Source: Aciditerrimonas ferrireducens
GTDB taxonomy: Bacteria; Actinomycetota; Acidimicrobiia; Acidimicrobiales; UBA8190
DNA length: 64,000 nt
Reading direction: 5' to 3'
Assembly (NCBI RefSeq): GCF_023130475.1
Contig: NZ_JAKHEX010000014.1
Coordinates: forward strand, 1-64,000
Shown: positions 1 through 64,000 of the stretch, piece by piece
Position numbering within the stretch: position 1 is the first letter of the stretch
How the letters are laid out: the number at the start of each line of letters is the position of its first letter
The notes under the pieces: generated by a model
Database searches by the model: none
Told to the model about the DNA's origin: nothing
The model's input: the letters and a program-made list of their open reading frames with translations, nothing else
Position numbers and translations under genes: made by a program

Positions 1-678
1 AACCGGCCCCGGGCCGATCGCCTCACGATGGTGCTGCCGCCCGAGCTCGTCGAGCTGGCGTGCGTCCTCGTGGCCCTCGGGCCGGGCACGCCGCTGGTGT
101 TCATGGGCGAGGAGTACGGCGAGACCCGGCCCTTCCCGTTCTTCGTCGACCACCGGGACCCAGCCCTCCTCGACGCGGTGCGCCGGGGGCGGGCCGAGGA
201 GCTCGGGGCCGACCCGGTGGCCCTCGGGCTCGACCCCGCCGATCCCGCCACCCGCGCCCGGGCCGTCCTCGACCCCTCGGTGGCCGGGTCCCCGCCCCAC
301 GAGCGGCGCCTGGACCTCTGGCGGACCCTCCTCAGCGTGCGCCGGACCCACCCGGCCCTCGCCCCCGGGGGCACCTGCCGGGCCGAGTGGCACGAGGGCA
401 CGCTGCTGGTCCAGCGGGAGCACGGGGAGGCCCTGGTGGTGCTCTGCTGGCGGATCGGGCCGGGGGAAGCCGTCCTCGAACCGGCGCTCAACCTCGGACC
501 GGGTCGCTGGCGGGTGCTGGCCGGCTCGGCGTTCCCCCTCGACCCCAGGCCCCCGGGGGCGGGCCGAGACGGGCCGCTGTCCGAGGACTGTCGGCTGGCC
601 GTGCCGGGACCGGGCTGGCTCCTGGTGGACCGCGAGGCGCCCGCCGGTCCGGCGGTCCCCCCGGGGGCCGCGAGGTGA
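1..678 (+). CDS. treZ: Malto-oligosyltrehalose trehalohydrolase, C-terminal part
   Basis: This is the 3' end of TreZ, a GH13 enzyme that releases trehalose from maltooligosyl-trehalose. The frame is open from the first base of the window, so the 5' end lies outside; 225 residues remain. The stretch VFMGEEYGETRPFPFF and the following helix-rich region are typical of the end of the TreZ barrel, and the last part would be the C-terminal beta domain. The stop overlaps the GTG start of the next gene (treY), so the two are translationally coupled. Together they turn glycogen or maltodextrin ends into trehalose, the TreYZ route common in actinobacteria. Confidence 0.9.
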   Translation, partial: NRPRADRLTMVLPPELVELACVLVALGPGTPLVFMGEEYGETRPFPFFVDHRDPALLDAVRRGRAEELGADPVALGLDPADPATRARAVLDPSVAGSPPHERRLDLWRTLLSVRRTHPALAPGGTCRAEWHEGTLLVQREHGEALVVLCWRIGPGEAVLEPALNLGPGRWRVLAGSAFPLDPRPPGAGRDGPLSEDCRLAVPGPGWLLVDREAPAGPAVPPGAAR

Positions 679-3374
679 GCGCCAGGCGGCCCGTCCCCGG
701 GCCCGAGCCTCGGCCGGCCCGGTGGCTGGGCTCGACCTACCGCCTCCAGCTGCGCCCCCCGGACCTCGAGGGGGCCCGGACCCTGCTGCCCGAGCTGGCC
801 CGGCTCGGGATCTCGACCCTCTACCTCTCCCCCATCGCCCGGGCCCTGCCCGGCAGCCGGCACGGCTACGACGTCGCCGACCCCAGCGAGGTCGACCCGG
901 CGATCGGCGGCTTCGCCGCCTGGGAACGCCTGGCCGAGGCGGCCGAGGCCCTCGGGATGGGCCTCCTGGTGGACAGCGTGCCGAACCATCAGGCGGCCCA
1001 CGAGGAGAACCCCTGGTGGGCGGACCTGCTTCGCCACGGCCGGCGGTCCCCGCACGCCCGGGCCTTCGACGTGGACTGGGCGGCGCATAAGGGACGGGTG
1101 CTGCTGCCCATCCTGGCGGTGCCGTTCGCGGACGCCCTTGCCGAGGGGTCCCTCCGGGTCGCCGTGGCCCGCCGTCGCGGCGAGCCCCGGGGCCTGCGGC
1201 CCGGGGAGCCCGTCGTGGTCGTCTCGGACCGCCGGCTGCCGATCGGGCCGGGCACCTGGGAGGACCTGGCCCCCGACCCGCCGTCCCTGGCCCGGCGCTG
1301 CAGCGCCAGCCGGCGCGGCCGTGCCCTGCTTGCCGAGCTGCTCGATCGGCAGGCCTGGCGGTTGGCCTGGTGGCGGACCGCGCCGGCCGCGGCCGGCTAC
1401 CGGCGGTTCTTCGACGTGGACGGCCTGGTCGGGGTGCGGGTGGAGGACCCCGAGGTCTTCGCCGCGACCCATCGGCTCCTGGCCCGCCTGGCCGAGGCCC
1501 CGGCGTTCGCCGGGGTGCGGGTGGACCACCTCGACGGCCTGGCCGACCCGGTCGCCTACCTGGGCCGCCTCCAGGCCCTCCTGGCCGGGGCCGGCGCCGG
1601 GCGGGCGGAGCGGCCCGTGGTGCTGGTGGAGAAGATCCTTGCCGACGACGAGGTCCTGGTGGCCGGGCCCGCCGACGGCACCACCGGCTACGAGGTCACC
1701 GCCCGCCTGCTGCGGACCCTGGCCCCGAGCGACCCGCCTGCCGCGGACGTCGGGTCCCTGGCCCGCCAGGGCCGGCTGGTGGTCCTCGACGAGCTCTTCC
1801 CCGGGGAGCTCCGACGCCTCGCCGGCCGCATGGGTCACCAGCTGGCCCGGAGCACCGCCGGCCACGACCTGACCGAGGAGGACGTCCTGGCCGGCCTTCG
1901 GGCCCTGACCGCCGGCCTGGACCGCTACCGCACCCTGCTCCGACCCGGGGAGCCGCCGGGGCCGGCGGACCGGGCCGCGCTCCTGCGGGCCGCCCAGGTG
2001 GCCCGGGACCTGGTCAGCCAGGAGGCCGGGCCGAGCGCCCCGCTGGCCCGCTCCGACCCGGCCCGGCTGCTCAAGGTGCTGGTCGACTTCCTGCTCGCCG
2101 TGCCCCCGGCAGGGGGCGGCGCCGAGGCCGACCCGGGCCTAGCCGGCTCGATCGGCTGGGGCCCGCTGGTCGCCCGCTGGCAGCAGCTCGCCAGCGCCGT
2201 GGCCGCTAAGGGCGTGGAGGACACCGCCCTCTACCGCCTGCCCGGGCCCCGGGCCGACGCCGACGTGGGGGACCAGCCGGGGGCCGGGCCCCTGTCGAGC
2301 GCCGAGCTGGCCGGCTGGCTGGCCGAGCGCCAGCGCTGGGCCCCCGAGGGCCTGTGCCCCTTGGCCACCCACGACGCCAAGTGGTCCGGGGACGCCCGAG
2401 CCCGGCTCGCCACCCTGGACCACCCGTCCTCGGGGTTCGAGCGGGCCGTCGCCCGCTGGCAGCGCCGGCACCGTCGCCTGCTCGGCGGCCAGCCCGGGCT
2501 GGACGCGCCGAGCCTGGCCGACGAGCTGCGCCTCTACCGGAGCCTGGCCGCCCTCTGGCCCCCGGGGGGCCTGGCCGCCACCCCGGACCCCGCCGGGACC
2601 CGGGAGGCCCTGGCGGGGAGGCTCGGCGGGATGCTCGAGAAGGCCGCCCGGGAGGCCAAGGAGCGGACCAGCTGGACCGACCCGGACCCGACCTACGAGG
2701 CGGGCCTGCGGCGCTGGGTGGAGGAACTCGTCCTCGGCCCGCCGTCCGGGCGGTTCCTGGCCGAACTGGAACGGCTCCTCGCCCGGGTGGGCCCAGCCGC
2801 CGCGGCCCTCGGCCTCGGCCTGGTCGGCCTGGCCCACCTGGCCCCCGGGATCCCCGACACCTACCAGGGCAGCGAGGGCTGGCTGCTGGTCGGCGTGGAC
2901 CCGGACAACCGCGAGCCCCTCGACCCCGCCGCCCTCGCCGCCCGCCTGGCCGTCGCCCTCGGCGAGCCCCTCGAGGCCCTGGTCGAGCGGTGGTGGACCG
3001 GGGCCCTCAAGATCCGGGTGGTCCACGAGCTGCTCGAGCTCCGCCGGGCCCGGCCGGCGCTCTTCCGGCACGGTGCGGTCAGCGCCCCCCGGGTCCAGGG
3101 CCCCGAGGCCGAGCGGGTCGTGACCCTGGCCCGCCAGGACCGAGAGACGACGGCGCTGCTCCTCACCGTGCGACCGGACCCGGGCCGGGTCCGCCCCGGT
3201 CGCCTGCCCGCCGGCGCCGAGCTGGCCCCGTCGGCCACGGTGGTGCTGCCCCGAGGCTGGCCTGGCCGGTTCCGGGAGCTCCTCGGCGGCCACGAGGTCC
3301 GGGCGCGGGCCGGCCGGCTGTCGGTGGCCGACGTGCTCGGCGCCGTGCCGCTCGGGGTGCTGGTCGGGGTCTAG
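675..3374 (+). CDS. treY: Malto-oligosyltrehalose synthase
   Basis: TreY rearranges the reducing-end alpha-1,4 bond of maltodextrins to an alpha-1,1 trehalose bond. The start is set by GTG at 675, which overlaps the treZ stop (GTGA); the residues after it (GSTYRLQL, then LGISTLYLSPI and SRHGYDVADPSEVDP) are the classic TreY N-terminus. Later GH13 regions are VRVDHLDGLADP, a glutamate in VLVEKIL, and the C-terminal GIPDTYQGSEGW. The product is 899 residues, longer than the 750-800 usual for TreY; the extra length seems spread over Ala/Pro/Gly-rich loops. Reading upstream of 675 in this frame is only the shadow of treZ. Confidence 0.95.
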   Translation: MSARRPVPGPEPRPARWLGSTYRLQLRPPDLEGARTLLPELARLGISTLYLSPIARALPGSRHGYDVADPSEVDPAIGGFAAWERLAEAAEALGMGLLVDSVPNHQAAHEENPWWADLLRHGRRSPHARAFDVDWAAHKGRVLLPILAVPFADALAEGSLRVAVARRRGEPRGLRPGEPVVVVSDRRLPIGPGTWEDLAPDPPSLARRCSASRRGRALLAELLDRQAWRLAWWRTAPAAAGYRRFFDVDGLVGVRVEDPEVFAATHRLLARLAEAPAFAGVRVDHLDGLADPVAYLGRLQALLAGAGAGRAERPVVLVEKILADDEVLVAGPADGTTGYEVTARLLRTLAPSDPPAADVGSLARQGRLVVLDELFPGELRRLAGRMGHQLARSTAGHDLTEEDVLAGLRALTAGLDRYRTLLRPGEPPGPADRAALLRAAQVARDLVSQEAGPSAPLARSDPARLLKVLVDFLLAVPPAGGGAEADPGLAGSIGWGPLVARWQQLASAVAAKGVEDTALYRLPGPRADADVGDQPGAGPLSSAELAGWLAERQRWAPEGLCPLATHDAKWSGDARARLATLDHPSSGFERAVARWQRRHRRLLGGQPGLDAPSLADELRLYRSLAALWPPGGLAATPDPAGTREALAGRLGGMLEKAAREAKERTSWTDPDPTYEAGLRRWVEELVLGPPSGRFLAELERLLARVGPAAAALGLGLVGLAHLAPGIPDTYQGSEGWLLVGVDPDNREPLDPAALAARLAVALGEPLEALVERWWTGALKIRVVHELLELRRARPALFRHGAVSAPRVQGPEAERVVTLARQDRETTALLLTVRPDPGRVRPGRLPAGAELAPSATVVLPRGWPGRFRELLGGHEVRARAGRLSVADVLGAVPLGVLVGV

Positions 3375-3375
3375 G

Positions 3376-4266
3376 GTGCGGCTTTTGATGCGCGCGAGCT
3401 CCCCCTGGACCCAACCGGCCCGGCGGCTGGCCGCCCTGGGAGCGATCGGGCTGGCCGGCTGCGCCCTTGCGGCCTGCAGCAGCGGCACGACCTCGGCCGC
3501 CACCCCCGCGACGTCGTCGGGGGTCGGCGGCACGCAGCACCAGCCCGCCGCCCCGGCCACGAGCGGGCAGGCCGGCTCGACGACCGGGGTGCCCTCGGCC
3601 TTCCCCAGCCCGGTCCGCCAGGCCCTGGCCGCCCTCGCTGCCCGCACCAGCCTGCCGCTCGCCGGCCCGACCGACCTGGCCAGCCCCGACGCGCTCTCCG
3701 CCCTGACGGCCCTGGAGCGCGCGAGCTGGTCGGTGCAGCTCTACGCCTGCCCGCGCCCGGAGCCCTTGAACAGCCCGGCGATCAGCTCGTGCGAGGACGG
3801 GGCCGACACCGAGGGCGGGTTCGGGGTCCACGAGGAGGCCTCGGCAGCCGCGGCGCAGGCGGCGCTGCCTGCGGTCGCCTCGATCGCCGGGCCCGCGCAG
3901 CCGGTGCGAGGGTGTCCCGCCAGCTCACCCCAGACGACGGTCGACGGGCAGACGGTGGCCCTCTGCGGGCCGAGCGGCTCACCGCCGACGATGGCCAGCT
4001 GGACCGAGGGCGACTGGCACATCGTCTGGCTGCTCAACGGCGAGCAGGGCACGGCGCTCACGGCCGCCCTGACACCGCTCGTCGAGCGGCTCGACCACGT
4101 GGACCTGCCGCCCCACCCCGGGATCCTGGGGGTGGACGAGGCCCCCGACGGCCAGCACGCCACCGCCGCCTGGGCGGTCGGCGACACCGTCTTCTGGGAC
4201 TTCGCCTACCACTCGGCGGTCCAAGCCGCCGACATGGCGGCGAGCACCCAGTCGTTCCGCCCATGA
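3376..4266 (+). CDS. Putative secreted lipoprotein
   Basis: A 296-residue protein I do not recognise. The N-terminus has basic residues, then a hydrophobic stretch ending in two possible lipoboxes, LAGC (Cys29) and LAAC (Cys34), followed by a Ser/Thr/Ala/Pro-rich linker to about residue 75. This indicates export and lipid anchoring on the outer face of the membrane. Four cysteines in the globular part could form disulfides. GTG at 3376 lies one base after the treY stop; ATG at 3388 is an alternative start. It may be the last gene of the treZ-treY transcript, but nothing in it suggests a role in trehalose metabolism. Confidence 0.7.
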   Translation: MRLLMRASSPWTQPARRLAALGAIGLAGCALAACSSGTTSAATPATSSGVGGTQHQPAAPATSGQAGSTTGVPSAFPSPVRQALAALAARTSLPLAGPTDLASPDALSALTALERASWSVQLYACPRPEPLNSPAISSCEDGADTEGGFGVHEEASAAAAQAALPAVASIAGPAQPVRGCPASSPQTTVDGQTVALCGPSGSPPTMASWTEGDWHIVWLLNGEQGTALTAALTPLVERLDHVDLPPHPGILGVDEAPDGQHATAAWAVGDTVFWDFAYHSAVQAADMAASTQSFRP

Positions 4267-4276
4267 GCGGACCCGG

Positions 4277-4296
4277 GCCCGGCCGCCGGGCCGGGC
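4277..4296. terminator. GC-rich hairpin between convergent genes
   Basis: An 8-bp perfect stem (GCCCGGCC / GGCCGGGC) with a GCCG loop sits between the ends of the lipoprotein gene and the diiron gene, which converge. There is no T tract, which is common for terminators in GC-rich actinobacteria. It could serve both strands. Confidence 0.45.
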
Positions 4297-4319
4297 ATCA
4301 CGGTCGCCGTTGCGTCGGC

Positions 4320-4557
4320 TCAGCTGGCCCCGGTGGCGATGGTGGCCGCCACGTCCGCCTGCCGAGCGGCCAGGCGAGCCGCCGCCGCCCGGCGCGCCGC
4401 GTCGATCTCCTCGGCGGTCCGCTCGTCCTCGGCCATGACCCCGTCGAGGTCGACCGACTCGAAGCCGATGACGCCCATCTCGGTGAAGGCCTGGCGGACC
4501 TTCGGGCCGAAGAGCCCGATGTCCTTCAAGGTCGGCACGATCCGGGTGAAGAGCAGG
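4320..4557 (-). pseudogene. Out-of-frame C-terminal end of the diiron protein
   Basis: Reading the minus strand in another frame gives VAFRSLLFTRIVPTLKDIG and then a helical tail rich in Ala, Glu and Arg. This looks like the natural C-terminal continuation of the ferritin-like protein encoded just upstream, which stops at 4558. One base removed near 4570-4580 would join the two into a protein of about 360 residues. The stretch has no good start site of its own. It is either a real frameshift mutation or a sequencing error. Confidence 0.6.
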
Positions 4558-5403
4558 CTACGGAAGGCTACCTGGATCCTCGACGTCGAGGCCCAGGCGC
4601 TCCCAGACCTCCTCGGCGAGGAAACGGTCCCGCATGAGCCAGCAGGCCTCGGCGCAGAGCTCCTCGCGCTCCTCCCGTTCGGCAGTGCTCAACTCGGGGT
4701 AGTAGGCCCGGAGGACGTGCCGGCCGAACATGACGTGGCGGGCCTCGTCCTGCATGACGTAGGCGTTGAGGGCCCGGGCCAGCGGGTCGCCGGTCTGGTT
4801 GCGGATGAGGCCGAAGGCCGCCAGGGCCAGCCCCTCGATGAGGACCTGCATGCCGAGGTAGGTGATGTCCCAGCGGCTGTCGGTCAAGACGTCGTCCAAG
4901 AGGGCCTGCAGGTGCCGGTTGATCGGGTAGGCGAGGCCGAGCTTCGTCAGGTACCGCCCATAGGCCTCGACGTGGCGGGCCTCGTCCATGACCTGGGTGG
5001 CGCCGTAGAACTTGGCGTCGATGTCCGGCACGTTCTGGACGATCTTCGCGGTGCAGACCAGCGCGCCCTGCTCCCCGTGGAGGAACTGGGAGAACTGCCA
5101 GGCCACCATGTGGCGGCGGACCTCGGCCCGCTCGGCAGGACCCATGCGCTCCCAGGCCGCCGACCCGAAGATGGGCACTGCTTCGTCGGGCACCTGCAGG
5201 GGGTTCTCGGGGTCGATCTCGAGCGACCAGTCGATGCGATCGGCGGCGTCCCACTGCTTGCGCTTGCCCTTGTCGTACAGAGCGAGCAGTTCGGCCCGCT
5301 CGGCGTCGTAGTCCCAGCGGAAGCGGACCGTCCCGCTCCGATCCTGGGTCTCCCAGCCGGTCTGCTCGACCGGCACGGCGTAGTGGAACTCGAGCACCTT
5401 CAC
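4558..5403 (-). CDS. Ferritin-like diiron protein (frameshifted near its end)
   Basis: A 281-residue ferritin-like helical-bundle protein with a full set of carboxylate/histidine diiron ligands: Glu111 (HGEQ), Glu141-His144 (DEARH), Glu190 (LIEG) and Glu220-His223 (DEARH). This spacing is that of ribonucleotide-reductase-R2-like or AurF-like oxygenases; the substrate cannot be told. GTG at 5403 follows GGGGGAG, and GTG at 5397 is possible. Translation ends early at 4558, and the expected tail continues in another frame, so the gene is either broken or misread. It is divergent from a TetR gene and has a palindromic operator about 90 nt upstream, so it is probably the repressor's target. Confidence 0.8.
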   Translation of the reverse strand: MKVLEFHYAVPVEQTGWETQDRSGTVRFRWDYDAERAELLALYDKGKRKQWDAADRIDWSLEIDPENPLQVPDEAVPIFGSAAWERMGPAERAEVRRHMVAWQFSQFLHGEQGALVCTAKIVQNVPDIDAKFYGATQVMDEARHVEAYGRYLTKLGLAYPINRHLQALLDDVLTDSRWDITYLGMQVLIEGLALAAFGLIRNQTGDPLARALNAYVMQDEARHVMFGRHVLRAYYPELSTAEREEREELCAEACWLMRDRFLAEEVWERLGLDVEDPGSLP

Positions 5404-5493
5404 CTCCCCCAGTCCCGGCAGACCTGGTCTGCCCGCGATGCACCGAGGACGACCGGCGTGACGCCCCCCGGAGCCGGTCCGTCCCCCTCCGAC

Positions 5494-5510
5494 TGTGACA
5501 TGCTGTCACA
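5494..5510. promoter_or_regulatory. Perfect palindromic operator, likely TetR site
   Basis: TGTGACA-TGC-TGTCACA is a perfect inverted repeat with 7-bp arms and a 3-bp centre. It lies in the divergent space between the diiron gene and the tetR gene, 2 nt before the ATG at 5512. Its length and position are typical of the operator of an autoregulated TetR repressor. Confidence 0.7.
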
Positions 5511-5511
5511 C

Positions 5512-6237
5512 ATGGCGTCAAGGGGTGGTCTAGCGGGGCGGCGGATGGAGGCTGGGACCCTGACGCCCCTGGCGAGCCGACCCCGTGGCGCCCGGCAACG
5601 ACGGGAGGTGGTGCAGCGGCAGCTGGCCGACGTCGTGGAGGGGCTCCTGCGCTCTCGGCGCTGGGCCACCCTGCGGGTCGAGGAGGTGGCCGGCGCCCTC
5701 GGCATGACCCGGACCGCCTTCTACCGCTACTACCCGGACCTCGGGGCGGTGCTGCTCGCCCTGCTCCGCGACCTGGCGGGCGCCATCCAGAGCCGGGGCG
5801 CCGCCTGGTGGGGACCCCCGCCGCCCGCCGACCCGGCGGGCATGGCGGCGCGGGGAGCGAGCCTGCGGGCCGCCGCCGTGGGCACCGCCGAGATCTTCGC
5901 CGACCATCTGCACCTGCTCCGGGCGGTGCTCGACGCGGGGGCGAGCGACGAGGGCATCGAGCGGGCCTACCGGGCCATCGTGGAGGGCTTCGTGGCCGCC
6001 GGGGCCCGGCGGATCGCCGCCGAGCAGGCCCTCGGCACGGTGGATCCCGGCCTCGACCCCGAGCAGACGGCGGCTGCCCTGGTCTGGATGAGCGAGCGTT
6101 ACCTCGGCACGGTCCTCGGCCGCCCCGAGGCCCCGAGCCCGGCCGCCGCCGGGGAGGTCCTGGCCACCATCTGGTGGCGGACCCTCTTCGGGCGGGAGCC
6201 CGGGGCCGGGGGCGGGCCGCTGATGGGTCAGGGCTGA
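5512..6237 (+). CDS. TetR-family transcriptional repressor
   Basis: A 241-residue TetR-type regulator. After a basic, unstructured N-terminus, the helix-turn-helix is LRVEEVAGALGMTRTAFYRYYPDLGAVLLALL, with the signature FYRYY; the rest is the variable helical ligand-binding domain. ATG at 5512 directly follows the palindrome; ATG at 5545, after GGGGCGG, would give a 230-residue protein and is about as likely. ATG at 5500 lies inside the palindrome and is not favoured. It is divergent from the diiron gene and probably represses both genes through the palindrome until a hydrophobic ligand binds, but this is inferred from layout. Confidence 0.85.
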   Translation: MASRGGLAGRRMEAGTLTPLASRPRGARQRREVVQRQLADVVEGLLRSRRWATLRVEEVAGALGMTRTAFYRYYPDLGAVLLALLRDLAGAIQSRGAAWWGPPPPADPAGMAARGASLRAAAVGTAEIFADHLHLLRAVLDAGASDEGIERAYRAIVEGFVAAGARRIAAEQALGTVDPGLDPEQTAAALVWMSERYLGTVLGRPEAPSPAAAGEVLATIWWRTLFGREPGAGGGPLMGQG

Positions 6238-6256
6238 GCGCTCGGTTCGCTCTTCC

Positions 6257-6262
6257 TATCCT
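6257..6262 (+). promoter_or_regulatory. -10 element of the thrE-like gene
   Basis: TATCCT lies 8 nt before the GTG at 6271, the spacing expected for a leaderless transcript. No clear Shine-Dalgarno sequence is otherwise placed for this start. Confidence 0.5.
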
Positions 6263-6270
6263 GGGGGGCC

Positions 6271-7701
6271 GTGGCCGACCCTCCTGCGCTGCCCGCCCCC
6301 CGGGCGGAGGGTCGCGGGGAACCGGGCCGGCCTGGCCGGGCGCGACGGCGAGGAGCGGGCTGGGCTCGCTTGGCCCGGGACGGTCGGGTGCTGCTCGATG
6401 CGGCTCGGCAGCGGCTGGCCGGTTGGCGAGCGCCGGGGCCGGCCCCGGTGCACCTGCCCGAGCCGGAGGAGCGCGCCGTCTACCGGATCCTCACCTTCGC
6501 GCTGCGAGCCGGGGCGGTGCTGCTCTCGGCGGGCGCGGGGACGGTCGACGTGGAGCGGACCATCCTGGCCCTGACCGCGGCCTGTGGTCTGCCGGGTTGC
6601 GAGGCGGATGTGACCTTCACCTCCCTCACCGCCTCCTACCGGCGGGGCGACGACGTGGAGCCGGTCACCACCTTGGTGGTGGTCCGGGACCGGACGGTGA
6701 ACTTCGCCAAGCTGGCGGCCATGGCCGAGCTGCGCCGGGACTTGGTCCAGGGCCGGATCGACCCGGAGACCGCCATGGCCCGCTTGGGGGCCATCGAGCG
6801 GCTCTCGGTCCGGCGGGGCCGGGTGGTGGTGCTCGGCTGGGCGGGCATGGCGGCAGCCTTCACCGTGCTGCTCGGGGGACAGGCGCTGGCCGCGGCGGTG
6901 GGTTTCGTCTCGACCGCCGTGGTCTTCGTGGTGAACCGGCGCCTGGCCCGGGCCGGGGTGCCGGACTTCTTCTTGAGCGTGAGCGGCGCGGCGGTGGCCA
7001 CTGCCTTCGCCGTGGCCCTGGCGGCGCTCCACGCCCCGGCGGTCCCGGCCTTCGTGGTGGCCGGGGGGATCATGGTGCTGGTGCCCGGCTTCAAGCTGGT
7101 GGCCAGCGTGCAGGACGCGCTGACCGGATTCCCGATCTCGGGCACGGCCCGGGGCCTGGAGGTCCTGCTGATCGCCACCGGCATCGCCACCGGGGTGAGC
7201 ATGGTGATCTACGCGGGCCGTTCGGCGGGCATGAGCCTGCACCTGGGCAGCATCCCGGAGTTCTCCCTGCTCTACTTCCCGGTTCAGGTGCTGGCGGCTG
7301 CGGTGGCCGCCGCCCTCTACGGGGTGGCTACGTCGGTGCCTCGCCGCTTCCTGGTCTGGTCGGCGAGCACCGGGGCGCTGGGCTGGGCCATCTTCTTGGC
7401 CCTGGGCCGCAGCGGGGTGTCCCTCGTAGTGGCCTCGGCGGTGGCGGCCATCGCCGTCGGCTTGGCCAGCCAGCTCCTGGCCGGCTGGCACGGCACCCAC
7501 CCGTTCCTCTTCATCGTGCCGGGCATCATGCCGCTGGTGCCCGGCCTGACCATCTACCACGGGATGCTGAGCCTGGTGGAGGGGCAGCGGGACGCCGCCG
7601 GGATCCTCGTCGAGGCCCTGGCCATCGGGTTGGCCATCGCCGCAGGGGTCACCCTCGGGTACCTGCTCGTCCAGCCCTTGGAGCGCCCCCGGCCGAGCTG
7701 A
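6271..7701 (+). CDS. ThrE-type threonine/serine exporter family protein
   Basis: A 476-residue membrane protein of the ThrE family (fused ThrE and ThrE_2 halves). About 130 residues of Arg/Pro/Gly-rich and soluble sequence come first, including the conserved AGAGTVDVERTI region and LVVVRDRTVNFAKLAAM, followed by about ten hydrophobic segments from residue 185 on. Repeated motifs GGIMVLVPGFKL and VPGIMPLVPGLTIY mark the two homologous halves. In Corynebacterium ThrE exports threonine and serine; the substrate here is inferred. The GTG start has a -10 hexamer at leaderless spacing. It reads towards the convergent SbcC-like gene. Confidence 0.85.
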   Translation: MADPPALPAPRAEGRGEPGRPGRARRRGAGWARLARDGRVLLDAARQRLAGWRAPGPAPVHLPEPEERAVYRILTFALRAGAVLLSAGAGTVDVERTILALTAACGLPGCEADVTFTSLTASYRRGDDVEPVTTLVVVRDRTVNFAKLAAMAELRRDLVQGRIDPETAMARLGAIERLSVRRGRVVVLGWAGMAAAFTVLLGGQALAAAVGFVSTAVVFVVNRRLARAGVPDFFLSVSGAAVATAFAVALAALHAPAVPAFVVAGGIMVLVPGFKLVASVQDALTGFPISGTARGLEVLLIATGIATGVSMVIYAGRSAGMSLHLGSIPEFSLLYFPVQVLAAAVAAALYGVATSVPRRFLVWSASTGALGWAIFLALGRSGVSLVVASAVAAIAVGLASQLLAGWHGTHPFLFIVPGIMPLVPGLTIYHGMLSLVEGQRDAAGILVEALAIGLAIAAGVTLGYLLVQPLERPRPS

Positions 7702-7713
7702 GGCATCTCGCGC

Positions 7714-10650
7714 TCAGGGCTCGGCGGGTCGGTAGCGAGCCCCTCGCTTGACGCCCTCCTGGAGGACCTGCCCGGTGGCGAGCAGGTGCCGGATGGTCGC
7801 CGACCAGCGGGCCTCGTCGAGACCGGTCGCCGCGAGGACCTCGGCCCGCCCGAGGGGCCGCCCGGCCTGCCGGAGGCAGGCGAGGACCTGCGCCGCGTCG
7901 TCTGCAGGGCCGCCCGGAGGGAGGTCGCTCGGGGCGGGCCCGGTGGCGCCGCCCCGGGTCGCCATGGGCTCGAGGCGGACGGCCTTGGCGGTCCCGACGG
8001 CCCGGTAGCGCTCGGGGACGCAGGTGAGGACGAGGACCTGGGCGTCGCGCCCCGCCTCGGCGAGCACCGCCCCGAGGCGTTCGAGCCGGTCGGGGTCCGA
8101 GTAGCCGAGCGCGTCGTCGATGACGACGGGCACTCCTGTGTCGGTCTCCGGTCCGCCCTCGGCCCCGGGGCTCGTGGCCTGTCGGGCGACCAGGCGGGCG
8201 CAGGCGAGGCGACCGAGGAGGCAGAGCTGCTCCTTCGCGCCCGTCGAGAGGGAGTCGTAGGGAACGGTGACGCCCTCGAGGGTGCGGCTCACCACCTGGA
8301 AGGTCTCGGGGTCGAGCTCGACCGAGAGGCTCGGACCGAACACCACCCGCCCGAGGCGCTCGATCTCGGCCCGCAGGGGCCCGAGGTAGCGGGCCTTGGC
8401 CTCGACCCGATGTCGGGTGAGCACCTCGAGCAGCAGGTCGGCCGCCTCGGCGCGCCGCTCGATCGCGACGTGCTCGTCCTCGAGCGCCCGGCAGCGGGCC
8501 CGGGCCTCCTCGAGCCGGTCGTGGAGGCCGCGCTCGCCGGTGGACCGCAGCTCGCCGGTGACCTCTGCGAGGCGCCTCTCGAGCTCGGCCCGCTCCCGCC
8601 GGTGACGCTCGAGACTCTCCTCGGCGTTGGCGAGGAGGATCCGCTGGCCGCCGGGATCCTCTTTCTCGAGGCTCTCCCGTGCCTGGCGCGCCGTCGCCCC
8701 GGCCTCGTCGGCGAGCCGCCGGGCCGCGCCGAGGGCCTCTTCGACCGTCTCGTCGGGCTCCTCGCGCCGGGCCGCCGCCAGCTGCTCCTCGAGCATCCCG
8801 AGGTCCCGCCGGGTCGCCTCGAGGGCCACTCGACGATCCATGGCGGCCTCGCGATGCCGGGCGAGCTCCTCTCGTGCCCGGGCGTGGATCTCTTCGGCGC
8901 TCGACTGGGCCTGCTGGGCCTCGGCGAGGGCCCGGAAGGCCTCGGCTTCCTCCCGCTCGGCTGCCGGGAGATCGACCGGCAGGGGTTCCTCGGCGCGGTG
9001 CTCTCGCCGGTCGGCCTCGACGCGCGCCTCGAGCGAGCGGACGAGGTCCGCGAGCCCCTCCTCGGGGAGACCCTGGAGGTGCTCATGCACGGCCTGCTCC
9101 GCCCGCTCCAGCCTCGCTTCGGCGTCGCGCCGACGGCGGACCCGTTCCCGGGCGTCGCCCACGGGATCGGCCGGGTCGAGCCCGTGCTCGGCGGCGAGGC
9201 GGGCGAGTGCCGCCTCGGCGGTGCGCAGCGCCTCGGTCCGCTCGTGCTCCCCGGTCTCCACGCGCACTCGCGCCAGTCCGGGGAGGTGGAGCTCGAGGCC
9301 CTGCCCGACCGCCTCCTCGTGCGTCTCGCCGGGCGACAGGGTGAGCCGGCGCTCGCGGAGCTCGACCTCGAGCGGCGCGAGGGCCTCGACCCGGAGTCGG
9401 CCAGCGGCGGCCTCGAGAGCGACGCGGGCGGTCTGGACGCGCTGCCAGGCCTCCTCGACCCGTTGCAGCTCGGCGTCGTCGAGGCCGCCGGCTCGGAGGA
9501 GCGCCTGGGCCTCGGCCCGCTCTCGCTGGGCGGCGGCGACCCGCCCGAGCTGCTCGCGACGCCACTCGAGTTCGGTGCGGGCGCGCCAGTGGTCGAGGTC
9601 GGCTCGGGCCCGGGCGTGGCGCCGCTCGGCGGCCTCCCGGGTGCGCCGCGCCGCGTCGAGCTCGGCGCCCGCCCGCTGCTCGAGACGCTCGGCCTCCTCG
9701 AGCGCCGGGGCCTCCCGGGCGTCCTCGGCCTCGAGCCCGGCCAGACGCTTGCGGGCTTCGGCGACCCGCTGGACCAGCTCCTGGCGAGCCGTGGCGACCC
9801 GTTCCGCCTCCTTGAGGCGGTCAACGGCCCGCTCGGCTTCCCGCTGCAAGCGCTCGACCTCGAGCTCGCGCCGCCCGAGCTCCTCGACTTGGGACCGGCG
9901 CTCCTCGACCTCGGCCTGCTCGCGGGCCAGGCGCGCAGTTAACTCCCCGACCTCGCGGGTCAGCCGACCGTGCTCCTCGACGAGCTGGTCGATCGCCGCC
10001 AAGTCCTGCTCGAGCTCACGGACCTCTGCGCGGAGCTCCTCGAGACGACGCCGGCGCTCCTCGCGGTCCTTGGTGGGCCGGCGGCGGTTCGGGGTCCAGT
10101 AGCGGTCCCGCTCGGCCATGACCGCCTCGAAGAGCGCCGTCGCCCCTGGGTCCGACAGCGCCACGCCCGAGGCCGCGGCGTCGAGGGCCGCGGCCAGGGA
10201 CTGGGACTGGTCGAGGGCTGCCTGGGTGATCGCCACCCCCTGCTGGTGGCGCAAGGCCCCCCACAGGTGCACGTCGAGGGTCTCCTCGAGGATCTCCCTC
10301 ACCCGGTCGTGGGCCTCGCGCCCGGTGAGGTTCGCCGCCACCGGTTCGAGCACCTGGAGGGTCGTGCGCGGGTTCTTGTGCCAGCGCTTCGCGTAGCGGA
10401 GCCGGTAGGGGCCGGTGGAGAACTCGAGCTCCACCTCGGCGCCCTCGTCGCGGTCGACGGGCTTGAGGGCCTGCACCTGCCGGTCCTTCGAGCTGTCGGG
10501 CTTGTCGAACAGGACGTCGATGGCCTCGGCCAGGCTCGACTTGCCCACCTCGTTGGGCCCCTCGACGATCGTGACCCCGGGGGCATCGAACGTCACGGTC
10601 GTCTCGTGGATCCCCCGGAAGTTCCGCAACGTCAGTTGGTGGATCCTCAT
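7714..10650 (-). CDS. SbcC/Rad50-like AAA ATPase with C-terminal winged helix
   Basis: A 978-residue SMC-like ATPase. The Walker A motif is GPNEVGKS (residues 31-38) after LTLRNFRGI; a long Glu/Arg/Ala coiled coil fills about residues 190-740; the signature LSTGAKEQ and Walker B VVIDDALGY follow near 830-890. No CxxC zinc hook is seen in the coil. Unusually, the last 75 residues (GRPLGRAEVLAATGLDEARWSATIRHLLATGQV) look like a winged helix domain. The start ATG overlaps the stop of the metallophosphoesterase gene (ATGA), so the two form an operon and probably a DNA end-processing complex like SbcCD or YhaNO. Confidence 0.85.
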   Translation of the reverse strand: MRIHQLTLRNFRGIHETTVTFDAPGVTIVEGPNEVGKSSLAEAIDVLFDKPDSSKDRQVQALKPVDRDEGAEVELEFSTGPYRLRYAKRWHKNPRTTLQVLEPVAANLTGREAHDRVREILEETLDVHLWGALRHQQGVAITQAALDQSQSLAAALDAAASGVALSDPGATALFEAVMAERDRYWTPNRRRPTKDREERRRRLEELRAEVRELEQDLAAIDQLVEEHGRLTREVGELTARLAREQAEVEERRSQVEELGRRELEVERLQREAERAVDRLKEAERVATARQELVQRVAEARKRLAGLEAEDAREAPALEEAERLEQRAGAELDAARRTREAAERRHARARADLDHWRARTELEWRREQLGRVAAAQRERAEAQALLRAGGLDDAELQRVEEAWQRVQTARVALEAAAGRLRVEALAPLEVELRERRLTLSPGETHEEAVGQGLELHLPGLARVRVETGEHERTEALRTAEAALARLAAEHGLDPADPVGDARERVRRRRDAEARLERAEQAVHEHLQGLPEEGLADLVRSLEARVEADRREHRAEEPLPVDLPAAEREEAEAFRALAEAQQAQSSAEEIHARAREELARHREAAMDRRVALEATRRDLGMLEEQLAAARREEPDETVEEALGAARRLADEAGATARQARESLEKEDPGGQRILLANAEESLERHRRERAELERRLAEVTGELRSTGERGLHDRLEEARARCRALEDEHVAIERRAEAADLLLEVLTRHRVEAKARYLGPLRAEIERLGRVVFGPSLSVELDPETFQVVSRTLEGVTVPYDSLSTGAKEQLCLLGRLACARLVARQATSPGAEGGPETDTGVPVVIDDALGYSDPDRLERLGAVLAEAGRDAQVLVLTCVPERYRAVGTAKAVRLEPMATRGGATGPAPSDLPPGGPADDAAQVLACLRQAGRPLGRAEVLAATGLDEARWSATIRHLLATGQVLQEGVKRGARYRPAEP

Positions 10651-11819
10651 CGCCGGTCGCCTCCGGGGGTGCTCGTCCCGGCCGGCCGACCCCGGGCGAG
10701 CCGGTAGAGGAGCCCGAGGGCGTCCGTCGCCGTCTGGGCGTCGGGCGAGCCCGGCGCGGCCCGGGCCCGGAGCTCCCCGAGGGCCTCGGCGGCGAAGCCC
10801 ACGAGCCCGAGCTCGTCGAGGTCGGCCTGATCGGGCAGGACCGCCAGGTCGCTTCGGTGCTCGGCAACCCGCAGTGAGGCGAACAGGTCACGGTAGTGCT
10901 CGAGGAGGTCGTCGAGACGGGCCTTGGCCGCCAGCCCCAGCGTCCCGACCAGCTCGAGCTCCACGACGCTCGTCTCCTTCTCGGTGAACGCGTCGAGGGA
11001 GGCCTCGAGCCGGTCCACACCCTCCTCGCCGTCGAGGTCGAACCTCTGGCGCAGGAAGCGCCACGACCCGACCTGGCGCCGCTCGGTCGCGACCCTCCCG
11101 TCCTCGAGGGTCACGAGGAGGACGTGGTTCGGGTCGACCTCGTCGTCGTCGGTGACGAGCGGCGTCCCCGCGTACCAGACCCGGCCGGTCGAGCCGACCT
11201 CGGTGACCGAGTGGCGGTCGCCGAGGGCCACGTAGTGGACCAGTCCCTCGTGGATGGCCCGCTCGAGGGCCGCTAGGCGGATCGCCTGGGGGTTGTCGCG
11301 ATCCGGGCTCAGCTCGTCGACCGCGCCGTGGGCGACGAGGATCCGGAGCCCCGCTGGCGGCGCCAGCCCGTCACAGGCCCGCGCCACGAGGTCCTCGCTC
11401 GGCCGCTTCGTCGACCACGGCACCCCCACGACCTCCACCGTCTCGCCCAGGCCCGGCACGAGGACCGGGTCGGTGGTCTCGAGCACCCGCACCCCGGGCG
11501 GGCAGCGACCCGTGAACGAGGGGGAGCGGTAGATGGAGGTGGGGTCGAGGGGGTCGTGGTTGCCGGGCAGCAGGTAGACGGGGACGGGGAAGGTCCGAAG
11601 GGCCTCGAGCGCCCGACCGAGCACCTGCCGGTCGACCAGGTTCGACTCGAACACATCACCGGCCACGACCACGAACGCCGCGCCCTCTTCCCCCGCCAGG
11701 CGGCCGATGGCCCGGATGGCCTCGAGCCGGGCCGCGTCGTAGCGGGCCTGGGCCTCGGGCGGGAGGAAGTACCGGCGCATCCCGAGCTGCCAGTCCCCCG
11801 TATGGACGAACCTCACCAC
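10647..11819 (-). CDS. SbcD/YhaO-like metallophosphoesterase (DNA nuclease subunit)
   Basis: A 390-residue calcineurin-type phosphoesterase. Metal-binding motifs are GDW near Asp9, GDVFE with Asp55, GNHD at 86-89, a later AHG, and GDRHS. Motif I reads DWQ where many SbcD proteins have DxH, as in the YhaO branch. GTG at 11819 (or 11816) is chosen because GAGGGGGG lies just upstream and homology starts there; the open frame to 11924 is not conserved-looking. It is the first gene of a two-gene operon with the ATPase and should be the nuclease part of the complex, acting on DNA ends or hairpins. Confidence 0.85.
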   Translation of the reverse strand: MVRFVHTGDWQLGMRRYFLPPEAQARYDAARLEAIRAIGRLAGEEGAAFVVVAGDVFESNLVDRQVLGRALEALRTFPVPVYLLPGNHDPLDPTSIYRSPSFTGRCPPGVRVLETTDPVLVPGLGETVEVVGVPWSTKRPSEDLVARACDGLAPPAGLRILVAHGAVDELSPDRDNPQAIRLAALERAIHEGLVHYVALGDRHSVTEVGSTGRVWYAGTPLVTDDDEVDPNHVLLVTLEDGRVATERRQVGSWRFLRQRFDLDGEEGVDRLEASLDAFTEKETSVVELELVGTLGLAAKARLDDLLEHYRDLFASLRVAEHRSDLAVLPDQADLDELGLVGFAAEALGELRARAAPGSPDAQTATDALGLLYRLARGRPAGTSTPGGDRR

Positions 11820-12044
11820 CTGACACCCCCCTCTGTCCTCCCAAGCCCGCCGACGTGGCGCGCTGTGACATCCAGTATCGCCGGCAGCTGTGACGCCCGC
11901 CGGCTGGGCATTTGCGGCGACCATGACGGAGGAACCCGGGCGTCGAGGACGGCAAGGCCTGCCCGCGTTCCCGCCACGGTTGCCGAGAAACGCTCACTGG
12001 TCCCCAGGGCGATGTCACCCGGGTCGGAAGACCCCAGGGGACGG
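11820..12044. other. Gene-free left flank of the island
   Basis: I see no gene here. It holds the Shine-Dalgarno region of the sbcD-like gene and, at 11904-11919, the left copy of a near-perfect 16-bp direct repeat whose other copy abuts tRNA-Arg. The rest has no clear signal. Confidence 0.5.
11904..11919 (+). repeat. Left 16-bp direct repeat, possible attachment site
   Basis: CTGGGCATTTGCGGCG matches CTGGGCATTTGCAGCG at 15497-15512 in 15 of 16 positions. The two copies bracket the toxin-antitoxin, IS and recombinase segment, and the right copy runs into the end of tRNA-Arg. This fits the att sites of an integrated element, but the repeat covers only two bases of the tRNA, fewer than is typical. 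Confidence 0.4.
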
Positions 12045-12082
12045 TTGGCAGGCTGCTAGGGATGACTATAATCATGGTCATG
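12045..12082 (+). promoter_or_regulatory. Promoter and operator of the toxin-antitoxin pair
   Basis: TTGGCA (12045-12050) and TATAAT (12067-12072) are separated by 16 bp, the best sigma-70-like promoter in the window. The ATG at 12080 starts 7 nt after the -10, so the mRNA is probably leaderless. The 20 bp from 12062 to 12081 form an imperfect palindrome (16 of 20 positions) over the -10, a natural site for autorepression by the antitoxin. Confidence 0.65.
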
Positions 12083-12352
12083 TCGGAGACGTTGCCGCTG
12101 GCAGAGATCAAAGCCCACCTCTCCGAGATCGTGGATCGCGTGGAACGGGAGCACGAGCGGATCGTCCTGACTCGCAACGGGAGACCGGCCGCAGTCATCC
12201 TCAGCCCGGGCGACCTCGAGGCCCTCGAGGACACCCTTGAGTTGCTCTCGGATCCCCACGCAATGATCGAGATCCGGGCAGCACGCGACGACCTTGCCCA
12301 TGGTCGAGTCGTCACGACAGAGGCGTTGCGTTCGAAATACCTGCATCGGTGA
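12080..12352 (+). CDS. Phd/YefM-family antitoxin
   Basis: A 90-residue antitoxin: LPLAEIKAHLSEIVDRVEREHERIVLTRNGRPAAVILSP is the Phd/YefM DNA-binding fold, followed by a charged C-terminal part that should wrap the toxin. It neutralises the RelE-like toxin encoded next and represses the operon. ATG at 12080 is chosen over ATG at 12062, because 12062 lies upstream of the -10 element; homology also starts after MSETLPLAEIK. Stop and toxin start overlap (GTGA). Confidence 0.85.
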   Translation: MSETLPLAEIKAHLSEIVDRVEREHERIVLTRNGRPAAVILSPGDLEALEDTLELLSDPHAMIEIRAARDDLAHGRVVTTEALRSKYLHR

Positions 12353-12624
12353 GCCCCCCGTCCTACCGGGTGGTCGTGAGCGCGAGCGCTGAGCGCGCCC
12401 TCGCTCGCCTCCCCGAAGGCGTGGCCGCCGCCATCGTCGAGTTCGTGCTTGGAGCACTCGCCGACTCCCCCCGCCGGGTCGGCCACCCGCTTCGTCAGGA
12501 ACTGACTGGCCTGTGGTCGGCTCGTCGAGGCTCGTATCGGGTCGTCTACGAGATCGACGAAGACCACCACCAGGTCGCCGTCGTGCGGATCGACCACCGG
12601 GCTGACGTGTACCGACCCCGCTGA
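12349..12624 (+). CDS. RelE/ParE-family toxin
   Basis: A 91-residue RelE-type toxin; members usually cut mRNA on the ribosome. The fold is visible in YRVVVSASAERALARLP, then HPLRQELTGLWSARRGSYRVVYEID and VVRIDHRADVY, which carry the conserved L..LWS.R.G.YRV.Y signature and the catalytic arginines. It overlaps its antitoxin by 4 nt. Both genes look intact, in contrast to the decayed pair that follows. Confidence 0.85.
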   Translation: MSPPSYRVVVSASAERALARLPEGVAAAIVEFVLGALADSPRRVGHPLRQELTGLWSARRGSYRVVYEIDEDHHQVAVVRIDHRADVYRPR

Positions 12625-12799
12625 CGGTTGCCGAACGTGGACTGGACCGTTGGTGATGGGGCCAGCGGCGCCCCGCGTCCAGTCGTCGAGAATTCGCTCG
12701 CTGACCAGGATTTCCCCGATGGAGGCGGGCAGCCGGGTGGTCTCGGCGCACCCGGACCAAGTCACACTCCTGATTGCGTACCAGTGGGAGTACGACGGT

Positions 12800-13012
12800 G
12801 CGAAGGTCAGCGCCAGCCTGCCCGACGAAGACGTGGAGTTACTCGACGCTTACGCCCGAGATCAAGGTCTGCCGTAGAGGTCGGCAGCGCCGTACAAGGC
12901 AGTTCGCCTCCTGCGACGCGCCGAGATCGCGCCGGCCGACGAGGACGCGTTCGTCTCCTGGGAGAAATCCGAGGAGGGACGCGACCAGGACGCCGCGACC
13001 GGCGACGCTCTC
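12800..13012 (+). pseudogene. Decayed RHH-type (MazE/CcdA-like) antitoxin
   Basis: The frame reads AKVSASLPDEDVELLDAYARDQGLP, then TAG at 12875-12877, then RSAAPYKAVRLLRRAEIAP and an acidic tail. Without the stop this is a normal ribbon-helix-helix antitoxin, where a serine (TCG) would be expected in place of the TAG. There is no usable start codon directly before AKVSAS. The gene therefore carries a nonsense codon and a lost start. Confidence 0.65.
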
Positions 13013-13039
13013 TCACCGACCCTCGGCGGCAAGATCCGG

Positions 13040-13118
13040 ATGGTGAACCTTGCACGGTCATCGGGGCGGAGGCCAACACCTCCCGGCCGGCGATCGTGGT
13101 GAGCATCGCCGAAGCTAG
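13040..13118 (+). pseudogene. MazF-like toxin remnant, cut by the IS element
   Basis: MVNL in one frame is followed by TVIGAEANTSRPAIVVSIAEA in another, which is the start of a MazF/PemK toxin with a frameshift between the two. The homology ends at the CTAG where the IS begins, and no remainder of MazF is seen on the other side of the IS. Confidence 0.6.
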
Positions 13119-14809
13119 CCCCGATCTTTCACAGGGCGGAGCTGGCTGAGGCCTCTTGGTCCGCGAATGCGCCCTCCTGGTAGGCGAGACTGCGCTTGTC
13201 GAAGGCAGCAGGACCGCAACCAGGAGGGCACTTCCGTGGTGAACGCTACCAGCACGGTCCCGGTGAGGGTGGAAGGCGGCGGGGACCAGGTCGTGGCCCA
13301 TGTCGGGCTGCACGCACTGGGCTGTTTCGCTGACCGGCTCGGGTTGGGCGAGGCCGTCTCGGAGGCGGTCGTGGCTGGCGGCGATCAGGGGGTGCTGGTC
13401 CATGACCGGGGCGAGGTGTTGACCCAGATGATGCTGGTGCTCGCCGGGGGCGGCGAGTGCTGCGCGGACATCTGGTACCTGCGCTCTCAGCTGGGCCTGT
13501 TCGGGCCGGTGCCGTCGGACTCGACGGTGTGGCGGACCTTCGAGCGGATCGACTCGGTCACCCTCGGTTATCGCCGCCAGGCGGCGGGGGCGGTCCGTTC
13601 CTAGGTGTGGGCTCGTTCGGCGGCCACGACCAGAACCGCAGCGGTGACCCTGGACCTGGACGCGTCGCTGGTGGAGATCCACTCGGAGCACAAGGACGGG
13701 ACCGGCCCGACCTACAAGGGCGGGTTCGGGTTCCACCCGATGTTCTGCTTCGCTGATGCCACCGGGGAGGCCCTGTCGGGACTGTTGCGCCCGGGTAACG
13801 CTGTGGCCAACTCGATCGAGGACCACCTGGCGGTCCTCGACACGGCGATCGACCAGCTCCCCGCCTGGGTCGCTGCCGGCCACCGGCCCGGCGACGACCC
13901 GTCTAGCGTGGCCCGAGCGCTGCGGGTCCGGGCCGACTCGGCCGCCTGCTCGGCCACCCTGGCCGCCGGGTTCTGGGAACGCAACGTCGGCTTCTTGGTG
14001 ACCGCCCGCTCCAGTCGGGCCATCGCCGCCGCGATCAGCCGGGTCGTCGACGACGGCGAGACCGCCGGCTGGGTCCCCGCCCTCGGACAAGACGGCAACC
14101 AGCGCGACCGCGCCGCGGTCATCGAGGTCACCGACCTGGTCGACCTGTCGGGCTGGCCGGCGGGCACCCGGCTGATCGTGCGCCGCGAGCCGCTCCACCC
14201 CGGCGCCCAGACCAGCCTGTTCCCCTCCCTGGAGTTCCGCTACTGGGGCCACTACACCGACCAAGCCGGCGACCCCGCCGTCTTGGACGCCGACATGCGA
14301 GCCCACGCCCATGTCGAGGACCACATCCGCCGACTGAAAGCTTCCGGCCTCGAACGGTTCCCCTTCGCCAACCTCGACGCCAACCGGGCATGGATGGCCT
14401 CCGTGTGCCTCGCCGCCGACCTCGTCCGCTGGTTCCAGCTGCTCTGCCTCACCGGCCCCATAGCCGCCGCCGAACCCAAGACACTGCGCTGGGCGCTGTG
14501 GCACACCCCCGGCCGCCTCGTCCGCCTCGCCCGCCGCCACGTCGTCCGGCTCCTCGAGCACTGGCCCACCACCCCCGACCTGCTCGACGCCTACGGACGC
14601 ATCGCCACCATCACCTGAACCACCGAGCACACCCGGACCCGCGGCGCAGCTGTCATTCAGCGCGCCCCGACCTCGCCCGGCGGGCCCCGCACCGCCCCTC
14701 ACGTCAACCCAGCCGCCCCGAACACAACCGCAAGCGTCGCCGCAGCCCCCTCGCGGCGTCGGATCACACCAACCCCAGAGCCACCCCAGGGCAGGACGAA
14801 AGATCGGGG
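13119..14809 (+). mobile_element. IS1380-like insertion sequence
   Basis: A 1,691-bp element bounded by perfect 12-bp inverted repeats, CCCCGATCTTTC (13119-13130) and its complement (14798-14809). The flanking CTAG at 13115-13118 and 14810-14813 fits a 4-bp target duplication. It carries a single transposase gene with an internal stop. Size, repeat start and transposase type fit the IS1380 family. It sits at the end of a MazF remnant on the left and at the cut 5' end of a recombinase on the right. Confidence 0.85.
13236..14618 (+). pseudogene. IS1380-type DDE transposase with internal TAG
   Basis: Start GTG 13236 follows AGGAGGG at good distance. The frame covers the usual IS1380 features: VSEAVVAGGDQGVLVHDRGEVLTQMM, DSTVWRTFERID, then TLDLDASLVEIHSEHK with catalytic Asp, KGGFGFHPMFCF, and EHRIRRLK-like text near EDHIRRLKASG. 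TAG at 13602-13604 interrupts it between VRS and VWARSAATT; the frame is the same on both sides, so a single base change (for example AAG to TAG) explains the break. The element should not be able to move by itself. Confidence 0.8.
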
Positions 14810-14813
14810 CTAG

Positions 14814-15484
14814 GACTGCCGAGCCGGGCAAGACGAGAGCTGCGGGTGCTCACGCCAGGGGAGGTCGAGCTGCTGGCCGGAACGGTCGAGAAGCTGGGCT
14901 GCCCCACCGGCGCGCTGGTGGTACGCCTGGCCGCCTGGACGGGCCTCCGAGCTGGCGAGCTGGCCGGTCTGCGGGTGGGGCGGGTGGACCTGGACCACAG
15001 AGTCCTGACCGTGGTCGAGGCGGTAGCCGACGTGGACGGGCGGCTCGTGGCAGGAACGACCAAGACCGGCCGGGTCCGCACCGTGCCCATCCCCGATGGG
15101 CTGGTGCCACTACTGCGGCAGCAGGTCGAGGGGAAGGCGGCCACCGAGCTGGTCTTCCAAGGGCCCCGAGGCGGCCCCTGGCGGCACTCCTGGTTCTACC
15201 CCCGCTACTTCCGTCCGGCCTGTGAGCGGATCGGGCGGCCTGACCTTCGGTTCCACGACCTGCGCCACACCTACGCCTCCTGGCTGCTCGGACAGGGCAT
15301 CCACCCTCGGACCGCCATGGAGCTGCTGGGCCACAGCTCGATCCAGGTGACCATGGACGTCTACTCCCACCTCATGCCAGACGCCGTAGGACACGTGCGG
15401 GGGCGACTGGACGCCCTGTGGCCCGACACAAAGTGGCACGGTAGTGGCACGCTCGAAAGGGCCGGAGCGGAGTTAGAGCTTTGA
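14814..15484 (+). pseudogene. 5'-truncated tyrosine recombinase/integrase
   Basis: Only the catalytic domain of a phage-type integrase remains, about 220 residues. All active-site positions are visible: Arg in TGLRAGEL, Lys in TKTGRVRTVPI, HDLRHTYAS, LLGHSSIQVT and Tyr in DVYSHL. The N-terminal DNA-binding domain is missing: the frame meets the IS border and what lies left of the IS is a MazF remnant. GTG at 14846 might still start a short protein. It ends 26 nt from tRNA-Arg, the likely original target. Confidence 0.75.
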
Positions 15485-15496
15485 AACGCCTCTGAC

Positions 15497-15512
15497 CTGG
15501 GCATTTGCAGCG
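15497..15512 (+). repeat. Right 16-bp direct repeat, possible attachment site
   Basis: CTGGGCATTTGCAGCG, one mismatch from 11904-11919. It overlaps the last two bases of the tRNA-Arg gene and lies just downstream of the integrase remnant, as expected for an att site. Confidence 0.4.
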
Positions 15513-15584
15513 CGCTCGGAGGGACTCGAACCCCCAACCTTCTGATCCGTAGTCAGATGCTCTGTCCAATTGAGCTACGAGCGC
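15511..15584 (-). tRNA. tRNA-Arg (ACG)
   Basis: A complete 74-nt cloverleaf: acceptor GCGCTCG/CGAGCGC, discriminator G, D arm AGCTCAATTGGACAGAGC, anticodon loop CTACGGA with ACG, T loop GTTCGAGTC. CCA is not encoded. Its 3' end faces the integrase remnant and one copy of the 16-bp repeat. A -10-like TAGGAT lies at 15630-15625 on the minus strand. Confidence 0.95.
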
Positions 15585-15605
15585 CGGTGGACCTGGTGGC
15601 TCGGG

Positions 15606-15649
15606 GCCCCCAGGCACCTGGTGGATCCTAGCGGAGCGGTCCTGGGGGC
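15606..15649 (-). terminator. Inverted repeat after tldE
   Basis: GCCCCCAGG (15606-15614) and CCTGGGGGC (15641-15649) form a perfect 9-bp stem across 26 nt. It follows the tldE stop on the minus strand and precedes the tRNA-Arg gene. No T run follows, so the role is uncertain. Confidence 0.4.
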
Positions 15650-15676
15650 TTCGCCCGGCTCGGCCCGCCGCGCCGC

Positions 15677-17116
15677 TCAGGTGGCGGGGCTGACCGAGGA
15701 GCAGTTGAAGTCGGGGACGAGGAGGGGGGGCATGGCGGTGCGGGGGAACCACTCGTGCCACTCCCGGGAGAGGGCCCGGCGGGTGGCCCCGACGGCCTGG
15801 GCCCGGCGGAGGATCTCGAGGGGGCTCTCGTTGAAGCGGTAGTTGCCGACCGCCCCGACGACCTCCCCGCCTTCGACGAGGTAGACGCCGTCGCGGGTGA
15901 GGCCGGTGAGCAGGAGGGTCTGGGGGTCGACCTCCCGGATGTACCACAGGCAGGTGAGGAGCAGGCCCCGGTCGAGCCCCCGGACGAGGTCCTCGGTGAT
16001 GCCCTCGGCCCCGGGGAGTTCGAGGACCAGGTTGTCGACGGGCGGGCTGACGGGCAGGCCGAGGCGGGCGGCGCCGGCCCGGTGGGCCCGGAGGCGGCGC
16101 AGGGTTCCCGCTTCGAGCCAGGCGGTGGGGCCGAGGGGCAGGCCGTTGTCGAAGACCGAGACGTCGGGGCCCGAGGCCGAGGTGGCCACGAACGGGGCGC
16201 AGGCCAGGCCGGGCTCGGCCGGGTCGGAGCGAAGGGTGAAGGGGAGCGGGGTGAGCTGCTCGCCCAGCCGGGTGCCCCCGCCGGGGGCCGAGAAGACGCT
16301 GCGGCCCTCGACGGCGTCCTGGGCAACGGCGGCCTCCCCGAGGAGGCAGACGAGGTCGGCGACGGCGTCGGGGGGCAGGACCGTGGGGTAGCGGCCGGCC
16401 GGCAGCTCGACCCGGCGCGCCGCCCAGCGGAGGCGGCGGTCGATCTCGGCGAGCATGCCGGGCAGGTCGAGGGTCCGCAGGTCCTCGGCGCCGCGGCCCA
16501 CCCAGCTGGAGGCCTGGCCGTCGGCGGTCCGGCCGACCACCTGGGCGGTGCCGGTGGGTTGGGCGAAGCGCCGGCGGGCCCCGGCGGAGGTGCCGAGGAC
16601 CAGGGTGTCGACGGTGTGCTCGAGGTAGCCCGAGAGCACCAGGCCGCGAGCCTCGGCCTCGGCGAGAGCCGGTCCGAGGTCGGCGAGGAGGGGGGCGAGG
16701 ACCTCCGGCCCGGTCTCCTCCGGGGGCTCCTCGAGGCCCGGGTCGCTCGGCCCGGCCACCAGCTCGGCGGCGTCCTCGGCTGGGGGGGCCTCGGCCGCCC
16801 GGGCCAGGGCCGTCGCCACGAGCTGGTCGAGCTGGTCGGCCCGACCCCGGCCGACCCCCCCGGCCACCGCCACCCCGGCGGCGAGCCCCTCGGGGCGTGG
16901 GTCGAGGACCACGACGGTCACCGAGCGTCGGCGGCGGCGGCCGTTGGTGGTGAGGGTGCCGTTGGCGAAGCGGGCCTCGACCCCAGCGTGGTCGTTCACC
17001 AGGACGACGCCCCCGTGGGGCAGCCGGGCGAGGACCTGCTCGACGAGGCTGGCCGCCGGCACCTCGGCCTCGGCCGCCCAGTCCTCGGGGCCCGGCACCG
17101 GCCGGTCGGCGCTCAC
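15677..17116 (-). CDS. tldE: TldE/PmbA-type metalloprotease subunit
   Basis: A 479-residue TldE/PmbA family protein, the partner of TldD. It has the family's glycine-rich middle (LVLELPGAEGITEDLVRGLDRGLLLTCLWYIREVDPQTLLLTGLTRDGVYLVEGGEVVGAVGNYRFNESP, here seen as conserved blocks) and lacks the HExxxH metal motif, as expected for TldE. GTG at 17116 overlaps the tldD stop (GTGA). TldD/TldE complexes break down peptides and mature some modified peptides; no precursor peptide gene is visible nearby. The long open frame upstream of 17116 is a shadow of tldD. Confidence 0.85.
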   Translation of the reverse strand: MSADRPVPGPEDWAAEAEVPAASLVEQVLARLPHGGVVLVNDHAGVEARFANGTLTTNGRRRRRSVTVVVLDPRPEGLAAGVAVAGGVGRGRADQLDQLVATALARAAEAPPAEDAAELVAGPSDPGLEEPPEETGPEVLAPLLADLGPALAEAEARGLVLSGYLEHTVDTLVLGTSAGARRRFAQPTGTAQVVGRTADGQASSWVGRGAEDLRTLDLPGMLAEIDRRLRWAARRVELPAGRYPTVLPPDAVADLVCLLGEAAVAQDAVEGRSVFSAPGGGTRLGEQLTPLPFTLRSDPAEPGLACAPFVATSASGPDVSVFDNGLPLGPTAWLEAGTLRRLRAHRAGAARLGLPVSPPVDNLVLELPGAEGITEDLVRGLDRGLLLTCLWYIREVDPQTLLLTGLTRDGVYLVEGGEVVGAVGNYRFNESPLEILRRAQAVGATRRALSREWHEWFPRTAMPPLLVPDFNCSSVSPAT

Positions 17117-18615
17117 CGGCCGGCCTCCGCCTTGGCGTTCAGGATGCGGACCTGGCGGACCAGGACCGCCGGGCAGCCGTGGCTGACCGGGGCCACCTGG
17201 CCGGGCTGGCCCTTGCCGCAGTTCATGGCCCCGCCGAGCACCCAGGTGCCCGGCCCGCCGACGGCCGCCAGGCGACCCCAGAAGGCGGTGGTCTGGTCCT
17301 GGTAGGCGGCGTCGCGGACCTGGCCGACCAGGCGGCCCCGCTCGATGCGGTGGAACCGCTGGCCAGTGAACTGGAAGTTGTGGCGCTGCATGTCGATGGA
17401 CCAGCTGCGGTCCCCGACGACCAGCAGGCCCCGGTCGACCCCGCTGACCAGCTCGTCGAGGCTCGGGCCCTGCGGGTCGGGGGCGAGGGAGACGTTGGCC
17501 ATGCGCTGGATGGGCACGTGGAAGGGGGAGTCGGCGAAGGCGCAGCCGTTCGAGCGGGCCAGGCCGGCCTCGGCCGCCATGGCCCGGTCGAGCTGGTAGC
17601 CGACGAGGATCCCGTCGGTGACGAGCTCGAAGCGCTGGGCCTCCACCCCCTCGTCGTCGTAGGCCACGGTGGCCAGCCCGTAGGGCTCGACCCGGTCCCC
17701 GGTCACCGTCATGCCCGGGGCGCCGTAGCGCAGGTGGCCACGCTGGTCGGGGGTAGCGAAGGAGGTCCCGGCGTAGGCCGCCTCGTAGCCGAGGGCCCGG
17801 TCGAGCTCGAGGGCGTGGCCGATGGACTCGTGGATGGTGAGCCAGAGGTTGCTCGGGTGCACGACCAGGTCGTAGTGGCCCGGTTCGACGCTCGGGGCCT
17901 GGAGCTTCTCGGCCAGGTGCTCGGGGAGGGCGGCCACGTCCCCGGCCAGGTCGGCCCCCTCGCCGTCGAGCAGCTCGAAGCCCCGGCCGCTCGGGGCGGT
18001 CAGGGTCCGCATGGTCTCGAAGTCCCCCTCGGGGGTGACCGCCAGGGCCTCGACCACCGGGTGGACCCGGACCCGGAGCTGATGGGTCCGGGTGCCGGCC
18101 AGGTCGGCGTAGTGCTTCTCCTCGGTCACGGCGTGGAGGCTGGCGGTGACGTGGGCCACCGGCGGGCGCTGGAGGAGCTGGTCGGCGAAGGCGAGGAGGC
18201 GGCCGCTGGCCTCGTCGAGGGGGACGGCCAGGGGGTCGACCCGGTGGGGGGCGACCCAGCGGACCTCCCCGTGGACGGGTTCGTCGGCCAGCTGGACCCG
18301 GTGCCGGACCGCTGGGGCGCAGGCCTCGGCGAGGGCCACCGCCTCCCCGACGGCCGCGGCCACGGCGTCGGGCCGCAGGGCGTCGGTGGCGGCGAACCCC
18401 CAGACCCCCCGGTGGAGGACCCGGATCCCGACCCCCACCTCGAGGTCGTCCACGACCGTCTCGACCGCCCGGTCCCGCACGGCGACGAACCGGCTGGCCA
18501 GCCGTTCCAGGCGGACCTGGGCGTGCTCGGCGCCGAGGGCCTCGGCCCGGTCGAGGGCCGCCGGCAGCAGGCTGGCCGCCAGGTCGTCGAGCTCGAAGCG
18601 GGCCTGACCGGCCAC
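17113..18615 (-). CDS. tldD: TldD-type zinc metalloprotease
   Basis: A 500-residue TldD. The zinc motif HESIGHALELDRAL (HExxxH) is in the middle and the C-terminal GGAMNCGKGQPGQ with its cysteine is the family hallmark. It works in the cytoplasm as a heterodimer with TldE. The start is GTG at 18615, preceded by TGAGGG that also carries the stop of the oxidoreductase gene 2 nt upstream, so the three genes are probably one transcript. The order oxidoreductase-tldD-tldE gives no clear hint of a special substrate. Confidence 0.9.
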   Translation of the reverse strand: MAGQARFELDDLAASLLPAALDRAEALGAEHAQVRLERLASRFVAVRDRAVETVVDDLEVGVGIRVLHRGVWGFAATDALRPDAVAAAVGEAVALAEACAPAVRHRVQLADEPVHGEVRWVAPHRVDPLAVPLDEASGRLLAFADQLLQRPPVAHVTASLHAVTEEKHYADLAGTRTHQLRVRVHPVVEALAVTPEGDFETMRTLTAPSGRGFELLDGEGADLAGDVAALPEHLAEKLQAPSVEPGHYDLVVHPSNLWLTIHESIGHALELDRALGYEAAYAGTSFATPDQRGHLRYGAPGMTVTGDRVEPYGLATVAYDDEGVEAQRFELVTDGILVGYQLDRAMAAEAGLARSNGCAFADSPFHVPIQRMANVSLAPDPQGPSLDELVSGVDRGLLVVGDRSWSIDMQRHNFQFTGQRFHRIERGRLVGQVRDAAYQDQTTAFWGRLAAVGGPGTWVLGGAMNCGKGQPGQVAPVSHGCPAVLVRQVRILNAKAEAGR

Positions 18616-18617
18616 CC

Positions 18618-19574
18618 TCAGCCGGCCCCCGGCCCGAGCAGGACGATCTTTCCGAGCTTGCCCCCGGCTGCGAAGCGCTCGTAGGCCGCCTCGGCCTCGG
18701 CCAGGGGGTAGGTGGCGAGCACCGGGACCTGGAGCCGCCCGGCCCGCAGGTGCCCGAGGGCGGCCTGGCCGGCGGCGGCCACGACGGCGCCCTTCTCCTC
18801 GGGGCTCCGGGCCCGCAGGGTCGCCCCGGCCAGCTGGGCCCGCTTGGCCAGCAGCACCCGGAGGTCGAGGTCGAGGTGCTGGCCGGCGCCCAGGCCGATG
18901 ACGATGGCCCGGCCCCCGACGGCCAGGGCCCCGAGGGCCCCGGCGAGGCTGGGCGCCCCGACGAGCTCGAGGACCACGTCGAAGGGTCCGGCGGCCAGGG
19001 CCTCCTCGGGGGTCGCCGCCAGCGCGGCCCCGAGGGACCGGAGGGTCCCGTGGGTGTCGGGGTTCCGGGCCGAGGCCACCACCTCGGCACCGGCCAGCGC
19101 CGCGAGCTGGACGGCCACGCAGCCCACCCCGCCGGCCGCCCCGGTGACGAGGACCCGTTCGCCCATGGCGAGCCGGCAGCGGCTGAAGAGGGCGTCGTGG
19201 GCGGTGCAGAGGGCCTCGGGCAGCCCCCCGGCGACCGGCCAGTCGACCCCCTCCGGGAGGGGCAGGGCGGCCCGTTCGTCGACCAGGGCCAGCTCGGCCT
19301 GGGCGCCGCCGCCGACGAGGGCCATGACCCGGTCGCCGGGCCGGAAGCGGCGGACCGCCCGGCCGACGGCCAGGACCTCCCCGGCCAGCTCGAGGCCCGG
19401 CACGTCGGCTGGCACGCCGGGAGGCGGGGGGTAGTGGCCGGCCCGCTGCAGGAGGTCGGCGGCGTTCAGGCCAGCGGCCCGGACCGCCACCAGCAGCTCA
19501 CCGTCCCCGGGCTCGGGGTCCGGCCGGTCGGCCAGGACCAGCCGGCCCCCTTCCTGGATGGTCACGGCCCGCAC
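18618..19574 (-). CDS. NAD(P)H:quinone oxidoreductase-like MDR protein
   Basis: A 318-residue medium-chain dehydrogenase/reductase of the quinone oxidoreductase branch: GLNAADLLQRAGHYPPPPG and DVPGLELAGEV at the N-terminus, Rossmann motif VTGAAGGVGCVAVQLA, and C-terminal AEAAYERFAAGGKLGKIVL. Catalytic zinc ligands of alcohol dehydrogenases are missing, as in QOR. GTG at 19574 is preferred to GTG at 19583 because TACGGT lies 7 nt before it, the leaderless layout seen elsewhere here, and homology starts MRAVTI. It is followed closely by tldD. Confidence 0.85.
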   Translation of the reverse strand: MRAVTIQEGGRLVLADRPDPEPGDGELLVAVRAAGLNAADLLQRAGHYPPPPGVPADVPGLELAGEVLAVGRAVRRFRPGDRVMALVGGGAQAELALVDERAALPLPEGVDWPVAGGLPEALCTAHDALFSRCRLAMGERVLVTGAAGGVGCVAVQLAALAGAEVVASARNPDTHGTLRSLGAALAATPEEALAAGPFDVVLELVGAPSLAGALGALAVGGRAIVIGLGAGQHLDLDLRVLLAKRAQLAGATLRARSPEEKGAVVAAAGQAALGHLRAGRLQVPVLATYPLAEAEAAYERFAAGGKLGKIVLLGPGAG

Positions 19575-19581
19575 GGCGCCC

Positions 19582-19587
19582 ACCGTA
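19582..19587 (-). promoter_or_regulatory. -10 element of the oxidoreductase-tldD-tldE run
   Basis: TACGGT on the minus strand, 7 nt before GTG 19574, fits a leaderless start and marks a new transcription unit after the glucokinase gene. Confidence 0.45.
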
Positions 19588-19616
19588 GCGGGCGTCGGCG
19601 GGGACCGGCCGAGTGC

Positions 19617-20441
19617 CTAGAGCCCGAGGTGGTCCGCCTCCCAGAGCCGCACCCCGCCGGTGATCCCGGCGCTGTTGTCCACCAGGGTCACGTCCGGGCC
19701 CAGGTCCCCCTCCTCGAGGTGCGCGGCGTTGCCCCCGCCGACGTAGCAGTGGTCGAAGAGGGTCAGGGTGCGCATGGCGGCCAGGGCCTTGCGGACCCGC
19801 TTGCGCCACTTCTTCGTGCCGATGGCCTCCCGGGCGTGCTCGCCGAGGTGCTCGGTGTAGGTCTCGCCCTTGCGGAACGGGATCTGGGCCACCTCCAGGT
19901 GCGGGAGGAGGCGCCCTTCGAAGAAGAGGGCGGTGCCGAAGCCCGTGCCCAGGGTGACGACCAGCTCGAGCCCTTGGCCCCGGACGACGGCCGCCCCCTG
20001 GACGTCGGCGTCGTTGGCCACCTTCGTCGGCACCCCCAGGCGCTTTGCGAGGGCCTGGGCCAGGTCGAAGCGGTCCCAGGCCCGTGCCAGGTCGGGATCG
20101 ACCGGGGTGCCGGGCCCCCCGGTCCGGACGAAGTGGGGGGCGCTCAGCACGACCCCCTGGCGGACCATGCCGGGGAAGCCGGCCGAGGCCCGATCGGCCC
20201 GGGGCAGCTCGTCGGCCAGGTGGGCCAGCTCCTCGACCAGCTGCTCGGGTCGGAGCGGGTAGGGGGTGTCCTCCCGGACCCGCTCGGCCACCATGGCCCC
20301 CGCGGCGTCGAGCACCGAGGCCTTGAGGCCGGTCCCGCCGATGTCCAAGCCGAGGGTCAGGGGCCCGCCGCCCGGTCGCTCGCCGCCGGGCCCGTGGCTG
20401 TTCGACCCGTGCCCCGGCTCCTGCCCGTGGTCCTCGCTCAC
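19617..20441 (-). CDS. ppgK: Polyphosphate glucokinase (ROK family)
   Basis: A 274-residue ROK kinase that phosphorylates glucose with polyphosphate (and often ATP). LGLDIGGTGLKASVLD is the phosphate-binding loop; NDADVQGAA holds the catalytic Asp region; TLGTGFGTALF and the lysine-rich GTKKWRKRVRKAL are typical of PPGK. A Gly/His/Pro-rich tail of about 28 residues precedes the fold. The start GTG 20441 follows GGAGGAGG and overlaps the bluB stop by 4 nt. It would feed glucose from trehalose or glycogen breakdown into glycolysis. Confidence 0.88.
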   Translation of the reverse strand: MSEDHGQEPGHGSNSHGPGGERPGGGPLTLGLDIGGTGLKASVLDAAGAMVAERVREDTPYPLRPEQLVEELAHLADELPRADRASAGFPGMVRQGVVLSAPHFVRTGGPGTPVDPDLARAWDRFDLAQALAKRLGVPTKVANDADVQGAAVVRGQGLELVVTLGTGFGTALFFEGRLLPHLEVAQIPFRKGETYTEHLGEHAREAIGTKKWRKRVRKALAAMRTLTLFDHCYVGGGNAAHLEEGDLGPDVTLVDNSAGITGGVRLWEADHLGL

Positions 20442-21196
20442 CGCGATCCTCCTCCCTCGGCCCGCTCGAGCGGCCCTCCCCCGGCCCGGGCCTCGTCCGC
20501 CCCGTCCCCGATGGCACCCCCGAGCCGACCGCCGGGCCCGCTGGCCAGGAGGCCGCCGTGGTGGCCCCAGGTCTCCTCGTGGAGGACGGCCTCCAGGGGC
20601 AGGCGGTGGCGCCAGCCGTGGCGTTCGAGGTCCGGGACGGCCTGGAGGGCCCGGACCGGCCCCACGCAGAGCCAGGCGACCGGCCGGACCTCGGCGGGGA
20701 TGCCGAGGAGGTCCCGGAGGAAGGCCTCCCGGTAGAAGGAGACCCAGCCCAGGCCCCAGCCCTCGGCGGTGCAGGCCAGCCAGAGGTTCTCGATGGCCAG
20801 GCAGGTCGAGTAGAGGCCGGTGTCGGCGATGGCGTGGCGGCCGAGCACCGCCGGGGCCCCGCGGGCCGGGTCGTAGGTGACGACCAGCCCGAGGCTGGAC
20901 TCCCGGATCCCGTCGATCTTGATCCGGGCGAAGCGCTCCGCCTGGGGGCCTTCGAGCTGGCTGGCGAAGACGGCCCGCTCGGCCTGGACGTGCTCGAAGA
21001 AGCGCTGCCGGATGGCCGGGTCGCTGACCACGACGAAGTCCCAGGGCTGGGAGAGCCCGACGCTCGGGGCGCTGTGGGCGGCCGCCAGGACCCGGCCGAG
21101 GACCGCCGGGTCGACCGGCTCGCCGGTGAACTCGGCTCGGACGTCCCGGCGGCGAAAGAGGGTCTCGTAGAAGTCGACGGTCGGCCGGCCCTCCAT
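20438..21196 (-). CDS. bluB: 5,6-Dimethylbenzimidazole synthase (BluB)
   Basis: A 252-residue flavin protein of the nitroreductase fold that cuts reduced FMN to form the lower ligand of vitamin B12. BluB signatures are FRRRDVRAEF, HSAPSVGLSQPWDF and ENLWLACTAEGWGLGWVSFY; the last 35 residues are a Gly/Ala-rich tail. ATG at 21196 has no Shine-Dalgarno but a TAGCGT hexamer 8 nt before it, whose TAG is the stop codon of the upstream coupling-protein gene. No other cobalamin gene is in the window. It overlaps ppgK by 4 nt. Confidence 0.9.
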   Translation of the reverse strand: MEGRPTVDFYETLFRRRDVRAEFTGEPVDPAVLGRVLAAAHSAPSVGLSQPWDFVVVSDPAIRQRFFEHVQAERAVFASQLEGPQAERFARIKIDGIRESSLGLVVTYDPARGAPAVLGRHAIADTGLYSTCLAIENLWLACTAEGWGLGWVSFYREAFLRDLLGIPAEVRPVAWLCVGPVRALQAVPDLERHGWRHRLPLEAVLHEETWGHHGGLLASGPGGRLGGAIGDGADEARAGGGPLERAEGGGSR

Positions 21197-21204
21197 GGCT
21201 GACC

Positions 21205-21210
21205 ACGCTA
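21205..21210 (-). promoter_or_regulatory. -10 element of bluB inside the upstream stop
   Basis: TAGCGT on the minus strand, 8 nt before the bluB ATG. It overlaps the TAG stop of the coupling-protein gene, so bluB-ppgK could be expressed apart from the secretion genes. Confidence 0.4.
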
Positions 21211-22686
21211 GCGGGGCTCCTCGTCCCCGGGTCGGGCGAGGCGACGGAGCTCGGGGTCGTCGAACCAGGGGACCAGGCGCACCCGGCAGGGCTGGCGGGA
21301 CCCGACGATCAAGAGCCCCTGGCGGGTCGGCAAGCGGCGGAGGGCGTCGGGGGGCAGGAGGCGCTGGCGCTGGGGGACCTGGGCGGTGCCGACCCGGCCC
21401 TGGGCGTCCCGGCTCACGGTCCGGCTGGGCCGCTCCACGTCCCCGGCCAGCGAGCTGGCGTGCTCCAAGGTGGCGGGGTCGGCGATGCCGGGCAGGAAGA
21501 GACGGGCTCGGTGGTTGTTGAGGACGGTGCCGGCCCGAGGGCCGTAGCGGGCCTGGAGCTGGGCCAGGTCCTGCCAGACGGTCACCAACTGGATGCCGTG
21601 GGCGGCGACGGTGGCGGCGAGGACGTCGAGGTCGGCGAGGGGTGCGACGTTGGCCGCCTCGTCCACGACGACCAGCAGGGGCGGGTCGAGGGGCCGGCCG
21701 TGGCGTTCGGCCCGGTCGACCGCCCCCGCCAGCACCTCGCCGAGCAGGGCGGCGAAGAGCGGCCGGAGGCGCTCTTGGTGGTGGGCGGGCGCGCAGAGGA
21801 ACAGGCTGTCGCACCCGGCGCTCAGCGCTGCGGGGTCCAGGGGCGGGCCGCCCGGCCCCTCGGCGAGGCCCGGCTCGGCGTAGGCCTCGAGGACGAGCTC
21901 GGCGGTGGCCAGGACGGCCGACCGCTGCCGGTCGTCCCGTCCCCAGCACGCCCGAAGGGCCTGCAGCGCAGGCCAAGCCCCGGCGGCGTCGAGCAGGGCC
22001 CCGGGCTCCTCCGCCTCCTGGGTCTCGAGCCACCGCAGCACCTCGGTCACCGGCAGCCCACCGAGGGCGGCGGCGTGGAGGAGGGGCCCGAGGAGCTTGG
22101 CCGCCTGCTGGTACCAGAAGTCCCCGTCCCGGAGGTCCCCGGCGCGGCTACGGGCCACGCTGGCCAGCGCCGAGGCCAGCCGGCGGGCCCCGGCCCAGCT
22201 GGTCGCCCCGTCGACCGGGGTCCAGCCGACCGGTTCGGCCCCGTCGGCCCACAGCCCGGGCCCGGCCACCTGGACCGGGTCGTAGAGGAACACGCGGCCG
22301 AGCCGGCGCCGGGCCTGGAGGGAGGCGCGGACCAGGTCGGCCTTCACGGAGGCGGCCACCACCGGGCCGGGCCAGCGCAGCAGGGCGGGTACGACCAGCC
22401 CGCTGGTCTTGTGGCTCTGGGTCGGGCCCACCACGGCCAGGGCCTGCCCGGGCTCGAGGCAGACCAGCCGGCCGCGGGCCCGCCCGACCACCACCCGACC
22501 GGGGACCGGCCGGCGGACCGCCAGGCCCGCGAGGTCCGCCCGCTTTGCCCAGCGGGTCGGCGCCTCGGCCCTGGTCCGCCCCCGCCATGACCGGCCGGCG
22601 CCCCCTGGAGTACCCCGCAACGAGCGGTCCCCGAGGAGGACCGCGCCGAGGGCCCCGAGGGCCCAGAGGCTCTGGGGCGGGGCCAT
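21208..22686 (-). CDS. VirD4/TraG-type coupling ATPase
   Basis: A 492-residue type IV coupling protein, which in conjugation brings DNA or protein to the channel. Walker A is GPTQSHKT (residues 87-94), with His where Gly is usual; Walker B is LLVVVDEAANVAPL; TVWQDLAQLQARYG and LFLPGIADPATLEHASSLAG are typical TraG/VirD4 blocks. The N-terminal membrane part is very short. ATG at 22686 overlaps the stop of the VirB4-like gene (TGATG). It is the last of five linked secretion genes, 11 nt before bluB. Confidence 0.85.
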   Translation of the reverse strand: MAPPQSLWALGALGAVLLGDRSLRGTPGGAGRSWRGRTRAEAPTRWAKRADLAGLAVRRPVPGRVVVGRARGRLVCLEPGQALAVVGPTQSHKTSGLVVPALLRWPGPVVAASVKADLVRASLQARRRLGRVFLYDPVQVAGPGLWADGAEPVGWTPVDGATSWAGARRLASALASVARSRAGDLRDGDFWYQQAAKLLGPLLHAAALGGLPVTEVLRWLETQEAEEPGALLDAAGAWPALQALRACWGRDDRQRSAVLATAELVLEAYAEPGLAEGPGGPPLDPAALSAGCDSLFLCAPAHHQERLRPLFAALLGEVLAGAVDRAERHGRPLDPPLLVVVDEAANVAPLADLDVLAATVAAHGIQLVTVWQDLAQLQARYGPRAGTVLNNHRARLFLPGIADPATLEHASSLAGDVERPSRTVSRDAQGRVGTAQVPQRQRLLPPDALRRLPTRQGLLIVGSRQPCRVRLVPWFDDPELRRLARPGDEEPR

Positions 22687-23945
22687 CAGCGACCAGCGCC
22701 GGAGGCGGCGGACGTGGGGGCGGCGGGCATGGCGGCGTCGGTGCCGACCACGGGCCCGTCGGCGGGCCCAAGCAGGTGCTGGACCACCAGAGATCGACCG
22801 CCGACCTTCCAGAGGGCCCGGCCACGGCCCAGGTGCGGGACGAGGCGGGCCTCGGTCGAGGACAGGCCGAGTAGCTCGCGGGCGGCGGCCAGCTCGCCGG
22901 GGGCCTGGGCGTAGACGACGCGGGTCTCCGAGTCGGCGAGCAGGCCGAGGGCCAGGCGCTCGTGCTCGGGACCGCCCGCGCCGAGGAGGTCCGACACCCG
23001 GTGGAGGACGGCCACGTGGGCCACGCCTCGGGCCCGGGCCAGCTTCCAGGTGGCCTGCAGCCACCGGGCCACCCCGAGGTCGGCGAGCACCGCCCAGGCC
23101 TCGTCGACCACGAGCACCACCCCGCCGTCGACCGTGGGCAGCTGGGCTTCCAGCCAGGCGGTGGCCAGCACCATGGCCGGGCCGAGGGCCGCCGATCGGA
23201 ACAGCGCCGAGACGTCGAGGACCACGCAGGGCCCCTGCAGGTCCAGGCCCGCCGAGGTCGGGCCGTCGAAGAGGCCCCGGAGGTCCCCGTCGACCAGCCG
23301 GTGCAGCTCGAGGGCGACCGCCCGCCCCTCGGCCGCCAACCCCCCGGGGTCCGTCCCGACCCGCGCCGCCGCCTCGGCCGTCGGGGCGAGCAGGGCGGCG
23401 ACCACCCCCGGCAGGGTCGGGACCGCCTCGCGCCGGCCCCGCTCCTCGACGGCGAGGGCCAGCGCCGCTCGCTCCTGTGGCGAGAGGGCCCGGCCCAAGG
23501 TGGCTTCGGCCACTGCCCCGATCAGGGCGGCCCGGCGCTGGTCCTCGCCCCGGGGGTCCCCGTCGTCGCCCTTCGGGGCGTCGAGGGGGTTCAGCCGCAC
23601 CGTGCCGGCGGGCCGGAGCCGGATCGGCCGGGCCCCGAGGGCCTCGGCCAGCGGCCCGTACTCGCCCTTCGGGTCCACCACCCAGGCCCGCCGACCGAAG
23701 ACGGCCAGCCGCCAGAGCAGGGTCTTCACCAGGGCGCTCTTCCCCCGACCCAGTTGGCCGAAGACCACGACGTTCGGGTTGGTCACGAGGCCCTGGCGGT
23801 AGCAGGCGAAGGGGTCGAAGCAGAACGGCTGGCCCCCGTGGTCCCGGCCGATCAGTGGCCCCGGCACCCCGAGGGGCTGGCCGAGCCCGAAGGGGTAGAG
23901 AGCACCGAGATGCCGGGTGGTGGCCTCGTGGGCGGCGCGGCTCAC
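22686..23945 (-). CDS. VirB4/TraC-like conjugation ATPase
   Basis: A 419-residue ATPase that powers type IV secretion. Walker A is GQLGRGKS (63-70) after NPNVVVFGQ, followed by VVDPKGEYGPLAEALG, and Walker B is VVLVVDEAWAVL with the arginine-finger region ARGVAHVAVLHRVSDL. It lacks the long N-terminal domain of proteobacterial VirB4; in actinobacteria that part is often encoded by the SCO6880-like gene next door, as here. GTG at 23945 lies 13 nt after that gene's stop. The coding stretch upstream of 23945 in this frame is not conserved-looking. Confidence 0.82.
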   Translation of the reverse strand: MSRAAHEATTRHLGALYPFGLGQPLGVPGPLIGRDHGGQPFCFDPFACYRQGLVTNPNVVVFGQLGRGKSALVKTLLWRLAVFGRRAWVVDPKGEYGPLAEALGARPIRLRPAGTVRLNPLDAPKGDDGDPRGEDQRRAALIGAVAEATLGRALSPQERAALALAVEERGRREAVPTLPGVVAALLAPTAEAAARVGTDPGGLAAEGRAVALELHRLVDGDLRGLFDGPTSAGLDLQGPCVVLDVSALFRSAALGPAMVLATAWLEAQLPTVDGGVVLVVDEAWAVLADLGVARWLQATWKLARARGVAHVAVLHRVSDLLGAGGPEHERLALGLLADSETRVVYAQAPGELAAARELLGLSSTEARLVPHLGRGRALWKVGGRSLVVQHLLGPADGPVVGTDAAMPAAPTSAASGAGR

Positions 23946-23958
23946 CGTCGATCCCCGC

Positions 23959-25443
23959 TCAGGGCAGGCCGTCGCCGGTCGGCCAGGTCGCCAGCCACGC
24001 CTCGAGCTGGTCGCCGTAGCAGCGGCGCAGCTCGAGGCCTGTCCGGGCGGCTCGCTGCTCGAGCTCCTCGGCGGCCGCCTCCAGGGCAGGCCGGTCATCG
24101 GCGCAGATGGTCAGGTACCCGGCGAAACGGCAGGCGGCGTGGCCCTCCGCCAGCTCCCGCTCGCGGTCCCAGACGGCCTGCTCCTCTCGCCGCCGCCGGG
24201 CGGTGCGCAGGAACCCGCTCCGCTGGCGCAGCTCGGCGTCGGCCAGGTCCGCGGTGCGGGCCCGCTCGGCTTGTCGACGGGCCTCGGTGGGGCCGAGGGG
24301 GGCCAGGACCACCACCAGGCGCTGCCGCCAGCGGCTCGGCACCAGGAGCGGGACGAGGAACCCGGCCGGGACGGCCTGGCGAGGCCACTCGGCGACCCAC
24401 CAAGTGGCCTGCCAGGTGCCGTCGGTCCGCAGGCAGTCCCAGTCGGCCCGCACGGCGTCCGGCCAGGGCCACCCGGTCGCCGCCCCCGCTCGGTCGTCGC
24501 TGGATGGCCGGCTGGTCCCCGCCAGCCACCGGGCCAGCGCCGCCCGGTCCAGGGGTGGACCCGGTCGGGCCCCGGCCTCGGCGAGGCGCTCCCGCAGGGC
24601 GTCCAGCTCGCGGGCCAGGCGTGCCAGGGCCTCCTGGGTCCCGTCCCGGGCGCCGAGGAGGCCGCCGAGCCAGGACCCGAGGTGGCGGGCCTGGCTCCGG
24701 ACGCTGACCGCCAGGTGGACCTCGTGGCGGACCAGCGTCGGCGCCCAGCTGGCCACCAGGGCCCGGTAGGCCTCGGCCGGCCCTTCGCGCTCTTCACCGG
24801 CGTGCCCTGCCGTGCGGCCCGGCGGCGCACCTGGCTCGGCCACGTCGGTGCGGCAGAGCCGGGCCAGGTCGGCTCGGGACAGGGGTCCGCAGCTGGCGAG
24901 CCACTGGAGCCGGTGGACCCCGCCGAGGTCTCGGCCGGCCGCGCCCAGGACCCGGGCCCAGCGGGCGACCTGCTGGTCCTGCTCCTCGGGCCCCCGGAGC
25001 ACCAGGCCGTCCCCCTCGACCGGAAGAACGACGCTCAGCACGCCGCGGGCACGGTCGACCACCACGCCCACCCGGTCCGCCCGCCCGGGGGACCGGCCCG
25101 GCGCTTGGGTCTCGGCTAGGGCGAAACGTCGGCCGAGGTCGGCCCGGGGCCGCCATCCCCGCAGGCGCCCGGCCGCGTGGCGCAGCGCGTCGGGGGCCCA
25201 CTCCTCGGCGGTCCGACCGGCCAGGGGCACGGTGCCCGCCGCAGCGCCGAGCCCGAGCAGGCCCAGAGCACCCACCACACCGGGCAGGGCCGGGTCCGCT
25301 CGGAGGACCGTCACGGCGAGGAGCGCGCCGAGGCCGAGGGCCGCGAGCTGCCCACCCCGGAACCCCGCGACCAGGCCCCGGCGGCTGAGCGGACCGAACC
25401 AGTACCGCTGGCCGCCCCCGTCCGCTCGGGCGTCCTCAGCCAT
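23959..25443 (-). CDS. SCO6880-family conjugation protein
   Basis: A 494-residue protein of the family named after Streptomyces SCO6880. YWFGPLSRRGLVAGFRGGQL leads into two N-terminal transmembrane segments (about residues 30-70), then RTAEEWAPDALRHAAGRL and a large soluble part similar to the N-terminal domain of VirB4/TraC. It has no Walker motif, so it probably works together with the separate ATPase. ATG 25443 overlaps the end of the preceding TrbL-like gene by 8 nt. No biochemical role is firmly known for the family. Confidence 0.75.
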   Translation of the reverse strand: MAEDARADGGGQRYWFGPLSRRGLVAGFRGGQLAALGLGALLAVTVLRADPALPGVVGALGLLGLGAAAGTVPLAGRTAEEWAPDALRHAAGRLRGWRPRADLGRRFALAETQAPGRSPGRADRVGVVVDRARGVLSVVLPVEGDGLVLRGPEEQDQQVARWARVLGAAGRDLGGVHRLQWLASCGPLSRADLARLCRTDVAEPGAPPGRTAGHAGEEREGPAEAYRALVASWAPTLVRHEVHLAVSVRSQARHLGSWLGGLLGARDGTQEALARLARELDALRERLAEAGARPGPPLDRAALARWLAGTSRPSSDDRAGAATGWPWPDAVRADWDCLRTDGTWQATWWVAEWPRQAVPAGFLVPLLVPSRWRQRLVVVLAPLGPTEARRQAERARTADLADAELRQRSGFLRTARRRREEQAVWDRERELAEGHAACRFAGYLTICADDRPALEAAAEELEQRAARTGLELRRCYGDQLEAWLATWPTGDGLP

Positions 25444-26803
25444 CGTCGAGTCCTTCCTCCTGGACCTGCCGCTCAGCCGCCCGCTCCGCGGCGATCTCGG
25501 CGGCCACGGCCGCGTCGAGGTCCACCCCTCGGAGCTCGCCCGCCTCGACCCGGGCGAGGGCCCGTTCGTAGCGGGCCACCAGGACCGGGTCGACGACCAG
25601 GGGTGGCTGGAACGGCACCTCGCCCCGCTCGTCGTCCCCGACGGCCGGCACCGGGGGGACGCTGCTCGGGTCCGCCGTAGACCCGAGCGAGGCCCCCGGC
25701 CCCGCCAGGCTGGGGCCACCCGGACTGGGACCGCCCGCATCGGGACCACCCGGACGGGGACCATCCGCATCGGGATCCGGCGGGCCGCCGCCACTGGCGC
25801 CATCGCTCCCGGGATCGCCGAGCTCCTCGCCGATCGCGGGACCCGGACCGAACCCCTCGGTCCCCAGGGGGTCGGCGGGACCGTGGAAGGTCTCCCAGAG
25901 GTCCAGGCCGGTGGCGGCCAGCCGGCGGGGCGCGCCGGTGGCGCGACGGAGGTGGTGCCGGGCCTGCTCGAGCTGGGCCACGGCGCCGGCCTCGACCACC
26001 GGCACGAGGCGCAGGAGGGTGAAGGGCGCGGCCGCCGCCACCACCAGCAACGCTGCCCCGCTCACCAGGGCCCCGAACCCGTCGCCGGCGCTGAACGCCA
26101 AGCCGTGGGCCATGGCCTCGGTGGCCAGGGCCAACGCACCGACGATCACGAGCTTGGCCAGGACCAGGGCGGCCAACGTCTCCGCCAGGCGCCGGCACCA
26201 GTGGGCCAGGGCCGGCCAGACGGTGGTCGCGAGGATCAGGGGCAAGAACAAGACGGCCAGGGTGACCGCGGCCGCCCGGACCGCCATTTCCAGCCAAAGG
26301 GCCAGGCCGGCGACCGCCACCACCACGGCGCCGAGCAGCACCGCGAAGCTCGGCGCAGCACCGAGCACCCCGGCCCCGAGCGCCTGGGCCACGGGGGCGA
26401 CGCTGCGGGCCGGGGTGGTGCCCGAGGCGGTGAGCAGCTGCTGGCAGAGGCCGTCGACCACGACCAGGCCCAGCTGCACCAGCGCAACGGCCGTCCCGGT
26501 GCCGGCCAGCGCAAAGGGCAGGTGGACCACCACCGCCCGGAGCAGCAGGCCGGGCTGCTGGGAGAGGACCGCCTGGATCGCGGCGCAGCACGCCAGCGGC
26601 ACGGCCAGGGCTGCAGCGGCTGCGGCCACGACCCCCAGCTGCTCGTGGAACCAGGCCGTCGAGAGGGGCGGCGCGGTGGTGGCCGAGACCACGGCCACCA
26701 CCTGGGCCAGGATCCAACTGGCCCCCTCGGCGACCCATCGGCCAGCCAGGTCGAAGACCCCAGCAGCCCCCAGGCCGAGCAGCCCGCCGGCCCCTGGGCT
26801 CAC
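25436..26803 (-). CDS. TrbL/VirB6-like polytopic membrane protein
   Basis: A 455-residue protein with six to eight hydrophobic segments in residues 15-290 (for example VVAAAAAALAVPLACCAAI and LAVLFLPLILATTVW), then a long cytoplasmic or exposed tail rich in Gly, Pro and Asp with GGP repeats, and a charged C-terminus. This is the layout of the SCO6881/TrbL-type channel protein of actinobacterial conjugation systems. GTG 26803 overlaps the pilin-like gene's stop (GTGA). The tail contains a 15-bp tandem repeat at 25713-25772. Confidence 0.72.
   Translation of the reverse strand: MSPGAGGLLGLGAAGVFDLAGRWVAEGASWILAQVVAVVSATTAPPLSTAWFHEQLGVVAAAAAALAVPLACCAAIQAVLSQQPGLLLRAVVVHLPFALAGTGTAVALVQLGLVVVDGLCQQLLTASGTTPARSVAPVAQALGAGVLGAAPSFAVLLGAVVVAVAGLALWLEMAVRAAAVTLAVLFLPLILATTVWPALAHWCRRLAETLAALVLAKLVIVGALALATEAMAHGLAFSAGDGFGALVSGAALLVVAAAAPFTLLRLVPVVEAGAVAQLEQARHHLRRATGAPRRLAATGLDLWETFHGPADPLGTEGFGPGPAIGEELGDPGSDGASGGGPPDPDADGPRPGGPDAGGPSPGGPSLAGPGASLGSTADPSSVPPVPAVGDDERGEVPFQPPLVVDPVLVARYERALARVEAGELRGVDLDAAVAAEIAAERAAERQVQEEGLDDG
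25713..25772. repeat. 15-bp tandem repeat in the TrbL-like gene
   Basis: Four imperfect 15-bp units of the type GGACC(A/G)CCCG(C/G)A(T/C)CG encode a five-residue repeat ending in GGP in the tail of the channel protein. Unit number may differ between strains. Confidence 0.6.
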
Positions 26804-27105
26804 CGCACCCCCTGACCGGCGTGGAAGAAGAAGTTCACGATGGCCGGGGCTGCCCCCACCAGAAGGGCGGCCAGGGCCGAGACCAGGACGACCCGGCGGC
26901 CGACCAGCGACTGGTGGAAGTTCTGCGAGTGGGCGCCGAGCGCCCACGCCGCGGCACCGACCACCAGGCCGGCCACGGCCAGGACCAGGGCCCAGCCGGC
27001 CAGCCCGTTCGTGACCTGCTGGAGGACGTTGCTCCCCGGCAGGTCGCCGGGCGTGGGGGTGAGGCTGACGTCGGCCAGGAGGCCGACCAGGGTGACGACG
27101 GGCAC
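26800..27105 (-). CDS. DUF6112-type small membrane protein (VirB2/pilin-like)
   Basis: A 101-residue protein with two transmembrane helices, LAGWALVLAVAGLVVGAAAWALG and VVLVSALAALLVGAAPAIVNFF, joined by the short basic loop HSQNFHQSLVGRR. This is the DUF6112 family found next to SCO6880-like genes; its size and topology resemble VirB2/TrbC pilin subunits. GTG 27105 is chosen for GAGGAG just upstream; the open frame to 27222 is an Arg/Pro-rich artefact. First gene of the five-gene secretion run. Confidence 0.7.
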   Translation of the reverse strand: MPVVTLVGLLADVSLTPTPGDLPGSNVLQQVTNGLAGWALVLAVAGLVVGAAAWALGAHSQNFHQSLVGRRVVLVSALAALLVGAAPAIVNFFFHAGQGVR

Positions 27106-27388
27106 AGGTGCTCCTCGGACGAGCGAGGGGTCGAGGCCAGCGAGGCGTCGCGCGAGCGGCGAGCTGCGGCGAGAGGGCCAAATCCGGCGGGCACGCGGCG
27201 GCCGAGAGGGAGCACCGGCCACGGGGAGCCGCCGGCACCGAGGCGACCCTCACCCTAGCAGACCTTTCGTTGGCTGCAAGGGTCTTTCGATGCCCTCCAT
27301 GTCGACGCCGGGGTCGCGGAGCGGACAGCCCGGCCGGGGTCGCCCGGGGGTCACCCGGGGGGCACCGAGGGCCTGTCATGCTGGGGGC
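27106..27388. other. Divergent intergenic region
   Basis: No gene is evident between the secretion genes and the sensor kinase. A near-palindrome (AGACCTTT ... AAGGGTCT, 27260-27285) overlaps CTTTCG repeated 20 bp apart (27264 and 27284), which could be a regulator site. The first 120 bases are GC-rich with no clear signal. Confidence 0.35.
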
Positions 27389-28651
27389 ATGCTCGGGGCC
27401 AGCCTGCCCATGGCCGAGGCGATCGGCGGCATGGCCGGTGTGGCCGCCGTCGGCGTCCTCGCCGCCGTGGCCGCCCATGCCGCCGGCCGGCGCGCCGGCC
27501 GGGGCAGCTTGGAGCAGCGCTTGGCCGCACTGGCCGCCCGCCTCGGCGTGGACCTCCCCGAGGGCGGTGGGGTCGAGCCGACCCTGCAGCAGCTCGAGCA
27601 GGTCACCGACCGGGCAGCGGAGACGGTCGCCGAGTCCTCGGCCGAGGCCATCCGGCTCCGGCGGGCCCTCGACACCTTGCCGCAGGGGGTCATCGTCTGC
27701 GACGAGACCGGCGAGGTGGTGTTCCGGAACGCGCGGGCGGTGGGGCTCATGGGTGGCCGCCACGGCGACGCCTTGGCCGCCCAGGCGGTGGTGGACCTCC
27801 TGGCGCTGGCCTGGCAGCAGGGTTCGGCCGAACGGACCCTGGACCTCTACGGCCCGCCCCGGCGGACCCTGGCGGTGCGGACCCAGCTGCTGGACGACGG
27901 CCGGCGGACCCTCGGCGTGGCCGCGGTCATCGACGACGTCTCGGAGCGGCGGCGCCTGGAGGAGATACGGCGGGACTTCGTGGCCAACGTGAGCCACGAG
28001 CTCAAGACCCCGATGGGCGCCCTGGGTCTGCTGGCCGAGACCCTGGTGGCCGAGGAGGACCCCCAGGTCGTTCGGCGGCTGGCCAGTCGGATCCAGGACG
28101 AGGCCTTCCGGGTGAGCCGGATCATCGACGACCTGCTGGACCTCTCCCGGATCGAGGCCGAGGAGGCCCCGCCCCGGGAGCCGGTGCCGATCGGGCTGGT
28201 CATGGCCGAGGCCCTGGAGCGGGTCCGGGCCGCGGCCGAGCAGCGGGCAGTGAAGATCGAGGTGGAGGAGCCCGACCCGCCGGTCGCCGTGGTGGCCGAG
28301 CGTCGGCAGCTGGTCTCGGCCCTCTACAACCTGCTGGAGAACGCCGTGAAGTACTCCTACGAGGGCGGTTTGGTGCGCTTCAGCGGGACGGTCCACGATG
28401 GCGAGGTGGTCTTCGCCGTGGCCGACCAGGGCATCGGGATCCCGGCCCGGGAGCTCGAACGGATCTTCGAACGTTTCTACCGGGTCGAGAAGGGCCGCAG
28501 CCGCCAAACCGGGGGGACGGGTCTCGGGCTGTCGATCGTGCGGCACGTGGCAGCCAACCACCAGGGTCGGGTGGAAGTGGAGTCCCGGGAAGGGGAGGGA
28601 TCGACCTTCCGCCTGGTGGTGCCGCTCGAGAGCGGGAGCCGCCGCTCGTGA
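27389..28651 (+). CDS. senX3: SenX3/PhoR-type sensor histidine kinase
   Basis: A 420-residue kinase. One transmembrane helix (about 12-32), a coil, a PAS-like domain (about 90-185), the H box FVANVSHELKTPMG with phospho-acceptor His203, then the N box ENAVKYS, G1 DQGIGIP and G2 GGTGLGLSIV. The single membrane helix and PAS layout match SenX3, which senses phosphate supply through the Pst system; no pst or phoU gene is in the window. ATG 27389 is the first start in the conserved region. The stop overlaps the response-regulator start (GTGA). Confidence 0.88.
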   Translation: MLGASLPMAEAIGGMAGVAAVGVLAAVAAHAAGRRAGRGSLEQRLAALAARLGVDLPEGGGVEPTLQQLEQVTDRAAETVAESSAEAIRLRRALDTLPQGVIVCDETGEVVFRNARAVGLMGGRHGDALAAQAVVDLLALAWQQGSAERTLDLYGPPRRTLAVRTQLLDDGRRTLGVAAVIDDVSERRRLEEIRRDFVANVSHELKTPMGALGLLAETLVAEEDPQVVRRLASRIQDEAFRVSRIIDDLLDLSRIEAEEAPPREPVPIGLVMAEALERVRAAAEQRAVKIEVEEPDPPVAVVAERRQLVSALYNLLENAVKYSYEGGLVRFSGTVHDGEVVFAVADQGIGIPARELERIFERFYRVEKGRSRQTGGTGLGLSIVRHVAANHQGRVEVESREGEGSTFRLVVPLESGSRRS

Positions 28652-29412
28652 GCTCGCCTCGACGAGCCGAGGGCGACCAGGTGCGGGTCCTGCTGGCCGA
28701 GGACGAGGAGAGCTTCGTCGAGGCCCTGGAGGTCGGCCTCGCTCGCGAAGGTTTCGAGGTGGTCGTGGCCCGGGACGGCACCGAGGCCCTGGCGTCCTTC
28801 GAGGAGACCCGTCCGGACCTCGTCCTCCTGGACGTGATGCTGCCCAAGCTCTCGGGCCTCGACGTCTGCCGGGCCATCCGGGCCCGTTCGACGGTCCCGA
28901 TCATCATGGTCACGGCGAAGAGCACCGAGATCGACACCGTGGTGGGCCTGGAGGTCGGGGCGGACGACTACGTGGCCAAGCCCTACCGCCTGCGGGAGCT
29001 GGTGGCCCGCATGCGGGCGGTCCTGCGCCGGGCACCGGGGTCCGGGGAGGCCCGGGAAGCGCCGGCCGGCAACGGACCCGAGGTCGTGGCGGAGGACCCC
29101 GACGACCAAGTGCTGGAGGTCGGCGAGGTGACCCTGGACGTGGCCCGGCACCGGGTCTGGGTGCGCGGCCAGGAGGTCCAGCTGCGGCGCAAGGAGTTCG
29201 ACCTGCTGACCCTGTTGATGGAGAACGCCGGGCGGGTGCTGACCCGGGAGGTCCTCATCGACCGGGTCTGGGGCTCGGACTACGTCGGGGACACGAAGAC
29301 CTTGGACGTCCACATCAAACGGCTCCGCAGCCGCATCGAGGAGCAGCCGTCGACGCCGCGCTGGATCGTGACGGTGCGCGGCGTGGGCTACCGCTTCGAA
29401 CGGCCCCACTGA
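28648..29412 (+). CDS. regX3: RegX3-type response regulator (OmpR/PhoB class)
   Basis: A 254-residue regulator. The receiver domain (13-130) has acidic AEDEE, phospho-acceptor Asp62 in LVLLDVMLPKLSG and the conserved Lys in VAKPYRLREL; a 30-residue linker follows; the winged helix (about 150-250) has RRKEFDLLTLLMENAG and DTKTLDVHIKRLRSRIE. GTG 28648 is coupled to the kinase; GTG 28681 would give a start (VRVLLAED) closer to homologues. It is expected to control phosphate-starvation genes when phosphorylated by the upstream kinase. Confidence 0.88.
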   Translation: MSSPRRAEGDQVRVLLAEDEESFVEALEVGLAREGFEVVVARDGTEALASFEETRPDLVLLDVMLPKLSGLDVCRAIRARSTVPIIMVTAKSTEIDTVVGLEVGADDYVAKPYRLRELVARMRAVLRRAPGSGEAREAPAGNGPEVVAEDPDDQVLEVGEVTLDVARHRVWVRGQEVQLRRKEFDLLTLLMENAGRVLTREVLIDRVWGSDYVGDTKTLDVHIKRLRSRIEEQPSTPRWIVTVRGVGYRFERPH

Positions 29413-29455
29413 CACCTCGATCTTCCCGGGGTCGGGAGCGCCGAAGGGGGGCGGC

Positions 29456-30757
29456 TCAGACGACGAGCTGCCCGCCGGGGACGATGCGGCGACGCCCCCC
29501 GAGGTAGGGGGCCAGGGCCTCGGGCAGCAGGACCGTGCCGTCGGGTTGGCGACCCCACTCCACCAGGGCGGCGAAGATCCGGGCCCAGGCGAGACCCGAG
29601 CCGTTCAGGGTGTGGACGAAGCGGGGGCCCGAACCGTCAGCGGGCCGGTAGCGGACCTCGGCCCGGCGGGCCTGGTAGTCCCGGAACCAGCTGATGGAGG
29701 AGACCTCGAGCCACTGGTCGCAGCCAGGGGCGTAGACCTCGATGTCGAAGGTGCGGGCCGAGGAGTTGCCGAGGTCCCCGCAACACAGGTCCAGCACCCG
29801 GTAGGGCAGTTCCAGGCGCTGGACGAGGGCCTCGACCCGCTGGACCATGGCCGGCAGCTCCTCGGCCGCCTGGGCCTCGGTGGCGTAGCAGAAGAGCTCG
29901 ACCTTGTCGAACTCGTGGACCCGCAGCAGGCCCCGGGTGTCCCGGCCGGCCGCGCCAGCCTCGCGACGGAAGCAGGCCGTGGCGGCGGTGAGACGCAGGG
30001 GCAGCTGGGCCTCGTCGAGGACCTCGCTGCGGTACATGGACGTGAGGGGGACCTCGGCGGTCGGGATGGCCCAGAGGTCGTCCCGCTCGATGGCGTAGGC
30101 CTCCTCGGCGAACTTCGGCAGGTGGCCGGTGGAGACCATGGTCTGGGTCCGCACGAGCGTCGGGGGACGGACCTCCTGGTAGGCGTCCTCGTGGTGGTCG
30201 AGGGCCAGGGCGGTCAGGGCACGGAGGAGCCGGGATCCCGCCCCCCGGAAGAGGGGGAACATGGAGCCGGCGAGCTTGGCTCCCCGGGCCAGGTCCAAGA
30301 TGCCGAGGGCCTCGCCGATCTCCCAGTGGGGGACCCGCTGGTGCTCGGCCGGCACCGGCGTCTCGGCCGGCCAGCACCGCACCACCGGGTTGTCCTCGGG
30401 GCCGGCCCCGTCGGGGGCGTCCTCCGCCGGCAAGTTCGGAAGCCAGAGGAGCCGGCGGCGGACCTCCTCCTGGGCGGCGTCGGCGGCCCGTTCGGCCTCG
30501 GCGAGCTCGTCCCCGAGGCGCCGGCTGGCGTCCTGGAGCTCGCTGGCTCTGGCCACCTCGCCGGCCTTCCGGGCGGTGGCCACGTCCCGGGAGAGCTGCT
30601 TGACCCGGGCTCGCAGCTCGTCCCGGTGGGCCACCAGCCGCCGGGCCTCGGCGTCGGCGTCCACCAGGCCCTGCACCTCGGCAGGGTCCACTCCTCTGCG
30701 GGCCAGGGCGCGGGCGACGCCCGCAGGATCCTCTCGGACCAGCCGAATGTCGATCAT
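29456..30757 (-). CDS. serS: Seryl-tRNA synthetase
   Basis: A 433-residue class II synthetase that charges tRNA-Ser (and starts Sec-tRNA synthesis). The N-terminal helical arm (about 30-100) leads to motif 1, motif 2 FRREAGAAGRDTRGLLRVHEF, the serine-binding TAEVPL, and motif 3 with EVSSISWFRDYQARR. ATG 30757 has TACCGT 10 nt upstream and no Shine-Dalgarno. It is divergent from an ABC transporter gene, the two -10 hexamers overlapping, and it converges with regX3. Confidence 0.95.
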   Translation of the reverse strand: MIDIRLVREDPAGVARALARRGVDPAEVQGLVDADAEARRLVAHRDELRARVKQLSRDVATARKAGEVARASELQDASRRLGDELAEAERAADAAQEEVRRRLLWLPNLPAEDAPDGAGPEDNPVVRCWPAETPVPAEHQRVPHWEIGEALGILDLARGAKLAGSMFPLFRGAGSRLLRALTALALDHHEDAYQEVRPPTLVRTQTMVSTGHLPKFAEEAYAIERDDLWAIPTAEVPLTSMYRSEVLDEAQLPLRLTAATACFRREAGAAGRDTRGLLRVHEFDKVELFCYATEAQAAEELPAMVQRVEALVQRLELPYRVLDLCCGDLGNSSARTFDIEVYAPGCDQWLEVSSISWFRDYQARRAEVRYRPADGSGPRFVHTLNGSGLAWARIFAALVEWGRQPDGTVLLPEALAPYLGGRRRIVPGGQLVV

Positions 30758-30767
30758 GGTGGGGCCA

Positions 30768-30777
30768 ACGGTAGCCT
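30768..30777. promoter_or_regulatory. Overlapping divergent -10 elements
   Basis: ACGGTAGCCT contains TACCGT on the minus strand (10 nt before serS) and TAGCCT on the plus strand (7 nt before the ABC ATPase GTG), sharing the central TA. Only one polymerase could occupy it at a time. Confidence 0.45.
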
Positions 30778-30784
30778 CCCGGTC

Positions 30785-31858
30785 GTGCCCGACCCGGTTG
30801 TCCCCCACGGCCCGCCGGGCCCGGGCGACCCGGCGGTCAGCGTGGAGGGCCTGGTCGTCCGCTACGGCCATCGGACGGCGGTGGACGATCTGTCCTTCGA
30901 GGCTCGCCCCGGGGAGGTCTTCGCCATCTTGGGCCCCAACGGGGCCGGGAAGACCTCGACGGTGGAGACCCTCGAGGGCTACCGGGTCCCGACCGGCGGC
31001 CGGGTCCGGGTCCTGGGCCTCGACCCCCGGGCGGACCACGCGGCGCTGGTGGCCCGCATCGGGGTGATGCTCCAGGGCGGGGGGCTCTACCCGAGCCTGA
31101 CCCCCCGCCAGGCCCTCTGGCTCTTCGCCCACCTCTACCCCGATCCACTCGACCCGGCGGCACTGCTTCGCCGCCTGGGCCTCAAGGCGGTGGCCCGGAC
31201 CCCCGTGCGCCGGCTCTCGGGTGGCGAGCGCCAGCGGCTGTCCCTGGCCCTGGCGCTGGTGGGCCGGCCCGAGGTGCTGTTCCTCGACGAGCCGACGGCG
31301 GGCGTGGACCCCGAGGGCCGCCTGGTTGTCCGTTCGCTGGTGGCCGAGGAGCGGGACCGCGGGTGCTGCGTGGTGCTGACCACCCACGAGCTGGCCGAGG
31401 CCGAGCACCTGGCCGACCGGGTCCTCATCCTGGTGGACGGCAAGGCAGCAGCCGAGGGATCCCTGGAGGAACTTCGGGGCACGGTGGCCCAGGCGGCCAT
31501 CGCCTTCGCCGCCCCCCCGGGCCTCCCCCGGGCCGACCTGGACCAGCTGGCCGGGGCCTGCGGCGTGCCTGGCGGGACGGTCCGGGAGGTCGAGCCGGGC
31601 CGGTACGAGGTCGGGGCCGAGCCCACCCCGGCTCGCCTGGCCGCGGTGGCCGCCTGGCTGGCCGAGCGCGACCTGCCGGTCGCCGACCTGGCGGCCGCCC
31701 GCCGAGCCAGCCTGGAAGCCGTCTACTACGAGGTCGCTGGCCGGGGCCGCCCGTCCGCCGACCTCGAGGAACCGGCCGGCGACCAACCGCTGGGGACTCC
31801 CGGGAACGGGCCCGCCCGGGGGCGGCGACGGGCTGCGAGCGGGGGGCGGCGACGGTGA
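30785..31858 (+). CDS. ABC transporter ATP-binding protein (ABC-2 type)
   Basis: A 357-residue ATPase of the drug/lipid exporter class. Walker A is GPNGAGKTS, signature LSGGERQRLSLA, Walker B VLFLDEPTAGVDPEG, and the switch His is in TTHELAEAEHLADRV. A C-terminal extension of about 110 residues after the nucleotide-binding domain ends in Arg/Gly-rich text. GTG 30785 is supported by the -10 hexamer 7 nt upstream. Its stop overlaps the GTG of the permease (GTGA). The substrate is unknown. Confidence 0.88.
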   Translation: MPDPVVPHGPPGPGDPAVSVEGLVVRYGHRTAVDDLSFEARPGEVFAILGPNGAGKTSTVETLEGYRVPTGGRVRVLGLDPRADHAALVARIGVMLQGGGLYPSLTPRQALWLFAHLYPDPLDPAALLRRLGLKAVARTPVRRLSGGERQRLSLALALVGRPEVLFLDEPTAGVDPEGRLVVRSLVAEERDRGCCVVLTTHELAEAEHLADRVLILVDGKAAAEGSLEELRGTVAQAAIAFAAPPGLPRADLDQLAGACGVPGGTVREVEPGRYEVGAEPTPARLAAVAAWLAERDLPVADLAAARRASLEAVYYEVAGRGRPSADLEEPAGDQPLGTPGNGPARGRRRAASGGRRR

Positions 31859-32586
31859 GGACCCGGCGGTTCCTGGCCCAGCTGGGGGTGGAGCTCACCT
31901 TGACCGCCCGGCGGGGCGAGTCGCTGGTGCTGACGATCCTCATCCCCGTGGTCCTGCTGGCCTTCCTGGCCGAGGTCCACCTCCTGCCCACCGGGCCCGG
32001 CAAGCCGGTGAGCTTCCTGGCGCCGGGCATCCTGGCCCTGGCCGTCATGAGCACGGCCTTCACGAACCTGGCCATCGCCACCGGCTTCGAGCGGGGCTAC
32101 GGGTTCCTGAAACGACTCGGCGCCACCCCCCTCGGCCGTCCGGCCCTTTTGGCCGCGAAGCTGGCCGCCGTCCTGGCGATCGAGGTGGTCCAGGTGCTGG
32201 TGCTGGTGGCCGTGGCCCTGGGCCTCGGCTGGTCGCCCGTGGGCGGTGAGGCCCCTGCCGCCCTGGGGGTGGTCCTCCTGGCCACCGCCGGATTCGGCGG
32301 GCTGGGCCTGCTCTTCGCCGGCACGCTGCGCCCGGAGGTCAACCTGGCCGCCGCCAACGGGGTGTGGCTGGTCCTGCTCCTGGTCAGCGGCATGCTGGCT
32401 CCCCTGCGCCGCTTCCCGGGCTGGCTGGCCGGGATCGCCCGGGTGCTGCCGAGCGCTGCCCTGGCCGACGGCCTCCACCGGACCCTCAGCCTGGGCCGCT
32501 CGGTCCCGACCTGGGCCTGGGTGGTGCTGGCCGTCTGGGCCCTCGCTGCCCCCCTGGCTGCGGCAGCCACCTTCCGCTGGGAATGA
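31855..32586 (+). CDS. ABC-2 type transporter permease
   Basis: A 243-residue permease with about six transmembrane segments, for example SLVLTILIPVVLLAFLAEV, ILALAVMSTAFTNLAIATGFER and LVLLLVSGMLAPL. ATGFERGYGFLKRLGATPL is the typical ABC-2 permease motif. It is coupled to the ATPase by a 4-nt overlap and the two should form an exporter of two ATPases and two permeases. It converges with the TlpA-like gene, 4 nt apart. Confidence 0.87.
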   Translation: MRTRRFLAQLGVELTLTARRGESLVLTILIPVVLLAFLAEVHLLPTGPGKPVSFLAPGILALAVMSTAFTNLAIATGFERGYGFLKRLGATPLGRPALLAAKLAAVLAIEVVQVLVLVAVALGLGWSPVGGEAPAALGVVLLATAGFGGLGLLFAGTLRPEVNLAAANGVWLVLLLVSGMLAPLRRFPGWLAGIARVLPSAALADGLHRTLSLGRSVPTWAWVVLAVWALAAPLAAAATFRWE

Positions 32587-32590
32587 CCCC

Positions 32591-33244
32591 TCAGCTGGCC
32601 CGAACCGCCGGCAACGGCGTGCCGGGCCGGAGGGCGTGTCGGGGCGCGGCGCTCGCCACGGCCTGCTCGAGCCGGCGCAGACTGCTGACCCCGGCCACGG
32701 TGGCCACGACCCGCCCGCTTGGGGCCACCGCCACCAGGTCCGGAAGGCCCACGAGGCCGAGCTGTCGAGCCACGGCCTCCTGCCGATCGGCGGCCACCGG
32801 GAAGCCGACCCCGGCCTGGCGGGCGAAGGCCCAGCCGGCCGAAGGCGTGTCGTCCCCGTCGATCCCCACGAAGACGGCCCGGTCGCCGGCTCGCTGCTCC
32901 GCAGCGGCCAACCGCGCCACCTCGGGCAGGTCGGCGTGGCAGGCCACGCACCACGAGGCGAAGAACACGAGCACCACCGGTCGCCCCGCCAGGGATCCCC
33001 GCAGGGGATAGGTCACCGGGTCGGCGGCGTCGAGGCCCGTGGGCTCGAGACGCGGCAGGCTGAAACTGGCCAGCCGAAGGGTCGGGCGGCGGGGGCCGCT
33101 CGCGATCCCGACGAGCAGCACGGCCAGGACCACCAGGAGGACGGCCACCCCGACCACCAGGCGGCGAGCCCGCCGGGTCCCTTCGGCCACGGGGTGGGCC
33201 CCTGGCCCGGTCGCCGGCACCTGGCTCGCCGTCGCCGTGCTCAT
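32591..33244 (-). CDS. TlpA/ResA-like membrane thioredoxin
   Basis: A 217-residue protein anchored by one N-terminal helix (about 29-47) with a thioredoxin domain outside the membrane. The redox site is SWCVACH (Cys99, Cys102), and a cis-proline-like position is in [12 protein letters not shown]. Such proteins reduce disulfides, often during cytochrome c or oxidase maturation. It starts 13 nt after the ctaB stop, so it is likely co-transcribed with haem O synthesis, which suits a role in cytochrome oxidase assembly; this is inference. Confidence 0.8.
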
Positions 33245-33257
33245 CGCCGCCGGGGCC

Positions 33258-34169
33258 TCACCAGTGGATCCGGACCACCGTGTCCAGGGCCATGGCGGCG
33301 AAGAGCACGGTGACGTAGCTGATCGAAGCGTGGAAGACCGCCATGGCCCGCTCCGTGCTGGGGCGGGCCAGGAGCCGCCAGGCCAACCAGCAGAAGCCCA
33401 GCCCGTCCAGCCCGGCGACCACACCGAAGAGCACCCCCATGTGGGCGTCCCACGCGAACAGGCCGGTCACCACGAGCAACGCCAGGGTGTAGGCCAGGAT
33501 CTGCCGGGCGACCTGGGGGACCGACCGGACGGCCGGCAGCATGGGGACCTCGACGGCCCGGTAGTCCTCCCGGTAGCGAATGGCCAGGGCCCAGAAGTGG
33601 GGCGGGGTCCAGAGGAAGATGAGGGCGAAGAGCAACAGGGGCGGCCAGGCCAGGTGGCCGGTCACCGCCGCCCACCCGACCAGGACCGGCACGGCCCCGG
33701 CGGCCCCCCCGATGACGATGTTCTGGCTCGAGGTCCGCTTCAGCCAGAGGGTGTAGACGAAGACGTAGAACGCAGTGGCCGCGAGGGCCAGGACCGCCGA
33801 GAGCAGGTTGACCGCCAGGGTCAGCTCCACGAAGGCCAGCACCTCGAGGGTCACCGCGAAGACCAGGGCGGCCCGAGGGGTCACCACCCCGGTGACCAAG
33901 GGCCGCTGCTTCGTCCGCTGCATCACCCGGTCGATGTCCTGGTCGACCACCATGTTGACCGCGTTGGCCCCCCCGGCGGCCAAGGACCCGCCGACCACGG
34001 TGGCCAGCATCAGCCACACGCTGGGCACCCCGCCCTTGGCGACGAACATGGTCGGCACGGTGGTGACGAGCAGCAGCTCCACGATCCGCGGCTTGGTCAG
34101 GGCCAGGTAGCCGCGGAGCTTGGCCCGCCAGGGAACGCTGCCGCCGACGGCGGCCGAGACCGAGGTCAC
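33258..34169 (-). CDS. ctaB: Protoheme IX farnesyltransferase
   Basis: A 303-residue UbiA-family membrane enzyme making haem O from haem B and farnesyl diphosphate for cytochrome oxidases. Motifs: [18 protein letters not shown], the first Asp-rich site [42 protein letters not shown], and [11 protein letters not shown] with [13 protein letters not shown]. Nine or so helices. GTG 34169 has TAGGCT 6 nt upstream, a leaderless layout. ctaA and oxidase subunits are not in the window. Confidence 0.95.
34076..34081 (-). other. No feature beyond ctaB coding sequence
   Basis: Placed here only to note that no internal signal was found at the start of ctaB; the promoter hexamer TAGGCT lies at 34176-34181 on the minus strand. 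Confidence 0.1.
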
Positions 34170-34175
34170 GGCGCT

Positions 34176-34181
34176 AGCCTA
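34176..34181 (-). promoter_or_regulatory. -10 element of ctaB
   Basis: TAGGCT on the minus strand, 6 nt before GTG 34169, as expected for a leaderless message. Confidence 0.5.
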
Positions 34182-34263
34182 CGGGCCGCCCACCCGGGCG
34201 AACAAAGCGCGAGCGTCGCGTTTTCGGGCCCGGGGCTGGGCCGAGGCGCCGAGGGCCGGCGAC

Positions 34264-34269
34264 TAGCAT
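34264..34269 (+). promoter_or_regulatory. -10 element of clpS
   Basis: TAGCAT lies 35 nt before the clpS ATG. A start near 34276 would give a short leader that contains the Shine-Dalgarno GAGGAAG. Confidence 0.4.
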
Positions 34270-34304
34270 GGCGGCGCCACCAGGCCGGGCGGCGAGGAAG
34301 AACC

Positions 34305-34622
34305 ATGGCGTCCAGCGCATCCACCGAGACCTTCCAGCCACTCCCCGATCTCGACCAGGCCCCCGACGAGCGGTCCGACGACCGCCCGGATCGACCCTGG
34401 CAGGTGGTGGTTTGGAACGACCCGGTGAACCTCATGTCCTACGTCACCTGGGTCTTCCAGAAGCTCTTCGGCTACAGCCGCGAGCGAGCGACCAAGCTCA
34501 TGCTCGACGTCCACACCAAGGGCCGCGCCGTGGTCTCCTCGGGCCCTCGGGAACGAGCCGAGCTGGACGTCTACCGGCTGCACCAGCACGGGCTCTGGGC
34601 GACCCTCGAGCAGGCGGGCTGA
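34305..34622 (+). CDS. clpS: ClpS adaptor for Clp protease
   Basis: A 105-residue N-end-rule adaptor that hands substrates to ClpA/ClpC-ClpP. The N-terminal 30 residues are flexible and acidic; the fold shows [47 protein letters not shown], with the conserved NDP and TKG motifs. ATG 34305 follows GAGGAAG. The next gene (DUF2017) starts 7 nt after its stop, the arrangement usual in actinobacteria. Confidence 0.95.
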
Positions 34623-34629
34623 GGGCGCC

Positions 34630-35115
34630 GTGTGGCGGGCCCGGCACTTCGTGCCGGACGGCACCGGCGGGTTCCGGCCGCAGCTCCGGCGGCTCGAGCG
34701 GGCCGTCCTGGCCGACCTGCCGGACCGGGTCCTGGCCCTCATCGAGGAGCGGCACCCCGCGACCGCTCGGCTCTTCCCCGCCGCCTACCCGGCCGACCCC
34801 GAGGCCGACGCCGACTACCGCCGGGCCACGGCCGCCGAGCTCCTCGAGGCACGCCGAACCTGCCTGCGGGCCCTGGCCGAGGGGCTCCGGCAGCGGACCA
34901 TCAGCGCCGAGGAGCTCGAGGTCTGGGTGGCCGCCTTCGAGACCCTCCGCCTGGTGCTCGGCACCCAGCTGGACGTGCAGGAGGACATGACGCCCCCAGC
35001 CCCCGACGATCCCCTTGCCGCCCCCTTCGCCCTCTACCAGTTCCTGAGCCTGCTCCAGGACGAGGCAGTCCAGGCCTTGAGCGGCCTGCTGCCCGAGGAG
35101 GCGGAGGCGCCGTGA
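34630..35115 (+). CDS. DUF2017 family protein
   Basis: A 161-residue helical protein of the actinobacterial DUF2017 family, which is regularly found between clpS and other genes. LRRLERAVLADLPDRVLALI, FPAAYPADPEADADYRRATAAELLEAR and EVWVAAFETLRLVLGTQLDVQEDM are its conserved blocks. Its role is unknown; the steady link with clpS suggests proteolysis. GTG start, 7 nt after clpS; stop overlaps the next start (GTGA). Confidence 0.85.
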   Translation: MWRARHFVPDGTGGFRPQLRRLERAVLADLPDRVLALIEERHPATARLFPAAYPADPEADADYRRATAAELLEARRTCLRALAEGLRQRTISAEELEVWVAAFETLRLVLGTQLDVQEDMTPPAPDDPLAAPFALYQFLSLLQDEAVQALSGLLPEEAEAP

Positions 35116-36467
35116 GCGGTGCCCGTCTGCTGGTCGTGATGGGCTCGGGCGAGACCGCCCCGACCATGGTCAAGGTCCACCGGCGGGTCGTCCAGGCCGT
35201 CGGCAGCGACCGGCCGGGGCTCCTGCTCGACACACCCTTCGGCTTCCAGATGAACGCCGACGAGCTGGCCGAGCGGGCCGTCCGCTACTTCGCCGAGAGC
35301 GTGGGTGCCCGCCTCGAGGTGGCTGGGGTCCGCCGGCCCGAGGACCTCCAGGGCGAGGCCGGCCACGCGGCCGTCGCCCGGGTGGCGGCGGCCCCCTGGG
35401 TGTTCTCGGGCCCGGGCAGCCCGACCTACGCCCTGCGGGTCTGGCAGGGCAGCCTCCTGCCCGGCGTGCTCGTCGAGAAGCTCACCCTCGGCGGGGCCGT
35501 GACCTTCTCCTCGGCGGCCGCCTTGACCCTCGGGGCCTTCACCGTCCCGGTCTACGAGGTCTACAAGGTGGGGGAACCCCCGGCCTGGCGGGAGGGCCTC
35601 GACCTGCTGGGCCGGCTCGACCCTCGCCTACGGGTGGCCGTCGTGCCCCACTTCGACAACGCCGAGGGCGGGACCCACGACACCCGGTTCTGCTATCTTG
35701 GGGAGCCCCGCCTGGCCCGCCTCGAGGCCGACCTGCCCGAGGAGGCCTTCGTCCTCGGCATCGACGAGCACACCGCGGTCCTGATCGATCTCGAGGCCGG
35801 TCAGGTCGCCGTCGAGGGCCTCGGCGGCATGACCGTGCGGGTCCGGGGTCGGGCCGAGGTGGTCCCGGCCGGCCAGGGGCTGGCCCTGGAGGACCTCTTC
35901 CGGGTGGTCGACGACCTCCGACGGACCAGGACGGGGGCCGACAGCCCGACGCCGCCCCTTGCACCGCCGTCGACTGCTGCCGAGGCCAGACCGACGGGTG
36001 CTCCGGATCCGGCGCCGGGCCCCACCCGTGTCCCGGGGGGCAGTCCGCTGGTGTGGGCCGCCCGGGAGTACCAGGCTCGTTTCGACGAGGCCGCCCACCA
36101 GCGCGACGCCGCCGGCATGGCCCGGGCCGTGGCCGACCTGGAGGCCGAGCTGTGGGCGTGGCGGGACGACCCGAGCCAGACCGACGACCAGGACCGGGCC
36201 CGGGCCACCCTGCGGAGCCTCATCGCCGAGCTCGGCAAAGCGGCCGAGGCCGGCACCCGGGACCCGGCGGAACTCGTGGGGCCCTTCGTGGACCTCGTCC
36301 TGGCCCTGCGGGCCGAGGCCAGGGCCGCCCGCCGATTCGACCAGGCCGACACGCTCCGGGACGGCCTCCTGGCCCTCGGGGTCGAGGTGCGGGACACCCC
36401 CGACGGCGTCACCTGGCAGCTCCGCCCGGACCACTCGGGGCGCCCCTCGGGCGACGGGTGTCGGTGA
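35112..36467 (+). CDS. Cyanophycinase/S51-like domain fused to CysRS-type C-terminal domain
   Basis: A 451-residue two-domain protein. Residues 1-275 resemble peptidase S51/cyanophycinase-like amidotransferases: LLVVMGSGETAPTM, WVFSGPGSPTYAL, VTFSSAAALTLGAF at the nucleophile elbow position, and VLGIDEHTAVLIDL. A Pro/Thr/Ala linker (about 280-320) follows. Residues 390-440 (FVDLVLALRAEARAARRFDQADTLRDGLLALGVEVRD, then TPDGVTWQL) match the C-terminal helical domain of cysteinyl-tRNA synthetase that recognises tRNA. The combination suggests a tRNA- or amino-acid-linked function, but none can be assigned. It is coupled to the DUF2017 gene by a GTGA overlap. Confidence 0.75.
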   Translation: MSGARLLVVMGSGETAPTMVKVHRRVVQAVGSDRPGLLLDTPFGFQMNADELAERAVRYFAESVGARLEVAGVRRPEDLQGEAGHAAVARVAAAPWVFSGPGSPTYALRVWQGSLLPGVLVEKLTLGGAVTFSSAAALTLGAFTVPVYEVYKVGEPPAWREGLDLLGRLDPRLRVAVVPHFDNAEGGTHDTRFCYLGEPRLARLEADLPEEAFVLGIDEHTAVLIDLEAGQVAVEGLGGMTVRVRGRAEVVPAGQGLALEDLFRVVDDLRRTRTGADSPTPPLAPPSTAAEARPTGAPDPAPGPTRVPGGSPLVWAAREYQARFDEAAHQRDAAGMARAVADLEAELWAWRDDPSQTDDQDRARATLRSLIAELGKAAEAGTRDPAELVGPFVDLVLALRAEARAARRFDQADTLRDGLLALGVEVRDTPDGVTWQLRPDHSGRPSGDGCR

Positions 36468-36612
36468 GGGAGCGAGCGACCAGGGCACCCTGCCTCGGCG
36501 TTGTGGAGTTTGTGTGAATCAACGCTCACCGGTGGCCTCGAACGGGTCAGGTCGGGCCCGACGGTAGGACCCCGCCGAGCTGGTAACCTGCGAGGGCTCG
36601 ACAACCGGTCCT
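36468..36612. other. Promoter region of the tRNA cluster
   Basis: No gene is seen. TAACCT at 36584-36589 could be the -10 element of the tRNA transcript; a start near 36596 would precede the tRNA-Glu remnant by about 17 nt. Confidence 0.35.
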
Positions 36613-36650
36613 GCCCCCATCGTCTAGCGGCCGAGGACGCCGCCCTTTCA
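36613..36650 (+). pseudogene. 5' half of tRNA-Glu (UUC), truncated
   Basis: GCCCCCATCGTCTAGCGGCC and the following D arm and 5' anticodon stem (CCGCC), with loop CTTTCAA carrying TTC, match bacterial tRNA-Glu. After position 36651 the expected GGCGG stem, T arm and TGGGGGC acceptor strand do not follow in register: GGCGG appears only 8 nt late at 36659 and no complement of GCCCCCA exists before tRNA-Asp. A working tRNA-Glu must be elsewhere in the genome. Confidence 0.65.
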
Positions 36651-36680
36651 ACCAGGCTGGCGGCCGGGTCGACGACACAG

Positions 36681-36755
36681 GGTCCTGTGGTGCAGTTTGG
36701 AGTGCACGCCGGCCTGTCAAGCCGGAGGTCGCGGGTTCAAATCCCGTCAGGACCG
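36681..36755 (+). tRNA. tRNA-Asp (GTC)
   Basis: Complete cloverleaf: acceptor GGTCCTG/CAGGACC, discriminator G, anticodon loop CTGTCAA with GTC, T arm GCGGGTTCAAATCCCGT. CCA is not encoded. Second member of a Glu-Asp-Phe cluster. Confidence 0.95.
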
Positions 36756-36810
36756 CGGGAGGGGCGGCCTGGCCGCCTCGCCGGTGGCCCGGGCATCCCG
36801 GGTCGCAGCT

Positions 36811-36883
36811 GGTCGGGTAGCTCAGTTGGCAGAGCGTCCGCCTGAAAAGCGGAAGGTCACCGGATCGATGCCGGTCCCGACCA
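36811..36883 (+). tRNA. tRNA-Phe (GAA)
   Basis: Complete cloverleaf: acceptor GGTCGGG/CCCGACC, discriminator A, D arm GCTCAGTTGGCAGAGC, anticodon loop CTGAAAA with GAA. The T loop reads ATCGATG between CCGG and CCGG, so the nearly universal T54 is replaced by A. CCA is not encoded. Confidence 0.93.
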
Positions 36884-36964
36884 CGAGGGGCCCCACGGGC
36901 GCGCCGGGGTGACCAGCGAGGACATCCGGCGTGGGCAGGGCGGCGTGCCGGGCTGGGCCCGCAT

Positions 36965-37606
36965 TCAGGACGGGCTCGGCCGGGCGGGCTCGTCGAAGGG
37001 GAAGCCGAGGTCGGGTGCGCCGAGGAGCGCGGCGAACGGTACGCCGTGGTCGGCCAGGAGGTCCCGGGCGGCGCCCCCGCGGTCGACGACGGCGATGGCC
37101 AGGAGGACCTCGGCGCCGGCTGCCCGGACGGCCTCGACCGCCTGGAGGAGGGAGGTGCCCCGGGTGACGGTGTCCTCGGTCACGACGACCCGGTCGCCGG
37201 GGTCGAGCGCGCCGGCGATCCGCCCGCCGCCCCCGTGGTCCTTGACCTCCTTGCGGACGCTGAACGCCTTGAGGGGCCGGCCGGTCGCGTTCCCGAGGGC
37301 CGCGGTGGCGAAGGCCACGGGGTCGGCCCCCATGGTGAGGCCCCCGATGGCCGTGGTGGTCGGCGGGAGGAGGGCGAGGACCCCGCGGGCGACGAGCAGC
37401 ATGCCCGCTGGTCGGCAGACGGTCTGCTTCGCGTCGATGAACCAGGTGGAGGACCGGCCGGACTTCAAGACGAACTGGCCGGTGCGAACGGCGTGTTCCC
37501 GGAGGTGGGCGACGAGGGCGGGGCGGAGCGCTTCGAGCGGCAGGGCCCCAGGGTCGAGGGCGACGCCGCGCTGCGCTCCGCCCGGGTTCGGGGTGCTCAG
37601 TGCCAC
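36965..37606 (-). CDS. pyrE: Orotate phosphoribosyltransferase
   Basis: A 213-residue pyrimidine enzyme joining orotate and PRPP to OMP. GQFVLKSGRSSTWFIDAKQT is the OPRT N-terminus, FSVRKEVKDHGGGGRIAG carries the catalytic lysine loop, and VVVTEDTVTRGTSLLQAVE is the PRPP-binding motif. GTG 37606 follows GGAGG and overlaps the purM end by 10 nt, so it is the last gene of purF-purM-pyrE, linking pyrimidine and purine supply. Confidence 0.93.
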   Translation of the reverse strand: MALSTPNPGGAQRGVALDPGALPLEALRPALVAHLREHAVRTGQFVLKSGRSSTWFIDAKQTVCRPAGMLLVARGVLALLPPTTTAIGGLTMGADPVAFATAALGNATGRPLKAFSVRKEVKDHGGGGRIAGALDPGDRVVVTEDTVTRGTSLLQAVEAVRAAGAEVLLAIAVVDRGGAARDLLADHGVPFAALLGAPDLGFPFDEPARPSPS

Positions 37607-38661
37607 GAGCCCTCCAGGTGGACCTGGCGGTCCCCGGGGCGGACCTCGCCGACCACCTGGGCGGGGGTGTCGGCGCCGTGCAGGACGTCGAGCACGGCCT
37701 CGGCGGCCTGGGGGGCCACGACGAGGACCATGCCGAGGCCGAGGTTGAAGACCTGGGCCATCTCGGGGTCCTCGACCGGCCCGAGCCGGGCGATCTCGTC
37801 GAAGATCCGGGGGACCGGCCAGCGGCCGAGCAGCACCCGGCCCTCGAGGTCAGGTGGCAGCACCCGGCGGAGGTTCCCGGGGATGCCCCCGCCGGTGATG
37901 TGGGCCGCGGCGTGGATCGCGCCCGGGTGGGCCCGGAGGGCGGCGAGGACGGCCGGGGCGTAGATGCGGGACGGCTCGAGGAGCTCCTCGCCGAGGCTGC
38001 GGTGGGCGCCGGGCCAGGCCGGCGCCTGGAGGTCCCGGCCGGCCCGCTCGAGGAGGACGGCCCGAGCGAGGCTGTAACCGTTGGAGCGGAGCCCCGGGGA
38101 GTGGAGGCCGACGAGGAGGTCGCCGGCTCGGACCCGTTCGGGACCGAGCTGCTGGCCCTCCTCGAGCACCCCGACGGCGAACCCGGCGAGGTCGAGCTCC
38201 CCGGGGGGCAGGACACCGGGGTGCTCGGCGGTCTCCCCGCCGAGCAGGGCGCAGCCGGCCCGCCGACAACCCTCGGCGACCCCGGAGACGACCTCGGCCA
38301 CCTGCTCGGGGTCGAGGCGGCCGACGGCCAGGTAGTCGAGGAGGAAGAGGGGTTCGGCACCCAGGCAGACCAGGTCGTCGACGCACATGGCCACGAGGTC
38401 CTGGCCGATGCTGCGGAGCTGGCCGACGGCCAGGGCCACCTGGAGCTTCGTGCCGACCCCGTCGGTCGAGGCGACGAGCAGGGGCCGCTGGTAGCGGCCG
38501 GGGGGGAGGGCGAAGCAGCCGCCGAACCCGCCGATGCCCCCGCGGACCTCGGGCCGCCAGGTGGTGGCGGCCAGCGGGGCGATCCGGGCCACCGCCTCCT
38601 CGCCAGCAGCGATGTCGACCCCGGCCTGGCGGTAGTCCATGGGGCCCGGCCCGGGGCTCAC
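37597..38661 (-). CDS. purM: Phosphoribosylformylglycinamidine cyclo-ligase (AIR synthetase)
   Basis: A 354-residue enzyme of the fifth purine step. YRQAGVDIAAG at the start, STDGVGTKLQVA, CVDDLVCLGAEPLFLLDYLA, LLGGETAEHPGV and HITGGGIPGNLRRVLP are typical PurM motifs with the ATP site. GTG 38661 is used because GGGAG precedes it and it overlaps the purF stop (GTGA); ATG 38640, used by homology alone, has no ribosome site. Middle gene of purF-purM-pyrE. Confidence 0.93.
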   Translation of the reverse strand: MSPGPGPMDYRQAGVDIAAGEEAVARIAPLAATTWRPEVRGGIGGFGGCFALPPGRYQRPLLVASTDGVGTKLQVALAVGQLRSIGQDLVAMCVDDLVCLGAEPLFLLDYLAVGRLDPEQVAEVVSGVAEGCRRAGCALLGGETAEHPGVLPPGELDLAGFAVGVLEEGQQLGPERVRAGDLLVGLHSPGLRSNGYSLARAVLLERAGRDLQAPAWPGAHRSLGEELLEPSRIYAPAVLAALRAHPGAIHAAAHITGGGIPGNLRRVLPPDLEGRVLLGRWPVPRIFDEIARLGPVEDPEMAQVFNLGLGMVLVVAPQAAEAVLDVLHGADTPAQVVGEVRPGDRQVHLEGSWH

Positions 38662-40139
38662 CGGCGGGCTCCCACGGTGGCGCCCGGCACCGGGTCCGCC
38701 AAGGGGGGCGGCTCGGGGTAGCGGCCCGTCAGGCAGGCGGTGCAGAAGCCGGCGCCGGGGACGTCGATGGCGGCCAGGAGGTCCTCGAGGGACAGGTAGG
38801 CAAGACTGTCGACCCCGAGGTGGGCGGCGATGCCGGGCAGGTCGAGCCGGGCGGCCAGGAGCTCGTCGCGCTCGGGGATGTCGATGCCGTAGAAGCAAGG
38901 CCAGGCGAGGGGTGGGGAGGAGACCCGCAGGTGGACCTCCCTCGCCCCGGCTTCCCGGAGCATGGCCACGACGGCCCGTTGGGTGGTGCCGCGGACCACG
39001 GAGTCGTCGACGACGACGACCCGCTTCCCGGCCAGGCTCTCCCGCAGGGGGTTCAGCTTCCGGCGGACCCCGGCGGCCCGGGCCTGCTGGCCGGGGGTGA
39101 TGAAGGTCCGGCCGATGTAGCGGTTCTTCACCAGGCCGTGGCCGAAGGGGATGCCGCTGGCCACGGCGTAGCCTTCGGCGGCCGGCACCCCGGACTCGGG
39201 CACCCCGATAACCAGGTCGGCGGCCACCGGCTCGGCGGCCGCCAGCCGCTGGCCCATGCGCCGGCGGGCCCCGTGGACCTCCCGGCCGAGCAGCTGGGCG
39301 TCGGGTCGGGCGAAGTAGACGAGCTCGAAGATGCAGAGGCTGGGCGAGCGCTCCCCGGGCGGCACGAGGGGGAGGGACCGGGGACCCTGCTGGTCGAGCA
39401 CGACGAGTTCCCCGGGCTCGACGTCCCGGACGACGTCGGCTCCGACGATGTCGAGGGCGGGGGTCTCCGAGGCCACCACCCAGCCGGCGGGCTCCTCGGG
39501 CGGGCCGAGCCGTCCGAGGCTGAGGGGCCGGAACCCGTGGGGGTCCCGGACGGCGTAGACCCGCTGACGGTCCGCGAGGACCAGGGAGTAGGCGCCCCGG
39601 ACCGCCGGGAGGACCGCCTGGAGGGCGAGGGCCAGGGGCGGCCAGGCCGGCCCCGCGCCGGGCTGGCCCGTCGAGTCGGCCACCCCCGAGGGGTCGTCGG
39701 CCAGGTCCCGGCCCTCGAGCTCGCGGGCGAGGAGCTCGGCCAGGACGTCGGTGTCCGAGGTCGCCATCCCCGGCAGCATGCCGGCCCGGCCGGCCAGTTC
39801 GGCGGTGTTCGTCAGGTTGCCGTTGTGGGCCAGGGCGAAGCCGGCGGGACCCACCGCCCGGAAGAGGGGCTGGGCCTGGCGCCACTCGGAGCGGCCGGCC
39901 GTGGAGTAGCGGGTGTGGCCGATGGCCACGCTGCCGGGCAGACCGGCGACGGTCCGCTCGTCGAAGACGGCGGTGACCAGGCCCATGTCCTTCACGACGG
40001 TGATCGACTGGCCGTCGCTCACCGCCATGCCGGCGGACTCCTGGCCACGGTGCTGGAGGGCGTAGAGGCCGTCGAAGGTCAGGGGGGCCACGTCCCGGCC
40101 CGGGGCCACGACGCCGAAGACGCCACAGGATTCCTTCAC
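38658..40139 (-). CDS. purF: Amidophosphoribosyltransferase
   Basis: A 493-residue enzyme of the first committed purine step. The catalytic cysteine is Cys5 in the N-terminal VKESCGVFGV, to be exposed after removal of four residues. Glutaminase motifs LQHRGQESAGMAV and IGHTRYSTAG follow; the PRPP motif is VVVVDDSVVRGTTQRAVV, and cysteines in the C-terminal part could hold a 4Fe-4S cluster. GTG 40139 is the start. It leads the purF-purM-pyrE operon and is divergent from the PHP gene. Confidence 0.95.
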   Translation of the reverse strand: MKESCGVFGVVAPGRDVAPLTFDGLYALQHRGQESAGMAVSDGQSITVVKDMGLVTAVFDERTVAGLPGSVAIGHTRYSTAGRSEWRQAQPLFRAVGPAGFALAHNGNLTNTAELAGRAGMLPGMATSDTDVLAELLARELEGRDLADDPSGVADSTGQPGAGPAWPPLALALQAVLPAVRGAYSLVLADRQRVYAVRDPHGFRPLSLGRLGPPEEPAGWVVASETPALDIVGADVVRDVEPGELVVLDQQGPRSLPLVPPGERSPSLCIFELVYFARPDAQLLGREVHGARRRMGQRLAAAEPVAADLVIGVPESGVPAAEGYAVASGIPFGHGLVKNRYIGRTFITPGQQARAAGVRRKLNPLRESLAGKRVVVVDDSVVRGTTQRAVVAMLREAGAREVHLRVSSPPLAWPCFYGIDIPERDELLAARLDLPGIAAHLGVDSLAYLSLEDLLAAIDVPGAGFCTACLTGRYPEPPPLADPVPGATVGARR

Positions 40140-40263
40140 TCGTCCCTCACCGTCTCGTGCCGGCGCCCGTCGGTCCCAGCGCCGTGCCGACCCGTCCGGG
40201 CCGTCGCCGGGCCGGGCCGAGATCCTACCGGCCCCGAGCCGCTACGGTCCGGGCGGTGGCCCG
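40140..40263. promoter_or_regulatory. Divergent promoter region of purF and the PHP gene
   Basis: This 124-bp gap must hold both promoters. On the plus strand TACGGT (40243-40248) could be the -10 element for the PHP gene, 15 nt before its ATG. I see no purine riboswitch or clear PurR-type palindrome. Confidence 0.35.
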
Positions 40264-41133
40264 ATGATCGATCTCCACACCCACTCGACGGTCTCCGACG
40301 GGAGCGAGCCGCCGGCCCAGGTCGTCCGCCTGGCGGCCGCCGCCGGCCTGCGGGCCGTCGCCTTGACCGACCACGACCGCTTCGACGGCCTGGCCGAGGC
40401 CGGGGCCGAGGCGGCCCGGCTCGGCGTCGAGCTGGTGCCGGGCTGCGAGGTGTCGTGCCGGGGGCCAGGGGACCCGGCGAGCGCGGCGGGCAGCGCCCAC
40501 GTGCTGGTGTACTTCCCCGACGAGGACGGCCCCCTGTCGGCGACGCTCGCCACCTTGCGCCGCAACCGGGAGGACCGCAACCGCCGCCTGGTGGCCCGAC
40601 TGGTCGAGCTCGGCCTGCCCGTCACCTGGGAGGAGGTCGTGGCCGAGGCCGGCGGCGAGGACGGCCTCGGGCGGCCCCACGTGGCCGCGGTGCTGGTGCG
40701 CCACGGGGTGGTCGGCTCCATCCAGGAGGCCTTCGACCGCTACCTGGGGCCCGGCGGGGCGGCCTACCTGCCGAAGGACAACCTGGGCCTGCCCGAGGTG
40801 GCGCGCCTGGCAGCCGCCTCTGGCGGCCTGTGCGTCCTGGCCCATCCCCTCAGCCTGGGGCTCCCCGAGGCCACCCTGGCCCGGTTCCTCGAGGACCTGG
40901 CCAGCTTGGGGTTCGCCGGGGCCGAGGCCTTCTACGGCCGCTACCGGCCCGAGGAGCGCCGGCTGCTCGAGCGCCTGGCCCGGCGAGCGGGCCTGGTGCC
41001 GACCGGCGGGTCGGACTTCCACGGGACCTACAAGCCGGACCTGGCGGTCGGGACGGGCCAGGGGGACCTGGCGGTCCCCGACTGGTGCCTCGAGGAGCTC
41101 CTGGCCCGCCGCCCTGCTCGCCCCCGGGGCTGA
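40264..41133 (+). CDS. PHP-domain phosphoesterase (TrpH/YciV type)
   Basis: A 289-residue PHP enzyme. Metal motifs are HTHSTVSDG (near residue 5), LTDHDRFDGL, GCEVSC, GRPHVA, AHPLSLG and GSDFHG. Enzymes of this type are 3',5'-nucleoside bisphosphate phosphatases or 5'-3' exonucleases on short RNA. ATG 40264 is the only good start. It lies alone on the plus strand between two purine runs, its end facing the purL end. Confidence 0.88.
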   Translation: MIDLHTHSTVSDGSEPPAQVVRLAAAAGLRAVALTDHDRFDGLAEAGAEAARLGVELVPGCEVSCRGPGDPASAAGSAHVLVYFPDEDGPLSATLATLRRNREDRNRRLVARLVELGLPVTWEEVVAEAGGEDGLGRPHVAAVLVRHGVVGSIQEAFDRYLGPGGAAYLPKDNLGLPEVARLAAASGGLCVLAHPLSLGLPEATLARFLEDLASLGFAGAEAFYGRYRPEERRLLERLARRAGLVPTGGSDFHGTYKPDLAVGTGQGDLAVPDWCLEELLARRPARPRG

Positions 41134-41186
41134 ACCGGCCCGGCCCCGACGGACCCACGGGTGCGGCTGCGGTGCTGCGCCCCGGG

Positions 41187-43397
41187 TCAGTCCAGCCAGC
41201 GGGGCAGGGCGCCGCGCCAAGCCCGGTGGGCGCTCTCGAGGTCCAGGTCGAGGAGGCCGGGGACGAGGAGGCGGTCCCCGCCGGTCTCCCCGAGGTCGCT
41301 CACCGGCACCCCCGCCGCCTCGGCGGCGGCCCGGACGGCCGCAGGCTCCCGGGTGCAGACCACGACCCGGCTGGGCGCCTCGGAGAAGAGCGCCCGCTGG
41401 TCGGGGAGGCCCCGGACGACGGCCCCGACGCCGCCGGCGAGGGCCAGCTCGGCGAGGGCGAGGGCGAGGCCGCCGTCGGCCACGTCGTGGAGACCGTCGA
41501 GCAGCCCCGGCTCGTGGACCAAGGAGACCAGGAGGTCGAGCAGGCGGCGGTGGGCGACCGGGTCGAAGGCGGGCAGCGGACCGCCGCTGCGGCCGGCGGC
41601 CTGGGCGAAGCGGGAGCCGCCGAGCTCGTCGCGGGGCCGGCCGAGGAGGAGGAGCCGGGCGCCGGGGACGAGGCGGACCCGGGGCAGGTCGGGGCGGAGC
41701 CGGTCGAGGAGGCCGAGGACGGCCACCACCGGGGTGGGGTCGATGTCCTGGCCGCCGGCCTCGTTGTAGAGGCTGACGTTGCCCCCGACCACGGGCAGGT
41801 CGAGGGCCCGGCAGGCCTCGGCGAGGCCGTCGACCACCTGCTCGAGCTGCCAGGCCACCTCGGGGTGCTCGGGGTTCCCGAGGTTCAGGCAGTTCACGAG
41901 GCAGATCGGGCGGCCCCCGCCGCAGGCGACGTTGAGGGTCGCCTCGGCGACGAGCAGGGTGGTGCCGACCCGGGGGTCGTGGGCGCACCAGCGGGGGTTG
42001 CCGTCGGCGGAGACGGCCAGGCCCTTGCCTCGCCAGGGGACCCCGGGGGCCGCGAGGCGGAGCACCGCGGCGTCGCCGCCGGGCCCGACGACGGTGTTGC
42101 CGAGGAGCTGGTGGTCGTACTGCTGGTAGGCCCAGGCGGGGTCGGCCAGCCAGCTGGCGACGAGCGCCGCGGCGGCCCCGGGGTCGAGGGCCGGGACCTC
42201 CCCGGGGTCGTCCTCGGGCCGGGGTCGGGCCGGGGGCCGGGCGGGGCGTCGGTAGCAGGGGGCCTCGTCGGCCAGGGCGGCGGCCGGCACGTCGGCGAGG
42301 ACCGCCCCGCCGGGCCCGTCGAGGACCCGGAGCCGGCCCCGCCCCTCGACCGGCGGGGTGACCCGGCCGATGACGCTGGCCCGGACCTCCCAGCGGTCGC
42401 AGACCTCCTGGAGGTCGGCGAGCCGAGCCGGTTCGACGACGGCCAGCATGCGTTCTTGGCTCTCGGAGGTCATGACCTCGGCCGGGGTCATGCCGGGTTC
42501 CCGGCGGGGCACGGCCCGGACGTCGAGGTCGATGCCGACCCCGCCCCGGGCGGCGGTCTCGGAGGCCGCGCAGGTCAGGCCGGCCCCGCCCAGGTCGCAG
42601 AGGGCGACGAGGAGGCGCCGCTCGAGGAGCTCGAGGCAGGCCTCCATGAGGCGCTTCTCCTCGTAGGGGTCCCCGACCTGGACGCTGGGCCGCTTCTCGT
42701 CGCCGGCCCCGGGCTCGGCCGCGAAGCCGGCGGAGGCCAGGACGCTGACCCCCCCGATGCCGTCCCGGCCGGTAGCCGCCCCGAGGAGGACCACGAGGTT
42801 GCCGGGGCCCTCGGCCCGGGCGAGGGCCAGGCGTTCGGTGGGCAGGACCCCGATGCACATGACGTTCACCAGGAGGTTCCGGGCGTAGCCGGGGGCGCTG
42901 ACCAGCTCGCCGCCGACCGTGGGCACCCCGACGGCGTTGCCGTAGGCCGAGATGCCCCGGACGATGCCGTCGAGGTGCCAGCGGCTCCTGGGGTCCTCGA
43001 GGGGGCCGACGTAGATGGGGTCGAGGAGCGCGAGCGGCCGGGCCCCCATGGTGAAGACGTCCCGGAGGATCCCGCCGATGCCGGTGGCCGCCCCCTGGGT
43101 CGGCTCGACCGCCGAGGGGTGGTTGTGGCTCTCGATCCGGACGGCCACGGCCAGGCCGTCGCCGACGTCGACCACCCCGGCGTTCTCCCCGGGGCCGACC
43201 AGCACCGCCGGACCGCTGGTCGGCAGGCGCCGGAGGTGCAGCCGGGACGACTTGTAGGAGCAGTGCTCGCTCCACATGACCGAGAACATGGCCAGTTCGA
43301 GGGGGTTGGGGGGCCGGCCGAGGGCTCCTTCGACCGCCTGGGCCTCGTCGTCGGTCAAGCCGAGGGCCCGGTGCAGGGGCAGGGTGTCAGAGCTCAT
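41187..43397 (-). CDS. purL: FGAM synthase, large subunit
   Basis: A 736-residue small-type PurL, the ATP-binding subunit of phosphoribosylformylglycinamidine synthase, which works with PurQ and PurS. MFSVMWSEHCSYKSSR, VRIESHNHPSAVEPTQGAATGIGGILRD, SESQERMLAVVEP and VVGGNVSLYNE are family motifs. ATG 43397 overlaps the purQ stop (ATGA). It is the last gene of purA-purD-purB-purC-purS-purQ-purL. Confidence 0.95.
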   Translation of the reverse strand: MSSDTLPLHRALGLTDDEAQAVEGALGRPPNPLELAMFSVMWSEHCSYKSSRLHLRRLPTSGPAVLVGPGENAGVVDVGDGLAVAVRIESHNHPSAVEPTQGAATGIGGILRDVFTMGARPLALLDPIYVGPLEDPRSRWHLDGIVRGISAYGNAVGVPTVGGELVSAPGYARNLLVNVMCIGVLPTERLALARAEGPGNLVVLLGAATGRDGIGGVSVLASAGFAAEPGAGDEKRPSVQVGDPYEEKRLMEACLELLERRLLVALCDLGGAGLTCAASETAARGGVGIDLDVRAVPRREPGMTPAEVMTSESQERMLAVVEPARLADLQEVCDRWEVRASVIGRVTPPVEGRGRLRVLDGPGGAVLADVPAAALADEAPCYRRPARPPARPRPEDDPGEVPALDPGAAAALVASWLADPAWAYQQYDHQLLGNTVVGPGGDAAVLRLAAPGVPWRGKGLAVSADGNPRWCAHDPRVGTTLLVAEATLNVACGGGRPICLVNCLNLGNPEHPEVAWQLEQVVDGLAEACRALDLPVVGGNVSLYNEAGGQDIDPTPVVAVLGLLDRLRPDLPRVRLVPGARLLLLGRPRDELGGSRFAQAAGRSGGPLPAFDPVAHRRLLDLLVSLVHEPGLLDGLHDVADGGLALALAELALAGGVGAVVRGLPDQRALFSEAPSRVVVCTREPAAVRAAAEAAGVPVSDLGETGGDRLLVPGLLDLDLESAHRAWRGALPRWLD

Positions 43398-44086
43398 CGG
43401 CGGGCTCCGCTGGCCGAGCGGTCGAGGGCGGCGGCGAGCAGGGAGCGGAGGAGCACCTGGCCGTCGGTGCCGCCCTGGAGGGGGTCCGAGGCCCGCTCGG
43501 GATGCGGCATGAGGCCGACGACGTTGCCGGCCTCGTTGCAGACCCCGGCCACGTCCCCCTGGGAGCCGTTGGGGTTCTCGAGGTACCGCAGGACGACCTG
43601 GCCGGCGGCCTCCAGGCGCTCGAGGGTCGCCGGGTCCACGCGATACGCGCCGGAGAAGTGGTTGACCGGCACGACGAGCTCCTGGCCGGCCTCGGCCTGG
43701 CCGGTGAGGACGGTGCCGGTGCGTTCGACCCGGAGGCGGACCGGTCGGCAGACGAAGCGCAGGGAACGGTTGACCCCGAGGGCGCCGGGCAGGAGACCGG
43801 CCTCGGTGAGGACCTGGAAACCGTTGCAGATGCCGACCACCGGGCCGCCGGCCGCCGCGAAGTCGGCCACGGCCCCCATGACCGGGGAGAAGCGGGCCAG
43901 GGCCCCGGGGCGCAGGTAGTCGCCGTGGGCGAAGCCGCCGGGGAGGACGACGGCGTCGACCCCGTGGAGGTCGGGGTCCTGGTGCCAGAGCATCCGGGCC
44001 TCCCCGCCCAGGCGCCCAAGGGCCTCGGCCACGTCGTGCTCGCAGTTCGTCCCGGGGAACACCACCACGCCGACCCGGGCGGTCAT
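43394..44086 (-). CDS. purQ: FGAM synthase, glutaminase subunit
   Basis: A 230-residue class I glutamine amidotransferase that supplies ammonia to PurL. VVVFPGTNCEHDV starts it, the nucleophile is Cys in VVGICNGFQVLTEAGLLPGAL, and the His/Glu pair is in LMPHPERAS. ATG start coupled to purS by a 4-nt overlap and to purL likewise. Confidence 0.95.
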   Translation of the reverse strand: MTARVGVVVFPGTNCEHDVAEALGRLGGEARMLWHQDPDLHGVDAVVLPGGFAHGDYLRPGALARFSPVMGAVADFAAAGGPVVGICNGFQVLTEAGLLPGALGVNRSLRFVCRPVRLRVERTGTVLTGQAEAGQELVVPVNHFSGAYRVDPATLERLEAAGQVVLRYLENPNGSQGDVAGVCNEAGNVVGLMPHPERASDPLQGGTDGQVLLRSLLAAALDRSASGARR

Positions 44087-44370
44087 GGCCGGGGGCCCTC
44101 CTCGGGGGCGTTCGGCAGCGCCTCGACGGCCAGCACCTCGTAGTCCTCCATGACGGCGTTGGCCAGGAGCCGAGCGGCTACTGCCTCGGCCGTGCGCCGG
44201 GCCGTGGGCTCGTCGGGGGCTTCGAGGGTCAGACGGACCGCCTTGCCCAGGCGGACCCCCTCGACCCCGTCGAACCCGAGGGCCGGCAGGGCCCGGGCCA
44301 CGGTGCTCCCGGCCGGGTCGGCGATGCCGGGCCGCAGGCGCACCTCGACGAGGACACCGAAGCGGCTCAT
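44083..44370 (-). CDS. purS: FGAM synthase, PurS subunit
   Basis: A 95-residue PurS, which docks PurQ onto PurL. VLVEVRLRPGIADPAGSTVARALPALGF and VRLGKAVRLTLEAPD are its signature. The C-terminal tail is about ten residues longer than usual. ATG 44370 overlaps the purC stop (ATGA). The reading frame upstream of this ATG is only a shadow of purC. Confidence 0.93.
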   Translation of the reverse strand: MSRFGVLVEVRLRPGIADPAGSTVARALPALGFDGVEGVRLGKAVRLTLEAPDEPTARRTAEAVAARLLANAVMEDYEVLAVEALPNAPEEGPRP

Positions 44371-45263
44371 GCCGCCGCTCCGTACCAGTCGTCCAGGCTG
44401 GCCCCGCAGAGCAGCTCGTAGGCGGTCCGGTAGCGCTGGGCGGTGGCCTCGACTACCTCGGGGGGCAGGTCGGGGGCCGGGGGCCGCTTGTCCCAGCCGC
44501 TCCGGGCAAGCCAGTCCCGGAGGGGCTGCTTGTCGAACGACGGCGGGAGGCGGCCCGGGGCCCAGGCGTCGGCCGGCCAGAACCGGGAGGAGTCGGGGGT
44601 CAGGACCTCGTCGCAGATGGCGAGCCGGCCCTCGATGAGGCCGAGCTCGAACTTCGTGTCGGCCACCAGGATCCCCCGGACCTCGGCCAGGGCGGCGGCC
44701 CGGCGGTAGGCCTCGAGGCAGAGGTCCCGGGCCTGCCCGGCCAGGGTCGGGCCAACGAGCTCGCAGGCCTCGGCGAAGGAGATGTTCCGGTCGTGGCCCT
44801 CCTCGGCCTTCACCGACGGGGTGAAGAGGGGTTCGGGCAGCCGGTCCGCGAGGGCGAGGCCGGGGGGCAGGGGCGTGCCGTGGACCGTGCCGGCCTCCTG
44901 GTACTCCGCGGCGGCCGAGCCGGCCAGGTAGCCCCGGACGATGCACTCGATGGGCAGCATCTCGGCCCGCCGGACCAGCATGGCCCGACCGGCCACGGGA
45001 CCATCCTGGGGGTCGGCGAGCTCGGCGGGAAGGGGGGGGAACTCGACGGGGTCGGCGGTGACGAGGTGGCTCGGGGCCAGGTCCGAAAGGGCCAGGGTCC
45101 AGTGGACGGTCATGGCCGTGAGGACCCGGCCCTTGTCGGGGATGGCCTGGGGCAGGACCACGTCGAAGGCCGAGACCCGGTTGGAGGCCACCATGAGCAG
45201 CAGGCCGTCCCCGGCGTCGTAGAGGTCCCGGACCTTGCCGGCCCGGAGCTTCGTCAGGGACAT
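44367..45263 (-). CDS. purC: SAICAR synthetase
   Basis: A 298-residue enzyme adding aspartate to CAIR. RAGKVRDLYDAGDGLLLMVASNRVSAFDVVLP, IPDKGRVLTAM, ECIVRGYLAGSAAAEYQ and DTKFELGLIEG are the family motifs. ATG 45263 follows GGAGGAGAG and lies inside the last codons of purB (10-nt overlap). purE/purK, which make its substrate, are not in the window. Confidence 0.95.
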   Translation of the reverse strand: MSLTKLRAGKVRDLYDAGDGLLLMVASNRVSAFDVVLPQAIPDKGRVLTAMTVHWTLALSDLAPSHLVTADPVEFPPLPAELADPQDGPVAGRAMLVRRAEMLPIECIVRGYLAGSAAAEYQEAGTVHGTPLPPGLALADRLPEPLFTPSVKAEEGHDRNISFAEACELVGPTLAGQARDLCLEAYRRAAALAEVRGILVADTKFELGLIEGRLAICDEVLTPDSSRFWPADAWAPGRLPPSFDKQPLRDWLARSGWDKRPPAPDLPPEVVEATAQRYRTAYELLCGASLDDWYGAAA

Positions 45264-46624
45264 GGGGCCCTCTCCTCCTTCCTCTCTCCCGGCGGCGCAG
45301 CGCCGGGTCCGTCGTCGGGTCCCCCCGGTCCAGTGGCGTCGCGGGCACCGGGCCCGACCTCGACCGCCTCGAGGGCGTCGAGGAAGCGGTGGACGTGGCG
45401 GAGGGACCGCGCCACGTCGAAGGCCGCGGCCAGCTCGGTGCTCGCCAGGGGCACCTCGGGGTCCTCCTCGAGCACCGTCCGGAAGGGCCGCTGCTCCTCC
45501 CAGGCCCGTCGGGCGTCCCGCTGGACGATCCGGTAGGCCTGGTCGCGGCTGAGCCCGGCACCGACGAGGGCGAGGAGGACCGGCTGGCTGAAGACCAGGC
45601 CCAGGGAGCCCTCGAGGAGGTTCCGGGCCATGCGGTCCCGGTGGACCACCAGGCCCTCGACGAGGCCGGTGGCCCGCCGGGTCACGTAGCAGGCCAGCGT
45701 CAAGGCGTCGGGCAGGGCGACCCGCTCGACCGAGCTGTGGGAGATGTCCCGCTCGTGCCAGAGGGCCACGTTCTCCAGCCCGGCGCCCAGGTAGCCCCGC
45801 AGGAGCCGGGCGAGGCCCGTGAGCCGTTCGGCCAGGTGCCCGGACCCGAAGGGTTCCTCGACCTCGCCGAGCTCGCTGCGGGCCAGATGGCGGACCTCGG
45901 TTGCCAGCTGCTCGATCGTGGCCCCGAGGGAGGCGCAGGCGTAGAGCAGCTCGGCGTGGCGGTCCCGGGCCACCACTTGGGTCGCCGGCACCGGGGCGAG
46001 GCCGAGGGCGGCGCAGACGTGGGCCTCGACCGCCGGGTCGATGTTCGAGTAGGTGCCGACGGCGCCCGAGAGCTTGCCGACGGCCATCTGGGCCCGGGCC
46101 CGCCGGAGCCGCTGGCGGTCCCGGTCGGCCTGGAGGCACCAGAGGGCCAGTTTGGCCCCGAAGGTGGTGGGCTCGGCCTGCATGCCGTGGGTCCGCCCGG
46201 CCATGGGGGTCCCGATCTCCTCGGTAGCCCGGCGCCGGAGCGCCTCGACGAGCCGGTCGAGGTCCGCCAGGACCACGTCGGCGGCCGCCACCAGGACCAC
46301 CGAGAGGGCGGTGTCGACCACGTCGGAGGAGGTGAGCCCGTAGTGGACCCAGCTGCCCTCCGGCTGGCCGATGCGGTCCTGGACGACGTCCACAAAGGCG
46401 GCCACGTCGTGGTCGGTGACCCGTTCCCGCTCGGCCACGGCGGCGACGAAGGCGTCGTCCACCAGCGGGGCGCGCCGGCGAACCTCGGCCGCCACCTCGG
46501 GGTCGAGGACCCCGATCGCGGCCCAGCCCTCCACGGCCAGCAGCTCGACCTCCAGCCAGGTGGCGAGCCGTCGGCGGTCGGAGAAGAGCTCGGCCATCTC
46601 CGGGGGGGTGTAGCGCGGGATCAC
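45254..46624 (-). CDS. purB: Adenylosuccinate lyase
   Basis: A 456-residue fumarase-superfamily enzyme used twice in purine synthesis. YTPPEMAELFSDRRRLATWLEVELLAVE starts it, the His-containing TSSDVVDTALS and GRTHGMQAEP follow, and the signature is SGAVGTYSNIDP with GSGHLAERLTG. The last 25 residues are a charged, Pro-rich extension. GTG 46624 overlaps the purD stop (GTGA). Confidence 0.95.
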   Translation of the reverse strand: MIPRYTPPEMAELFSDRRRLATWLEVELLAVEGWAAIGVLDPEVAAEVRRRAPLVDDAFVAAVAERERVTDHDVAAFVDVVQDRIGQPEGSWVHYGLTSSDVVDTALSVVLVAAADVVLADLDRLVEALRRRATEEIGTPMAGRTHGMQAEPTTFGAKLALWCLQADRDRQRLRRARAQMAVGKLSGAVGTYSNIDPAVEAHVCAALGLAPVPATQVVARDRHAELLYACASLGATIEQLATEVRHLARSELGEVEEPFGSGHLAERLTGLARLLRGYLGAGLENVALWHERDISHSSVERVALPDALTLACYVTRRATGLVEGLVVHRDRMARNLLEGSLGLVFSQPVLLALVGAGLSRDQAYRIVQRDARRAWEEQRPFRTVLEEDPEVPLASTELAAAFDVARSLRHVHRFLDALEAVEVGPGARDATGPGGPDDGPGAAPPGERKEERAPCP

Positions 46625-47886
46625 CGGTCCTCGTCCTCCTCGAGGCGGGCGACGTCGGTCCGCCACTGGCCGCCGGGCAGGTGGACGGCGGCCAGGGCCT
46701 CGTAGGCCCGCGCCCGGGCCTGCCCGAGGTCCGGTCCCTGGCCGACCAGGGTCAGGACCCGGCCGCCGGTCGCCCGGACCCGGCCGTCGTCGCCCCGGGC
46801 GGTGGCCCCGTGGAGCACGGTCACCCCCGGCAGGGCGGCGGCCTCCTCCAGGCCCTCGAGCACCCCGCCGGTCTCGGGGGCCCGGGGATAGCCGGGGGCG
46901 GCCAGGACCACGCCGACCGCGGCGTCGGGGCTGGGCCGGGGGTCGCTGCGCAGGCGCCCGCTGGCCGCCTCGGCGAAGAGCCCGGCGAGGTCCTCGGGGA
47001 CGCGGGGCAGGACCACCTGGGCCTCGGGGTCCCCGAGGCGGACGTTGAGCTCGAGGACCATGGGGCCGTCGACGGTCAGCATGAGCCCGACGTAGAGGAC
47101 GCCCCGGTAGTCGACGGCCCGGCGCCGCAAGGCGGCCAGGATCGGTTCGACGATCTGGTCCAGGACCTGGTCCTGGGTGCGGTGGTCGAAGTCGGGCACC
47201 GGGGAGTAGGCCCCCATGCCCCCCGTGTTCGGCCCCTGGTCCCCGTCGAGGAGGCGCTTGGCGTCCCGGGCCGGGGGCAGGGACACAACGCGGGTGCCGT
47301 CGGTCAGGACCATGAGGGAGACCTCCCGCCCGGACAGGCCCTCTTCGACCACCACGGTCCGTCCGGCGTCTCCGAAGGCCGCGCCGGAGAGCTTGGCCGC
47401 CAGGTCGGCCTCGGCCTCGGCCGGGTCCTCGGTGACCAGCACCCCCTTGCCGGCGGCCAGGCCGTCGGTCTTCACCACGAAGGGCCCGGGCAGCTCGCGG
47501 AGGAACGCCTTCGCCTCGGCGAGGTCGTCGAAGATCCCGAAGCGCGCCGTGGGCACCTTGGCCTCGGCGAGCAGCCGCTTCATGGCGGCCTTCGAGCCCT
47601 CCAGGACCGCGCCGGCCGCCCCGGGTCCGAGGACCAACCGGCCGAGGGCCCGCAGCCGGTCGGCCAGACCGGCCACCAGGGGCTCCTCGGGGCCGACGAC
47701 CACGAGGTCGGCCTCGATGGCCTCGGGTGGTTCGCTCGAGGCGTCGATCCGCTGGCCACCGGGCACGGGCCCGACGAACGGGCAGCGCTCGGCCTCGGGC
47801 CGCTGGACGACGACGTCCACCGTCCGGGCCAGGGCCAGGGCCAGGGCGTGCTCCCGGGCACCGCTGCCGACGACGAGGGCGCGCAC
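46621..47886 (-). CDS. purD: Phosphoribosylamine-glycine ligase
   Basis: A 421-residue ATP-grasp enzyme. MRALVVGSGAREHALALAL is the N-terminal motif, GPFVVKTDGLAAGKGV the ATP loop, and DGDQGPNTGGMGAYSPVPDF and LELNVRLGDPEAQVVLPR mark the active site. The product is GAR, the second purine step. It lies 11 nt after purA and is coupled to purB. Confidence 0.95.
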   Translation of the reverse strand: MRALVVGSGAREHALALALARTVDVVVQRPEAERCPFVGPVPGGQRIDASSEPPEAIEADLVVVGPEEPLVAGLADRLRALGRLVLGPGAAGAVLEGSKAAMKRLLAEAKVPTARFGIFDDLAEAKAFLRELPGPFVVKTDGLAAGKGVLVTEDPAEAEADLAAKLSGAAFGDAGRTVVVEEGLSGREVSLMVLTDGTRVVSLPPARDAKRLLDGDQGPNTGGMGAYSPVPDFDHRTQDQVLDQIVEPILAALRRRAVDYRGVLYVGLMLTVDGPMVLELNVRLGDPEAQVVLPRVPEDLAGLFAEAASGRLRSDPRPSPDAAVGVVLAAPGYPRAPETGGVLEGLEEAAALPGVTVLHGATARGDDGRVRATGGRVLTLVGQGPDLGQARARAYEALAAVHLPGGQWRTDVARLEEDEDR

Positions 47887-47897
47887 TGCTCGCGGGC

Positions 47898-49178
47898 TCA
47901 GGCGGCCAACCGGACGACCTGGTCCCGGCCGGGACCGGTGCCGACCAGGCGGATGGGCACGCCAATCTGCTCGGCCAGGAAGGCCACGTACTGCTGGGCT
48001 TCGGGGGGCAGGGGGTCGCCGGGGCCGAGGCGACCGAGCTCGCAGCGCCAGCCGGGCAGCTCCTCGTAGACCGGGCTGACCCGATGGAGGACCGACTGGT
48101 GGTAGGGGGGCTGGCGGAGCAGCTCGTCGCCGTCCCGGTAGGCCACGCAGACCTTCACCGTCTCAAGGGTGTCGAGCACGTCGAGCTTCGTCAGGGCCAC
48201 CTCGTCGAGGCCGTTCAGCCGGACCGCCTGGCGCAGCAGGACCGCGTCGAACCAGCCGCAGCGCCGCTTGCGGCCGGTGTTCGTGCCGTACTCCCGGCCC
48301 CGCTCCACCAGCAGGTCCCCGAGCTCGCCGTGGAGCTCGGTCGGCATGGGGCCAGCCCCGACCCGGGTGACGTAGGCCTTGGCCACCCCGAGCACCCGGT
48401 CGACGGCCCGGGGCCCAATCCCGGCCCCCACGCAGGCCCCGCCGGCGGTCGGGTTGGAGGAGGTGACGAAGGGGTAGGTGCCATGGTCGAGGTCCAAGAA
48501 GGTCGCCTGGGCCCCTTCCAGGAGGACCTGGCGACCCGAGGCCAGGGCGTCGTGGACCACCGCCACGGCGTCCCCCACCATGGGCAGGAGACGCGGCGCG
48601 TACTCCTCGAGGTACTGGGCGCAGATGTCCTCGGCCCGAAGCGGCAGCCGGTTGTAGACCTTGGCCAGGACAGCGTTCTTCTCCTTCAGGGCCACGTCCA
48701 GCTTCTGCCGGAAGATCTTCGGGTCGGCCAGGTCCTGGACCCGCAACCCGACCCGGGCGGCCTTGTCCGCGTAGGCCGGGCCGATGCCCCGCTTCGTGGT
48801 GCCCAGGGAAGCCTTGCCCAGGTACCGCTCGGTCACCCGGTCGAGTTCCAGGTGGTAGGGCATGATGAGGTGGGCGTTGCCGCTCACGATCAGGCGGCTG
48901 GTGTCCACCCCGCGGGCAGCCAGGGCGTCGAGCTCGGCGAGGAGCACCCCGGGCTCCACGACGACCCCGTTGCCGATGACCGGCGTGATGTGGGGGTAGA
49001 GGATGCCGCTCGGCACCAGCTGGAGGGCGAAGCTGTCGCCGCCGACCACGACGGTGTGCCCGGCGTTGTGCCCGCCCTGGTAGCGGACCACGACGTCCAT
49101 GGACCCCGCCAGCAGGTCCGTCACCTTGCCCTTGCCCTCGTCGCCCCACTGGGTCCCGACGACCACGGTTGCGGGCAC
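47898..49178 (-). CDS. purA: Adenylosuccinate synthetase
   Basis: A 426-residue GTP-dependent enzyme joining IMP and aspartate. [20 protein letters not shown] is the GTP loop, [16 protein letters not shown] and [24 protein letters not shown] the catalytic motifs, and [10 protein letters not shown] and [15 protein letters not shown] follow. GTG 49178 is supported by GGAGGAG upstream. First gene of the long purine run; TACAGT at 49220-49215 may be its -10. Confidence 0.95.
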
Positions 49179-49214
49179 GCGCGCTCCTCCGTTGATGCCA
49201 GCGGATTACGCCCC

Positions 49215-49220
49215 ACTGTA
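49215..49220 (-). promoter_or_regulatory. -10 element of purA
   Basis: TACAGT on the minus strand; a start near 49207 would give a leader of about 30 nt with GGAGGAG before GTG 49178. No clear -35 is visible. Confidence 0.4.
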
Positions 49221-49227
49221 CCCCGTG

Positions 49228-49261
49228 CCGGACCGGCCGGCGGCGAGCCGGCCCGGTCCGG
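49228..49261 (-). terminator. Strong hairpin after clpB
   Basis: CCGGACCGG (49228-49236) pairs with CCGGTCCGG (49253-49261), and CCGGC with GCCGG inside, giving a 14-bp stem with one bulge and a 5-nt loop. It lies between the clpB stop and the purA promoter on the minus strand and would separate the two units. Confidence 0.6.
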
Positions 49262-49284
49262 GAGGGGTGCGCAGCGGAGGGTGC

Positions 49285-51777
49285 TCAGCGGAGGGTGAGC
49301 TGCCCCTGGTCGTCGAGGTCGACGGTGACCGTGGCGCCCTCGGGGTAGCGGCCCTGGAGGACGGCGAGGGCCAAGGGGTCCTCGACCTGGCGCTGGATGA
49401 CCCGCCGGAGGGGCCGGGCCCCGAAGGCCGGGTCGTAGCCCAGCTCGGCGAGCTTGTCCCGAGCCGGGTCGGTGACCTGGAGGGTCAAGCGCCGTTCCTG
49501 GAGCCGGGCGGCCAGGCGGCCGAGCTGGATGTCGACGATCCGACGGAGGTCCTCTCGCCCGAGGGGCTTGAACCGGACGATCTCGTCGATGCGGTTCACG
49601 AACTCGGGCTTGAAGAAGTCCCTCGGGTCACCGGGCAGGTTCGAGGTCATGATGAGCACCGTGTTCGTGAAGCTCACCGTGCGGCCCTGCCCGTCGGTCA
49701 GCCGGCCGTCCTCGAGGACCTGGAGCAGCACGTTGAACACGTCGGGGTGCGCTTTCTCCACCTCGTCGAGCAGCACCACCGCGTAGGGCCGACGGCGGAC
49801 CGCCTCGGTGAGCTGACCGCCCTCCTCGTAGCCCACGTAACCCGGCGGAGCCCCCACCAGGCGGGACACGGTGTGCTTCTCCTGGTACTCGCCCATGTCG
49901 ATCCGGACCATGGCACGGTCGTCGTCGAACAAGAAGTCCGCCAGCGCCCGGGCGAGCTCCGTCTTGCCGACCCCGGTCGGCCCGAGGAACAAGAACGAGC
50001 CGATCGGCCGGTTCGGGTCCGAGAGCCCGGCCCGGGAGCGGCGAATGGCGTTCGCCACCGCCGCCACCGCCTCGTCCTGGCCGACCACCCGCTCGTGGAG
50101 CGCTTCCTCCATGCGCACCAGCTTCTGGACCTCGCCCTCCATGAGGCGGGTGACCGGGATCCCGGTCCAGCGGCTCACCACCTCGGCGATGTCCTCGGCG
50201 TCGACCTCCTCCTTGAGCATGGCCCCGTTCGCCTGGAGCTTCGCCAGGGCCTCGCTGGCCTGCTGCACCTGGCGCTCCAGCTCGGGCACCTTGCCGTAGC
50301 GGATCTCGGAGGCCTTGGTCAGGTCCCCCTCCCGGGCGTAACGCTCCGCCTCCACTCGGGCGTTCTCCAACTCCCCTTTCAAGCGGCGGATCTCGGCGAT
50401 CGCCTCCTTCTCCGCCTGCCACCTGGCCGTCATCGCCGCGGCCTGCTCCTTGAGCTCCGCCAGCTCCTTCTCCAGCTTCGCCAGGCGCTCCTTGGAGGCC
50501 TCATCGGTCTCCTTCGAGAGCGCCACCCGCTCGATCTCCAACTGGCGGATCCGCCGCGTCACCACGTCGATCTCGGTCGGCATCGAGTCGATCTCGATCC
50601 GCAACCGGCTCGCCGCCTCGTCCACCAGGTCGATCGCCTTGTCCGGCAGGAACCGGCCCGTGACGTAGCGGTCCGAGAGCACCGCCGCGGCCACCAGCGC
50701 CTGGTCCTGGATGCGGACGCCGTGGTGCACCTCGTAACGCTCCTTCAAGCCCCGCAGGATGGCGATCGTGTCCTCCACCGACGGTTGACCCACGAACACC
50801 GGCTGGAACCGACGCTCCAGCGCCGCGTCCCTCTCGATATGGGTCCGGTACTCGTCCAAGGTGGTCGCCCCGATCAAGCGCAGCTCCCCCCGGGCCAGCA
50901 TCGGCTTGATCATGTTCCCCGCGTCCATCGCCCCTTCGGCCGCACCGGCCCCCACGATGGTGTGCAGCTCGTCGATGAAGGTGATCACCCGCCCCTCCGC
51001 GTCGGTGATCTCCTTCAACACCGCCTTCAAGCGCTCCTCGAACTCCCCCCGGTACTTCGCGCCGGCCACCATCGCCGAGAGGTCCAGGGCCACCACCTGC
51101 TTGTCCCGCAACCCCTCGGGCACGTCCCCTTCGACGATCCGCTGGGCCAAGCCCTCGACGATCGCGGTCTTGCCCACCCCCGGCTCCCCGATCAGCACCG
51201 GGTTGTTCTTCGTCCGCCGGGACAGCACCTGCACCACCCGCCGGATCTCCTCATCCCGCCCGATCACCGGGTCCAGCTTCCCCGCCCGCGCCAACGCGGT
51301 CAGGTCCCGCCCGTAGCGCTCCAGCGCCTGGTACTGCGCCTCGGGGGTCGGCGAGGTCACCCGGTGCGAACCCCGCACCTCCCGCAGGGCGGCGAGCAGC
51401 TGGTCCCGCCCCACCCCGATCCGCTCCGCCATGGCCAAGAGCAGGTGCTCGACCGAGAGGTACTCGTCCCCCATCTCCCTTCGAGCCGCGTCCGCCTCCT
51501 CCAGCACCTCCCGGGCCTCCCGGCCCAAGGACGGCTCCGCCCCCCCATACGCCCGAGGCAGGCCCCGCAGCCGCTCCTCCGCCCGGCGCAGCACCACCCC
51601 CGGGTCCACCCCCGCCTTGGCCAGCACCGGCATGGCCACCCCCTCGGGCTGGCCCAACACGGCCACCAACAAATGATCCGGCGTCACCTCCGGGTGCGCC
51701 TGGTCCCGGGCCGCCGCGGTCGCCGCCGCGAACGCCTCCTGGGTCCTCACCGTCCACTGCCGCGGATCGAGCGCCAT
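49285..51777 (-). CDS. clpB: Protein-disaggregating chaperone ClpB
   Basis: An 830-residue AAA+ unfoldase that works with DnaK. The N domain (1-150), Walker A of the first ring GEPGVGKTA, a long M-domain coiled coil (about 410-520), and the second ring with [25 protein letters not shown] and [13 protein letters not shown] are all present. The linker between TSNL and FKPEF is short. ATG 51777 is chosen over GTG 51786 for GGAGGAGG just upstream. It lies downstream of hspR and is probably co-regulated with the DnaK operon. Confidence 0.95.
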
Positions 51778-51905
51778 CGCGCCCACCTCCTCCTCGTCGC
51801 TCTCGTCCTGCGAACCCGCCCCGGAGCCCCGGGTGGGCCGCAGCCCTTACTCCCCGCCACGTCCCGCCGATCGTCGTGTCCTGCGCTCTTTCCTGCCTTC
51901 CTCGG

Positions 51906-51938
51906 CCGGTCGGCCGCCTCGCCGGTGGTGCCGACCGG
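51906..51938 (-). terminator. Inverted repeat after hspR
   Basis: CCGGTCGGC (51906-51914) and GCCGACCGG (51930-51938) form a perfect 9-bp stem with a 15-nt loop just after the hspR stop. It may end the dnaK operon before clpB; no T run follows. Confidence 0.45.
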
Positions 51939-51945
51939 GGTTCGC

Positions 51946-52386
51946 TCAGCCGCCCCGGCCGAAGCCGGGCCGTCGGGCCGGCCGCACCACCAGGGCGACC
52001 TCCCGCACGGGCACCAGCTCCCGGCGGTACTGCCGGTGGGTCCGCTCCACCTGCTCCCGGGCCTCGGCCCGGGTCCGCTCCAGCTCCGCTTGGAGGGCCG
52101 CCACCTGGGCCTGCAGGCGCTCGACCTCGGCTTCGAGCTCGAGGACCCGGCGGACCCCTTGGAGGTTCAGTCCCTCGCTGGTCAGGTCCTGGATGTGCCG
52201 GAGCCGCTCGACGTCCCGGAGCGAGTAGCGCCGGCTGCCCCCGCCGGTGCGGGACGGCTCCACGAGGCCCTTGCGCTCGTAGATCCGCAGGGTCTGCGGA
52301 TGCACGCCAGCCAGCTCGGCGGCCACCGAGATGACGTAGACCGCCCGCTCGGGGTCGCTGGTCGGGTCGAGGGGTCGGCGGGTCAT
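51946..52386 (-). CDS. hspR: HspR heat-shock repressor (MerR family)
   Basis: A 146-residue MerR-type regulator. YVISVAAELAGVHPQTLRIYERKGLVEPSRTGGGSRRYSLRDVERLRHIQDL, followed by a coiled coil and a basic, Gly/Arg-rich tail, is the HspR pattern. HspR binds HAIR sites and DnaK acts as its co-repressor; here a HAIR-like site lies in the dnaK promoter. ATG 52386 overlaps the dnaJ end by one base, so it is the last gene of dnaK-grpE-dnaJ-hspR. Confidence 0.93.
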   Translation of the reverse strand: MTRRPLDPTSDPERAVYVISVAAELAGVHPQTLRIYERKGLVEPSRTGGGSRRYSLRDVERLRHIQDLTSEGLNLQGVRRVLELEAEVERLQAQVAALQAELERTRAEAREQVERTHRQYRRELVPVREVALVVRPARRPGFGRGG

Positions 52387-53513
52387 CAGGCCACCGTCCC
52401 CAGATGCTGCCGGACGTTGCCGGTCGAGGCCTTTGCGTAGGCCTCGATGGCGGCCCGCTCCTCGGGGGTCAGGTGCCGGGGCACCTGGACCTCCACGGTG
52501 ACGAGCAGGTCGCCGGCCGGTTCCCGCCCGGTGGCCGGGACCCCGCGACCCCGCACCCGGAAGGTCTGGCCGCTCTGGGTCCCCGGCGGGATCCGCACGG
52601 TGACGTTCCCGTCCAGGGTGGGCACGGTGATGGTGGCCCCGAGGGCGGCTTCGGCGAAGGTGACCGGCACCGCGAGGGTGAGGTGGCGGCCCCGGCGGCC
52701 GAAGAGCCGGTGGGGGGCCACGTGGACCGTCACGTAGAGGTCCCCCGGCGGGGCGGTGCCCCGCCCCGGTGCGCCCCGGCCCTTGACCCGGATCCGCTGG
52801 CCCTCCTCCACGCCCGGGGGGATGCGCACCTTGACCTCACGGGAGCGCCGGGTGGTGCCGGTGCCCCGGCAGGTGGGACAGGGCTTCTCGACCACCGTCC
52901 CCTTGCCGTTGCAGCGGGGACAGATCCGGCTCAGCGAGAACAGCCCCTGGTTCTCGTCCAGGACTCCCTTGCCGTGGCACTGCGGGCAGCTCACCGAGTG
53001 GCTGCCCGGCGCCGCCCCCGAACCACCGCAGGTCTCGCAGGCCGCCTCGCTCACGAGATGGACCGGCGCGGTCACCCCCCGGACGGCGTCCTCGAAGGAG
53101 AGGTGGAGCTCGGCCTCGAGGTCCGCACCCCGCTGGGGTCCGGCCCGACGGCGCCGGCCACCCCCGAAGACGCTGCCCAAGCCCCCGAGGAGGTCCGAGA
53201 GGTCGCCGAGATCACCGAGGTCGCCGACCCGGAAGGCGCCCCCGCCGGGCCGGCCGAAGCCGCCGAGGCCACCCAAGCCACTGGCCCCGAGGCGCCGGAC
53301 CTCGTCGTACTCCTTGCGCTTCTGGGGATCCCCGAGGACGTCGTAGGCCGCGGTGATCTCCTTGAACTTCTCCTCGTTGCCCGGGTGGACGTCGGGGTGG
53401 TACTGCTTGGCCAGCCGCCGGTAGGCGCGGCTGATCTCCTTGTCGCTGGCCGTCGGGGAGACCCCGAGCACCTGGTAGTAATCGGTCTCGAGCCACTCAC
53501 GCTGCGGCGGCAC
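52386..53513 (-). CDS. dnaJ: Chaperone DnaJ
   Basis: A 375-residue type I J-protein. J domain with HPD (YHPDVHPG), a Gly/Phe-rich part with LGDLGDLSDLL repeats, four zinc-finger CxxCxGxG motifs (CETCGGSG, CPQCHGKG, CPRCNGKG, CPTCRGTG) and the C-terminal substrate domains. It stimulates DnaK ATPase and delivers unfolded proteins. GTG 53513 is 7 nt after the grpE stop. Confidence 0.95.
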   Translation of the reverse strand: MPPQREWLETDYYQVLGVSPTASDKEISRAYRRLAKQYHPDVHPGNEEKFKEITAAYDVLGDPQKRKEYDEVRRLGASGLGGLGGFGRPGGGAFRVGDLGDLGDLSDLLGGLGSVFGGGRRRRAGPQRGADLEAELHLSFEDAVRGVTAPVHLVSEAACETCGGSGAAPGSHSVSCPQCHGKGVLDENQGLFSLSRICPRCNGKGTVVEKPCPTCRGTGTTRRSREVKVRIPPGVEEGQRIRVKGRGAPGRGTAPPGDLYVTVHVAPHRLFGRRGRHLTLAVPVTFAEAALGATITVPTLDGNVTVRIPPGTQSGQTFRVRGRGVPATGREPAGDLLVTVEVQVPRHLTPEERAAIEAYAKASTGNVRQHLGTVA

Positions 53514-53519
53514 GATCCC

Positions 53520-54242
53520 TCACCCCCGCACTTTCACCATGGCCGGCCGGACCATCCGCCCCTGGAAGCGGTAGCCGGGCCGCAGGACCACCTCGACCAC
53601 TGGCCCCTGGCCGTCCCCGTCGGGCGCATGCTCGACCGCCTCGTGGGCCGTGGGGTCGAAGGCGTCCCCGACGGCACCGATCCGCTCCAGGCCCTCCTTC
53701 GCCAAGGTGTCCCGGAGCAGGGCCACGGCCTGGAGCAGGCCGCCGGGAGAGACCGCCTCGTCCCCCACCAGGTGCTCCTCGGCCAGCTCGAACGCGTCCA
53801 AAGCGGGGAGCATGGCCGCCACCAGCCGTTCCATGGCCCGCAGGATCACGTCCTCCTGCTGGCGCTGGACCCGCTTGCGGTAGTTCTCGAAGTCGGCCTG
53901 CAGGCGCCGGAGGGCGTCGAGGTACTCGTCCCGTTCCCGTTGGACGACAGCCAGCTGCTCGGCCAGCCGGGCCGGGTCGACCTCGGCCGGCTCCTCACCA
54001 CCGGGGGTCCCGGCACCGGGCCCTTGGGCATTGGTCCCTTCGGCATTGGGCCCCTTGGCACCGGGCTCCTCGGCACGGGCCGCTGCAGGAGCGGCCGCCG
54101 CGCCCGGTTCGGTCGCGGGCGTCGGGTCGGGCACCCCCTCGTGGCTCGCCGTGTCCGCCGTCGGCCCCGGGGAGCCACCGGCCTGGGCCACCTCCTCGGT
54201 GGCCAGGACCGTGGGCTCCCGGGGCTCCTCGACGCCGCTCAC
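53520..54242 (-). CDS. grpE: Nucleotide exchange factor GrpE
   Basis: A 240-residue GrpE. The N-terminal third is low-complexity, with a five-residue repeat ([20 protein letters not shown]) encoded by a 15-bp tandem repeat; the coiled coil ([35 protein letters not shown]) and the beta domain ([25 protein letters not shown]) follow. It releases ADP from DnaK. GTG 54242 overlaps the dnaK stop (GTGA). Confidence 0.93.
54012..54076. repeat. 15-bp tandem repeat in grpE
   Basis: Four full units of the type GGCA(C/T)(C/T)GGGCCC(T/C)TT and a partial fifth lie in the disordered N-terminal part of grpE. The reading frame is kept, so unit number could vary without breaking the protein. Confidence 0.65.
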
Positions 54243-56071
54243 CGTCCCTGGTCGTCGACGATCTCGGCGTCGACGACCTCCTCGTCGGACGCCTGCCCGT
54301 CCCCACCGGCGCTCGTGGCCGTGGCCTGACCCCGGGCCGCCTCCTCGTAGAGCCGCTGGGTGAAGCCGTGGCTGGCGGTCACGAGCGTCTCGGTGGCCGA
54401 GCGGATCCGCTCCACGTCCGAGCCGGACAGGGCGTCCTTCAGGGCCGCCAGGGCGTCCTCCACCCGCTGGCGCTCCTCGCCCTGGAGCTTCTCCCCCTGG
54501 TCGCGGAGCAGCTTCTCGGTCTGGTAGACGAGGGTGTCGGCGTTGTTCCGGACCTCGGCCTCCTCCCGCCGACGCCGGTCGTCCTCGGCGTGGGCTTCGG
54601 CGTCCCGGATCATCCGCTCGATCTCGTCCTTGGAGAGCGAGGACTGACCGGTGATGGTCATGGACTGCTCCTTGCCGGTGGCCAGGTCCTTGGCCGAGAC
54701 GTGCACGATGCCGTTGGCGTCGATGTCGAAGGTCACCTCGATCTGGGGCACGCCGCGGGGCGCCGGGGGCAGGTCGACCAGCTGGAACTTGCCCAGGGTC
54801 TTGTTGTACATGGCCATCTCCCGCTCCCCTTGGAGCACGTGGATCTCCACCGAGGGCTGGTTGTCGGTGGCCGTGGTGAAGATCTCGGAGCGCTTCGTCG
54901 GGATGGTCGTGTTGCGCTCGATCAGCCGGTGCATCACGCCACCCTTGGTCTCGATGCCCAGGCTGAGCGGCGTGACGTCGAGCAGCAGGACGTCCTTCAC
55001 CTCGCCCTTCAGGACCCCGGCCTGGATGGCCGCGCCGACCGCCACCACCTCGTCGGGGTTCACCCCCTTGTGGGGCTCCTTGCCGGTCAGCTGGACCACC
55101 AGGTCCTGGATGGCCGGCATACGGGTGGAGCCACCGACCAAGATGACGTGGTCGATGTCGGCCTTCGTGAGCCCGGCGTCGGCGATGGCCTGCTCGAAGG
55201 GCCCCTTGCAGGCCTCGACCAGGTCTGCGGTCAGCTCGTTGAACTTCGCCCGGGTCAGCTTCATGTCCAGGTGCTTGGGCCCCTCGGAGGTGGCGGTGAT
55301 GAAGGGCAGGTTGATGGTGGTCTCCTGGACACTGGAAAGCTCGATCTTGGCCTTCTCCGCCGCCTCCTTCAGGCGCTGGAGGGCCATCTTGTCGGCCGAG
55401 AGGTCGACCCCCTCGGTGTTCTTGAACTCCCGGATCAGCCAGTCGATGATCCGCTGGTCCCAGTCGTCACCGCCCAGGTGGGTGTTCCCCGAGGTGGCCT
55501 TCACCTCGAAGACCCCGTCCCCGATCTCCAGGATCGAGACGTCGAAGGTTCCCCCGCCCAGGTCGAAGACCAAGACGGTCTGGTCCTTGCCCTCCTTGTC
55601 GAGGCCGTAGGCGAGGGCGGCCGCCGTGGGCTCGTTGATGATCCGCAGGACCTCGAGCCCGGCGATCTGCCCGGCCTCCTTGGTGGCAGTCCGCTGCGAG
55701 TCGTCGAAGTAGGCGGGGACGGTGATGACCGCCTGGGTGACGGTGTCGCCCAGGTACGCCTCGGCGTCCCTCTTCAGCTTCATGAGGATCCGGGCGGAGA
55801 TCTCCTGGGGGGTGTACTTCTTGCCATCGATGTCGATGGTCCAGGTGGTCCCCATGTGGCGCTTCACCGACCGGATGGTCCGGTCAGGGTTCGTGATGGC
55901 CTGCCGCTTGGCCACCTCGCCGACGAGGACCTCCCCGTTGCGGGAGAAGCCGACCACCGAGGGCGTGGTCCGGCTGCCCTCGGCGTTGGGGATGACGACG
56001 GGCTCCCCCGCCTCGAGGACGCTGACCACCGAGTTCGTGGTCCCGAGGTCGATTCCGACCGCCTTGGGCAT
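54239..56071 (-). CDS. dnaK: Chaperone DnaK (Hsp70)
   Basis: A 610-residue Hsp70. [31 protein letters not shown] and [17 protein letters not shown] mark the ATPase domain; the linker [17 protein letters not shown] and the substrate and lid domains follow, ending in an acidic tail. ATG 56071 is preceded by AAGGAGC. It is the first gene of dnaK-grpE-dnaJ-hspR and its promoter carries a HAIR-like site, so HspR control is expected. Confidence 0.97.
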
Positions 56072-56171
56072 GGTTCCGCTCCTTCGCAGTGACCGGGAGG
56101 CACCGGCTGGTCGCCGGGCCTCGTCTCCCCAGCTCTCCGTCCGCCGGGCACCCCTGCACCCGACGCCTCTC

Positions 56172-56203
56172 AGTATAGCAAACTTGAGTCGCTTATTGTC
56201 AAC
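56172..56203 (-). promoter_or_regulatory. dnaK promoter with HAIR-like operator
   Basis: On the minus strand TTGACA (56202-56197) and TATACT (56177-56172) form a promoter with a 19-bp spacer. GTTGACA-N7-ACTCAAG overlaps the -35; its right arm is a perfect HspR half-site and its left arm matches 4 of 7 positions of CTTGAGT. This is the AT-richest spot of the region. Confidence 0.6.
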
Positions 56204-56258
56204 TGTGTTGCGGCTCGTGGACTGGGGTCGGGGGTCGGCCCGGGCTCGGCGGGCTGGC

Positions 56259-56264
56259 TAGGCT
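56259..56264 (+). promoter_or_regulatory. -10 element of gpmA
   Basis: TAGGCT, 6 nt before GTG 56271, fits a leaderless start. Confidence 0.5.
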
Positions 56265-56270
56265 CCCGCC

Positions 56271-57023
56271 GTGTCCCACCTGGTGCTCCTCCGTCACGGC
56301 CAGTCCGTCTGGAACGCCGAGAACCGCTTCACCGGCTGGACCGACGTCGACCTGAGCCCGGTCGGCGAGGACGAGGCCCGCCAGGCCGGGCGGCTGCTGC
56401 GGGAAGAGCAGGAGGCCGGCCAGCTGGACCTCGTCGGGGTCCACACCTCCCTGCTGACCCGGGCGGTGCGGACGGCGACGCTGGCCCTCGAGACGATGGG
56501 CCGCCCCTGGCTGCCGGTCCGGCGGAGCTGGCGGCTGAACGAGCGCCACTACGGGGACCTGCAGGGGCGGAACAAGGTCGAGACCGCCGAGCGCCACGGC
56601 CTGGAACAGGTCCAGCGCTGGCGGCGGAGCTACGACGAACCGCCCCCACCCCTGGACCCGAGCGATCCGCGCTCAGGCACCCAGGACCCCCGGTACCGGG
56701 GCCTGCCGGCGTCGGCTCTGCCCCGCAGCGAGTGCCTGGCCGACGTGGTCCGGCGGGTGGTGCCCTGGTTCGAGGACTGCCTTGCGGCGGACCTCGCCCA
56801 CGGTGACGTCCTGGTGGTGGCCCACGGGAACTCCATCCGGGCCTTGGTGAAGCACCTGAAAGGCATCAGCGACGAGGCCATCGTGGACCTGGAGGTGCCG
56901 ACCGGGGTGCCCTGGGTGCTGCGTTTCGGACCGGACCTGACCGTCGAGGAGGACCGCTTCCTGGGAGACCCGGCGACGGTGGCTGCCCTCCAGGAGGCGG
57001 TCCGGCGCCAGGCCGGCGGCTGA
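56271..57023 (+). CDS. gpmA: 2,3-bisphosphoglycerate-dependent phosphoglycerate mutase
   Basis: A 250-residue glycolytic enzyme interconverting 3- and 2-phosphoglycerate. RHG with the phospho-His at residue 9 (LVLLRHGQSVWN), FTGWTDVDLSPVG, LNERHYGDLQGRNK and VVAHGNSIRALVKHL are diagnostic. GTG 56271 has a -10 hexamer 6 nt before it and no ribosome site. It reads towards glnB. Confidence 0.95.
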   Translation: MSHLVLLRHGQSVWNAENRFTGWTDVDLSPVGEDEARQAGRLLREEQEAGQLDLVGVHTSLLTRAVRTATLALETMGRPWLPVRRSWRLNERHYGDLQGRNKVETAERHGLEQVQRWRRSYDEPPPPLDPSDPRSGTQDPRYRGLPASALPRSECLADVVRRVVPWFEDCLAADLAHGDVLVVAHGNSIRALVKHLKGISDEAIVDLEVPTGVPWVLRFGPDLTVEEDRFLGDPATVAALQEAVRRQAGG

Positions 57024-57041
57024 TCCGGAGGACAAAGGGGC

Positions 57042-57413
<372 letters not shown>

Positions 57414-58958
57414 CTAGCCAGCGTCCTCGCCCCCGGGGTCCTCGAGGGCGACGGCTTGGGGCGAGACCTCCCCGACGGCCAGCCCGGCCAGGGAGAAGGC
57501 CCCGACCCGGCCGGCGTAGCGGTCCACGGGGAAGGCCTCCTCGTCGTGGACCGCCACGTCACCCACCTCGAGCTCCTCGGGGTCGTAGCGCAGGCCCCTG
57601 GCCAGGAACTTGACCAGGTGCATGATGAGGAAGGTCATGACCGCCGACCAGAGGATGACGAAGAGGGCGGCCCGGAACTGCTCCCATTCGAGGTGCCAGG
57701 AGCCGGTGTAGAACAAGCCCCGGGCCACGACCGGTGCGCAGCTGGCGGTGGTCGCGTTGTAGGCCGCACGGCTCCCGGAGCAGCCGTACTCGACCATGCC
57801 GGGGTTCGCCAGCAGCCCGAGCAGCAGCCCACCGAGGAGCCCGGCGATGCCGTGGGTGTAGACGACCCCGAGGGCGTCGTCGACCTTCGAGAAGGGTCGG
57901 ACCCGAGGCAGGTAGTTCCAGGCGAACCAGACCACGCCGGAGCAGGCCACCCCGACGACGATGGCCCCGACCCCGTCGACCCAGCCGGCGCAGGGCGTGA
58001 TGCCCACCAGGCCGCAGATCATGCCGTTGACCGCGCCGAGGAAGGTGGGCTTCTTCGCCCGGGAGAGCCCGGCGTCCATGGCCACCCAGGTCAGCAGGGC
58101 CACAGCGGTGGCGATGTTCGTGTTGAGGACCGCCGCAGCGGCGTTCGCCCCGGCGTAGTAGGGGTCGCCGCCGTTGAACCCGTTCCAGCCGAGCCATAGG
58201 ATGCCGGCCCCGACGGCCACCATGACGAGGTTGTTCGGCAGGGCGTGGTCCCGGTCGCGCTTGAGCCGGGGACCGAGCACCCAGGCGGCCACGAAGCCCG
58301 AGACACCGGCCGACATGTGGATGACGAAGCCGCCCGAGTAGTCGAGGGCGCCTTGCTGGGCGAAGTAGCCCCCACCCCAGATGAGGAAGGCGTCGACGCA
58401 GTAGACGACCGTGATCCAGAGGGGGACGAGCAGGCACCAGGCCTTGAACTTCAAGCGGCTGAGGATCGAGCCCATGAACAACAGGGGGGTGATGGCGGCG
58501 AAGACCAGCTGGAAGAGGGCCAAGGTGGCCGTGGGGAAGTGGTAGGGGATGACGGTGTTGGCCCCGGAGACGGCCTGGTTCTCCTCGGCGAAGTGGCTGA
58601 GGATGGGGTGGGGCATCCCGACGAAGTCGTCGAAGAAACGGGTCCAGAAGCTGTAGTGGGACGAGGTGTAACGCTGGACGGCCAGGGAGCCGCTGGTGAC
58701 CACACCGTTGCCGATGGCGTGGCCGAAGGCCATGTCGTAGCCCCAGAGGACCCAGACCACGAGGACCAGCGCGAAGCCGGTGAAGGTCATGAGCAGGACG
58801 TTCACGGACCACTTCCGCTGGACGAGCGAAGCGAAGAGGACGGCGAGGCCGGGCAGGCTCATGAGGCCGACCAGGGTGGCGGCCACGAGCTGCCAGGTGT
58901 TGTCTGCCGGGTTCAGCCAACTCGGGTAGGGGATCTGGTGGGCCGCAGCGAGCATCAC
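57414..58958 (-). CDS. amtB: Ammonium transporter
   Basis: A 514-residue Amt channel with eleven membrane helices. Conserved pieces are the Trp/Phe gate FAAITPLLFMGS, DYSGGFVIHMSAGVSGFVAAWVLGPR with the first pore His, LPNNLVMVAVGAGILWLGWNGFNGG, and THGIAGLLGGLLLG with the second pore His. The cytoplasmic tail (YDPEELEVGDVAVHDEEAF) is the PII-regulated part. GTG 58958 follows GGAGGAG. A GlnR-type box lies about 95 nt upstream, so nitrogen control is expected. Confidence 0.95.
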   Translation of the reverse strand: MMLAAAHQIPYPSWLNPADNTWQLVAATLVGLMSLPGLAVLFASLVQRKWSVNVLLMTFTGFALVLVVWVLWGYDMAFGHAIGNGVVTSGSLAVQRYTSSHYSFWTRFFDDFVGMPHPILSHFAEENQAVSGANTVIPYHFPTATLALFQLVFAAITPLLFMGSILSRLKFKAWCLLVPLWITVVYCVDAFLIWGGGYFAQQGALDYSGGFVIHMSAGVSGFVAAWVLGPRLKRDRDHALPNNLVMVAVGAGILWLGWNGFNGGDPYYAGANAAAAVLNTNIATAVALLTWVAMDAGLSRAKKPTFLGAVNGMICGLVGITPCAGWVDGVGAIVVGVACSGVVWFAWNYLPRVRPFSKVDDALGVVYTHGIAGLLGGLLLGLLANPGMVEYGCSGSRAAYNATTASCAPVVARGLFYTGSWHLEWEQFRAALFVILWSAVMTFLIMHLVKFLARGLRYDPEELEVGDVAVHDEEAFPVDRYAGRVGAFSLAGLAVGEVSPQAVALEDPGGEDAG

Positions 58959-59052
58959 GGCAGGCCGACTCCTCCGCTCGACGGGCCCGCCTGGCGCCGG
59001 CCATCGCCGACCGGGGGCTCCGATTGGTCGGACCGCAGTGTCCCAGGACCGT

Positions 59053-59090
59053 GTTTCCCCCGTGTCACCGGCCGGTTACGGCTGTGTGAA
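59053..59090 (-). promoter_or_regulatory. GlnR-type nitrogen control box of amtB
   Basis: Read on the minus strand: TTCAC-N6-GTAAC-N6-GTGAC-N6-GAAAC. Four 5-bp elements with exact 6-bp spacers match the Streptomyces GlnR pattern gTnAC-n6-GaAAc-n6-gTnAC-n6-GaAAc in nearly all fixed positions. It is 95 nt from amtB and 46 nt from the divergent cyclic-nucleotide-binding gene. Confidence 0.7.
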
Positions 59091-59121
59091 CGGGGCGCCG
59101 CCGCACCGAGCGGAGGACTGC

Positions 59122-59127
59122 TAGCCT
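59122..59127 (+). promoter_or_regulatory. -10 element of the cNMP-binding gene
   Basis: TAGCCT, 9 nt before ATG 59137, fits a leaderless or nearly leaderless message. Confidence 0.4.
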
Positions 59128-59136
59128 GCGGGCGCC

Positions 59137-59556
59137 ATGGCCTCGACTGCCGACCTGGACCTTCGCCGGCACTGGCTCTTCGAGGGGCTGTCTGCGAAGG
59201 AGGAGCGGGCCCTCCGGCGGGTGGGTTCCCTCCGGGAGCTCCCGGCTCGCGCGGTGCTCTACGAGGAGGGGGGTCCCGGAGACGAGATGGCGCTCGTCCT
59301 GGAAGGCACGGCAGCGATCCGGCGGAACGGACGGCTGCTCGCCCGGGTCGGTCCCGGGGACACCGTCGGCGAGCTGGCCGTGCTCGACGGGGAACCCCGC
59401 TCGGCGTCGGTCGTGGCCCTGACCGACCTCCGCCTCTTGACCTTTCCCCGCCGGGCGGTCCGCGACCTCCTGGACCAGGAGCCCGGCCTGGCCGGCAAGC
59501 TGCTCACCGCGTTGGCCCGACGCCTGCGGGACGCTGACCGCCGGGCCTACGGCTGA
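59137..59556 (+). CDS. Stand-alone cyclic-nucleotide-binding domain protein
   Basis: A 139-residue protein consisting only of a CAP/cNMP-type domain: HWLFEGLSAKEERALRRVG, LYEEGGPGDEMALVLEG, and VGELAVLDGEPRSASVVALTDLRLL, the phosphate-binding cassette (GELAxxxGxxRxA). There is no helix-turn-helix after it; the C-terminal helix LLTALARRLRDADRR could make contacts with a partner. It is divergent from amtB and shares the space with the GlnR-type box. Function unknown. Confidence 0.8.
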   Translation: MASTADLDLRRHWLFEGLSAKEERALRRVGSLRELPARAVLYEEGGPGDEMALVLEGTAAIRRNGRLLARVGPGDTVGELAVLDGEPRSASVVALTDLRLLTFPRRAVRDLLDQEPGLAGKLLTALARRLRDADRRAYG

Positions 59557-59607
59557 ACCGACGCTCCGTTCGTCTGGGGTCGTCCCAGGCCCTGATCGGA
59601 CGGGACC

Positions 59608-61827
59608 TTACGCCTCGGTCGGGTCGGCCCCTGCGGGTTCGGTCGACGCCGCCGTTCCAGCGTGCGGGCCGTGGCCGTTGCTCGAGGCTCCCTGGTGGGC
59701 CAGGGACGCCTCCACCACCTGGGAGAGGTCCATGACCGCCACGTCGTCGGCCCGCTGGCGGGCCTTCACCGCGTCGTCGAGCATGATGAGGCAGAACGGG
59801 CAGGCAGTCGAGACCACGCTGGCCCCGGTCCCAAGGGCCTCGTCGGTCCGTTCCAGGTTAACCCGCTTCCCGAGGGCCTCCTCCATCCACATCCGGGCCC
59901 CACCGGCCCCGCAGCAGAAGCTCCGCTCCCGGCAGCGGTGCATCTCGACCTGCTCGAGCCCCTCGATGGCGTCGAGCACGTTCCGGGGCTCGGCGAAGAC
60001 CCGGTTGTGGCGACCGAGGTAGCAAGGGTCGTGGTAGGTGAGGGAGGTCTCCAGGGCCCCGGGGGCCAGCCGCCCGGTCGCCACGAGGTGGCCGAGGAGC
60101 TGGGAGTGGTGGATCACCTCGAAGTCGCCGCCCAGGTCGGGGTACTCCCGGCCCAGGGAGTTGAAGCAGTGGGGGCACGAGGCCACGACCTTCTTGGCCC
60201 CGACCTCGTTCAGGGTCTCGATGTTCGCCCGGCCCATCTCCTGGTAGAGGAACTCGTTGCCCAGCCGCCGGGCGGGGTCGCCGGTGCAGGACTCCCGGGG
60301 CCCGAGGATGGCGAAGCGGACCCCGGCCCGGTGCAGGAGCCGGGCGGTCGCTTGAGTGGCCTTCCGGGCCCGTTCGTCGAGGGCCCCCGCGCAGCCGACC
60401 CAGTAGAGGTACTCGACGTCCTCGGGCACCTTGTCGGTGACCACCGGCACCTCGAACTCCAGCCCCTCGGTCCACTCCAGGCGCTTCGACGCGCCCAGGC
60501 CCCAGGGGTCGCCCTGGTTCTCGATGTTCCGGAGCATGAGTCCCGCCTCCTTGGGGAAGCGGGACTCCATGAGGACCTCGTAGCGGCGCATCTCGACGAT
60601 GGTGTCGACGTGCTCGATGTCCACCGGGCACTGCTCCACGCAGGCCCCGCAGGTCAGGCAGGACCACAGGACGTCAGGGTCGATGGTCTCGGGCACCAGC
60701 GTCGGGGCCTCGGCCTTCGCCGCGGCCCGGGCCTGGGCCAGTTCCTCCTCGTCCAGCCGTCGGGCGGCGAGCAGGCCACCCCGCCGCCGGCCAGCCCCGT
60801 CGGCCTCGGCCGTTCCCTGGGCCACGACCCCGGCCCCGACCAGCCGCGACCCCGAGGCGAGGAGGTTGTCCCGCAGGCCCATGACGAGGAGCTTCGGGGA
60901 GAGCGGCTTCCCCGTGTTCCAGGCCGGGCAGGCCTCCTGGCAGCGGCCGCACTCGGTGCAGCTGAACAGGTCCAGCAGCTGCTTCCAGCTGAGGTCCTCC
61001 ACATGGCCTGCCCCGAAGACCGTGTCCTCGTCGAGGTTCTCCACGTCCATATCGGGCGTGCTGTAGAGGGGGCCGAGGGCCCGGGGCCGGCGGGAGAAGA
61101 GGACGTTGAGGGGGGCGGCGAAGATGTGGAGGTGCTTCGAGTAGGTCACGAAGACCAAGAAGGCCATGATGACGGCCACGTTGAGGATGACGAAGACCGT
61201 TTCGAGGTCGGAGTTCACCCCGGTGCCGAGCGGCTTGAGAGCAAGGCCGATGGCGTGGGAGGCAAAGGGCGCCCAGGAGTGGCCGTAGGGGAAGTCCCGG
61301 CCGACGTTGGTCTGGGCCCCCCGGTAGAGCAGCAAGGTGATGATGACCCCGGCGATGAAGGCCAGGGTGACCCAGGCAGCGTCGAGGTGGGAGCCGTAGA
61401 AGCGGGACGAGCGGTCCCGGCGCTTCGGGGCGTTGCGGACCCGGATGACGGCGAACGCCGCGATCGAGACCAGCACGGCGACGGCGAAGAAGTCCTCCAG
61501 GAAACCGAGCGCCCGCCCGCGGCCGATGAAGGGGATGAAGAAGTCCCGCTGAAAGAGGTCCCCGTAGGCCTCGATGACGGTGAACAGCAGGAAGGTGAAG
61601 CCCCAGAAGGTGAAGGCGTGAGCCAGGCCCGGGCCGGCCTTCTTGAAGAGCTTCCGCTGGGCCCCGACCTCGACCACCTCGGCCTCGACCTGCTGGACCG
61701 GCCGCCGGAACCGCCGGCGGTCCTCCTTTCCCGACCGGACCAGCCGCGCCAGGTACCAGAGCCGCCGTCCGGCCACGGCCAGGCAGACGATGGTGACGGC
61801 ACCCCCCAGTGCGATCCTGATCGGCAA
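59608..61827 (-). CDS. Membrane (Fe-S) oxidoreductase, HdrD/NarI-like fusion
   Basis: About 739 residues. The first 270 hold five or six helices like a NarI/DsrM cytochrome b domain ([21 protein letters not shown], then [15 protein letters not shown]). Two 4Fe-4S motifs follow ([12 protein letters not shown] and [12 protein letters not shown]), then two CCG-type heterodisulfide-reductase domains ([10 protein letters not shown] and [16 protein letters not shown]). Such proteins move electrons between quinones and unknown cytoplasmic partners. TTG 61827 directly follows AGGAGG; GTG 61842 is the alternative. No ETF gene is adjacent here. Confidence 0.8.
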
Positions 61828-62040
61828 TGGTCCTCCTGCCACGGCTCGGGTGCGGCGACCTCGGGGCCTGCCGCCTCGGTCGAGGGGACAGTTTCGCGCG
61901 TTCCGCACCCCCCGCCAGTTGAGCCACCCCCGACGGACGCTCAACGTGTCCTGAGGGCCCCACTCCGTGCAATCCGGCGGTGCCGGGGACTGGGGGCCCA
62001 GCCGGCCGGGGCCAGGCGGTGCGCTAGCATCCGCTCACAC
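61828..62040. other. Intergenic region with an inverted repeat
   Basis: No gene is seen. GTTGAGC (61918-61924) and GCTCAAC (61939-61945) form a perfect inverted repeat with centres 21 bp apart, a possible operator for the Fe-S oxidoreductase. TAGCAT (62025-62030) is the likely -10 for tRNA-Gly. Confidence 0.45.
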
Positions 62041-62111
62041 GCGGGCGTAGTTCAGAGGCAGAACATCAGCTTCCCAAGCTGAGAACGCGGGTTCGATTCC
62101 CGTCGCCCGCT
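62041..62111 (+). tRNA. tRNA-Gly (CCC)
   Basis: Complete 71-nt cloverleaf: acceptor GCGGGCG/CGCCCGC, discriminator T, D arm GTTCAGAGGCAGAAC, anticodon loop TTCCCAA with CCC, T arm GCGGGTTCGATTCCCGT. CCA is not encoded. Confidence 0.95.
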
Positions 62112-62205
62112 CGGGACCACCCCGGGTCGTCGCCGTCGTCCGCCCACTAGGGTCGAGCCCACGGGCCGCCCGGAGGGGCTGGTCGGGGTCGAGGAGGCAC
62201 GGGGG

Positions 62206-63624
62206 ATGCAGGAGCAGGACCGGATCTACGTCGGTGGCCAGTGGGTGCCGAGCCAGGGCACGGGGCGCATCCCGGTGGTCGAGGCCGCCACCGAGGAGGT
62301 GATCGGGACGGTCCCCGAGGGGACGCCCGGCGACGTGGAGGCTGCGGTGGCGGCGGCCGCCGAAGCGTTCCCGGGGTGGGCGTCCACCCCGCCCGAGGAG
62401 CGGGCCGCGGCGTGCACCCGCATCGCCAAGGGTCTGGAGGCCCGCAAGGACGAGCTGGCGACCCTGATCAGCCGAGAGGTCGGCATGGTCCGCTTCCTGA
62501 GCGAGCTGGTCCAGGTCGGCCTGCCGATCCACTCCTTCGGGGCGGTGGCCGGGGTGGTCGAGCGCTTCGCCTGGGAGGAGCAGGTCGGGAACTCGCTGGT
62601 GGTCCGGGAACCGATCGGGGTGGTGGGCTGCATCACCCCGTGGAACTACCCCCTGCACCAGATCGCGGCGAAGGTGGCCTTCGCCCTGGGGGCCGGCTGC
62701 ACCGTGGTCCTCAAGCCCTCGGAGGTGGCCCCGCTCAACGCCTACGTGCTCGCCGAGGTCGTGGACGATGCGGGCCTGCCAGCTGGGGTGTTCAACATGG
62801 TGAGCGGCACGGGGCCGGTGGTCGGCGAGGCCTTGGCTTCCCACCCCCTGGTCGACATGGTCTCCTTCACCGGTTCGACCCGGGCGGGCAAGCGGGTCGG
62901 GGAGCTGTGCATGCAGCGGGTGGCGAGGGTGGCGCTCGAGCTCGGCGGCAAGAGCGCCAACGTGCTGCTGCCCGACGCCGACTTCGCCCGGGCGGTGCCC
63001 GACGGGGTGGGCAAGGCCTTCTTGAACTCCGGCCAGACCTGTTCGGCCCTCACCCGCATGCTGGTCCCCCGGGACCGTCTGGCGGAGGTGGAGGAGCTTG
63101 CCGCCCGGGCTGCCGAGGCCCTGACCGTCGGGGACCCCCTGGCGGAGGGCTCCCGGCTCGGCCCCCTGGCCTCGGCGGCCCAGTGGGAGCGGGTCCAGGG
63201 CTACATCCGGTCGGGCATCGAGGAGGGGGCCAAGCTGGTGACGGGCGGACCGGGACGGCCCGAGGGCCTCGACCGGGGCTTCTACGCGCGACCGACCGTC
63301 TTCTCTGAGGTGGCCCCGGGCATGCGGATCGCCCAGGAGGAGATCTTCGGCCCGGTTCTCGCCATCCTGCCCTACGACGACGAGGACCAGGCCTTGGAGA
63401 TCGCCAACGGCACGATCTACGGCCTCGCCGGCGGGGTGTGGGCGGGGAGCGAGGAACGGGCCCTGGCCTTCGCCCGGCGCCTGCGGACCGGGCAGGTCGA
63501 GGTGAACGGTGGGGCCTTCAACCCCGACGCCCCCTTCGGCGGCTACAAGCAGTCCGGCATCGGCCGCGAGTACGGCCGTTTCGGGCTCGAGGAGTTCCTG
63601 GAGGTCAAGAGCATCCAGCGGTGA
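62206..63624 (+). CDS. Aldehyde dehydrogenase (NAD(P)+)
   Basis: A 472-residue ALDH. Asn147 in [12 protein letters not shown], Lys170 in [10 protein letters not shown], Glu245 in ALELGGKSA and catalytic Cys279 in [11 protein letters not shown] are all present; [11 protein letters not shown] and the C-terminal [25 protein letters not shown] complete the pattern. The substrate cannot be told. ATG 62206 follows GAGGAGGC; TAGGGT at 62148-62153 may be the -10. It ends near the convergent GGDEF gene, which overlaps its last 20 bases. Confidence 0.93.
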
Positions 63625-64000
63625 GCGACCCGTCCCCGGGGGCCGGCAGCCATCGGGGCGAGACGCCCTGGCGGTGCTGGCGCTTGCGGCGGTACATGGC
63701 GACGTCGGCCCGGTGAAGGAGGGCCCCGGGGCTGTCGCCGGGCTGGGACTCGGCGACCCCGAAGCTGGCCGAGAGGACCAGAGCCCGGTCCCCGAGGCGG
63801 AAGGGTTCGGCGAGGCACCGGCGCACGCAGGCCGCGAGCTCGGCGGCCCGTTCCCGGCTGGACCCTGGGAGGAGGATGGCCAGCTCGTCGCCGCCCAGCC
63901 GGGCTGCGAGGGCCCCGTCGGGGAGACAGCTCCTGACCCGGCTGGCCAGGCAACGGAGGAGCTGGTCCCCGGCCAGGTGCCCGAGGGTGTCGTTGACCTC
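63605..64000 (-). CDS. GGDEF-domain protein, C-terminal part
   Basis: The last 131 codons of a diguanylate-cyclase-type domain; the 5' end lies beyond the window. [22 protein letters not shown], then [13 protein letters not shown] with GGDEL in place of GGDEF, then [32 protein letters not shown] are the conserved blocks. GGDEL is a rare variant, so activity is uncertain. The end of the gene overlaps the aldehyde dehydrogenase stop region (convergent). Confidence 0.85.

What the first reader, a model, noticed from the sequence alone, without database searches (positions are those of the whole stretch)
21208..27105. Orphan five-gene type IV secretion locus without a relaxase
A tight minus-strand run encodes a DUF6112 pilin-like protein, a TrbL-like channel protein, an SCO6880-like protein, a VirB4-like ATPase and a VirD4/TraG coupling ATPase. 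No relaxase, integrase, replication gene or origin of transfer is visible next to it. Established: these families occur together in actinobacterial conjugative elements. Inference: a domesticated machine that moves DNA or protein across the membrane, located between bluB-ppgK and a phosphate-type two-component pair. This is the best candidate in the window for an undescribed system.
Basis: partly seen in the sequence, partly recalled or inferred. Interest (0 to 1): 0.72.

Follow-up and report, generated by a model that had tools for sequence, protein, structure and literature searches.

The report
Scattered chromosomal DNA-transfer machine in Acidimicrobiales
The five genes are the channel part of a conjugation-type DNA-transfer machine that a group of soil actinobacteria have fixed in their chromosomes, and its DNA-nicking enzyme, which seemed to be missing, is kept at a separate conserved place, so these bacteria may own a permanent system for exporting or exchanging chromosomal DNA.

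Summary
In detail: 21208-27105 (-) holds five intact, overlapping genes (DUF6112/TrbC-like pilin, SCO6881/TrbL-like, SCO6880-family, VirB4 ATPase, VirD4). The 'orphan without a relaxase' reading is only half right. The locus is not mobile: it sits between serS-PhoB/PhoR and bluB/ppgK in many Acidimicrobiales, and VirB4 has diverged as much as seryl-tRNA synthetase. But the same genome encodes a MobF/TrwC relaxase on another contig, with the whole TrwC active site conserved. It lies next to pafBC in most relatives. A second VirD4-like ATPase (T4CP2) sits at a third conserved place. In related families relaxase and T4CP2 are neighbours (pafBC-relaxase-T4CP2-LmbE-cofC-gpsA); the window's family has split that locus. 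In 296 genomes of the class, all 34 with T4CP2 also have VirB4 and a TrwC-type relaxase. In several relatives relaxase and T4CP2 share a C-terminal tail. Three-fold 10-bp direct repeats precede the T4SS operon in most relatives. SCO6880 folds like the N-terminal half of VirB4, so VirB4 is split in two genes. Best reading: a vertically inherited, three-locus chromosomal conjugation-type system that moves chromosomal DNA. DNA transfer itself is inferred. A version occurs in cultured Acidimicrobium ferrooxidans.

The parts
26800..27105 (-). DUF6112 protein, TrbC/VirB2-pilin-like, first gene of the operon
   Evidence: PF19607 34.1 bits (cut-off 25), PF04956 TrbC 25.2 bits (cut-off 27.9); 61-69% identical in 8 orthologues
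25436..26803 (-). SCO6881/TrbL-like (VirB6-like) polytopic membrane protein
   Evidence: NCBIfam SCO6881_fam E 8.8e-8, below its cut-off; orthologues 40-57% identical
23959..25443 (-). SCO6880-family protein; predicted VirB3-like two-helix hairpin plus VirB4 N-terminal domain, without ATPase
   Evidence: NCBIfam 210 bits; AlphaFold2 pLDDT 81, pTM 0.81; the 14 best Foldseek hits are R388 TrwK/VirB4, E down to 6.8e-11
22686..23945 (-). VirB4 ATPase domain as a separate gene; Walker A GQLGRGKS, Walker B VVLVVDEA
   Evidence: PF12846; PDB 4ag5 VirB4 8e-13; matches only the C-terminal half of full VirB4 models
21208..22686 (-). VirD4/TraG coupling ATPase (T4CP1); P-loop GPTQSHKT lacks the usual Gly before Lys
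   Evidence: PF02534 113 bits; alignment; P-loop survey
27252..27290 (-). Degenerate copy of the conserved operator, 10-bp direct repeats (WTGAAA-N4)x3 at 27290-27265 (12 of 18 here), with possible -10 TAGGGT at 27257-27252
   Evidence: at least 14 of 18 in 50 of 85 relatives against 16 of 1700 control windows
27389..28651 (+). Divergent PhoR-like sensor kinase; its partner regulator is the candidate regulator of the operon
   Evidence: frame fixed; orthologues beside the T4SS in relatives
28648..29412 (+). PhoB/OmpR-type response regulator
   Evidence: PF00072, PF00486; divergent upstream of DUF6112 in 37 of 44 loci with room for it
20438..21196 (-). bluB, immediately downstream neighbour (context, not part of the machine)
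   Evidence: TIGR02476 220 bits

Best explanation
This is the envelope-channel operon of a chromosomally fixed, vertically inherited conjugation-type system of Acidimicrobiales whose parts lie at three conserved places. Locus 1 (this window): pilin-like DUF6112, VirB6-like TrbL, VirB4 split into SCO6880 (VirB3-VirB4 N-half) and an ATPase gene, and VirD4. Locus 2: a relaxase-domain-only MobF (TrwC) protein next to pafBC. Locus 3: a second coupling ATPase, T4CP2. Proposed mechanism: the divergent PhoR/PhoB-like pair switches the channel operon on through 10-bp direct repeats; the MobF protein nicks a chromosomal site with its tyrosine and stays bound to the strand; it is recruited through a coupling ATPase and pumped out by VirB4/VirD4, sending chromosomal DNA to a neighbour cell or to the outside. 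Shown computationally: the parts, their intact motifs, fixed positions, vertical inheritance, co-occurrence, ancestral relaxase-T4CP2 adjacency, shared tails in some relatives. Inferred: joint assembly, regulation, nicking, DNA as substrate, direction of transport.
For: Synteny of locus 1 across the family and most named Acidimicrobiales loci and in family f5. serS-VirB4 distance correlation 0.53 (0 of 5000 permutations), mean divergence 0.30 and 0.31. Own-genome MobF relaxase: NCBIfam MobF 213 bits, PDB TrwC 1.4e-32; Y14, D79, H148, H159, H161 align with TrwC Y18, D85, H150, H161, H163; all five invariant in 12 family members, Tyr and the three His in 20. Relaxase next to pafBC in most f1 and f5 genomes. 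T4CP2 at a conserved place in f1, beside the relaxase in f5 and f14, contiguous pafBC-relaxase-T4CP2-LmbE-cofC-gpsA in G271. 34 of 34 genomes with T4CP2 have VirB4 and a relaxase; 22 of 22 with the short relaxase have both. Tail D-phi-G-phi-G in relaxase and T4CP2 of several f1 genomes. Operator. SCO6880 as VirB4 N-half. Version in A. ferrooxidans.
Against: No oriT was sought or found. No transfer experiment exists. VirB1, VirB8 and other parts were not searched for. VirD4 lacks the P-loop glycine in all nine f1 orthologues aligned and many others. In the window's own genome T4CP2 lacks the shared tail and the operator is degenerate (12 of 18). Co-occurrence tests are not corrected for phylogeny. 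The f1 genomes held are fragmentary. Streptomyces cmd genes, a related relaxase-less cluster, affect sporulation and did not change transfer of an SLP2-derived plasmid (PMC2782261), so a non-conjugative role is possible.
Confidence: 0.6

Rival explanations
1. A Cmd-like envelope or developmental complex: the T4SS proteins were domesticated for cell differentiation, chromosome segregation or protein export, and the relaxase and T4CP2 are retained for another job such as DNA repair.
For: cmdABCDEF of Streptomyces (CmdB, C, D resemble SCO6878, SCO6880, SCO6881) has no relaxase reported in the cluster and affects aerial hyphae, sporulation and chromosome segregation (PMC2782261). Relaxase neighbours PafBC; T4CP2 precedes imuA'-imuB-dnaE2 in f1.
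Against: This locus keeps VirD4, which the cmd paper does not report. Relaxase and T4CP2 co-occur with the T4SS (34 of 34), and a relaxase-like gene is adjacent to the T4SS in f17.
Confidence: 0.2
2. DNA release or uptake rather than cell-to-cell transfer (compare gonococcal DNA secretion or Helicobacter ComB): same parts, with ssDNA exported to the medium or DNA taken up.
For: Same parts list; no mating-pair or surface-adhesion gene was noticed next to the operon.
Against: VirD4-type couplers and a relaxase point to export and not uptake; nothing separates release from transfer here.
Confidence: 0.12
3. An integrated conjugative element (ICE), intact or decaying.
For: ICE-like copies with full-size TrwC exist in some relatives, e.g. 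G008 C323 27-52 kb.
Against: Fixed neighbours, vertical inheritance, no integrase seen, intact frames, divergence like serS.
Confidence: 0.03
4. A decaying relic.
For: Altered VirD4 P-loop; degenerate operator in the window.
Against: Five intact frames; presence throughout two families, including streamlined 1.4-2.3 Mb genomes; conserved active sites.
Confidence: 0.04

Closest known systems
cmdABCDEF (SCO4126-4131) of Streptomyces coelicolor, with SCO6871-6884 and SLP2.19-23
   Same: CmdB is VirB4-like; the paper says SCO6878, SCO6880 and SCO6881 highly resemble CmdB, C and D. The window has SCO6880-family and SCO6881-like genes in one operon with a VirB4-type ATPase. Chromosomal, no relaxase in the cluster as described.
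   Different: The window's locus keeps VirD4 and a DUF6112 pilin, sits beside a PhoBR pair, and co-occurs with an unlinked MobF relaxase and a second coupler. Basis: PMC2782261 plus family models; the Streptomyces genes were not aligned here.
T4SS of Patescibacteria
   Same: Chromosomal monoderm T4SS conserved across a large group; most clusters lack a relaxase (PMC12102498).
   Different: There the authors infer a non-conjugative role and VirD4 is mostly distant from virB4; here a relaxase and couplers co-occur with the T4SS across families.
MobF/TrwC relaxases of conjugative plasmids (R388 TrwC)
   Same: Same relaxase domain and catalytic residues.
   Different: About 420 aa, no helicase domain, second Tyr pair missing, chromosomal and positionally conserved.
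R388 TrwM/TrwK (VirB3/VirB4)
   Same: SCO6880 plus the next gene together match the parts of VirB4.
   Different: Here VirB4 is encoded as two polypeptides, the first with a two-helix membrane hairpin.

Membership tests
Conjugative-type T4SS | VirB4 ATPase | tested here: met
   (split into two genes)
Conjugative-type T4SS | T4CP (VirD4) | tested here: met
   PF02534; second copy
Conjugative-type T4SS | Relaxase in the genome | tested here: met
   MobF; unlinked to the T4SS operon; PF03432 type absent
Conjugative-type T4SS | oriT and demonstrated transfer | not tested
   oriT not searched; transfer needs an experiment
Integrative conjugative element | integrase and attachment borders, variable position | tested here: not met
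   conserved neighbours in the family and most related loci, no integrase found in the intervals inspected; borders not searched for as such
MobF (TrwC) relaxase family | catalytic Tyr and three-His metal site | tested here: met
   invariant in alignments A6 and A7, mapped to TrwC
MobF (TrwC) relaxase family | C-terminal helicase in one chain | tested here: not met
   about 420 aa, only PF08751 found
SCO6880 family (NF042935) | score above the curated cut-off | tested here: met
   210 bits against 60
SCO6881 family (NF047967) | score above the curated cut-off | tested here: not met
   31.6 bits against 325: relative, not member
Streptomyces Cmd cluster | six-gene order cmdA-F without VirD4 | tested here: not met
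   VirD4 present; gene set differs (PMC2782261)
CONJscan MPF class FA/FATA | class-specific profile set | not testable with these tools
   CONJscan profiles not available

The most novel reading that the evidence does not exclude
An order of free-living actinobacteria carries a core-genome 'sexual' apparatus: a dedicated chromosomal relaxase, two coupling ATPases and a PhoBR-linked T4SS with a split VirB4 that transfer chromosomal DNA between cells for the host's benefit, possibly tied to DNA damage through PafBC.
Probability: 0.4. Interest if true: 0.88.

Novelty: new variant of a known kind. Interest (0 to 1): 0.72.

Why it matters
Conjugation is normally the property of plasmids and ICEs. 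A machine whose relaxase, couplers and channel are separate, vertically inherited chromosomal genes kept even in 1.4-2.3 Mb genomes would be a host-owned gene-exchange or DNA-export system in a large, mostly uncultured order. It gives a structural meaning to the SCO6880 family (VirB4 N-half), shows that calling a locus 'orphan T4SS without relaxase' from its neighbourhood can mislead, and offers a cultured test case in Acidimicrobium ferrooxidans.

Tried and rejected
ICE or plasmid integration: rejected by synteny. PF03432 relaxase: absent from the own genome. Extra substrates with the D-phi-G-phi-G tail: 11 pattern hits in 17 genomes, reversed control 0; seven are relaxase or T4CP2, one at a contig edge (L304) is unassigned, three are antisense non-genes. 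LexA and mycobacterial PafBC promoter motifs upstream of the loci: nothing consistent, so the DNA-damage link rests on neighbourhood only. T4CP2 beside imuA'-imuB-dnaE2: seen in f1 (and dnaE2 nearby in f17), not in f5 or f14, so possibly a result of locus splitting. The missing P-loop glycine in VirD4 as a universal signature: rejected, many orthologues have GKT. First idea that the GC pattern meant frameshifted pseudogenes: rejected. Literature: no paper found on this locus.
Full report
Observation. The window is bases 1-64000 of a 71-kb contig (G000 C6) of a 2.65-Mb, 85% complete genome. Five intact minus-strand ORFs fill 27105-21208 with overlapping or nearly touching ends, followed after 11 bp by bluB and then ppgK. 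No relaxase, integrase or transposase was found in the neighbourhood. The neighbours scanned are housekeeping genes (TldD, quinone oxidoreductase, ppgK, bluB, a PhoB-type regulator, serS, ctaB).

Taxon. Named relatives are Acidimicrobiales MAGs. These two identifications rest on length only.

Not mobile. In the window's family (f1, 17 genomes, 11 genera) every genome has a SCO6880-family gene, and where the contig allows, the operon lies between serS-PhoB/PhoR and bluB/ppgK, sometimes with ordinary metabolic genes such as a P450 or an amidase in between. In one family genome (G001) only an ICE-like copy was seen. The arrangement recurs in 80 named loci: PhoB divergent upstream in 37 of 44 loci with room for it, all five genes in 36 of 38, and in a second family f5. 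VirB4 distances follow serS distances (r = 0.53, 0 of 5000 permutations as high) with the same mean divergence, 0.31 and 0.30. This is vertical inheritance of a maintained gene.

The relaxase exists. PF03432 finds nothing in the own genome, but PF08751 (TrwC) finds a gene at G000 C23 109,199-110,458 and genes in 15 of 17 family genomes. The own-genome protein is 420 aa, MobF family (213 bits, cut-off 100), E 1.4e-32 to TrwC in the PDB. Mapping one search gives Y14=Y18, D79=D85, H148=H150, H159=H161, H161=H163. All five are invariant in 12 family sequences; Tyr and the three His stay invariant across 20 sequences of three families. It has no helicase domain. Its place, between pafBC and a riboflavin synthase gene, recurs in the family. 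In f5 it also follows pafBC. Some family contigs are too short to show both neighbours.

A second coupler. PF02534 finds a second VirD4-like gene in most family genomes. In f1 it lies in a conserved context gpsA-cofC-LmbE-T4CP2-imuA'-imuB-dnaE2. In f5 and f14 it is next to the relaxase, and G271 shows pafBC-relaxase-T4CP2-LmbE-cofC-gpsA in one stretch. So f1 appears to have split an ancestral locus while keeping both genes. In family f17 a relaxase-like gene of about 500-860 aa lies directly divergent from DUF6112.

Co-occurrence. In 296 genomes of the class, VirB4 relatives occur in 53, T4CP2 (E <= 1e-100) in 34, TrwC-type relaxases in 80. All 34 T4CP2 genomes have VirB4 and a relaxase; all 22 with a short relaxase have VirB4 and T4CP2 (Fisher p below 1e-18, not corrected for phylogeny). 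The 34 span nine families. The short-relaxase list was compiled by hand from open-frame lengths; two further genomes (G023, G232) with frames of 526-533 aa and no VirB4 hit lie at or near contig ends and were left out.

Two further links. (a) C-terminal tails: among 534 genes called in f1 loci, eight end in [DE]xG(phi)(G/A/D)..., all relaxase or T4CP2. A pattern search of 17 genomes (about 53 Mb) gave 11 hits, 0 for the reversed control. Seven are relaxase or T4CP2 (one confirmed by the riboflavin synthase gene next to it), one at a contig edge is unassigned, three are antisense non-genes. In f5 both proteins often end in Arg-rich tails. The own-genome T4CP2 lacks the tail. (b) A triple 10-bp direct repeat WTGAAA-N4 lies upstream of DUF6112: at least 14 of 18 positions in 50 of 85 loci against 16 of 1700 control windows. 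In nine f1 T4SS loci every hit of 15 or more is in that one intergenic region. Related sites stand upstream of the relaxase in the own genome (13 of 18) and in two sister genomes (15 of 18). The site is in the gap between the divergent PhoR/PhoB pair and the operon, as expected for an OmpR/PhoB-type regulator (inference). In the window it is degenerate (12 of 18). The motif was read off these same loci, so the count describes conservation and is not an independent test.

Split VirB4. The SCO6880-family protein (AlphaFold2, 45-sequence alignment, pLDDT 81, pTM 0.81) matches R388 TrwK/VirB4 in its 14 best PDB hits (E 7e-11 to 1e-7, about 390 columns, about 10% identity; the next hit is at 0.11). 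With two membrane helices at residues 30-71 it looks like VirB3 plus the VirB4 N-domain, while the next gene supplies the ATPase. The TM-scores (about 0.49 by query length) are moderate, so this is a fold match, not an identity.

Mechanism and function. The parts list (nicking enzyme, couplers, VirB4 motor, channel and pilin-like proteins) is that of conjugation. Because all parts appear to be host genes at fixed places, the likely cargo is chromosomal DNA. I give 0.6 to the statement as a whole. Cell-to-cell transfer versus DNA release cannot be separated here. A Cmd-like developmental role is the main rival: the related Streptomyces cmd operon affects sporulation and chromosome segregation, and its deletion did not change transfer of an SLP2-derived plasmid (PMC2782261).

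Prior knowledge. Relaxase-poor chromosomal T4SSs are described for Patescibacteria (PMC12102498) and the cmd operon for Streptomyces (PMC2782261). I found no paper on the Acidimicrobiales system or on an unlinked, co-conserved MobF relaxase; the library holds open-licence papers only.

Cultured test case. A. ferrooxidans (G030) has DUF6112 (also weakly PF18895 T4SS_pilin), SCO6880, VirB4 and VirD4 with a PhoB-type neighbour, a 683-aa TrwC-type protein with the Tyr pair and the HxH motif, and T4CP2. Its relaxase lies near ctaG, not directly beside pafBC.

Noticed in passing
21208-22686 (residues about 87-94 of VirD4): The P-loop glycine before the catalytic lysine is replaced (H, R, Q, Y, M or F) in all nine aligned f1 VirD4 orthologues and others, while the relaxase-linked T4CP2 keeps GK in the aligned copies.
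   Followed up: partly
L260 (G000 C14) 9344-16123: In f1 the second coupler directly precedes imuA'-imuB-dnaE2 (error-prone repair cassette); the relaxase follows pafBC, a DNA-damage regulator in mycobacteria.
   Followed up: partly
L037 and G008 C323 27-52 kb: An ICE-like second T4SS with a full-length TrwC lies about 25-30 kb from the fixed T4SS in this relative; similar copies in G001, G011, G012.
   Followed up: partly
L033 11992-12147: Partial VirB4 duplicate between SCO6880 and VirB4 in one relative (G012).
   Followed up: no
L223, L227, L228: In family f17 a TrwC-like gene (500-860 aa) is directly divergent from DUF6112, in place of PhoR.
   Followed up: partly
L156: A contig titled Granulicella sp. 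(bog_445) carries the locus with 52% VirB4 identity; probably a misnamed or mixed MAG.
   Followed up: no
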